In this document: positions 1-36,227 of the stretch, piece by piece
Position numbering within the stretch: position 1 is the first letter of the stretch
How the letters are laid out: each line of letters begins with the position of its first letter
NCBI GenBank assembly: GCA_903877385.1
Contig: CAIRDP010000048.1
Span: 1-36,227 of the forward strand
Source: an uncultured Bacteroidales bacterium
GTDB taxonomy: Bacteria; Bacteroidota; Bacteroidia; Bacteroidales; FEN-979
Reading direction: 5' to 3'
DNA length: 36,227 nt
Made by a program: the position numbers and the translations under genes
Notes under the pieces: generated by a model
What the model was told of the DNA's origin: nothing
What the model saw: only the letters and a program-made list of their open reading frames with translations
Databases searched by the model: none

Positions 1-132
1 AGGCCGGGATTTTGCCGCCGGCTTCCTTCAGATTCCTTCTCGCGAAGGACACCCTTGCCTTGAGCTAATGATTCCTACTGCCAAGTTCATAGCGGACTTT
101 CACCGCCAAGTTATCGCCCATGCCGGGCGCAC
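1..132 (-). mobile_element. 5' end of a class C group II intron (partial, runs off the left edge)
   Basis: Read on the minus strand, the segment starts at 132 with GTGCGCCCGGCATGGG, followed by GGTGAAAGTCC, CAAGGGTGTCC and GGAATCTGAAGGAAGC. These match what I recall of the 5' part (domain I) of group IIC introns such as the Oceanobacillus iheyensis intron, including the GUGYG 5' boundary. The intron would begin at 132 and continue leftward out of the window, so the reverse transcriptase/maturase and domains V-VI cannot be seen. It lies directly behind the terminator of the sus operon, in the same orientation, which is the known target preference of class C introns. The family identification rests on memory of the consensus, but several separated blocks agree. 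Confidence 0.85.
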
Positions 133-168
133 AAAAAAAAGGCTGAACCGCGAAAGTTCAGCCTTTTT
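133..168 (-). terminator. Rho-independent terminator of the sus operon
   Basis: An 8-bp perfect inverted repeat, GGCTGAAC (141-148) and GTTCAGCC (156-163), encloses a 7-nt loop. On the minus strand the hairpin is followed by eight U residues (140-133). On the plus strand five T follow, so it could act in both directions. It sits about 20 nt after the SusE-like stop codon. The group II intron starts at the base after the U-tract. Confidence 0.9.
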
Positions 169-186
169 ATATAATGGAAATTAATC

Positions 187-1230
187 CTAGTTTTTCTTCA
201 ACTGGTATTTATAAATAGGCTGGCTCAGGTTGAGAATAACAGTGTAGTTTCCGGCGGCAGGTACAGCTATATTGGCACCACCCACTGAAAGTTTGCCTGA
301 ATTCGTACCATCATCACCATAGTTAAGGTCCCATTTATGGTTGGCACGGAACTTGATGTTAGCGGCACTCAGGTTGACCGTTGCCGACCATGTCTTTGCA
401 ATAGTGTCGTAGGTCATATCAGTGTCGGTGTTCCATCCTCCCGATGTTGCATCTCCGATCAGTGACCAGGCCGTTAAAAGGAAAGTATGCTTCAGGTTGG
501 GAAGGTCGACATCGAGCTTATAATACCCGTGAAGGCCGGCTGCGATATTGTCGCCGCCTGGGACCAGGATGCCTTTTTGTCCTGTATCACCCCAGTTTGT
601 GTTCCAGTTAGGTCCTTGTGTATACTTGAACAGTGCATTATCAATGCCAAACCAGATATATCCTTCGTACAGCCCGTTGGATGATTTTGAAGTGACAACG
701 GTTGAGGAATCAGCAGGGTTCCAGCCCTGGTAGCTCCCGGGAACGAACAATATAGGATATATTATTTTCACAAAATATGGTGTGATAGACTGGGGTACGA
801 CGGCCGAATAAAGCGGGGCGATATTGGCATTGATCACAGCCTTTACCCTGAATTCCAGGTTCATCGGAGTAGGGTTTTTAGGATCGTACTCCATGGGGAG
901 TATCTTCTGGTTCAGATCCCAGGTAGTTATGGAAGCTGTTAGAACATTGGTTGCCTGCACCACCGGGATGGCATTTTTGAAATTATTACCAACCAGGTCC
1001 ATTTCAACGGTATAGCCAATTACAACAACCTGTCCAAAGGAAGATGCGGACCAGGTGTAAGTGACCAGAACAGCTGAATCGCTCTTCTTCAGGACTACCT
1101 GTGCCCCGCTTGCAAGGTTTAAAACCGAGGCATTCGGGGAAGAACTAAGTGTGGCTTTGGTCTCATCCTTCTTACATGAAAGGAAACTCACAAGACCAAG
1201 AACCAGGATTAATATTGTTATTTTTTTCAT
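187..1230 (-). CDS. SusE/SusF-like surface glycan-binding lipoprotein
   Basis: A 347-residue outer-membrane lipoprotein that probably holds alpha-glucan at the cell surface for the adjoining SusCD transporter. A signal peptide ends in a lipobox-like FLSC with Cys19. Residues about 24-150 look like the Ig-like SusE N-terminal domain. Residues about 158-345 form two tandem SusE/SusF-type binding modules; the first opens with VPGSYQGWNP and the second with WSLIGDATSGGW, and the second carries a W-D-x-NYGD motif. It is the third gene of the minus-strand operon, 21 nt after susD, and is followed by the terminator. SusE and SusF bind starch in Bacteroides, so the substrate is inferred from family and neighbours. 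The two-module block recurs in the SusD homologue next door. Confidence 0.88.
   Translation of the reverse strand: MKKITILILVLGLVSFLSCKKDETKATLSSSPNASVLNLASGAQVVLKKSDSAVLVTYTWSASSFGQVVVIGYTVEMDLVGNNFKNAIPVVQATNVLTASITTWDLNQKILPMEYDPKNPTPMNLEFRVKAVINANIAPLYSAVVPQSITPYFVKIIYPILFVPGSYQGWNPADSSTVVTSKSSNGLYEGYIWFGIDNALFKYTQGPNWNTNWGDTGQKGILVPGGDNIAAGLHGYYKLDVDLPNLKHTFLLTAWSLIGDATSGGWNTDTDMTYDTIAKTWSATVNLSAANIKFRANHKWDLNYGDDGTNSGKLSVGGANIAVPAAGNYTVILNLSQPIYKYQLKKN
196..759 (-). repeat. SusE/SusF two-module block, copy in SusE
   Basis: Codons 158-345 of the SusE-like gene. The block is closely similar in protein sequence to the insert in the SusD homologue (1789-2391): both share PGSYQGWNPA, the GYYK-V-VD stretch, the IGDAT element, KFRAN, and W-D-x-NYGD followed by GG-NI. 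Similarity is also visible in the DNA around the PGSYQGW codons. Confidence 0.8.
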
Positions 1231-1251
1231 AGTATCTAGGTTTTAAACTTA

Positions 1252-3477
1252 TTAATATCCGGGATTTTGCTTGAGGTTTGGATTTGCAGATACGTCGGAT
1301 GAAGGGATCGGGAAGATGTTGTAGAAAGCAGGAACGGAGATACCGTTTTTAGCTCCGCCTTTCCATGGCCATAAATAGGTGCCGGTGCTGAACTGTCCAT
1401 AACGGATCAGGTCGGTTCTGCGCACGCATTCCCAATATAATTCGCGACCTCTTTCGTCAAGGATGAATTGAAGCGTAAGCTCGGCTGCATTGATATCGCC
1501 GGCCTGGTCTCCATATGCCCTTTCACGAATTGCATTAACAAGCGCCAGGGCCTGTGAAGTGGATCCACCGCCACCTCTAAGGACAGCTTCGGCATACATC
1601 AGGTAAACATCGGCCAACCTGAATAAGGGGAAGTCTGTATCGGGATAGGATAAACTGGAGCCTGCTGTCCCTGCTCTGGTGATGTTCTTGAACTTGGTTA
1701 CGGCATAACCGTCGGTGAATGTACCAACATCCTTGATATCAAGTGCCTGTCCGCTGGTATAAAACATGGCTCTTGTATCATAGCTGTTCCTTACGATAGT
1801 ATAAGTATAGTCGGGATAACCCAGTTTCATTGTTACAATATAATTGCCGTCTTTCGGGATAACAATGTTATCACCACCGGCTTTAAGGATCCCGGTTTTG
1901 CTTCCGTTGTCTCCGTAATTAACATCCCATGCCCCGTTAGCGCGGAACTTCAATCCTTTGGTGGCAAGCAGATCAACTTTTACGGTCCAGGTTTTTGAAG
2001 CTGTATCATAAGCCATTGGAGTATCGGTGCTCCCTCCTCCCGGGGTTGCATCACCTATTACAGCCCAGGTGGTTTTCAACAGGGTGTAGGTAGGAGGTGT
2101 TGCCGACATGTCAACGTTGACTTTATAATAGCCTGCATCGGCTACCTGGAGGTTGCTTCCCGGGTGTACAAGTACTCCCGAGTTACCGCTTGAAGATGTA
2201 TCTCCATAGTCGTTACCATCCCATGCCGGGGTTGTTGAGAATTTAAACTGGGTGCCGCCTGTGGCGAAATTCAGGTAACCTTCATATTTCTGGTCGCTGT
2301 TAACAGAAGCCAGCACGGTGAAGGTATTGGCAGGATTCCATCCCTGGTAAGATCCCGGGCAATAAAGCAGGGGATATGATTTTGCACTCCTGGGAGGTGT
2401 TGGTGAACTCCATAATCCATCGGTCAGGTTCGGGTAAAACAATTGAACAATGGGTTTTGTTGTACGTGTTCCTCCCCAGCTGTTGGCTGTTCCGTAATCG
2501 GCAGGTTTCATAGTTCCGCCAATGGCAGCAGAGATAATGAAATTAGTTCCGCCATAGGTTTGGGTATGAGTTCCGTCATATTCAATCGGGAAGATGATTT
2601 CGTCAGTGCATAAATTATTATCGGCTAGGAAAAGGTCCTGGTAATTAGGTTCCAGGGTATATCCTGCTCCGATGATATTATTACAATAAGTAATACAATC
2701 GGTATACCTGGGGGTGCCTGTGTACACTTCGGCATTCAGGTAGAGTTTTGCAAGAAGGGTCCAAACAGCTGCTTTGTCGGCGCGTCCATATTCGTTGTAA
2801 CGGGCATTGATCATCAAAGGTTCAATTGCCTTAAGTTCCGACTCAACATAAGTAAAGAGATCGGCACGACTTTTCTGGGGAGGGAAGAATGTCCCGGGAA
2901 CATCGTTTTCAGTAACAAAAGGCACATTTCCAAAGAGGTCAATGGCATGCCAGTAACTCAGAGCCCTGAGGAATCTGGCTTCGGTACGGTAAATCTGGCA
3001 ATTGATCTTATCCTGCCCTACAATTCCGCGTGAATCCAGTTTGCTGTCCTGCGACTCCCTGATAAATTCATTGCAGAGGCTTACCTGGTAAAAAATCCTG
3101 TAATACATGGCGGCAATGAAAACGTCGCCTGAGCCCCAGTCCTGGGAATGAAAGTTATGGACCGTTTGGTCATTCCAGGCGATCACCGCTTCATCAGTGG
3201 GAAGTTCCTGGTGGTACCAATAGCCGCGGAGGTATTCTCCGAAACCTTCGTCAATACCGGCGATATCGGGATTCCCTGCGGGTCCCTGCTGGCCGGAGAC
3301 TGAAAGGCCTGCGTAGCATTTTGCCAAAACCTGCTTGTACCCGGCAGCATTGATATATGCATTTTCCGGGGTATACAAAGTGGGATTGATAGGCTTTGTA
3401 TTCAAATCCTTGGTGCAGGAGGCGAGAAACAGCGTTAATGCTGCTACTATGAATGTTATTTTAAATATTCTTTTCAT
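1252..3477 (-). CDS. susD: SusD/RagB-family glycan-binding lipoprotein with an inserted SusE/F module pair
   Basis: A 741-residue lid subunit of the SusCD importer, anchored as a lipoprotein (signal peptide ending LASC, Cys21). The SusD fold is recognisable from residues 22-362 (helical TPR-like region with the RTEARFLRALSYWHAIDLFGN segment shape) and from 564-741 (DTRAMFYTSGQ, FPLFRLADVYLMYAEA, ILDERGREL, and the NP-x-LKQNPGY end). Between them, residues about 363-563 are two SusE/SusF-type modules. Removing them leaves about 541 residues, the usual SusD size. The reading frame is continuous and SusD motifs are intact on both sides, so this is a true domain insertion and not a frameshift or a fused neighbour. 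It lies 17 nt after susC. An extra glycan-binding role for the insert is inferred. Confidence 0.9.
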   Translation of the reverse strand: MKRIFKITFIVAALTLFLASCTKDLNTKPINPTLYTPENAYINAAGYKQVLAKCYAGLSVSGQQGPAGNPDIAGIDEGFGEYLRGYWYHQELPTDEAVIAWNDQTVHNFHSQDWGSGDVFIAAMYYRIFYQVSLCNEFIRESQDSKLDSRGIVGQDKINCQIYRTEARFLRALSYWHAIDLFGNVPFVTENDVPGTFFPPQKSRADLFTYVESELKAIEPLMINARYNEYGRADKAAVWTLLAKLYLNAEVYTGTPRYTDCITYCNNIIGAGYTLEPNYQDLFLADNNLCTDEIIFPIEYDGTHTQTYGGTNFIISAAIGGTMKPADYGTANSWGGTRTTKPIVQLFYPNLTDGLWSSPTPPRSAKSYPLLYCPGSYQGWNPANTFTVLASVNSDQKYEGYLNFATGGTQFKFSTTPAWDGNDYGDTSSSGNSGVLVHPGSNLQVADAGYYKVNVDMSATPPTYTLLKTTWAVIGDATPGGGSTDTPMAYDTASKTWTVKVDLLATKGLKFRANGAWDVNYGDNGSKTGILKAGGDNIVIPKDGNYIVTMKLGYPDYTYTIVRNSYDTRAMFYTSGQALDIKDVGTFTDGYAVTKFKNITRAGTAGSSLSYPDTDFPLFRLADVYLMYAEAVLRGGGGSTSQALALVNAIRERAYGDQAGDINAAELTLQFILDERGRELYWECVRRTDLIRYGQFSTGTYLWPWKGGAKNGISVPAFYNIFPIPSSDVSANPNLKQNPGY
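1789..2391 (-). repeat. SusE/SusF two-module block inserted in SusD
   Basis: Codons about 363-563 of the SusD homologue. It begins at YCPGSYQGWNP and ends shortly before DTRAMFYTSGQ, where the normal SusD sequence resumes. It carries both modules in the same order as SusE codons 158-345, including the conserved W-D-x-NYGD motif in the second module. Confidence 0.8.
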
Positions 3478-3494
3478 CTTTCAATTTTTTAGCG

Positions 3495-6485
3495 TTATAA
3501 CGTAAGATTAACACCTATAACATACACCCTTGATCTGGGATACATATTGTTATCAATACCCAGGGTTGATCCGAGGTTCACTTCGGGATCAAGACCCTTG
3601 TACTTGGTGATAGTGAAAACATTGTTCACAGTAAAGGAAACGCGCAGGTTCAATGTATTTTTTACCAGGTTCCCGAAATTATATGCAAGGGAGAGGTAGT
3701 CCAGTTTAAAGAACGAAGCGTTCTGTACATAATAATCAGAAAGATACTGATTGTTATAAAAATTAGTGTTTGTAACCGAAGTTGTGAGGTTTCCAAGCCA
3801 TGGTCCGTTGCCCCTGTAAATGTTGGCATAAACTCCCATATTGGCTTCAACATTATTATACATATAGTTACCCACATCAGCATGGCCGCTGGCGGCTAAT
3901 GTCCACTTTTTGTAAGAGAGCTTGGTATTTACACCAAAGGTTGCCGTAGGATTCGGGCTCTTGTATGCATACCTGTCGGCATCGGTAATTTTCCCGTCGC
4001 CATTGCGGTCAACATATAAGCCTTCGACCGGGTTCCCGTTTTTATCATATACCTGCTGGTATACATAAAATGAATTGATCGGGTTCCCTACCCTGTCGAT
4101 CTGTACAGTGTTGCCAACGCCTCCGGCGATTCCCCCTACCATAACGCCAGGGTAGTTGGGATCATCGGAAATATTCAGCTTTGTGATCTTATTCTTGTAT
4201 GTTGTTGCATTGGCACCGATATCCCAGATCCAGTCCTTGGTTACAATGGGCTTAACGTCAAGCATGAACTCAAAGCCCTGGTTCTGCATGCTTCCTACGT
4301 TGGTCCAAACATAATTTGAAAGATTTGTTCCGGCAGGTACGGGAATGAAGTTCAGCATATTGGTTGTGTTCTTATAAAAATAATCAGCCGAAGCGGTGAT
4401 CCTGTCTTTCAGGAAGCCAAGGTCTATTCCAACGTTTGAAGTGGCGGTTGTTTCCCATTTAATATTGGGGTCATAAGCGTTGGGCCTTAAAGTCTTTAAC
4501 CATACATTACCAAACTGGTACTGTGTGAAGCCGTCGCTGAGCGCGTAAATTGGAAGGTAAGGATACCAGTTGGCGGATATATCCTGCTGACCGGTTTCTC
4601 CCCAGCCAACCCTGAGTTTCAACTGTGAGACAACTTTTGAATCCCTGAGGAACTTCTCGTCGTTGATTTTCCATCCAAGGGCTACCGATGGGAATAATCC
4701 CCAGCGGTTGCTGCTTGAGAATCTCGACGAACCGTCATCACGCAAGGTAGCAGTTAAAAGATACCTGTTGAAAAGGGTGTAATTTAAACGTCCGTAAAAC
4801 GAAACAAGATAGTATTCCTGTTTTACAACAATCGTATTGGCGTGTGCAGTGTCCTGTGGAACATTGTTATTGTAACTATTGTTGTTTACCCAGAAATGCT
4901 GCCATGAATAACCTGCCATAGCGTCGAACTTGCTGTGAATGCTTTTAACGTCTTTCACATAATTCAGGTAAAAGTCGAGCAGGCTGTTCTTCTTGGTCTG
5001 GTCATATGTATTGTCAACACCATGGTCGTAATAATTCCAGGTTGCATAAGTGGGCACATAATCCTCACCATTGCTTTTTGAATAGTCCATCCCAAGGTTG
5101 AGGTTAACCCTCATATCGGGGAAGAAATGCAGCTTATAATCGAACTGGATATTACCAAGAAACCTGTTTACCGAGGAGGTGTTCTGGGTTTCATTGAGAC
5201 GGGCAACAGGGTTTGTTGTTGCAGTAGTTACAGGAAGGTTACTGGGCTGCAACCATGCAAAGTAATAGTTATATAAGCCGTATTTGCCGCTTCCATTAAC
5301 AGTCTGGGTCGGGTCAAATGCAACGGCGTCGCCGATTGCTGACTGGTCCGCAAACCTGTTCTTCTCGTTCATGTACTTGGCATTGACATTAATTTTCAGG
5401 TAATTCTTGAAGAATGTCGGGTTAAGTGTTACTCCAAGCGTGGTCCTCCTCATATTGTCGGTAAGCAGAGTACCGTCCTGGTACGAATAACCTAAAGAAA
5501 CGCGGTAAGGCATTGTTGCCACAGCGCCTGTAATTGCCAGGTTATGGTCAGTTCCGAGAGCCGTCCGGTATATTTCTTTCTGCCAGTTTGTATTGCTTGT
5601 TCCAAGCAGGGTTGTATCTATATTCTGGAGTCCCTGTCTTGCCCTTGACAATACCAGCGCCCGGTAATCATCTCCGCTATATACGCCAATAGTTTTGGGG
5701 ACAGTGGAAATGGATAAATTCCCGGTATACTCAAGACCGATTTTCTTAGATCCCTGAACCCCTTTCTTGGTGGTGATAATGATAACACCGTTGGATGCAC
5801 GTGAACCGTAGATTGCGGTTGCGGAAGCATCTTTCAGAATGGTGTAGGTTTCAATATCATCAGGGTTTAGCATCCCAAGGGTACTGCGTGCCCCGGAAGT
5901 AGATGCATTGTCGATGGCAACACCATCAATGACAAGCAAAGGATCGTTATTTGCATTGATTGAGGAACCGCCCCTGATACGAATGATAGCATCACCGCCC
6001 GGGCCTCCGCCTGTGGTCGTCACCTGCACACCCGCGATCTTACCAATGATAAGTTGCTGGGGGGACTGGATAGCTCCCTGGTTAAAATCCTTACGGTCGA
6101 TTGCAGCAACGGATCCTGTAGCATCAGATTTTTTTACCGTTCCGTAACCGATCACGACAACTTCGTTAAGACTTTTCGTACCCACCGAGAGGGAAACATC
6201 AAGTTTTTGCTGTCCGGTAATTGTAATTTCCTGTGTCTGATAACCAACATAGGAAAAAACAAGCACCGCATCCTTCTTTACCTTGACAGAGTATTTTCCG
6301 TCCGCATCGGTAACAGTACCCGTTGTTGTATTTTTAACAACGATAGTTACCCCCGGGAGTAAACCTCCATCTGTCGCATCCGTTACTTTACCTGAGATTG
6401 TGATCTCCTGTGCAGAAACCATAGAGGCTGATGCCAGGGCGAAGAAAATGATCAGGTAACGCAACCAAAGTACACGTTTCTTCAT
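3495..6485 (-). CDS. susC: SusC/RagA-family TonB-dependent outer-membrane transporter
   Basis: A 996-residue barrel that imports oligosaccharide with SusD, powered by TonB. A signal peptide (ending near SMVSAQ) leads to a carboxypeptidase-regulatory-like domain (about 28-100: ITISGKVTDATDGGLLPGV, then DADGKYSV and FSYVGY). A typical TonB-box-like stretch NEVVVIGYGTVKKSDATGSV follows. The plug domain (about 115-235) contains the RIRGGSSINANNDPLLVIDG segment and the TILKDASATAIYGSRASNGV signature. The rest is a 22-strand-type barrel ending in the aromatic/hydrophobic strand RVYVIGVNLTL. Length is normal. It is the first gene of the operon. The alpha-glucan substrate is inferred from the divergent amylase and from SusE. 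Confidence 0.95.
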   Translation of the reverse strand: MKKRVLWLRYLIIFFALASASMVSAQEITISGKVTDATDGGLLPGVTIVVKNTTTGTVTDADGKYSVKVKKDAVLVFSYVGYQTQEITITGQQKLDVSLSVGTKSLNEVVVIGYGTVKKSDATGSVAAIDRKDFNQGAIQSPQQLIIGKIAGVQVTTTGGGPGGDAIIRIRGGSSINANNDPLLVIDGVAIDNASTSGARSTLGMLNPDDIETYTILKDASATAIYGSRASNGVIIITTKKGVQGSKKIGLEYTGNLSISTVPKTIGVYSGDDYRALVLSRARQGLQNIDTTLLGTSNTNWQKEIYRTALGTDHNLAITGAVATMPYRVSLGYSYQDGTLLTDNMRRTTLGVTLNPTFFKNYLKINVNAKYMNEKNRFADQSAIGDAVAFDPTQTVNGSGKYGLYNYYFAWLQPSNLPVTTATTNPVARLNETQNTSSVNRFLGNIQFDYKLHFFPDMRVNLNLGMDYSKSNGEDYVPTYATWNYYDHGVDNTYDQTKKNSLLDFYLNYVKDVKSIHSKFDAMAGYSWQHFWVNNNSYNNNVPQDTAHANTIVVKQEYYLVSFYGRLNYTLFNRYLLTATLRDDGSSRFSSSNRWGLFPSVALGWKINDEKFLRDSKVVSQLKLRVGWGETGQQDISANWYPYLPIYALSDGFTQYQFGNVWLKTLRPNAYDPNIKWETTATSNVGIDLGFLKDRITASADYFYKNTTNMLNFIPVPAGTNLSNYVWTNVGSMQNQGFEFMLDVKPIVTKDWIWDIGANATTYKNKITKLNISDDPNYPGVMVGGIAGGVGNTVQIDRVGNPINSFYVYQQVYDKNGNPVEGLYVDRNGDGKITDADRYAYKSPNPTATFGVNTKLSYKKWTLAASGHADVGNYMYNNVEANMGVYANIYRGNGPWLGNLTTSVTNTNFYNNQYLSDYYVQNASFFKLDYLSLAYNFGNLVKNTLNLRVSFTVNNVFTITKYKGLDPEVNLGSTLGIDNNMYPRSRVYVIGVNLTL

Positions 6486-6587
6486 AGAGTTAAAATTAAA
6501 GTGTTAGTTTTCCGTTAATTGTATCTTCTTTTGTATTTTATAATATGTATTGCCGTGCAGAATTAATAAAAAATTTCTTACCCTCAA

Positions 6588-6595
6588 CAAATTTA
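6588..6595 (-). promoter_or_regulatory. Predicted -7 element of the susC promoter
   Basis: On the minus strand this reads TAAATTTG, a perfect match to the Bacteroidota -7 consensus TAnnTTTG. It leaves an untranslated leader of roughly 95 nt before susC. No clear TTTG is seen at the -33 position, only a T-rich stretch near 6613-6616. The 261-bp divergent region is very AT-rich and also holds a short inverted repeat, TTTTG-ATG-CAAAA (6632-6644), between the two promoters, which could be an operator. Confidence 0.55.
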
Positions 6596-6718
6596 ACCAT
6601 GTTTTTTTTGTTAAAACCCTTAAAGCACTGATTTTGATGCAAAAAAATTACTCAAAAACTTTTCCGTGTAAAATCGATTCCCCAACAAGCTGAGGGGTTT
6701 CAGATTTCATCCTTTTAT

Positions 6719-6726
6719 TACATTTG
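6719..6726 (+). promoter_or_regulatory. Predicted -7 element of the amylase promoter
   Basis: The site reads TACATTTG, matching TAnnTTTG, 20 nt before the amylase start codon. This gives a very short leader. A weak -33 candidate, TTTC, lies at 6698-6701. With the susC promoter it forms a divergent pair, which suggests co-regulation of transport and hydrolysis. Confidence 0.55.
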
Positions 6727-6746
6727 CAATAATAAATTCCACCAAA

Positions 6747-9590
6747 ATGAAAAGGCTTCTAATTTATTCAGGCATTCTCCTGTTTTGCACCCTGTTAACC
6801 AGGACAGCTTCATCCCAGACCATTGTAACAGTACCGGTGTATCCTACCGACCTCGACTCCTGTACGGTTACCTTCGATGCCACCAAAGGCAATGCCGGTC
6901 TGATGAATGTAAATCCTCCCATTTATGCACATACAGGCGTTATCACGAACCTGAGCACTTCGGGGAGTGACTGGAGATATGTATTGGCAGCCTGGGATCA
7001 GAATATCCCCAAAGCTTTGATGACCAGCCTTGGCAATAATTTATACAGGATCAAGCTGCTTCCCAGCATCAGGGCATTTTACGGGGTACCAGCCGGTGAA
7101 ATAATTCAGCAACTGGCTTTTGTTTTCAGGAATTCCGACGGGTCCAAGAGCGGCCGCGAAGCCAATGGCGGGGACATTTACGCCAACGTATATCCTACTG
7201 CCACAAGCGTCACGATCAACCTTCCTAAAAATAAAAACCTTTTCGTGTCAGAGCTGAATCCTATTCCCGTGAATGCAACCAGCCCCCTGGCCGATACGAT
7301 GAAATTATACCTCAACGGGACTCTCATAAAAACCATTGCCGGCCATATGATCACCGATACCATCCTGGCGAATGGGTTCGGCCGTAACTGGGTAAAACGC
7401 TGGGTCAGGGTCCTGGCCAAGAACGATACGGCTGCAGTTTCCGATTCGTTCTGCTACACCGTGATCCCGGCACCTTCAGTTGCTGCCCTGCCTGCAGGCA
7501 TTAAGCCGGGCATTAACTATGTGGATTCAACTACCGCGGTACTTTGCCTGTATGCCCCTCAAAAAAATTCATGTTTTGCCTTTGGCGATTTCAGCAACTG
7601 GCAACTGGATTCCCTGCATTATATGTTCAAAACCCCAAACGGAAACAGTTTCTGGATACAGCTCCAAAACCTGACCCCACGCAAGGAATACATCTATCAA
7701 TACCTTGTTGACGGCAGCCTCACGACCGCCGACCCTTACTGTGACAAGGTAAGTGATCCCAACGATCAGTATATCGACGCGGCAACCTATCCCGGACTAC
7801 TCCCTTATCCGGCCGATAAAACCAGCGGCATAGCAAGCGTATTGCAAACGGCTCAGTCGCCGTATCCATGGTCCTCGGCGACTTTCACACCACCCGCCAT
7901 CACCGACCTTGTGGTGTACGAACTCCTGATCAGGGATTTCACAAGCCAGCACACTTTTCTCTCGCTGATCGACACCCTGGATTACCTGAAAAACCTCGGC
8001 GTCAATGCAATTGAACTGATGCCTGTCATGGAATTTGAAGGAAACAGCAGCTGGGGTTATAACCCCAATTTTTCATTTGCCGTTGATAAATACTACGGCC
8101 CAAAGAATACAATGAAACAGTTTGTCGAAGCAGCGCATGCCAAAGGATTCGCCGTGATCCTCGATATAGTCTGCAACCATCATTTCGGAACTTCTCCCCT
8201 TGTACAGCTTTACTGGGATTCCCAGAACCAGAGGCCTGCCGCAAACAGCCCGTGGTTCAACCCTATCCCGAAACATCCCTACAATGTCGGTTACGATTTC
8301 AACCACGACAGTCCCGACACCAGGTCTTACATGCTCAGGCTGGTAGAATACTGGTTGCAGGAATACCATACCGACGGATACCGCTTCGACATGTCCAAGG
8401 GTTTTACCCAGGTGAATTCATACCCAGATAATCTTACTCTCTGGGGACAGTACGACCAGGACCGGGTAAACATCCTGAACACTTACGCCGATACCATCTG
8501 GTCGGTAAATCCCAATGCCTATATGATACTGGAGCATTTTGCCGACAACAGCGAGGAAACGGTACTTGCAAATGCCGGGATGATCCCCTGGGGCAATGGG
8601 AACGGCAGTTATAATAACGCCTCCGGCGGATGGACGAGCGGTGTTTCATCCGACCTTTCGTGGGGTTCTTACAAAAACAGGGGATGGTCGAAACCCAACC
8701 TTGTATGGTATATGGAAAGCCATGATGAAGAACGACAGATGTTCGATGATTACAGCGCCGGCAACAGCAGCCAACCGCCATATAATCCAAAGGATACAGC
8801 AACGGCACTGCAGAGGGGAGCCCTCTGCGCAAATTTCTTCTTCAGCATTCCCGGTCCCAAAATGATATGGCAGTTTGGAGAGCTTGGTTACGATTATTCA
8901 ATCAACTATCCTACCGGAACATCCGCCAGCCGGCTTGATCCCAAACCTGTACGCTGGGATTATTATTCCCAGTGGGGAAGGAAATACCTTTACAATGTAT
9001 ACCGCTCGCTTATAGATCTTAAAAAGAACCAGGCCGCGTTCCGCAGCAGTTTATACACCGTAGATCTTACGTCAGCAACAAAAAGGATCACCCTTACCGC
9101 CCCCGGCATGGACGCAGTTGTGCTTGGCAATTTTGATGTGGTTGCCCGGAATGTCGTACCGGGTTTTACGAAAACCGGTATGTGGTATGAATTTTACAGC
9201 GGTGATTCACTGGCTGTAACCAATGTATCAGACCCCCTGGCTTTCATACCCGGAGAATACCGGCTGTACACCACAGTGAAACTGCCCAAACCTGCATATA
9301 CAGGTATCGGCAATCCCGCAGTGCAGCAAGGCACGGATTACAGCTTAAGCGTTTTCCCGAATCCTTCAAGCGGTCCGGTGACTTTTGGGCTTTTTCTTGC
9401 CAAACCCTCTGAAATAAAACTTGTTGTTTATGACTTCAGCGGGAAACCTGCAGGCATAGTCTTCGACGGCAAACTGATGCCGGGAATGCACGATCTCAGC
9501 TGGAATCCCGAAAAGCTCAGCCCGGGAATGTACTTCTATAAACTGGTAAGCCTGGGAGGTACCTCAGGAGGAAAATTCATTATCCTTTAA
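6747..9590 (+). CDS. Secreted GH13 alpha-amylase-family enzyme with T9SS sorting domain
   Basis: A 947-residue exported glycoside hydrolase that probably cuts alpha-1,4 or alpha-1,6 glucans. A signal peptide ends near TASSQ. An N-terminal beta-sandwich domain (about 25-150, with TVTFDATKGNAGL) is followed by a second linker/Ig-like region and a CBM48-like E-set domain (about 250-345). The GH13 barrel (about 385-790) shows region I DIVCNHH (473-479), region II GYRFDMSKG with nucleophile Asp548, region III ILEHF with acid/base Glu596, and region IV MESHDEER with Asp660, so the catalytic triad is complete. Residues 868-947 (VFPNPSSG start, MYFYKLV, then GGKFIIL) are a T9SS type A sorting domain. 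The exact specificity (amylase, neopullulanase or branching-like) cannot be told from motifs alone. Confidence 0.92.
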   Translation: MKRLLIYSGILLFCTLLTRTASSQTIVTVPVYPTDLDSCTVTFDATKGNAGLMNVNPPIYAHTGVITNLSTSGSDWRYVLAAWDQNIPKALMTSLGNNLYRIKLLPSIRAFYGVPAGEIIQQLAFVFRNSDGSKSGREANGGDIYANVYPTATSVTINLPKNKNLFVSELNPIPVNATSPLADTMKLYLNGTLIKTIAGHMITDTILANGFGRNWVKRWVRVLAKNDTAAVSDSFCYTVIPAPSVAALPAGIKPGINYVDSTTAVLCLYAPQKNSCFAFGDFSNWQLDSLHYMFKTPNGNSFWIQLQNLTPRKEYIYQYLVDGSLTTADPYCDKVSDPNDQYIDAATYPGLLPYPADKTSGIASVLQTAQSPYPWSSATFTPPAITDLVVYELLIRDFTSQHTFLSLIDTLDYLKNLGVNAIELMPVMEFEGNSSWGYNPNFSFAVDKYYGPKNTMKQFVEAAHAKGFAVILDIVCNHHFGTSPLVQLYWDSQNQRPAANSPWFNPIPKHPYNVGYDFNHDSPDTRSYMLRLVEYWLQEYHTDGYRFDMSKGFTQVNSYPDNLTLWGQYDQDRVNILNTYADTIWSVNPNAYMILEHFADNSEETVLANAGMIPWGNGNGSYNNASGGWTSGVSSDLSWGSYKNRGWSKPNLVWYMESHDEERQMFDDYSAGNSSQPPYNPKDTATALQRGALCANFFFSIPGPKMIWQFGELGYDYSINYPTGTSASRLDPKPVRWDYYSQWGRKYLYNVYRSLIDLKKNQAAFRSSLYTVDLTSATKRITLTAPGMDAVVLGNFDVVARNVVPGFTKTGMWYEFYSGDSLAVTNVSDPLAFIPGEYRLYTTVKLPKPAYTGIGNPAVQQGTDYSLSVFPNPSSGPVTFGLFLAKPSEIKLVVYDFSGKPAGIVFDGKLMPGMHDLSWNPEKLSPGMYFYKLVSLGGTSGGKFIIL

Positions 9591-9642
9591 TACTCCCGAC
9601 CATACATACAGACTAAACCCGGGATGCAAGCGTTAATTATTC

Positions 9643-9650
9643 TATCTTTG
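9643..9650 (+). promoter_or_regulatory. Predicted -7 promoter element
   Basis: The site reads TATCTTTG, matching TAnnTTTG, 24 nt before the start codon at 9674. It suggests that the downstream gene has its own promoter as well as possible read-through from the amylase gene. No convincing -33 TTTG is seen. Confidence 0.5.
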
Positions 9651-9673
9651 CAACGCAATCCGCATTACCTTAA

Positions 9674-11269
9674 ATGAAAAGATTTAGCTTAACTATCTGT
9701 ACTGTACTGATCATGGTCCTGGGCATGTTCACTGCACAAAAGTCAGTTGCTTCAACTGATACCGTATTTGTCCTCTCCCTGGAGGTCAACATGACAAAAG
9801 CTGTAAAAAGCGGCATCTTTGATCCGGTCCTCGACCGTTTGTATGTGGTTTTCGACACCGGGATGGCAGATCAGCAACTCGTGGCTTCGGGCAACAACAG
9901 GTTCACACTTTTGCTTGCCTCCGGCTTTGATTCAGGAGCCGTTTACCATTTCAGGTTCAGGATCAATAATTCCCTTACCGAGAATATTGACCGGCAGATG
10001 CTTATTCAGCAGGGGATCAATTATTATTATTGCTGGTTTAACAACGATTACCTTAATTACACGTGGTTTCAGGCCGACATGAGCTACCTTGTTCAGCAGC
10101 ATACCTTCAGGCCCGATACCGACTATGTTGACGTAGTCGGGAGCATGAACAACTACCAGGGCTCCCCTCCCCTTACACGCGTGGGAACCAGTTATGTTTA
10201 CCAGACCATGTACAATATTGAACCCGGTTTAACAGCAGCTTTCAAATTCAGGATTAACGGAGATTCAAACAGGCTCGAACTTCAGGGTAAGCCAAACAGG
10301 TTCCTGCTGGCTCCCGACAGCGTGATCCATAAATCATACTGGTTCAACGACTATAATCCGGCGAAGGTTTCTATGACGTTTTACTGCAATATGAAATACA
10401 TGACCAGGTCGGGGCATTTCAGCAGGGCCGATGACCATGTTGATGTTGCAGGATCCTTTAACGGGAACGGGGCGTATGACCTCCTCTATGATTATGATAA
10501 GGACAGTATTTATACCGCTACGCTTCTTATCGACACTGCATATTACAAAAAGAATCCTCTCACTTTCAAATACCGCATCAACAGCAACTGGGATTCGGCC
10601 GAGTTAGAGGGCAGGCCTTTCCGCACCTATGCCCTGCACGATACCGCTTCGGGCCGCAACATCGACAGTTCGTGGTTCAATAACTGGAACCCTAACGTCC
10701 CCACACCCCCTATTGCCTATGATGTTAAAATCCAGGGCAGTTATGTTTTCAAGCAGGTCCTTTCGGGAGTCTATTCATATGAAAACATTAACGGTTTCAA
10801 GGAAGGTGGAACCACTTTCCAATGGTACCGCAGTGCGGATTCTCTGGGTATCAATCTTACTCTACTTGATACCGCGACACATATTACCTATACCGTTGAC
10901 ACCCTCAGCATACACAAATGGCTTGTCTTCGAAGTAATTCCAAAGGCCGACAGCGGTGATTCAGTAGTCGGGTACCCGGTGAGGGTGATCACCAAAACAC
11001 CTGTGGGTGCAGTCGGGATTGCAAACCACGGGAATCTTGTTTCGCTTTTGTATCCCAATCCCGGCAACGGCAAACTAGTTATTGAAGGGCAGGCCGAGAT
11101 CCGGAAGGTTGAACTTTATGACCTTACAGGCAGGTTGGTATTTCTTGAAAATGGGTTGAATTCAACTAGGGTGATCATACAACCTGATGGATTGCTTCCG
11201 GGTGTGTACATCCTCAAAGCTATTGGAAGGGAGAACGAAAACGGCTGGGCAAGGGTTATCAGGCAATAA
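9674..11269 (+). CDS. Secreted three-module putative carbohydrate-binding protein with T9SS tail
   Basis: A 531-residue exported protein with no catalytic domain that I can recognise. After a signal peptide (cleavage near SVAS) there are three tandem modules of about 100 residues (30-127, 131-230, 232-340). Each opens with a [VAC]-[ND]M-x(8-10)-F strand. Modules two and three contain VD-VV-GS / VDVAGSF with N-rich turns and KFRIN / KYRIN. All three close on a WFN-[ND] motif (CWFNND, YWFND, SWFNN). This pattern is common in Bacteroidota secreted proteins and resembles E-set/CBM-type sugar-binding folds. An Ig-like domain (about 347-440) and a T9SS type A tail (about 456-531, LYPNPGNGKL start) follow. 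Position next to the amylase suggests starch binding, which is inference. Confidence 0.75.
   Translation: MKRFSLTICTVLIMVLGMFTAQKSVASTDTVFVLSLEVNMTKAVKSGIFDPVLDRLYVVFDTGMADQQLVASGNNRFTLLLASGFDSGAVYHFRFRINNSLTENIDRQMLIQQGINYYYCWFNNDYLNYTWFQADMSYLVQQHTFRPDTDYVDVVGSMNNYQGSPPLTRVGTSYVYQTMYNIEPGLTAAFKFRINGDSNRLELQGKPNRFLLAPDSVIHKSYWFNDYNPAKVSMTFYCNMKYMTRSGHFSRADDHVDVAGSFNGNGAYDLLYDYDKDSIYTATLLIDTAYYKKNPLTFKYRINSNWDSAELEGRPFRTYALHDTASGRNIDSSWFNNWNPNVPTPPIAYDVKIQGSYVFKQVLSGVYSYENINGFKEGGTTFQWYRSADSLGINLTLLDTATHITYTVDTLSIHKWLVFEVIPKADSGDSVVGYPVRVITKTPVGAVGIANHGNLVSLLYPNPGNGKLVIEGQAEIRKVELYDLTGRLVFLENGLNSTRVIIQPDGLLPGVYILKAIGRENENGWARVIRQ
9761..10693 (+). repeat. Three tandem WFN-ending modules within the T9SS protein
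   Basis: Codons about 30-340 of the 9674 gene encode three diverged copies of one beta-rich module, each of about 100 residues and each ending on WFN[ND]. The second and third copies are most alike (VDV-GS and K[FY]RIN at equivalent places). The first copy is more degenerate and lacks the VDV-GS strand sequence. Confidence 0.7.
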
Positions 11270-11336
11270 GCAGCCGGACTTTACTTCCTAAGAAGGAAAT
11301 CAAGAGGATCGCCTGCAGAATATTCCGGGGTTTCAA

Positions 11337-14015
11337 TTATTTTTTCCATGCTTGGATGTACGCTTCCGAAAACCGGCCCATCCAGGAATTTGAAGCGGTG
11401 TAGCGCCTGAGTATGCTTTGGGGATCGGCATTTTTATAAGCAAGCTTATCCTTTGCGGCAAGTGAAAGGGCCAGCTTCTCCTGGTACATCGAGGACCTGT
11501 CCTCGGGAATCCCCTGAATATGCAGCAATATCATGTATCGCATGGCTTCAACAGGATCATCAGAAGCGATATAATACTCCAGCGCCTGCTCCGTGATGAA
11601 CCGGTTGGATTTCATCATAACATAATCGTAAACAGAGGTAAGGGATATTCCAAAATGATCAATGCGCCTGGATGAATACAGTTTTTCATTGGCTGCCAGC
11701 AACTGCATTCCTCTCTCGTATTCCCCCGCGATCATATTCGTTGTCACCTCCTCCAGGTTATTCTGGTAATCGGCGGCATCCCTGTACTTTTTAACCGAAT
11801 CCTGCATGGCAGTGAGGTTGAAGCTGCAGGCTCCCATATTTCCTGCCTGACGCATGGCATACAGAAGTACCATGACACCCCGGTTAAAGTTATGGATGGC
11901 GAAACACCTGCCGGCCCTTATGTTATATAATTCGAGGCTGTCCTCCATCAGTTCGCAGTTGTGGCTGCCGATCTTTGAGCTGTATAATGCCAATGCCTTT
12001 ATAATATCAGGATCACTTTCCAGTCCCTTGCTCCTTGCAGTTTCCGCTGCCAGCTTTAAAAATCCGCCGGCCGAATCGGATTTGTTGTTCCATATCAGCT
12101 GCTGTTCCCGCGATATACGGTCAAGAAGCCATTGTTTATAGGATTGGTGATACGGGGAGTCGCTGAAAGTATCTTCAGCAATTGAATACGCCGAGGCTAT
12201 TTTCCCTGCCTGCTCAAACTGCAGAATAGCTCTTGAGAACTGCCGCTGGCGGAAATATGCGGCTGCAATTGAATTGATCTTTTTTACCCTGATCACGGCA
12301 ATTAAAGGTGCAAGGGAATCCATGGCCTTGATGTCATGGCTTCCATCCGGCAAATTCTGCCGCTGTGCCGATGCCCGGTCGAAGAATGAGAGCGCGCTGT
12401 CGGCCTGGCTTTGCCTGAGCGCCTTCATGCACCTGGCTGCAAGCCCTTCGATTAAACCTTTCCTGGCCTTTATTTTCATTTCCCCTATATCGGGAGCAAG
12501 AATTTCATACGCCCTTCCCTGGTATGTCACTTCACAGCTGTTCAGGCATTCCAGGGCGTCTGAATAATTCCCCTCTCCCAGAAGCCTGCTGCAGTTCTCG
12601 ATCTGCCCGAGAAATATCGCGCGGTAAACCCTTCGGTAAACCGAATCGGAAGTAATAAATACAGGATATTGTTCCCTGTATTTTTCTGCTTTCTGAAGGT
12701 ATTCCATGGCAAAGCTGGTATTCCCCCCTTCAAGGCTGCTCGAAGCAATTCCCGCATAGGAATTGTAGATCCCGTTAACTGCCTCTGACATCATCCCTTC
12801 CCATCCGTTATGATTTTTTAGATACGGGTTTCCTGCAGCCATGCTGCGGGCATTTTCGATAAGCATGACCGCATCGGAATACTTCCTGGAGCTCATCAGT
12901 GAGGCGGCTTTCTTTTTGTATGCCTTCATCAGGCTTTCCGATGCATACGAAAGGAGAGTGTCGGGCCGGGCGGCAGGGAACATCCTGGCAAGCATGGCCT
13001 GAACAAAATCACTGTCGCTGTCATAAACATGTTTTGAATAATAGGTATTAAGGTAATCAGGGTATATCATTCCCTGGATATCATCCATTAGTGAACTTAA
13101 ACGGATATACCTCATCAGGCTTTCGATAAAATAATCGCTGATGGTATCCAGTGAGCCGTAGCCTGGTAAAGGTCCTGACTTTTCTAATGTTTCGCGGAGG
13201 TTGAAAATGCAGGTCCTCGAAATTTTATAAAGGGCCAGGGTCTTCTCAGAAAGATTTCTCGGATCCCCTCCCCCTTTTATCAGCCGGTTCCCGAAATCCC
13301 TGGAGTTTACCAGGTCAAGTATCCTCACCAGTTCCGAAAGCCTTATATAATTGAAAGGCAGTTGCGGGGGATCCCTCATATCCCTGTTTTGCACTTCGGT
13401 ATCAAGACTGTCAATCATGGCCGCAGAAGCATAATAATCATCGACCAGGTTCTTTTTGGCATAAAATTTTTGCCAGCAGGTTTCGGAATAGTCAAAAGAA
13501 AAATTTCCTGCAATAAGGGTATCCACTGCGGTATCCATGGGGAGCCCGTTAACCCTGAAGGTCAAAGCATTTCCTTTTAGCGGATCTTTCGCGTTAAATT
13601 CGCGTACTGTCAAATTGCCGGTGTCGAGTTTTGTTGAGAACCTGAGTGCGAACCTGAATCCTGATGGCAACAGTACATCGCTCATCGGAAAAGAACGGTA
13701 CTGACAGTATCCCGACAGTCTGAAATCCGAAAAGTTAACAATAGCTGTCCAGTAAGAAGGCTGTTCACTCCGGAGCAGGATCTCATCGGTAAAGTTTACA
13801 GCAAGGTTTACGAATTGCGGAGGTTTCAGAAGATCCCTGGCAAGTTCTTCAAGTATATCGTTGCCGAAGTTGGTTTTCTGGGGGAAATATCCCGTATAAG
13901 GCAGCCTCCAGGTTTGGCGGCTTGCCGAATGCCTGAATGCCTGCTGTGAATATGCAGGCCCTGAAGCCATTAAAAGTAAAGCAAGGGCAATCAACAAAAG
14001 AAAACGCTTATTCAT
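11337..14015 (-). CDS. Large secreted protein of unknown function, probably with helical (TPR-like) repeats
   Basis: An 892-residue protein I do not recognise. It begins with a clear signal peptide (MNKRFLLLIALALLLMASG, cleavage near AYSQ), so it is exported to the periplasm or beyond. No lipobox and no T9SS tail are seen. Residues about 65-200 look beta-rich. From about 220 to the end it is helical, with repeated A-x-x-Y/LLE-x-G-x-Y-x-x-A patterns (for example SSRKYSDAVMLIENA, LLGEGNYSDALECLNSC, FRQRQFSRAILQFEQAG) typical of TPR-like pairs. It is transcribed away from the efflux operon and shares its promoter region. It is convergent with the 9674 gene. An envelope scaffolding or stress role is only a guess from the context. 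Confidence 0.8.
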   Translation of the reverse strand: MNKRFLLLIALALLLMASGPAYSQQAFRHSASRQTWRLPYTGYFPQKTNFGNDILEELARDLLKPPQFVNLAVNFTDEILLRSEQPSYWTAIVNFSDFRLSGYCQYRSFPMSDVLLPSGFRFALRFSTKLDTGNLTVREFNAKDPLKGNALTFRVNGLPMDTAVDTLIAGNFSFDYSETCWQKFYAKKNLVDDYYASAAMIDSLDTEVQNRDMRDPPQLPFNYIRLSELVRILDLVNSRDFGNRLIKGGGDPRNLSEKTLALYKISRTCIFNLRETLEKSGPLPGYGSLDTISDYFIESLMRYIRLSSLMDDIQGMIYPDYLNTYYSKHVYDSDSDFVQAMLARMFPAARPDTLLSYASESLMKAYKKKAASLMSSRKYSDAVMLIENARSMAAGNPYLKNHNGWEGMMSEAVNGIYNSYAGIASSSLEGGNTSFAMEYLQKAEKYREQYPVFITSDSVYRRVYRAIFLGQIENCSRLLGEGNYSDALECLNSCEVTYQGRAYEILAPDIGEMKIKARKGLIEGLAARCMKALRQSQADSALSFFDRASAQRQNLPDGSHDIKAMDSLAPLIAVIRVKKINSIAAAYFRQRQFSRAILQFEQAGKIASAYSIAEDTFSDSPYHQSYKQWLLDRISREQQLIWNNKSDSAGGFLKLAAETARSKGLESDPDIIKALALYSSKIGSHNCELMEDSLELYNIRAGRCFAIHNFNRGVMVLLYAMRQAGNMGACSFNLTAMQDSVKKYRDAADYQNNLEEVTTNMIAGEYERGMQLLAANEKLYSSRRIDHFGISLTSVYDYVMMKSNRFITEQALEYYIASDDPVEAMRYMILLHIQGIPEDRSSMYQEKLALSLAAKDKLAYKNADPQSILRRYTASNSWMGRFSEAYIQAWKK

Positions 14016-14036
14016 CCGGGATACTTAATTCTGCCG

Positions 14037-14044
14037 CAAAATTA
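14037..14044 (-). promoter_or_regulatory. Predicted -7 element for the 892-residue protein gene
   Basis: On the minus strand the site reads TAATTTTG (TAnnTTTG), with TTTG (plus-strand CAAA, 14062-14065) at about the right distance for a -33 element. The start codon follows about 22 nt downstream. The -33 element overlaps the left arm of the inverted repeat at 14063-14090. Confidence 0.55.
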
Positions 14045-14062
14045 AAAAATAGCTTAGTAAAC

Positions 14063-14090
14063 AAAGTTTATTTGTTTTTGAATAAACTTT
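14063..14090. promoter_or_regulatory. Inverted repeat, candidate operator for the divergent promoters
   Basis: A perfect 10-bp inverted repeat, AAAGTTTATT (14063-14072) and AATAAACTTT (14081-14090), is separated by 8 nt. It lies between the two divergent starts and overlaps the predicted -33 boxes of both promoters. A smaller palindrome, AATAAA-C-TTTATT, overlaps its right arm. RND efflux operons are often controlled by TetR-type repressors at sites like this, but no regulator gene is adjacent. Confidence 0.6.
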
Positions 14091-14103
14091 ATTGCTAATT
14101 TTG
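14077..14103 (+). promoter_or_regulatory. Predicted promoter of the RND efflux operon
   Basis: A -33 TTTG (14077-14080) and a -7 TAATTTTG (14096-14103) lie 19 nt apart start to start, a good match to the Bacteroidota promoter consensus. The adaptor gene begins at 14130. The -33 box lies at the end of the inverted-repeat loop, so a bound repressor would block it. Confidence 0.65.
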
Positions 14104-14129
14104 AGAATGAACAATCAAACATTCTTACT

Positions 14130-15293
14130 ATGAGAGAGAAATACGTCGGCCGGCTGATATGGCTCGTGGCAGCAATCATCATTGCAACATGCCCTGCATG
14201 CAAATCAAAAGAGAAAGGGCCGGTTGAGGCACCTGAGTTCAAAGTTATGCAGCTGAAAGGAAGCACTGTCCCGATTTTCCTTGATATGGTCGGCCAGGCT
14301 GAAGGTATTCCCACAGTCGACATCCGTGCCCGTGTGGAAGGGTATCTCATGAATTGGTCTTTCGAAGAAGGAAGCATCGTGAATAAAGGTCAGAAACTTT
14401 TCACTATAGAGAAAGACCAGTATAAGAACACCCTGGATTATTCCAAAGCCGATCTTGACAGTAAGACCGCAGCCTGGGAGAAGGCAAAACTGGATGTGGC
14501 CAGGTTAAAACCACTGCTGGCAACCAATGCCATCAGCCAGAACGACTACGATGTTGCAGTCACCACCGAGAAACAAACCAGAGCTGCAGTCGCAAGTTCC
14601 AAAGCCGACCTTGAGCAGGCCAGTCTTAATCTTTCATACACCGATATGGATTCCCCCATTACGGGCTATATCGGGTCGGTACAGGTGAGGCCGGGAAACC
14701 TGGTCGGAAGGGGCGAAAGCACTTTACTTGCTACTGTTTCGGCGATCGATCCAATGTATGTCAACTTCCAGATGAACGAAACGGATTATCTCGCTATCAT
14801 GAGATATTATTCGGCCCATAAACAACAGATCAAGGGCAACGGCCCGATCAAGGTCTATCTTACCCTGGCCGATAAAAGAAAATATCCCATCCCCGGCGAA
14901 ATAGATTTTATCGACAGGAATATCAATCCAACAACAGGGACCATTGCATTAAGGGCCAAAGTATCCAACCCCGAACATATAATCAAGCCCGGCAATTATT
15001 GCCAGGTTCAGCTTGTACTGGCCGAGAGGGACAGCACAGTAATCGTTCCCCAGAGTTCCCTGACGATTGTGCAGGGAAAATATTTCGCTTTTGAAGTCGG
15101 CAAAGACAATAAGGTTAACCGTGTGCCGGTAGCTATCGGCCGCAGTTTCGAGAACAAGATCGTGGTCAATGCCGGGTTAAAACCCGGATCAATGATCATG
15201 CTTGAAGGATTCCAGAAATTCCAGGAAGGCATGTCGATAAAACCCGCAATGGTACCCGACACTTTAACATTACCCGGGCCGGGAGCATTATAA
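14130..15293 (+). CDS. RND efflux periplasmic adaptor (membrane fusion protein, AcrA/MexA type)
   Basis: A 387-residue adaptor linking the inner-membrane pump to the outer-membrane channel. An N-terminal hydrophobic segment is followed by Cys24 (PACKSKEKG), so it is probably a lipoprotein, although the lipobox is not typical. The lipoyl half-motif GYLMNWSFEEGSIVNKGQ (about 71-88) leads into a coiled-coil hairpin (about 95-165) and the second lipoyl half (ITGYIGSVQVRPGNLVGRG). A beta-barrel domain (about 200-290) with REKVSNP-like ALRAKVSNPEH and GNYCQVQL, and a membrane-proximal domain ending at GFQKFQEG, follow. It is first in a plus-strand run, 48 nt before the pump gene. A drug or bile-salt-like substrate is typical of the family but not readable here. 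Confidence 0.93.
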   Translation: MREKYVGRLIWLVAAIIIATCPACKSKEKGPVEAPEFKVMQLKGSTVPIFLDMVGQAEGIPTVDIRARVEGYLMNWSFEEGSIVNKGQKLFTIEKDQYKNTLDYSKADLDSKTAAWEKAKLDVARLKPLLATNAISQNDYDVAVTTEKQTRAAVASSKADLEQASLNLSYTDMDSPITGYIGSVQVRPGNLVGRGESTLLATVSAIDPMYVNFQMNETDYLAIMRYYSAHKQQIKGNGPIKVYLTLADKRKYPIPGEIDFIDRNINPTTGTIALRAKVSNPEHIIKPGNYCQVQLVLAERDSTVIVPQSSLTIVQGKYFAFEVGKDNKVNRVPVAIGRSFENKIVVNAGLKPGSMIMLEGFQKFQEGMSIKPAMVPDTLTLPGPGAL

Positions 15294-15341
15294 TCAGTCA
15301 ATCAATATTCGATATTCAAATCCAATTAACCCCCATATAAT

Positions 15342-18300
15342 ATGCTCCAGAGTTTTATCACACGCCCGATATTAGCTTCGGTTATCGCGATCCTGATTAC
15401 GCTGGTCGGGATCCTGGCCATGTTTACCTTGCCTATTTCCCAATATCCCGACGTGGTGCCTCCAACGGTCACAGTCACGGCTTACTATCCCGGTGCAAGT
15501 GCCGAAGTGGTTCAAAAAACGACTGCAGTCCCGCTCGAGGAGCAGATCAACGGTGTTGACAACATGATTTATATGCAGTCACAATGCGCCAACGACGGAT
15601 CCTGCCTGATCACTGTTTATTTCGAGGTAGGCACCGACCCTGACATGGCCACCGTAAACGTTCAGAACAGGGCTCAGCGTGCTTTTAACGTCCTCCCCCA
15701 GGAAGTTAACCAAAGCGGGGTTATCATCATGAAGAAGAACCCGGCCATCCTTGCATTATACACCCTTAGTTCTTCCGATACCGCCTATGACACCAAGTTC
15801 CTGTCGAACTACTGTAATATAAATATTGTGAACGTTCTGAAGCGTATCAACGGGGTCGGTGACGTTCAGCTTTTCGGAGGTGACGACTATTCAATGCGAA
15901 TCTGGCTGAACCCCGAACGGATGGCAGGTCTTGGAATTACCGCACAGGATGTTGAGAAAGCAATCAAGGACCAGAACCTGGAATCCGCACCCGGACAGAT
16001 CGGGAAGAACCCTGCAGCCAGCGGGCAGCAGGTCAGTTATGTTGTTCGTGTAAGAGGTCGTTTTACCGAAGAAAAGGAGTTCGACAATATTGTCATCAAA
16101 TCGAACCCCGACGGATCATTCATCCGTATCAGGGATATCGGGAGGTCGGAACTCGGGTTGAAAACTTATGACTCATATTCCAGGCTCAATGGCAAGACCG
16201 CCCCGGCAGTCGCGGTTTACCAGTCGCCCGGATCAAACTCCCTGGCTGTAAAAAAAGCCTGTGATAAGGCACTGGATGAACTGTCGAAGGAGTTCCCGAG
16301 AGGGATCACCTACCAGGTTGCCCTTGACACAACGGCTTTTGTAAGCGCATCCATCGACGAAGTCATCAAGACACTGATCGAAGCATTTATACTGGTATTC
16401 GTTGTTGTGTTCATTTTCCTGCAGGACTGGAGGGCAACCCTGATTCCGGCTATTACCGTTCCCATTTCTCTTGTAGGAGCACTTGCGGCATTCACTTTCT
16501 TCCACTTTTCGATCAACCTGCTTACACTGTTTGCACTGGTCCTTGCCATAGGAATAGTCGTTGACGATGCCATTGTGGTGCTGGAGGCTATCCAGGAGAA
16601 AATCGACCACCATAATATGAAGCCTCTTGAGGCGGCACAGGAAACCATGAAAGAAATAACCGGTGCAATTATTACTATTACACTCGTGCTTTGCGCGGTT
16701 TTCGTGCCGGTAACCTTCCTCGGAGGGACTACGGGTGTTATGTACCGGCAGTTTGCGCTTACCCTGATCGCTTCCATTTTAATCTCGGCAGTTCTTGCCC
16801 TCATCCTCAGCCCTGCCTTATGCGCGATCATTTTAAGGCCTACAACCCAAAAGAAGGGACTCATAGGAAAATTCTTCAACGGTTTCAACAACGGCTTTGA
16901 AAAAACAGTGGAAGGTTACAGCAAACTTGTGATGAACTTCCTGCACCATACTTCCAGGCCTGTGATGTTTCTGATCCTTGTTTCGGTGCTGATGATATTT
17001 ATCATGAAATCCCTGCCTACAGGGTTTATACCTTCAGAAGACCAGGGATATTTCTTTATCAATGCTGCCACTCCCAAAGCAGCCTCCCTGGAACGTACCG
17101 ACAAGGTGATGCAACAGGTTGAGGCTATCCTGGCCAAAACCGAAGGTGTGAAATATTACCTGATAGTACCCGGTTACAGCATCCTCGACAACTCGGTTAA
17201 CACGACCAATGCTATGGCATTTATCAATCTTGTTCCATGGGATAAAAGAACCAGATCGGCCGATCAGATCATTACCGATGTACAGGCCAAAATGATGCAT
17301 ATTCCGGGCGGGGTCTGTATGGCCTTCAATCCGCCTGCAATTCCCGGGCTTGGTAAAACCGGCGGACTGGAATTCCAGATTGAGGATAAAACAGGATCGG
17401 GATCGGCAAAACTCGCCCAGGTTACAGGCGCATTTGTGGGTGAGATGAACAAAAGGAAGGAAATATCCTCGGTATTCACATCCACCCGTAATGACGTTCC
17501 CCAGTTTTTCATCAACCTTGACAATGATAAAGCCAAGAAGATGGGAGTTTCGGTCAGTGACATTTACGGGGCTCTACAGGCAATGTTTGGAAGTTATTAC
17601 GTAAATGACTTTAACAAATTCGGCAAATCCTACCGTGTGATCATTCAGGCCGATGGTAAATTCAGGGCAAACCCCGAAGATCTCCTGAAGATTTATGTGA
17701 GAAATATGGAAGGCGGAATGGTTCCCCTGGGAACTTTACTTACCATCAAAGCAGTTTCGGGCCCCGATATTGTTAAGCGGTTTAACCTATTTAGTTCTTC
17801 GGATATGACTGCGAGCCCGGCTCCCTCTTATTCCTCAGGGCAGGCCATTGAGGCTGTGCAGGAAGTTGCTGCAAAAACGCTACCTTACGGATTCGGATAC
17901 GAATACTCGGGGAATACAAGGGAGGAGCTAATTTCGGGAGGCCAGGCCCCGTTTATTTTTGCCATGTGCTTCGTGTTTGTTTATTTACTCCTCTGCGCCC
18001 AGTATGAGAGCTGGCTGCTTCCCCTGCCCATCCTGCTGGCCCTCCCGTTCGGGATATTCGGGGCCTTTGGTCTTCAGTGGGTACGCGGTCTCCAGAACAA
18101 CATTTTTGCACAGATCGGACTTATCATGCTGATCGGTTTGGTTGCAAAAAACGCCATCCTGATCGTAGAGTTTGCCAAGCAAAAATATGAAGGCGGGATG
18201 GAATTGCTTGAAGCAACCGTAGCAGGAGCCAGGCTGCGTTTCAGGCCTATACTTATGACATCGTTTGCCTTTATTCTCGGGGTGGTTCCCCTGGTCATCG

Positions 18301-18482
18301 CTGCAGGGGCAGGAGCAAACAGCCGCCACGCTCTGGGAACTTCCGTTTTCGGAGGCATGTTAATGGCCACCTGCTGCGGAGTGCTCGTTGTTCCAACGCT
18401 GTATGTAATTTTCGAAAAACTGGATGAAAAGATCAAGAAAAAGAAACCTGCTTCTGACGAAGAAATTGCCGGTAAAAAGTAA
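15342..18482 (+). CDS. RND efflux pump, inner-membrane transporter (HAE1/AcrB family)
   Basis: A 1046-residue proton-driven multidrug transporter of full family length. It starts with the classical FITRPILASVIAILITLVG transmembrane segment and FTLPISQYPDVVPPTVTV. The proton-relay acidic pair is in GIVVDDAIVVLEAIQE (Asp408-Asp409). The TM10 lysine is in GLVAKNAILIVEFAK (about Lys936). The second-half docking and porter domains include GFIPSEDQGYFFI. There are twelve predicted transmembrane segments in two groups of six, and the C-terminus is a lysine-rich tail. Nothing essential is missing. It sits between adaptor and channel genes, so the tripartite pump is complete. Confidence 0.96.
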   Translation: MLQSFITRPILASVIAILITLVGILAMFTLPISQYPDVVPPTVTVTAYYPGASAEVVQKTTAVPLEEQINGVDNMIYMQSQCANDGSCLITVYFEVGTDPDMATVNVQNRAQRAFNVLPQEVNQSGVIIMKKNPAILALYTLSSSDTAYDTKFLSNYCNINIVNVLKRINGVGDVQLFGGDDYSMRIWLNPERMAGLGITAQDVEKAIKDQNLESAPGQIGKNPAASGQQVSYVVRVRGRFTEEKEFDNIVIKSNPDGSFIRIRDIGRSELGLKTYDSYSRLNGKTAPAVAVYQSPGSNSLAVKKACDKALDELSKEFPRGITYQVALDTTAFVSASIDEVIKTLIEAFILVFVVVFIFLQDWRATLIPAITVPISLVGALAAFTFFHFSINLLTLFALVLAIGIVVDDAIVVLEAIQEKIDHHNMKPLEAAQETMKEITGAIITITLVLCAVFVPVTFLGGTTGVMYRQFALTLIASILISAVLALILSPALCAIILRPTTQKKGLIGKFFNGFNNGFEKTVEGYSKLVMNFLHHTSRPVMFLILVSVLMIFIMKSLPTGFIPSEDQGYFFINAATPKAASLERTDKVMQQVEAILAKTEGVKYYLIVPGYSILDNSVNTTNAMAFINLVPWDKRTRSADQIITDVQAKMMHIPGGVCMAFNPPAIPGLGKTGGLEFQIEDKTGSGSAKLAQVTGAFVGEMNKRKEISSVFTSTRNDVPQFFINLDNDKAKKMGVSVSDIYGALQAMFGSYYVNDFNKFGKSYRVIIQADGKFRANPEDLLKIYVRNMEGGMVPLGTLLTIKAVSGPDIVKRFNLFSSSDMTASPAPSYSSGQAIEAVQEVAAKTLPYGFGYEYSGNTREELISGGQAPFIFAMCFVFVYLLLCAQYESWLLPLPILLALPFGIFGAFGLQWVRGLQNNIFAQIGLIMLIGLVAKNAILIVEFAKQKYEGGMELLEATVAGARLRFRPILMTSFAFILGVVPLVIAAGAGANSRHALGTSVFGGMLMATCCGVLVVPTLYVIFEKLDEKIKKKKPASDEEIAGKK

Positions 18483-18508
18483 AATCAAATCATACTTAAA
18501 TATCTGAT

Positions 18509-19879
18509 ATGATCTCAAAGAAATACCTGGCCCTTTTATTGGCCGCAATCGTTTTAAGCAGCATCAGCGGCTGTAAAATCGGCCCGAATTATAAAAGACC
18601 GCAAACAAACCTGGGCAAGCAATACAGGTTTTCAAACCAGGCCGACACCTTGTCATTCGCCGATACATCATGGACTAAGCTGTTCAGGGACACCGTGCTG
18701 CAGAACCTGATAAAAAAGGGACTTCAGGCCAATTTTGACCTCCGCATCGCGTTTGCCAGGGTTAACGAAGCAAGGGCGCAGTTCAAAGCCACCCGGGCTG
18801 AATTATTCCCATCTATAGGCGCACAGGGAGCCGCTCTTTACCAGAGCAGCCAGATCCCTTCGGGCGGAACGGCTGAATATAAGGATGCAAACCTGGTAGG
18901 GAACCTGAGCTGGGAACTCGATATCTGGGGAAAACTCAGGCGTGCCAAGGAATCGGCCAGGGCCCAGCTGCTTTCACAGGAAGCCTACCAGCAGGCTACA
19001 ACGATTAACCTGATATCGAGTATTGCTACAGGATACTACAGCCTGCTTGAATACAGGGACGAACTCAGGATAACCAGGGAAAATGTAAAAATCCGTGAGG
19101 AGGCCCTTGCCCTGGTTAAAGCCAAACTCATCGCTGGAACCGCCTCCGGGCTTGTGGTAGCACAGGCTGAAGCCGAACTGGCGACAGTTAAAACCCAGAT
19201 CCCGGCCCTGGAAAGAGCCGTAGGAATGCAGGAAAATGCAATCAGGCTCCTGCTGGGCGATCTTCCCGGTGAAGTGAAATCGGGGCAGCCCTTGCTGGCC
19301 CAGGTCGATACAAATATTGTCCCCAAAGCAGGCATCCCTTCCCGCCTCATAGTGCGCAGGCCCGACCTTATGGCCGCCGAGCAACAGCTTGTTTCGGCCA
19401 ATGCACAGATCGGTGTTGCCAGGGGAATGATGATGCCTACCATCAGCATCAACGCATCGGCAGGATATTCCACCCTGGGAGCAGGCTTTATCGGATCAGC
19501 TGTTGGCGGACTTGTAGCTCCCATATTCGGATGGGGTAAGCTCAGGGCGAACCTTCACAAAGCCCAGGCATACCATGAGGAAATACTGGCAACTTACCAG
19601 AAATCCATTTATAACGCGATCAGCGAGGTCTCCGACGGGATACTTTCTGTTGACAAAGAACACCAGATGGTAAACCAGCAGATGATCCTTCAGACTGCGG
19701 CACAAACCGCCTTCGATCTTTCAAACCAGCTGTATAATGCAGGGTATGCCAGTTACCTGGATGTTATTAATGCCCAGAGGCTGCTTTACCAGGCCGAGAT
19801 CCAGCTTTCACAGGCCCAGCTTACTTCACTTCAAAGTCTTGTGAACCTTTACCTTGCTCTTGGAGGAGGATGGAAATAA
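18509..19879 (+). CDS. Outer-membrane efflux channel (OprM/NodT-type TolC family lipoprotein)
   Basis: A 456-residue outer-membrane factor that completes the efflux pump. A signal peptide ends in SISGC (Cys22), followed by the hallmark KIGPNYKRP of the NodT/OprM group. Two OEP repeats (about 55-245 and 265-455) each form a coiled-coil plus beta-strand half: the first with LIKKGLQANFDLRIAFARVNEARAQF and LSWELDIWGKLRRA, the second with RPDLMAAEQQLVSANAQIGVA and NAGYASYLDVINAQR. Length and motifs are normal. It starts 26 nt after the pump gene and ends 20 nt before the porin gene. Confidence 0.95.
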   Translation: MISKKYLALLLAAIVLSSISGCKIGPNYKRPQTNLGKQYRFSNQADTLSFADTSWTKLFRDTVLQNLIKKGLQANFDLRIAFARVNEARAQFKATRAELFPSIGAQGAALYQSSQIPSGGTAEYKDANLVGNLSWELDIWGKLRRAKESARAQLLSQEAYQQATTINLISSIATGYYSLLEYRDELRITRENVKIREEALALVKAKLIAGTASGLVVAQAEAELATVKTQIPALERAVGMQENAIRLLLGDLPGEVKSGQPLLAQVDTNIVPKAGIPSRLIVRRPDLMAAEQQLVSANAQIGVARGMMMPTISINASAGYSTLGAGFIGSAVGGLVAPIFGWGKLRANLHKAQAYHEEILATYQKSIYNAISEVSDGILSVDKEHQMVNQQMILQTAAQTAFDLSNQLYNAGYASYLDVINAQRLLYQAEIQLSQAQLTSLQSLVNLYLALGGGWK

Positions 19880-19899
19880 AACCTTAACATAATACTCTT

Positions 19900-21057
19900 A
19901 TGCTTATCGCTTTCAACAGGCACAAAAACACCATATTCCTATTGCTCTCACTGATGGCATTATCCATGCCGCTTGCAGCCCAGAGTAAGATGGACAGCCT
20001 TACCGACGACATGAAAACAGAGATGTTCAGGAGGCTTAAGCATTTCACTTTTGGCTTTTATGTTGATGCCTATTATAATGGCACCCTGAAGAGCAAGAAT
20101 GACACTTCCAACGTGGTACCTTATTCAAGCAACTGCCCTATTCAGAACCAGATCAGGCTTAACGTGGCCGCTCTCGAAATAAGTTATACCGCCGATTGGG
20201 TCAGGGGGAAACTGGCCATTCAGTTCGGCGATGCTCCAAACCTGCTGGCCGCACCCCAGGCCCAGTTCATTAAAAACCTCCGGCAGGCGAATTTCGGGTT
20301 CCGGCTTAGTAAGAAGATCTGGCTTGATTTCGGATTTTTCCTTAATCCTGTCGGGATTGAATCCTCCTGGCCTGTGCTCAACTATCTCAGCACTGTTTCA
20401 GTGGGTGGATATTATGAGCCCGGGAGTGTACTTGGTGTCAAACTAACCTGGAACGCTTCTGAAAAATTCTGGGGAGGCATCATGTTAGGTAATCCGTATT
20501 CGCTGGCATACGCAAAGAATACCCATATGGCTGGCCTCATGTTTGTGTATTACGTTCCAATACCCGGGCTTACCATTAATTACAACAATTTCTTCGGCAA
20601 CCAGGCTTTAGTCGATGCCGAGATCGACAATAATATTTTATATAATAATCTCATTGTCAGGTACAACCCCCTCGACCAGCTCTTCCTCACCGGGCAGCTT
20701 GACTTTGCTGCCCAGACCAACAGCGGAATGAAACCCGATACAATGAAAACAGCAACTATGTTTTCGGGAATGGTCGAGGCAAAATATACCTTCCTTAAAA
20801 AGTATTCGGTCTCGGGAAGATATGAATTCTTTAACGATTACGACGGGTTTCTCTCCGAACCTCTTTTTTATAACAATCAATGGCGCGGACTAAATGTGCA
20901 GGGCTTTACCGTGGGGTTCGAGTACAAACCCGTTAACATCGGGTATATCCGCATAGAATACCGGCATTTGTTTGCACCCGAGGGCTATTATGTGTTCCAC
21001 GGAGGCCAGAGCGACCAGCTCCAGTCTGTTGTCTTTACTACCGGGGTGAGATTCTGA
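19900..21057 (+). CDS. Outer-membrane beta-barrel, porin-like (BBP2/OmpL-like family)
   Basis: A 385-residue barrel protein. The signal peptide ends near PLAAQS. Mature sequence alternates as amphipathic strands: YVDAYYNGTL, RLNVAALEISYTADWVRGKLAIQFGD, LDFGFFLNPVGIESS, and a last strand SVVFTTGVRF ending in Phe as usual for barrels. The pattern with a short plus-strand N-terminus YVDxYY and repeated K[FL]A[IV]QFG is that of the putative beta-barrel porin-2 family of Bacteroidota. Substrate is unknown. It follows the efflux channel by 20 nt and precedes the TPR gene by only 2 nt, so the RND genes and the TPR/caspase pair are probably co-transcribed through it. Confidence 0.8.
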   Translation: MLIAFNRHKNTIFLLLSLMALSMPLAAQSKMDSLTDDMKTEMFRRLKHFTFGFYVDAYYNGTLKSKNDTSNVVPYSSNCPIQNQIRLNVAALEISYTADWVRGKLAIQFGDAPNLLAAPQAQFIKNLRQANFGFRLSKKIWLDFGFFLNPVGIESSWPVLNYLSTVSVGGYYEPGSVLGVKLTWNASEKFWGGIMLGNPYSLAYAKNTHMAGLMFVYYVPIPGLTINYNNFFGNQALVDAEIDNNILYNNLIVRYNPLDQLFLTGQLDFAAQTNSGMKPDTMKTATMFSGMVEAKYTFLKKYSVSGRYEFFNDYDGFLSEPLFYNNQWRGLNVQGFTVGFEYKPVNIGYIRIEYRHLFAPEGYYVFHGGQSDQLQSVVFTTGVRF

Positions 21058-21059
21058 TT

Positions 21060-23297
21060 ATGATCACTTTATCCCGCAATGATATAGAACAGCGTTACCG
21101 CAAGGTTGTGGAAGCCATTTATGAGAGCCACTTCAAATCGGCTCTCGATGATTTATCGCAATGGATTCGTTTTTCAAACAAACAGGAATTCTTTTACCAG
21201 CTCGAAACCCTGGGCGACAATTACAGGACCCTGCTCCGCTATGCGTTTGAAGGGTATAAGGATCCCCAGCAGGAAACAATACTGAAGAGCCTTGCCATAT
21301 CCCTTTTGTCCTTAACCGATGAACTGCAGCAGAGCATGAGGGAACCGCTTTTACCTTTTCATTACAGTGAGAAGCAGAACCTCTTACAGGATCTGGGCCA
21401 AGACCCTGAACAGATCATTGCCGCCATTGAAGACATCTTTCTTCATCGCGAGGTGAATAAGCTCATCGATACCGCAGGTAATATGTCTGAAGAGCCCTCC
21501 GAAGCCCTGCCTGCTGAAATGCTCGATAAATTATTTAAACTGATCTGGCTCACCGAAAAGATCAAAGACCATCATATAAACCTCGCTAGGAGGATCAACC
21601 GTTCGGGAACCATTGAATGGCATGAAAAATCTCTTGTTGTAAGCACCCTCACCCTGAGCCTGCTGAATTATTTTGACCCTCAGAAATTCGTTCTCCTGAT
21701 CGAATTTACCGAGGCCGGCGAAAAACATGTTTGCCAGAGGGCACTTGTTGGCCTGGTGCTTGGACTTATCAAATACGATCGCAGGATCAGGAACTATCCC
21801 GAACTGATAGAAAAGCTGTATTCCCTGAGCAGTGACCAGGATGTCATGAAAAACGTCGAGATCATCCTTCTTCAATTCCTCATGGCAAGGGAAACCGAAA
21901 AGATCAACAGGGAGTTTGAGGAAGAAGTGCTCCCCGATATGAAAAAAATGATGCCCAGGATTGAAGACAAACTTCAACTTGGCGACCAGGCCGATGAAAC
22001 CGATATGGAAGGGAAGAACCCGGGATGGAAAGGAATGGTTGATGAGGTTCCCGGTCTGTTTGAGAAGATCGAGAAATTTTCCAAAATGCAGATGGAAGGC
22101 GGGGATGTTTTCATGAGCACCTTCCAGATGCTTAAACGTTTCGACTTTTTTAACAGGATGTGCAACTGGTTCCTTCCTTTTTACAGGCAGAATCCCGAAG
22201 CAGGTAAGCTGTTTCCCGGGAATGACGACCTGAACAGGAGGTTGTTCGACAGCTTAGAGCATGCTTTTTATATCTGTAATTCCGACAAATACTCTTTTGT
22301 ACTGAATTTCCAGGCTATTCCGGTTCAGCAACGCAACCTCATCGTTACAAATTTCGAAGCTGAACTGGCCCAGATGAAGGAAATGGCCACGGAGGAACAG
22401 ATGCTGGATCAGTCCATAGGGGAAAATGCCATCATCATACAATATATACAGGACCTATACAGGTTCTTTAAACTCTTCCCAAACCGGGGTGAATTTGAGG
22501 ATATTTTCAGAAGAAAGATCTCATTCGGGGACCTTTATTTTTACAGGACTTTTTTCGAACAGGAAAAATTCAGTTTGAAACTGGCTGAATTTTATTTCGA
22601 GAAATGCCATTATTATGAGGCAATCGATCTTTATGAATACCTCTGCAGCAAAGGGAAGCCCTCGGGAGAATTCTACGAGAAGATCGCATTCAGTTACCAG
22701 AAATCGGGCAGGTACAGGAAAGCTGTGGAATATTATAAAAAGGCTGAACTTTTCGATTCCGACCATTTATGGATACTTAAGAAACTTGCATGGTGCTATA
22801 TCCACCTGAAGGACTTTCAGAGTGCATTGGGATATTTCAAAGAAGCCATGGAACTGCAGCCTGGCGACCAGTCGGTGCAGACCCAGCTTGCCCAATGCTA
22901 TCTGAACCTGAGGGATTATGAGAAAGCTTCCCAGGTTTATGCCCAGCTTCTTTTTTATTCCCCAAACAACCTGAAATATCTGAGGCCCGCGGCATACTGT
23001 GACTTTGTTACAGGAAAACTCAGCCAGGCAGAATCAGGTTACAGGGAACTGCTGGCCCTGTCGGAAAAGCCTTCGGCCTACGATTACATGAACGCCGGAC
23101 ATGTGTTTTTATGCAAGGGTGAGAGAAAAGCCGCGCTTGAATATTATACTCAAAGCCTCTCATTAAAGCAGTTCACCGAAACGGAATTCATGGATGCATT
23201 TGATGAAGATGTTGCACATTTGCTCAGGTACGGCATATTGAAGACCGAAATTCCGCTAATTAAAGATTATTTGTCGTTTCAGACCGAAAGATCGTGA
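21060..23297 (+). CDS. Large cytoplasmic TPR-repeat protein
   Basis: A 745-residue protein with no signal peptide or membrane segment. The first 500 residues are helical and charged, with an acidic/lysine-rich stretch around 290-340, and I cannot assign them to a family. From about 510 onward there are at least five tetratricopeptide repeats (for example YEAIDLYEYLCSKGKPSGEF, RKAVEYYKKAELFDSD, QSALGYFKEAMELQPGD, YEKASQVYAQLLFYSPN, KAALEYYTQSLSLKQ). TPRs bind partner proteins. The next gene overlaps it by 4 nt, so the secreted caspase-like protein is translationally coupled. A cytoplasmic TPR protein coupled to an exported partner suggests an assembly or signalling role, but this is inference. 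Confidence 0.8.
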   Translation: MITLSRNDIEQRYRKVVEAIYESHFKSALDDLSQWIRFSNKQEFFYQLETLGDNYRTLLRYAFEGYKDPQQETILKSLAISLLSLTDELQQSMREPLLPFHYSEKQNLLQDLGQDPEQIIAAIEDIFLHREVNKLIDTAGNMSEEPSEALPAEMLDKLFKLIWLTEKIKDHHINLARRINRSGTIEWHEKSLVVSTLTLSLLNYFDPQKFVLLIEFTEAGEKHVCQRALVGLVLGLIKYDRRIRNYPELIEKLYSLSSDQDVMKNVEIILLQFLMARETEKINREFEEEVLPDMKKMMPRIEDKLQLGDQADETDMEGKNPGWKGMVDEVPGLFEKIEKFSKMQMEGGDVFMSTFQMLKRFDFFNRMCNWFLPFYRQNPEAGKLFPGNDDLNRRLFDSLEHAFYICNSDKYSFVLNFQAIPVQQRNLIVTNFEAELAQMKEMATEEQMLDQSIGENAIIIQYIQDLYRFFKLFPNRGEFEDIFRRKISFGDLYFYRTFFEQEKFSLKLAEFYFEKCHYYEAIDLYEYLCSKGKPSGEFYEKIAFSYQKSGRYRKAVEYYKKAELFDSDHLWILKKLAWCYIHLKDFQSALGYFKEAMELQPGDQSVQTQLAQCYLNLRDYEKASQVYAQLLFYSPNNLKYLRPAAYCDFVTGKLSQAESGYRELLALSEKPSAYDYMNAGHVFLCKGERKAALEYYTQSLSLKQFTETEFMDAFDEDVAHLLRYGILKTEIPLIKDYLSFQTERS

Positions 23298-24604
23298 GGA
23301 ATAAGGTAAGGAAATGTTTATTGCATACGTTTGGCACACTGTTTATCCTGCAGATGGCATCCGCTCTTAACCGGACATCGGCCCAGTCAAGCTTTTATAT
23401 ATCAGGATCAGAGTTTCACTGGACCAGGGGGGCGACTCCTCCTGTCGTTCAGATGAAGATCGGCAGGGAACTCTCCGAAAACAATTTCCACCCCTCGCCC
23501 GACAGCAGCAAAGCCGATCTTGTTATCAGGGTAAAATGCAATTCATACTTTAACGGCCAGACTCCCTATTTTTTCTTTGCCTGCCTGGATGCCAGCCTGA
23601 GCGTTTATGACAAGAACAAAGGTAGGCTCATTTATTCAAATGACATCCGCAGAATAAAAGGAGGAAGTACTTCTCTCGAACTGGCCGATGAAAAAGTTTA
23701 TGCAAATGCCTCCCAGATCATTGCCGATACACTTTTGCGTTTCATCTATTTCTATAAGACCGGGAAGCAATTGACCGCTTCGGCCAAACAAGTTGAATTT
23801 GAAGCCTTTTGCGATGCCGACCGGGATATCCCCGACATGGCCGCTGAACGGAAGAACACTTATGTTCTGATCATTGCCAATGATGCATACAGCCCCATGC
23901 AAACAGCCCGGTGTTTCTTCGATTCTGTTGATTATCATGCCCGCGATGCCAGGGTTTTCAGGGAATATGCCATCCACACACTGGGCATACCTGCAAAAAA
24001 TGTGAGTATGACCATCAATGCAAAGTCTTTCGAAATACGAAGGGAACTCATCAAACTCTCATCTTATTCCAAGGGAGTGGATGGAAATGCTGAGCTGATT
24101 TTTTATTATGCCGGTTATGGGCTGATCGATGAGAAAACCCTTGAACCTTACATTTTACCGGTCGACATTGAAAACGACGACCCGAAATTCATTGTCAGGA
24201 TAAGCGACCTTTATAAAATGCTGCAGGAGGATGCTTCGAGGCGAATCAGCATCCTGCTCGAATGTTCTTTCCAGTTTGATGCCCTGAAACCAAAACCGGC
24301 AAAAGCCAGATTGCAGAAAATCCAGCTGAACTACCCGAATGTTCCCGCCAATGCGGTTTTCATGGCAGCGGCAGCTCCAACTCAAAAAGCCTGGTCAAAC
24401 AAGGAAGCCGGGCATGGCTTATTCACACTTGCCTTGCTGAATAAGTTAAAAGAAACCAGCGGGAAAGCCAGCCTCAAAGAGCTGTCCGATTTTATCATCA
24501 AGGACGTACGCTCGGCTTCCCTGAAAATGAAACTGAAAGAACAGGTCCCCCATTCCTCATTCGGGTCCTCACTCACAAAAAGCCTTTCCGTACTGAAATT
24601 TTAA
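23294..24604 (+). CDS. Secreted caspase-fold protein (peptidase C14-like) lacking the catalytic His
   Basis: A 436-residue exported protein starting at a GTG that overlaps the previous stop codon. A basic-hydrophobic signal peptide ends near RTSAQS. Residues 32-170 are an uncharacterised domain. Residues about 188-435 match the caspase/metacaspase fold: TYVLIIANDAY (strand 1), HARDARVFREY, GIPAKNVSMT, AELIFYYAGYGLIDE, YILPVDI, SILLECS and HGLFTLALLNKL. The active-site His of the usual YYSGHG is Tyr275 here (AGYG), by codon TAT. The Cys324 is kept, in LLEC. That resembles the pseudo-caspases of bacteria with Tyr at this place, so the protein may bind but not cut, unless another residue substitutes. 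Confidence 0.75.
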   Translation: MRNKVRKCLLHTFGTLFILQMASALNRTSAQSSFYISGSEFHWTRGATPPVVQMKIGRELSENNFHPSPDSSKADLVIRVKCNSYFNGQTPYFFFACLDASLSVYDKNKGRLIYSNDIRRIKGGSTSLELADEKVYANASQIIADTLLRFIYFYKTGKQLTASAKQVEFEAFCDADRDIPDMAAERKNTYVLIIANDAYSPMQTARCFFDSVDYHARDARVFREYAIHTLGIPAKNVSMTINAKSFEIRRELIKLSSYSKGVDGNAELIFYYAGYGLIDEKTLEPYILPVDIENDDPKFIVRISDLYKMLQEDASRRISILLECSFQFDALKPKPAKARLQKIQLNYPNVPANAVFMAAAAPTQKAWSNKEAGHGLFTLALLNKLKETSGKASLKELSDFIIKDVRSASLKMKLKEQVPHSSFGSSLTKSLSVLKF

Positions 24605-25002
24605 AGCCTTTACCCCCAGCTTCCCTCATTGGACTTTACCAACGGCCTCCTTCAATGTATAGGTTCTCTTAAATCTCCAAAATGTATTCGTATCCCAAAA
24701 ACATTAACCGGGCCCCTGTCTTGGTTGTAGGCGGGATTAAAAACAAATTGGTAATCAGGCGAAACCCACAGTCATTTCTTAAAGAACCTGAAATTATAGT
24801 AAATTTCTTCATGGGGCGAAAATACAAAAAATGAACAGAACCAAGCAGGCGGTCATTCTCTTTCCGGGAATCACAATTTATAGTATTCCAGTCTTGTTCT
24901 GTTTTTACAATCGGCGAAAAAGATTAGGAACCCGTTGATTTATAAGTTATCTTTACAGGATACAAGCCATTCTCTCATCAGAAATCCTTAATCCCGTTTT
25001 TC
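24605..25002. other. 398-bp gap, no gene found
   Basis: Between the caspase-like gene and the CheB-CheR gene I see no convincing gene or hairpin terminator. A TATCTTTA at 24948-24955 (one mismatch to TAnnTTTG) is a weak promoter candidate for the next gene, with a GTTG about 14 nt upstream. A 47-codon minus-strand frame (24669-24812) is too short and unsupported to call. Confidence 0.5.
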
Positions 25003-27912
25003 ATGAACACCAGGAAGCCCAAATCATCAGAGCCTGATCCCGGGCAGTTTCCCATTGTAGGTATCGGAGCCTCGGCAGGCGGGCTGGAAGCATTGGAGCA
25101 ATTTTTCGGTAATATGCCCAGCGACAGTGGAATGGCTTTCGTGGTCATTCAGCACCTCGACCCAAACCACGTTGGCATTATGCCTGAACTGTTGCAACGG
25201 ATTACTCCTATGAAAGTATGTCAGGCAAGCGATTGCTTAAAAGTGAAGCCGAACTGCGTTTATGTAATACCTCCCAATAAGAGCCTGTCGATACTTAATG
25301 GCGCCTTGAATTTGTTCGATCCGGTCGAATCCCGGGGCTTACGCCTGCCGGTCGACATATTCTTCAGGTCCCTGGCTATTGACATGCAGGAGAAGAGTAT
25401 AGGGGTTATTCTTTCGGGGATGGGCTCCGATGGCAGCCTGGGCCTGAAAGCAATCAAGGAACAAAACGGCATCGTGCTGGTACAGGATCCTGCATCGGCC
25501 AAATTTGACGGTATGCCCCGAAGCGCTACCGAAGCAGTAATTGCCGATATTGTGGCGCCTGCCGATGAATTGCCGTCCAAACTGATAGCTTACCTTAAAT
25601 TTATTCCGCCGGTTAAATCCGATCCCGATATTGACAGTAAAAACCAAAGCAACCTCGATAAAATCATCATCCTGCTTCGCGAAGAATCAGGCCATGACTT
25701 CTCGCTATACAAGAAAAATACCCTGTTCCGCCGTGTTGAAAGGCGAAAAGGCGTTCACCAGATCGACAAGATCGCAAACTATGTACGTTTTTTACAGGAA
25801 AATCCCAAAGAGGTTGAAATCCTCTTCAAAGAGTTGCTTATAGGCGTCACCAGTTTTTTCAGGGATGCTGCAGTTTGGGAAATGCTCAAACTGAATGTAC
25901 TGCCTGCATTGTTTGAAGAATTACCCCATGGCTATGTATTGCGTGCCTGGGTGACGGGATGCTCCACCGGTGAAGAAGCCTATTCCCTGGCGATTGTGTT
26001 TAAAGAAGCGATGGATAAAATCAAGAATCACAAAAGCTTATCGTTACAAATATTTGCCACCGACCTGGACCTTGATGCCATTGAGAAAGCGCGCAAAGGT
26101 CTGTTCTCTTCAAATATTACTGCGGATGTATCACCCGAGAGATTAACTAAGTTTTTCACCATTGAACCTGAAGGTTTCCGGCTCAGTACTGCCATACGTG
26201 AAATGGTTGTGTTTGCAAACCAGAATGTGATCAAGGACCCTCCCTTTACCAAGCTCAATATACTCACCTGCCGCAACATGCTCATTTATATGGAGTCCGA
26301 ATTACAAAAGAAAGTGATAGCCCTGTTTAACTACAGTCTTAATCCGGGGGGTATCATGGTACTTGGCAGCGCCGAAACATTGGGGACCTTTAAAGAAGGG
26401 TTTGAGGATGTAGATGCCAAGCTGAAAATTTTCAAACGCTCGGGAACATTCCGGGCATCGGAACTGATTGATTTCCCAAGCTCCTTTCACCATAAAAAAA
26501 CACCAACACCCAGTATCAAAACATCGGAAAAACCAGCGGAAAACATCCAGGTTCTTACCGATCAGCTTTTACTGCAACGTTTCTCCCCTGCCAGCGTACT
26601 TATCAACAGCACAGGCGACATACTATACATGACCGGCCGTATAGGGAAATACCTTGAACCGGTTGCCGGCAAGGCAACCTGGAACATCTATGCCATGGCG
26701 CGTTCAGGATTACGCGATGTATTGCCTGTAGCCTTGCGCAAAGCTTTGCAAAATTTCGACCCGATTGTTATACGCAATGTTATTGTAGGCAGCAATGGCG
26801 GAACTCATTTTGCGGATGTTACGGTTCAGCGTATTGAAAACCCTGATTCCATCAGAGGCATGATTATTATAATATTTACGGATCTTCCCGTTTCTGTTGA
26901 GCATAATGACCCGGGGTCTAAAAAAGGAAAACTCAGGACATCGGGCAGGCAGAAGGACCTTGAGATTGAACTTCAGCGAAGCTATGAAGACCTGCAAAGC
27001 ACCCGCGAAGAAATGCAGACATCCCAGGAGGAACTGAAATCGACCAACGAAGAACTGCAGTCGACCAACGAAGAATTACAGTCAACCAATGAGGAACTTA
27101 CGACTTCGAAGGAAGAGATGCAAAGCCTGAACGAAGAGTTGCAAACCATTAATATAGAACTTCAGAGCAAGGTAAGCGATTACTTGCGGGCCAACGACGA
27201 CATGAAAAACCTTCTCAACAGCACCGAGATAGCAACTCTTTTCCTCGACAGGGACCTGAATATCCGCAGGTTTACCGACCAGGTTTCCAATATCATTAAA
27301 TTGCGCCCAACTGATATCGGCCGGCCGTTTACCGACCTGGTTACCGAGCTGGAATACCCCGAAATTGACAAGCATGCACGGCAGGTGCTAAGAAACCTGG
27401 TATCTATTGAAACGGCTATCACAACCCATAAGCACAGGTGGTTCAATGTAAGGATAATGCCTTACCGCACCCTCGACGACCGTATCGACGGATTGGTCAT
27501 TACATTTACCGACATTACTATGGCCAAGCTGGCCGAGCAGGCAATGACCATTTCTGAAACCCGCTACCGCCGTCTTTTTGAATCTGCCAAGGACGGGATA
27601 CTTATCCTTGATGCCGAAACAGGGAAAATCAAAGACGTGAATCCGTTCTTAATTGATCTGCTGGCTTACTCAAAAGGTCAATTCCTTGAAAAAGCGATTT
27701 GGGAAATAGGATTTCTCAAAGATATCGTTGCGAATAAAGATAAATTCTCGGAATTGCAGCAGAAGGAAATTGTACGTTATGAAAATCTGCCGCTGGAGAC
27801 AGCCCACGGCCAAAAGATCAATGTTGAGTTCATCAGTAATGTGTATTTAGCCGCAAATATCAAAGTGATACAGTGTTTTATCCGCGACATCACCGAACGA
27901 ACAAAGAAATAG
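25003..27912 (+). CDS. CheB-CheR fusion with coiled coil and two PAS domains
   Basis: A 969-residue cytoplasmic signalling protein. Residues 15-200 are a CheB methylesterase with its catalytic triad: Ser24 (GASAGG), His51 (VVIQHL), Asp143 (GMGSDG). There is no receiver domain in front. Residues about 215-480 are a CheR methyltransferase with the SAM-binding stretch AWVTGCSTGEEAYSLA and NILTCRNMLIYM. A disordered/PAS-like region follows. Then comes a heptad coiled coil rich in EELQSTNEEL repeats (about 650-725), and two PAS domains (about 735-845 and 850-965). It ends with RDITERTKK, the usual join to a kinase, but stops there. The next gene, 18 nt away, supplies a kinase. No chemoreceptor or flagellar gene is near, so the role is probably in a non-chemotaxis signalling path. 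Confidence 0.93.
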   Translation: MNTRKPKSSEPDPGQFPIVGIGASAGGLEALEQFFGNMPSDSGMAFVVIQHLDPNHVGIMPELLQRITPMKVCQASDCLKVKPNCVYVIPPNKSLSILNGALNLFDPVESRGLRLPVDIFFRSLAIDMQEKSIGVILSGMGSDGSLGLKAIKEQNGIVLVQDPASAKFDGMPRSATEAVIADIVAPADELPSKLIAYLKFIPPVKSDPDIDSKNQSNLDKIIILLREESGHDFSLYKKNTLFRRVERRKGVHQIDKIANYVRFLQENPKEVEILFKELLIGVTSFFRDAAVWEMLKLNVLPALFEELPHGYVLRAWVTGCSTGEEAYSLAIVFKEAMDKIKNHKSLSLQIFATDLDLDAIEKARKGLFSSNITADVSPERLTKFFTIEPEGFRLSTAIREMVVFANQNVIKDPPFTKLNILTCRNMLIYMESELQKKVIALFNYSLNPGGIMVLGSAETLGTFKEGFEDVDAKLKIFKRSGTFRASELIDFPSSFHHKKTPTPSIKTSEKPAENIQVLTDQLLLQRFSPASVLINSTGDILYMTGRIGKYLEPVAGKATWNIYAMARSGLRDVLPVALRKALQNFDPIVIRNVIVGSNGGTHFADVTVQRIENPDSIRGMIIIIFTDLPVSVEHNDPGSKKGKLRTSGRQKDLEIELQRSYEDLQSTREEMQTSQEELKSTNEELQSTNEELQSTNEELTTSKEEMQSLNEELQTINIELQSKVSDYLRANDDMKNLLNSTEIATLFLDRDLNIRRFTDQVSNIIKLRPTDIGRPFTDLVTELEYPEIDKHARQVLRNLVSIETAITTHKHRWFNVRIMPYRTLDDRIDGLVITFTDITMAKLAEQAMTISETRYRRLFESAKDGILILDAETGKIKDVNPFLIDLLAYSKGQFLEKAIWEIGFLKDIVANKDKFSELQQKEIVRYENLPLETAHGQKINVEFISNVYLAANIKVIQCFIRDITERTKK

Positions 27913-27930
27913 AGCCAAATGCCATAGCCT

Positions 27931-29643
27931 ATGAAAAAAGGAGAAAAACAGGAAGCAGATAGTTTACGCCAAAAAGCAGAGTTTTTGCTGAACAAAAAGT
28001 CCGTTGAAACAAATCAGCAGTTTTCTCATAACGACACCCTGAAACTTATTCATGAACTGGAAGTGCACCAGATAGAGCTGGAATTGCAGAATGAGGAGCT
28101 AAGGCTGGCAAAAGAACAGGCCGAACTTTCTGTTGACAAATATGCTGAATTATACGATTTTGCGCCTTCCGGTTACTTTACACTTTCACAAAGAGGTGAA
28201 ATCATTGAGTTAAACCTGAAGGCCGCTCAAATGTTGGGAAAAGATCGACAAAATTTAATAAATCATCCGTTCGGCTTCTTTATTTCTGACTTGTCAAAAC
28301 CAGTCTTCAGTTTCTTTCTCCAAAAAGTGTTTTTCGGCCAAACCACCGAAACCTGTGAAATAACCCTTTTACCGGGCCTTAATCTGCCGGTTTATCTTCA
28401 CCTTTCGGGCATCGCCGAAAACAGGAAAGATAACTGCCTGATAACTGCAGTGGATATTACCGAACGTAAGCAAGCTGAACAGGAATTGCTCATAGCCAAA
28501 GAACATGCCGAAGAAAGCGACCATCTTAAATCTGCCTTCCTCGCCAATATGAGTCATGAAATCAGAACACCCATGAACGGCGTTCTGGGATTTGCCGAAT
28601 TGCTTAAAGAACCAAAATTATCGGGTGAGGAACAGAAAAAGTACATCGACATTATCCAGAGAAGCGGAACCCGCTTGCTGGGCATTATCAATGATATTAT
28701 TGACATCTCGAAAATAGAAGCCGGTCAAATGGGAGCAAGCTTTTCAGAGACGAATGTCAATGAGAAGATTGAAGAAACATATAATTTCTTCAAACAACAG
28801 ACAAATCAGAAAGGGATTCATTTTTCCTGTAAAACCCCCTTGCCATCAATACAATCTGTAATCAAAACAGATGGTGAAAAATTATCTGCCATTCTCACCA
28901 ACCTGGTTAACAATGCCATTAAATTCACTCATTCAGGCTCCATAGAATTTGGATATGTACAAAGGGACGGGCTCCTTGAATTTTATGTAAAGGATACCGG
29001 CATTGGAATAAACCGGGCTCAAAAGGAAATTATTTTTGAACGGTTCAGGCAAGGTGGCAGGCAGCTTGCCGAAAACATAGAAGGTACCGGCCTGGGATTA
29101 TCCATTTCTAAAGCTTATGTGGAGATGATGGGTGGAAAAATCAAGGTTGAAAGTGTAGAGGGCCAGGGCTCAGAATTTTATTTCACCATACCATACGTTA
29201 CTCAAAACCAAGGTCAAGTCGATAATCCGGATTTTCTTCAGGCAATGGAGGGATCAGCCCAGGTTAACAACCTGAAAATACTTATTGCCGAAGACGATGA
29301 AACCTCGGATTTTCTCATCACCAACATACTCAGCAAAAACAGCCATGTTATTTTACATGCGGCAACCGGGGCCGAAACAATAGAAAAATGCCGTAGTAAT
29401 CCCGACCTGGACCTGGTCCTGATGGATATCAGGATGCCTGATATCAGTGGGTTAGAAGCTACCGAGCAAATCCGTCAATTCAATAAAAGCGTCATCATCA
29501 TTGCTCAAACAGCCTTTGCTTTGTCAGGCGACAGGGCAAAGGCGACAAAGTCAGGCTGTAATGATTATATTTCAAAACCCATTAGCAGGGATGAATTAAA
29601 GGCATTAATTCAAAAACACTTCAGGGTAAAAGCTGCCGGTTAA
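27931..29643 (+). CDS. Hybrid histidine kinase (PAS-HisKA-HATPase-receiver)
   Basis: A 570-residue cytoplasmic kinase. An N-terminal helical/coiled segment (1-70) with HELEVHQIELELQNEELRLA leads to a PAS domain (about 70-178, ending ITAVDITERK). The HisKA domain has the phospho-acceptor His209 in NMSHEIRTPMN. The ATPase domain has the N box LTNLVNNAIKF (Asn324, Asn327), DTGIGI and GTGLGLSISK. The C-terminal receiver (about 448-566) has the acidic pair in AEDDE, Asp499 in LMDIRMPD, and Lys549 in ISKP. No transmembrane segment. It has no output domain, so it likely passes the phosphate on or is read by another protein. It is the likely partner of the CheB-CheR-PAS protein upstream. Confidence 0.93.
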   Translation: MKKGEKQEADSLRQKAEFLLNKKSVETNQQFSHNDTLKLIHELEVHQIELELQNEELRLAKEQAELSVDKYAELYDFAPSGYFTLSQRGEIIELNLKAAQMLGKDRQNLINHPFGFFISDLSKPVFSFFLQKVFFGQTTETCEITLLPGLNLPVYLHLSGIAENRKDNCLITAVDITERKQAEQELLIAKEHAEESDHLKSAFLANMSHEIRTPMNGVLGFAELLKEPKLSGEEQKKYIDIIQRSGTRLLGIINDIIDISKIEAGQMGASFSETNVNEKIEETYNFFKQQTNQKGIHFSCKTPLPSIQSVIKTDGEKLSAILTNLVNNAIKFTHSGSIEFGYVQRDGLLEFYVKDTGIGINRAQKEIIFERFRQGGRQLAENIEGTGLGLSISKAYVEMMGGKIKVESVEGQGSEFYFTIPYVTQNQGQVDNPDFLQAMEGSAQVNNLKILIAEDDETSDFLITNILSKNSHVILHAATGAETIEKCRSNPDLDLVLMDIRMPDISGLEATEQIRQFNKSVIIIAQTAFALSGDRAKATKSGCNDYISKPISRDELKALIQKHFRVKAAG

Positions 29644-29656
29644 GAAAGAATCTGCT

Positions 29657-29764
29657 TTACCTGCTAAGAATCAGGCGATTGCTATATTTACTGCCCGATG
29701 CAAGGTGCAAGGTTACGATGTACTTCCCCGAAACATAGGAGGAGAGGTCAATAGTGAATCGTCC
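29657..29764 (-). pseudogene. Truncated C-terminal tail of a T9SS cargo gene
   Basis: On the minus strand 35 codons read GRFTIDLSSYVSG, then KYIVTLHLASG and SNRLILSR before a stop. This is the typical last three strands of a T9SS type A sorting domain (DLSSY-x-SG-x-Y-x-V-x-L ... LILSR). It has no usable 5' part. Upstream of it the frame becomes antisense to the LuxR-type sequence. It is therefore a leftover of a gene whose main part has been lost. Confidence 0.6.
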
Positions 29765-29960
29765 ACTGACCACCTGCGAGATGGAGATCATGGTGCTGAT
29801 CTGCCAGGGACTTACTTCCCAGGAGATATCCGGGAGGCTACACAACTCGACCAAAACGGTGGAAACCCACAGGTGCAACCTCTTTCTCAAAGCCGGTGTC
29901 CGCAATGTGGCAGGGCTCATCGCCTGGGCTGTCAGGAACCAGTATTACTCCATCAACTGA
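29754..29960 (+). CDS. Stand-alone LuxR-type helix-turn-helix, probable response-regulator remnant
   Basis: A 68-residue frame (GTG start, preceded by the purine-rich AGGAGGAGAGG) encoding a complete LuxR/NarL HTH: PLTTCEMEIMVLICQGLTSQE, the KTVETHR recognition region, and VAGLIAWAVRNQYYSIN at the end. There is no receiver domain upstream in frame; a TAG stop lies 18 nt before the start. It begins at the linker position where a NarL-type regulator would join its receiver. It could be expressed as a small DNA-binding protein or be the C-terminal remnant of a broken regulator. It follows the hybrid kinase by about 110 nt. I favour a remnant. Confidence 0.55.
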   Translation: MNRPLTTCEMEIMVLICQGLTSQEISGRLHNSTKTVETHRCNLFLKAGVRNVAGLIAWAVRNQYYSIN

Positions 29961-30092
29961 GACTTGCCGCCGGTTCAATCAGGGTTTTCCCTTAGCTGAT
30001 TTCAGGTCATTCCCTTTTTTCTTTCATTGATTCTACTGATTATTGCGGATGACATCCTCAGTAATTTCCCATCTTGGTTCATTGTGCATCCC

Positions 30093-30281
30093 ATGATAGT
30101 GATCGCTCTTGCCGACGGAAACCCGACCTACTGCCAGGGACTGAAAACCATGCTGGAACAGGTGGAACTGAACTCCTCTCATTACGGGCTGGAGGTGCTA
30201 TACAAGGGATCGGGGAAAAAGGAATTTGAGCCGAGAATCAGGAAACTTGCATTTGCCAACAATAAGACCAACAGGATATGA
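30093..30281 (+). pseudogene. N-terminal remnant of a NarL-type response regulator
   Basis: The frame starts MIVIALADGNPTYCQGL and KTMLEQVE, closely resembling the first strand and helix of LuxR/NarL-family receivers (VIADDHPL-x(3)-GL-x(2)-LLE). The DD pair is altered to DG. After about 25 residues the match is lost and the frame ends in a basic stretch (RKLAFANNKTNRI). An ATG at 30027 is also in frame but its extra 22 residues show no family match. Its stop overlaps the start of the next gene by 4 nt (ATGA), so it may still be translated and couple that gene. Confidence 0.5.
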
Positions 30282-32014
30282 AGCCTTTACTTTTAACCCT
30301 TCTGACGGCAGGAATGATATTTCCCTCTGCCTCATTTTCCCCTGCCAGGGGCCAGTTACCTCACATCTCCGGATTGACCTATAACTCGATCACACAGAGC
30401 AGTGTGACCCTGCATTGGATGACCTCCATCCCTGCCGATTCAAGGGTTTTCAGGATGGTCTCCGACTCGAACGAACAGCCGGTGGCTTATACAGACTCAG
30501 CCAGGCTGGCTTCGCTCGTCACGGAACATTCGATGGAGATCGGGAATCTGCAATCCGCAGTCATGTACAGGTATATGGTTAAATCGGTTGCAGCGGGAGG
30601 AAGCGACTCGGCAACAGGGTATTTTATCACCCAGTCCTCATCCTCGGGAAAGGTCAGTGTTTGGTTCAATCATACGGTGGATACCTCGGTAAGCACGGGA
30701 ACCCCTGCCAACGGGAGTGCCAACATCCAGAAACTCTTCATGGATCAGATCAACAAGGCAAGCCACAGCATCGACATTACAACATGGCTTTTCGATGATG
30801 AAGATTCTGTCGCTGCATGCCTTATCAGGGCAAAAGAGAGGGGGGTGAAGATCCGATTCGTTTACGATTACACTCCCTTCACACCCGATATCGATACCCT
30901 TGTTGCCCATGGTATACAGGTGGTCCCGAGGAATTTTGACACGACATTCACCATGCACGACAAGTTCTGGATCTTCGACCACCGGCATAACACCAGCGCT
31001 GCCGACCAGTACCTTTTGACGGGTTCGACAAACGTCACCCATACACAGTTCCATAGCGACCGCAACAATATCATTATCATCCAGGACCAGTCATTATGCG
31101 AGGTCTACACCCGTGAATTTGAAGAGATGTGGGGATCGCATTTTGACAACCCGGATATCTCAAGGTCAAGGTTCGGGACCGAAAAGAAAGGCGAACTGGC
31201 CCATATCCTGAATATAGGAGGAATCCCCATGGAGGTGTATTTCGCTCCCACCGACAGCATTGCCGACACCCTGGTAAGCCTGATCAGCACCAAACCGGTG
31301 AAAAGTATATGTTTCTCCATGCTCAAGTTCGTCTTCCCGTCCGTTGAATCCGCCCTGCATGAAGCCTTCATGAGAGGCATTAAAGTCAGCGGGGTCTTCG
31401 ACTCCTCCTGCTCGATAAAAAAAGGCTCGGCATATCCACGTATGAAAGGAGAGGCGGTAACAGGATCATGGGATCCGCATGCTAATGTTTTTATTGATAC
31501 CCTTCCCGGCCTGATCCATCACAAATATTCCCTGATAAACGCCGATACCACGGCCGGAGAAAAGATCTTGACCACAGGCTCTTTTAACTGGGAACTTCCG
31601 GCTCAGCAGGGGAACGATGAAAATATGCTGGTCATCCATGATGCGGGCATTAACAACCTTTATTACCAGGAGTTCATGGCAAGGTACAGGGAATCGGGGG
31701 GTAAAGGGCTCGGGATTAACTCGGTTACAGATGAGGAATCCGGAGCCGATGTGGCTGATGTGATCTGCTATCCGAATCCTTTTCAGGCAAATACCAACAT
31801 TCAATTTTGCCTGAAACGAACCTCACAGGTAAAGGTGGATATATATGGGCCCATGGGTGATCTGGTTTTCAGCCTTGCCAACTCATCTATGGATCAGGGG
31901 GGCCATATTATAAGCGTTGACGGCAGTATGCTTCCTGCGGGAATACTGCTTTGCAGGATAGAGGCAGGGGGAAAGGTTCATTCCCTGAAACTGATCCGTA
32001 AGGGAGGTTCATAA
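30278..32014 (+). CDS. Secreted phospholipase D-superfamily protein with FN3 domain and T9SS tail
   Basis: A 578-residue exported protein. The signal peptide ends near SFSPARGQ. A fibronectin type III domain (about 28-118) precedes two PLD-like halves. The first HKD motif is complete: His227-x-Lys229-x4-Asp234 (HDKFWIFD), followed by LLTGSTNVT. The second is HHKYSLIN (His414, Lys416) with Asn421 in place of Asp, followed by the usual TTGSFNWELPAQQGNDENM. The last 80 residues (from YPNPFQANTNI) form a T9SS type A sorting domain. PLD-superfamily members of this shape include nucleases and phospholipases, and I cannot tell which this is. It may act outside the cell or on its surface. Confidence 0.85.
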   Translation: MKPLLLTLLTAGMIFPSASFSPARGQLPHISGLTYNSITQSSVTLHWMTSIPADSRVFRMVSDSNEQPVAYTDSARLASLVTEHSMEIGNLQSAVMYRYMVKSVAAGGSDSATGYFITQSSSSGKVSVWFNHTVDTSVSTGTPANGSANIQKLFMDQINKASHSIDITTWLFDDEDSVAACLIRAKERGVKIRFVYDYTPFTPDIDTLVAHGIQVVPRNFDTTFTMHDKFWIFDHRHNTSAADQYLLTGSTNVTHTQFHSDRNNIIIIQDQSLCEVYTREFEEMWGSHFDNPDISRSRFGTEKKGELAHILNIGGIPMEVYFAPTDSIADTLVSLISTKPVKSICFSMLKFVFPSVESALHEAFMRGIKVSGVFDSSCSIKKGSAYPRMKGEAVTGSWDPHANVFIDTLPGLIHHKYSLINADTTAGEKILTTGSFNWELPAQQGNDENMLVIHDAGINNLYYQEFMARYRESGGKGLGINSVTDEESGADVADVICYPNPFQANTNIQFCLKRTSQVKVDIYGPMGDLVFSLANSSMDQGGHIISVDGSMLPAGILLCRIEAGGKVHSLKLIRKGGS

Positions 32015-32116
32015 TGACATCCGCAGACAGGAATGAAGATAATTGTGCAGATAAAAAGATAAGATGGGATGCAGGATTATCCCTCGGTTTTTACTTAAAC
32101 ATAAAATCTCAATATT

Positions 32117-33904
32117 ATGAAGACCATTTTCAATCTTGCTTTGACAGTACTGCTCCCGCTGGCAGTTTTTTCCCAATGGACCAACAATCCCATGGCCAAC
32201 ACACTGATCGCCGATATCGGTCATAATTGCATACAGTCCAAGACCGCCACCGACGGCCACAACCAATGCTACATCTCATACTGGGTCAATATTCAGGATA
32301 GCACAGACCGGTTTGAGCTGCGGCTTCAGCGTATTGATACGAACGGTTACAGGATGTGGGGCGACAGCGGGATCCTGGTCAGCAGGCATCCCACCCGCAC
32401 CTGGCTTTCTGATTACTCCCTCCTGGTAGACACGTCAGGAAATGCAGTTATTTTCCTCGAGGACAAGCGTGATACCACTTTCAGCCAGGTATTCGGTTAT
32501 TCTGTAACCCCTTCCGGACAAATGAGATGGGGTGCCGACGGGATAAGACTGGCTTACAACACTAACTGCAGCAGCTATTCCCCGAATGCAATCCTGACAT
32601 CCGCAGGCAATATCATAGTTGGTTGGAATATTCTTTTTTCTGGTACAAGTTCGGCCAATATGGCCATGCAGGTGATGAAACTTTCAGATAACGGAACAAA
32701 ACTCTGGAGCCAGCCGAGGACATTCACAGGACCTGATACAACCTATATGTTCCCACAGTTCACAGTCACTGATAACGATAATTTCATCATGGTGTGGACC
32801 CGTTACGTCGAGCATCATTCCGCTGTGGGCGAGGTAGCCTATAAATATATTTATTCACAGCGTTATGACGACAACGGGATAGCAGTATGGCCAGCCAATG
32901 CAGCCATCTGCGACCTGGACACACTTGCTTTAACCCTTCCCGACAGCCCCGACTGGAGCGTTGTGAGAGACGGTTCAGGCGGTACGTTTATTGCCTGGTA
33001 CGATGACAGAACGCAGTCGGATTATAACAATGTTTATGTTCAGCATGTCGACAAAGACGGAAACCTGGCGTGGCAGAAAAACGGGATCGGAGTATCGACG
33101 ATAAATTACGGAACTGACCGCCGCTATCCGGTGGCCTGTTACCTGCCCGGAACGGATGAGCTGTCCGTTTGGTGGAGCGAAGTGAAACAAGAACCACTCA
33201 CCTATTTATATCAGCTTACAGCTCAGAAATTCAATATGAGCGGGGGAATGCAATGGAGCGACACCGGGAAAACATACTGCAGTTCAGGACCCGACAGCAG
33301 TTTCATGATCAATAATGTATTGAATGCGACAAACCGGGATGTCGTGGTCTTTTTCAATAAGACCTTCCTGAACATTATCGGGCCTGACACAACCCTCAGC
33401 GTTTCCTTGTCGGCCTTACGGGTTGATAATGACGGAACAACTGAATGGAACCCGGCAAGCGAACTGCTTTCCGGAACAACGCCTTTGAAGTTCAGTTCGA
33501 TGGCTTCAAGGTTTAACAACCAGTATTTCGTTGCATGGTCTGAAAACAGGAACGGAGATCCTACGAATCCCTATGGCGAGATATATGCACAGAATATATC
33601 AATAGACGGGAAGCTGGGCCCCCTCGGGATAAGTGAACCGGCGGCAGCCCTTAATGAATCAAGAATCATACCAAACCCATCCACCGGCCGCTCGGAGTTG
33701 TCCTTTACAACAACAATGAGAGGTGAAGTTGAGATAAGCGTTTATTCTTCAACCGGGACCTGTCTTCAGACCATAAAATCTGCTATTGCACAGGATGGCA
33801 CAGGGGTCTTACTCCATGGTGAGTCCCTGCCGGCAGGACTTTATCTGGTCAAAATTACCGGGACCTTACAGACCGGGGTTTTGAGATGGATGATTATGAG
33901 ATAG
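32117..33904 (+). CDS. Secreted, repeat-rich protein (probable beta-propeller) with T9SS tail
   Basis: A 595-residue exported protein, signal peptide MKTIFNLALTVLLPLAVFSQ. The body (about 25-500) is built of repeats in which a hydrophobic strand is followed by [LV]Q[RH][IV]D-x-[ND]G-x(3)-W-x(3)-GI (for example RLQRIDTNGYRMWGDSGI and VQHVDKDGNLAWQKNGIGV), and by F[VI]-[AM]W-x-[DE] or A-W-x-E-N strands. This resembles beta-propeller-like repeat proteins common among T9SS cargo of Bacteroidota. I see no catalytic motif. Residues about 508-595 (IPNPSTGRSEL, LPAGLYLVKI) are a T9SS type A sorting domain. It lies 102 nt after the PLD gene and no clear promoter is seen between them. Confidence 0.75.
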   Translation: MKTIFNLALTVLLPLAVFSQWTNNPMANTLIADIGHNCIQSKTATDGHNQCYISYWVNIQDSTDRFELRLQRIDTNGYRMWGDSGILVSRHPTRTWLSDYSLLVDTSGNAVIFLEDKRDTTFSQVFGYSVTPSGQMRWGADGIRLAYNTNCSSYSPNAILTSAGNIIVGWNILFSGTSSANMAMQVMKLSDNGTKLWSQPRTFTGPDTTYMFPQFTVTDNDNFIMVWTRYVEHHSAVGEVAYKYIYSQRYDDNGIAVWPANAAICDLDTLALTLPDSPDWSVVRDGSGGTFIAWYDDRTQSDYNNVYVQHVDKDGNLAWQKNGIGVSTINYGTDRRYPVACYLPGTDELSVWWSEVKQEPLTYLYQLTAQKFNMSGGMQWSDTGKTYCSSGPDSSFMINNVLNATNRDVVVFFNKTFLNIIGPDTTLSVSLSALRVDNDGTTEWNPASELLSGTTPLKFSSMASRFNNQYFVAWSENRNGDPTNPYGEIYAQNISIDGKLGPLGISEPAAALNESRIIPNPSTGRSELSFTTTMRGEVEISVYSSTGTCLQTIKSAIAQDGTGVLLHGESLPAGLYLVKITGTLQTGVLRWMIMR

Positions 33905-34054
33905 AAGGCTGTATGAAGGAAGAAGTTATTCAGATTCATTAAAATAGTCCGGACATGATTGTATGTATGGTCTTTTAATGTCATCATATAAGTTTTTAAA
34001 ACAGTTTAACTGAATTCTGAGTTATTTCTGTGTGCTCATCTCCTCAACTGCTAA

Positions 34055-34177
34055 TCCGTCAAAATCGAAATCAAGTGTGGCAACGACAAACAGAACCCCG
34101 CCCAGGCAAAATATCAGGCAGAAATCGAAAAAGCCGGCGGCATTTACATCATCATTCGCACGTTTGATCAGTTCTAA
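34055..34177 (+). pseudogene. C-terminal remnant of a VRR-NUC-like nuclease
   Basis: The frame reads SVKIEIKCGNDKQNPAQ, AKYQAEIEKAGG and IYIIIRTFDQF before a TAA. That is the characteristic end of VRR-NUC (PD-(D/E)xK superfamily) nucleases: an E-x-K motif (IEIK) followed by Q-x(3)-Q-x(3)-I-x-K-AGG and a hydrophobic strand. A stop (TAA at 34052-34054) precedes it, and the frame resumes after 34177 as QWYITLFP before another stop. Only the catalytic E-x-K part remains. Such nucleases are common in phages and mobile elements. I read this by eye, with no search. Confidence 0.55.
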
Positions 34178-34298
34178 CAGTGGTATATTACTTTGTTTCC
34201 CTAGCTGATCCTTCGGCAATCGTTATGGAAGCGTCAAACTTGAAACTTTTTCTCTCTATACAGACGACATTTTGACAGATATTTCGTACCATTGGTAA

Positions 34299-34559
34299 GT
34301 GAAAACACCGAAAAAAATATTAGTTGATCTTGAGATCGACAAGTTGACCAATTCTATAGAGAATACGATTTATGGTGATGTTTTTAACACAGACATTTTT
34401 CAACTTTCCAATAAGGATATCAGGCAAATAGACAAATATACCTAGCAATTTAACTGGCAAGACCAGTTAAAACGTAATGACCGAGAAACGTTCAAACTTG
34501 TAATCAAAAATAATCCAAAAATCATTCAAGGCTTAATCCGTTTAAGCGACTATATTTAA
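34299..34559 (+). pseudogene. Remnant of a small Bacteroidota gene with in-frame stops
   Basis: From a GTG at 34299 the frame reads KILVDLEIDKLTNSIENTI and YGDVFNTDIFQLS up to a TAG (34443-34445). It continues in the same frame with QFNWQDQLKRNDRETFKLVI and NNPKIIQGLIRLSD to a TAA (34557-34559). The two halves read as one protein interrupted by a single stop. I recall similar uncharacterised Bacteroidota proteins of the kind DLEIDKLTNSIENTISGDVF, possibly GNAT-like, but this is memory only. It is likely non-functional. Confidence 0.45.
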
Positions 34560-34734
34560 ATTAATGAGGATGGCCAGTCAAGGATCAAAAAGGGAAACTT
34601 TTTTAATCAACAGGATGTGGACGAACTGTTTGGCGGGTCCGGGAAATGGGGATTGACAGGCCTTTGGGCAAAGTTTGATCTCGTGTTGTTGCTGAAAGAA
34701 ACTTTGCGTAGCTTTGTCTGGAAATCCGTCAGAA

Positions 34735-35958
34735 ATGCTTCTATTTCTTTCACTTGCCGGTATCATTCTTTCTGTGGTTCTGCTTGTATTCAATGCCGGA
34801 AGATACAAACCAACGTACTATCTGGGTGGATTTTTTTTCCTGATCAGTATTTATGCTTTGACCTTTCATTTGTTTATAAATTCATATCCCGTTCTGATCC
34901 TTACCATCTTCTTTGTCCACTCCGACATCCTGATTTACCTAACCGGCCCCTTGCTTTTCTGGTATATCAGAAGTGTGCTTACCGACAAGTCCCATCTCCG
35001 GAGATCGGATCTTTGGCATCTGCTGCCTGCATTCATCTACCTGATCTCGGTAATTCCTTACTTGTTTCTCCCCTGGAATGAAAAAATGGCAAATGCTGCA
35101 ATGCTGGCTTCCGACATTGGAAATTTAAAATATATCAGGGCTTCCCTTCTTTATTCAGTGTTACCCCCGAGACTGGTTTTTATCAGCCGTCCCGTGCTGG
35201 TAGCAGTATACGCAATTGGGTCTTCAGTCATCTTCATCCGGTGGCTGATAAACCGTAAAAAAAGGACCGTTTTATCCCATCAACACTACATGATCCCCTG
35301 GCTGACAGCGCTGTTGGGATTTGTCCTCATCCTGACCTTCAGCCACCTTACCGCGATGACCGAGGCTTACATTGCCCAAGATCTGAAATTGTTCCTTACC
35401 CTTCGATTGCTGCATGTCTTTTCAGGTATCGGACTTACCGGTTTGCTTATCTCTCTGCTGTTTTTTCCTTCTATCCTTTACGGGATGCCCAGTATCCCTG
35501 GAGCCAGCTCTGCCACTACACCACTGGTTCCCAACCCGGTTCAGGGTCCCAAACTGTTGTCCCGGGTTCAGGAAGAACCGGGAAAACCAGATTTTGAGGC
35601 TGAATACCTGCAAGAAATCGGGCGCAGCCTGGATGAATGTATGGAGAAGTTACAGCCATATTTGCAAAACGATTGCAATCTGGCTTACATGGCGAAACTC
35701 ACCGGGTTTCCCGCTCATCACCTTGCTTATTACTTTCGGGAAGAACGTCGACAGCCTTTCAACGAATACCGAAACCTTTGGCGTGTTCAACATGCCAAAA
35801 AGCTGATCCGGGAAGGCAAGACCAAAGAACTGACCCTTGAAGCCATCGGTCTGCTTTCGGGATTTTCGACACGAAACACGTTTTACAAAGCGTTCCTGAA
35901 GTCAGAGGGGTCTCCTCCTGGCGCTTTTGTTGATAAGGAGAGCGGGAACAAGAGATAG
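34735..35958 (+). CDS. Membrane-anchored AraC-family transcriptional regulator
   Basis: A 407-residue protein beginning at ATG 34735 (an upstream in-frame TTG at 34714 is possible but adds only MSGNPSE). The first about 245 residues hold six to seven hydrophobic helices (MLLFLSLAGIILSVVLLVF, YYLGGFFFLISIYAL and VLILTIFFVHSDILIYL at the start; HYMIPWLTALLGFVLIL and a Leu-rich LHVFSGIGLTGLLISLLFF at the end). A short acidic linker follows. The last about 105 residues are an AraC-type HTH: LAYMAKLTGFPAHHLAYYF, FNEYRNLWRVQHAKKLI, and GLLSGFSTRNTFYKAFL. This layout is a known Bacteroidota class of membrane-bound regulators that sense an envelope signal. Target genes are not adjacent. Confidence 0.9.
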   Translation: MLLFLSLAGIILSVVLLVFNAGRYKPTYYLGGFFFLISIYALTFHLFINSYPVLILTIFFVHSDILIYLTGPLLFWYIRSVLTDKSHLRRSDLWHLLPAFIYLISVIPYLFLPWNEKMANAAMLASDIGNLKYIRASLLYSVLPPRLVFISRPVLVAVYAIGSSVIFIRWLINRKKRTVLSHQHYMIPWLTALLGFVLILTFSHLTAMTEAYIAQDLKLFLTLRLLHVFSGIGLTGLLISLLFFPSILYGMPSIPGASSATTPLVPNPVQGPKLLSRVQEEPGKPDFEAEYLQEIGRSLDECMEKLQPYLQNDCNLAYMAKLTGFPAHHLAYYFREERRQPFNEYRNLWRVQHAKKLIREGKTKELTLEAIGLLSGFSTRNTFYKAFLKSEGSPPGAFVDKESGNKR

Positions 35959-36093
35959 GAATCCGGGCTTGGCTCCAGACCTTCTTTTCTGCATGTTTTT
36001 TCAAAAACGATACAACTTGATCTCGACGGGCTTGTTCTGCTACCCGGCGTTCTGCTTACATTGTGACCTGGATCAGAATTCTGGTTACTAATT

Positions 36094-36227
36094 CTACTTT
36101 GGTACATTGAAATTATAATAACGTGCAATATCTCGTTGACGTTGAAGATGTCGTTTCTCTAGTTGTTCAAAGCGTTTGTCATCACTTGCATAATCATCTC
36201 CGGAACGTATTTCTTTGGCAATCAGCA
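36094..36227 (-). CDS. Partial reading frame at the right edge, unknown
   Basis: On the minus strand, 43 codons enter from the right edge (LIAKEIRSGDDYASDDK, RFEQLEKRHLQR, QRDIARYYNFNVPK) and end at a stop at 36094. The peptide is highly charged and helical, with no hydrophobic segment. I do not recognise it. The true gene, if any, lies outside the window, and this could be a chance frame. Confidence 0.3.
   Translation of the reverse strand, partial: LIAKEIRSGDDYASDDKRFEQLEKRHLQRQRDIARYYNFNVPK

Follow-up and report, generated by a model that had tools for sequence, protein, structure and literature searches.

The Sus paradigm keeps the transporter (SusCD) apart from SusE and SusF, the proteins that hold the polymer, and for starch it is debated whether SusCD forms a stable complex with SusE/SusF or meets them only transiently (PMC7618045, excerpt). 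What, then, could a SusD lid gain from carrying a pair of SusE/SusF-type modules within its own chain? This question, which bears on the division of work between the transporter and the glycan-holding Sus proteins, is raised by one gene in the window, by which we mean the whole stretch of 36,227 nucleotides analyzed here (GenBank assembly GCA_903877385.1, contig CAIRDP010000048.1) from an uncultured Bacteroidales bacterium. The relevant features are as follows.

1252..3477 (stop codon included), minus strand: susD gene, encoding a 741-aa lipoprotein with two inserted X25/SusE-F-type modules
2437..3477, minus strand: N-terminal part of the SusD core, residues 1-347, with the signal peptide and Cys21, helices, and the sugar-site residues D76, R84, W101, Y308 and W334
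1780..2436, minus strand: insert, residues 348-566, as defined against insert-less orthologues
2074..2376, minus strand: insert module 1, about residues 368-468 (W380, W419), boundaries approximate
1783..2073, minus strand: insert module 2, about residues 469-565 (W517; Gly at 482), boundaries approximate
1252..1779, minus strand: C-terminal part of the SusD core, residues 567-741 and the stop codon
187..1230, minus strand: susE, downstream of susD, with a SusE N-terminal domain and its own pair of the same module type
3495..6485, minus strand: susC, a TonB-dependent transporter gene directly upstream of susD (TIGR04056, 3.2e-233)
6747..9590, plus strand: GH13 alpha-amylase gene, divergent, on the far side of susC

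The initial annotation had placed an ORF of 741 residues at 1252-3477, and this ORF is real: it lies on the minus strand, starts with ATG, has no internal stop and encodes the lipobox LASC, whose Cys21 is invariant among the 57 aligned proteins. Its product belongs to the SusD family by its SusD_RagB domain, fold, lipobox and operon. Pfam SusD_RagB matches it at 6.3e-37 (128.3 bits against a gathering score of 23.1, best stretch 561-741) and NCBIfam SusD at 4.1e-137 in two stretches (best 1-353), and the gene directly preceding it encodes a SusC/RagA transporter (TIGR04056), as expected of the SusD/RagB family. The N-terminal part scores below the Pfam SusD-like_3 threshold (22.9 bits against 27), which six of the seven relatives tested pass (L065 is the exception). 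NF033071, the NCBIfam SusD "exception" model, is reached at 457.8 bits against a cut-off of 725, and the protein is thus a homologue of starch SusD and not SusD proper by NCBI's rule. The N-terminal SusE domain PF14292 is absent from the 741-aa protein and present in the neighboring SusE. The best-matching SusD of the PDB, 3jys, aligns in two pieces (39-347 and 566-741) that flank the insert.

The insert spans 219 residues, in which some 20 lead-in residues precede two modules of roughly 100 each. Pfam SusF_SusE recognizes it in two stretches (9.6e-18, 65.5 bits against a gathering score of 27.5, best 378-460), and BLAST gives it 47% identity over 207 columns to the pair of modules in the neighboring SusE. 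The insert is therefore a tandem pair of SusE/SusF (X25-type) modules. Pfam X25_BaPul_like stays below threshold on the window protein (16.5 bits against 27) and attains its gathering score in the relatives L059 and L113. The two modules had been proposed by the initial annotation within a block of roughly 200 residues between 363 and 563; the presence of the insert and the identity of its modules stand, and its extent is slightly longer. Compared with PDB sequences, the single insert sequence gave nothing convincing (best E 0.21), while a profile of the inserts had its best match in BT3088 (SGBPdex) at 8.6e-7. At 0.01, Pfam finds no SusF_SusE match in the insert of L065 or in the single module of L101, the latter being detected only with a profile made for this analysis.

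We compared 113 loci and classified the 107 whose SusD core was sufficiently complete, leaving aside L002, L003, L004, L054, L063 and L064; removal of six identical cores left 101. At one and the same junction these cores carry no module in 49 cases, one in 10, two in 41 and three in a single case, proportions that are biased because the set was fetched by similarity to an insert-bearing query. The empty site can be seen in L021, L022 and L023, members of the same family with about 70% core identity, which have only 3-4 residues between the equivalents of 347 and 567. Across 50 insert-less SusDs this loop measures 3-10 residues in 43 and 14-46 in 7, so that its length is variable, from 3 to 46 residues, even in plain SusDs. 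At the same place 3jys has 13 residues and B. theta SusD (3ck7) at least 33, against the 219 of the window protein, and the chain lengths are 499 and 527 against 741. The insertion point lies 13 residues after the conserved binding-site tryptophan W334.

Structure prediction indicates that the SusD core folds around the insert. AF2, given the whole protein and 57 aligned rows (the window's own protein and fetched ones), gave a model with a mean pLDDT of 89.6 and a pTM of 0.77, in which the low-confidence parts are the end of the signal peptide (21-40), an early loop (61-80) and the lead-in blocks at 351-370, at 70-74. Foldseek aligned this full model with 3jys, a B. vulgatus member of the SusD superfamily, over 722 columns (E 6.2e-37, TM by target 0.90) and with the maltoheptaose-bound 3ck9_B over 706 columns (TM by target 0.84). 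B. theta SusD (PDB 3ck7-3ckc) and 3jys thus share the core fold of the window protein, with a strong sequence match on both sides of the insert, and the SusD fold is predicted to be continuous across the join, in agreement with the earlier suggestion of intact SusD sequence on either side. The loop that carries the modules is probably surface-exposed, judging from its variable length and from the lower confidence of the lead-in on its N-terminal side.

Modeled alone with a 29-row alignment, the insert also folds (pLDDT 88.7, pTM 0.83). It has only four PDB matches at E<=1e-3 (E 5e-6 to 4e-5), all of them X25, SusE or SusF structures: X25-2 of Sca5 (7rpy), SusF (4fe9), SusE with alpha-cyclodextrin (4fem) and SusE with maltoheptaose (4fch). 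TM-scores by query against these four range from 0.34 to 0.53, low values that are as expected if the angle between the modules differs; 7rpy, ranked first by E-value, reaches a TM of 0.34 over both modules, consistent with an angle that differs or is poorly predicted. The SusE and SusF of B. theta (4fem, 4fch, 4fe9) carry the same kind of tandem module on a separate lipoprotein, whereas in the window the modules interrupt the SusD lid and come without the SusE N-terminal domain.

We then considered the lid's own binding site, for which we take D73, R81, W96, W98, N101, Y296 and W320 to be the site residues of B. theta SusD, placed by hand on the PDB alignment. B. theta SusD and 3jys share with the window protein the aspartate, the arginine and the W98-type and W320-type tryptophans. 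D76, R84, W101 and W334 are each conserved in 100 of the 101 cores, and equally many have an aromatic residue at position 308. Two positions depart from B. theta SusD: the counterpart of W96 is Ile in 76/101 cores, the window included, and that of N101 is Asp in all 101. From these residues the lid's own sugar site appears to be intact.

The insert shows a conserved aromatic pattern of its own. Tryptophan occupies positions 380, 419, 482 and 517 in 28, 27, 26 and 28 of the 29 aligned inserts, and all four are present in 26; the exceptions are the window protein, where 482 is Gly, L061, which lacks two, and L065, which lacks all four. In Ruminococcus bromii Sas20/Sca5, a Gram-positive cell-surface amylosome protein, the four tryptophans of tandem X25 modules form a clamshell in which the two modules close on maltoheptaose, Sas20d2 binding it with a Kd of 0.61 uM; a Sca5 module on its own does not bind, and each SusF module binds at about 300 uM (PMC9112005, excerpt). 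The insert likewise has two tandem X25-type modules with four tryptophan positions at comparable spacing, and by this spacing its tryptophans may be the equivalents of the clamshell residues. The settings differ in that Sas20/Sca5 does not belong to a transporter, while the insert sits in a transporter lid.

Taken together, these observations make it likely, in our view, that the window encodes the SusD lid of a starch or alpha-glucan SusCD transporter in which the X25-type pair in the loop provides an additional grip on the alpha-glucan. The argument draws on the fused gene, the predicted folds, the conservation, the purifying selection and operon described below, and the variable module number; from these we infer glucan binding by the modules, a surface position docked on SusC and a hand-over of the substrate. 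SusCD lids are described as working like a pedal bin (PMC7782687, excerpt). The inserted modules would keep a starch or glycogen chain at the entrance of SusC, where they would increase avidity and the local concentration of substrate, and would pass chain ends or products of the amylase on to the binding site of the lid itself. Polymer capture, a task that usually falls to separate SusE/SusF lipoproteins, would in this way be coupled to the transporter. By analogy, lids with one module would be hard to explain as strong binders if a partner is needed as in Sca5; SusF modules, for their part, bind singly.

An unlikely alternative is that the inserted modules serve for docking or as a spacer, contacting SusE, a second SusD or the amylase and keeping the complex in the outer membrane together, with glucan binding secondary or lost. 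SusE with its own modules is still present at most insert-bearing loci, which makes the binding capacity redundant: glucan binding as such does not depend on the insert, nor does the system newly gain this function through it. A contact role would also fit the tryptophans missing from the window protein, L061 and L065, and the finding in other systems that SusD, SGBP and enzyme form one utilisome (PMC7618045, excerpt). However, a pure spacer would not need the four tryptophans that 26 of the 29 aligned inserts keep, and a module number of 0 to 3 fits modular binding better than a fixed interface. As to the SusE side of these loci, nine SusE-position genes lacked a full module match at first; seven of them have SusF_SusE at E<=0.01, six above gathering, and those of L056 and L077 have no SusF_SusE match at E<=0.01. 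We accordingly rejected the idea that modules are relocated from SusE to SusD as a rule.

The surroundings of the gene bear on the substrate of the proposed alpha-glucan grip. Pfam matches give the operon order susC-susD-susE with the GH13 gene divergent beside it; the GH13 product has a weak C-terminal sorting-domain match, below the Pfam cut-off. Ten neighbor proteins picked by hand from nine other loci comprise five GH13 enzymes, a GH127-like protein, a GH53, a beta-lactamase-type protein, a tRNA methyltransferase and a glycosidase of another type with a weak amylo-alpha-1,6-glucosidase match. In L059 (Neolewinella) the gene after susE is a GH53 instead of an amylase, so the substrate may not be starch everywhere. 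One could accordingly suppose that the modules bind a different glycan, for example a dextran-like alpha-1,6-glucan or galactan, and that the locus is not a starch system, and the best PDB sequence match of the insert profile, the dextran SGBP BT3088, points the same way. We regard this as quite improbable, since the structural matches of the insert are binders of starch or maltooligosaccharides, the closest SusD model and PDB chains are those of starch SusD, and GH13 genes adjoin several of the loci, the window's included.

Where the modules came from is a separate matter. In a tree of the 101 cores without their inserts (quick method), presence or absence of the insert requires 10 changes and module number 12. 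In a first tree of module pairs (113 rows, quick method), 39 of 41 SusD-labeled rows fell together, with L039 and L062 among the SusE pairs. After the long branch L095 was dropped and L054 was relabeled as a truncated SusD, 41 of 42 SusD pairs lay on one side of a branch with an SH-aLRT of 98, the labels needing two changes; the quick search was not exhaustive, and the placement of L062, now inside, is tentative. L039 is the sole SusD pair outside, its insert grouping with SusE pairs from L068, a locus with an insert-free SusD, and from L039 itself. When 40 pairs were kept together (without L039 and L062), the likelihood exceeded that of the free tree by 32.7, and holding all 42 together was not rejected (p-AU 0.30). 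The two-module inserts are thus nearly one lineage, apart from SusE.

These data also speak to the idea that the insert arose recently by gene conversion from the adjacent susE and is neutral or transient, with no selected role. Its 47% identity to the neighboring SusE pair, the many close relatives without an insert and the placement of L039 would be compatible with such an origin, which we nevertheless consider very improbable. All SusD inserts except L039 are separated from the SusE pairs by the branch just described, in the tree without L095, and their lineage is common to Bacteroidales and Saprospiraceae. Within the genus, the insert has dN/dS values of 0.083-0.187 (21 of 28 pairs computable, 7 saturated) and the SusD core 0.051-0.131 (28/28), rough estimates given the large synonymous differences; the insert is under purifying selection in the genus. 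Recent copying of the local susE as the general case was rejected, as 41 of 42 SusD pairs stand apart from the SusE pairs.

By profile score, two of the ten one-module inserts, both from Balneolaceae, are of the module 1 type (about 94 against 34-46 bits) and the other eight of the module 2 type. Seven of these eight fall in a 13-row set of the module-2 tree (97) whose other six rows are all flavobacterial SusE-position modules, and the remaining one, L086, falls elsewhere. The closest neighbors of the Balneolaceae singles are each other and Balneolaceae SusE modules, with no starred set. A grouping of all SusD modules was not rejected, with a p-AU of 0.07 for module 2 (138 of 152 rows, the long ones having been removed) and 0.44 for module 1 (110 of 117 rows kept). 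As the single modules of Flavobacteriaceae and Balneolaceae are of different types, repeated capture of single modules into one loop is suggested and is a more natural reading than a single origin.

A broader version of this idea, to which we give somewhat less than an even chance, is that the SusD lid loop acts as an evolutionary socket into which X25 modules from neighboring susE genes have been plugged independently at least 2-3 times, module number tuning the lid to polymer length or granularity. The events would be the two-module lineage (Bacteroidales/Saprospiraceae), the module-2-type singles (Flavobacteriaceae), the module-1-type singles (Balneolaceae) and the third module of a Prolixibacteraceae MAG. 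If this holds, such transporters could catch and hold starch without SusE.

Binding modules inserted in a loop of a protein from a Sus-type system have precedents. In SusG a CBM58 interrupts the catalytic domain, and its absence lowers activity on insoluble and raises it on soluble substrate (PMC11267923, excerpt); GH10 xylanases of the Xyn10C type carry inserted tandem CBM4 modules (PMC7848910, excerpt). The principle is shared with the window protein, but the hosts of those modules are enzymes and here the host is a transporter lid. A study of marine alpha-glucan SusDs sorts them according to a near-site loop of about 17 residues, and its available part makes no mention of an inserted module (PMC11093988). 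Nor is the same arrangement mentioned in the available parts of PMC7618045, PMC10316084, PMC8211771, PMC7782687 and PMC9112005. Among the titles, abstracts and excerpts surveyed in an open-access full-text library, we found no description of SusE/F or X25 modules inside SusD; the combination may already figure in Pfam/InterPro architecture pages. Natural lids with 0, 1, 2 and 3 modules offer a ready-made comparison, including cores of about 70% identity with and without modules. The junction is a tolerated insertion site in SusD, at which engineers could add new polymer affinities to SusCD transporters.

The arrangement is common enough to study. In 61 related genomes, the window's own included, some match at E<=0.001 was found in 53 and an end-to-end match (about 1-741) in 17: all eight of the genus (the window's own and seven others), seven more of the family and two from other families of the order. 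The initial annotation had called for homologues with the same insert, which these 17 genomes and the 41 two-module cores supply, and had named an assembly artefact as one possible objection. The window does come from a draft genome of 67 contigs, and its contig ends in a group II intron 186 bases behind susE, yet an assembly or binning chimera joining susD and susE is refuted: those 17 genomes, numerous further assemblies and the isolate Neolewinella aurantiaca have the same junctions, and a susE is still present next door. A search for near-identical plasmid matches to the susD gene gave none, and viral contigs yielded no confirmed relative of it.

An even sample of the class (395 genomes, own included) contained a close SusD (E<=1e-60) in 77; by match ranges, five of these have two modules, the window's genome among them, and two have one, with a few partial frames unreadable. 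From named genomes, the best 80 of 410 relatives were taken. Among the matches listed, carriers of two modules include Bacteroidales MAGs, Lentimicrobiaceae, Prolixibacteraceae and Saprospiraceae MAGs and the isolate Neolewinella aurantiaca SSH13; L057 is a two-module locus with a shortened N-terminal part. Carriers of one module among the matches listed include, in Flavobacteriaceae, a Polaribacter MAG and Aureibaculum flavum A20, in Balneolaceae, Gracilimonas amylolytica LA399 and an Aliifodinibius MAG, and besides these Flavobacteriales bacterium ALC-1 and a Saprospiraceae MAG. The single three-module insert, from a Prolixibacteraceae MAG, has the order module 1, module 2, module 2.

The four tryptophans proposed as the alpha-glucan grip of the SusD insert are not all present in the window protein, nor in every related insert. 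Residue 482 is Trp in 26 of the 29 aligned inserts but Gly in the window protein, and an insert of two-module length from Saprospiraceae (locus L065) is strongly divergent and lacks all four.

Window 2032-2034 (-), codon of SusD residue 482, Gly
L065 5137-7344, SusD from Saprospiraceae whose insert is as long as two modules

The module pair also occurs outside SusD in the same genome, at the C-terminus of a Fib_succ_major protein with 47% identity to the SusD insert; the sorting-domain match of this protein is internal.

L003 1513-3375 (-), Fib_succ_major protein of 621 aa, on contig C19

The SusE-position proteins, encoded by the gene that follows susD in five flavobacterial loci (L085, L086, L094, L101 and L112) are SusF-like, with 431-449 aa and three module matches each, and the SusD of these loci carries one module in four cases and none in L112. 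At the Neolewinella aurantiaca locus L059, an insert-bearing susCDE is followed by a GH53 gene, which hints at a different or mixed substrate.

L059 8699-10129, GH53 gene

Behind the window's susE, an Rfam match identifies a piece of a group II intron that is cut off by the contig end, and this intron is possibly the reason why the contig stops at this point.

Window 1-49 (-), group II intron piece (group-II-D1D4-3, 39.8 bits, model positions 1-49 of 170)

Elsewhere in the window, an 892-aa ORF has no Pfam match at 0.01, and the gene of a TPR protein overlaps by 4 bases with the next gene, which encodes a caspase-domain (Peptidase_C14) protein.

Window 11337-14015 (-), 892-aa ORF
Window 21060-24604, TPR protein gene overlapping the caspase-domain gene
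Window 25003-29643, CheB-CheR-PAS fusion, then a PAS hybrid histidine kinase with a receiver domain
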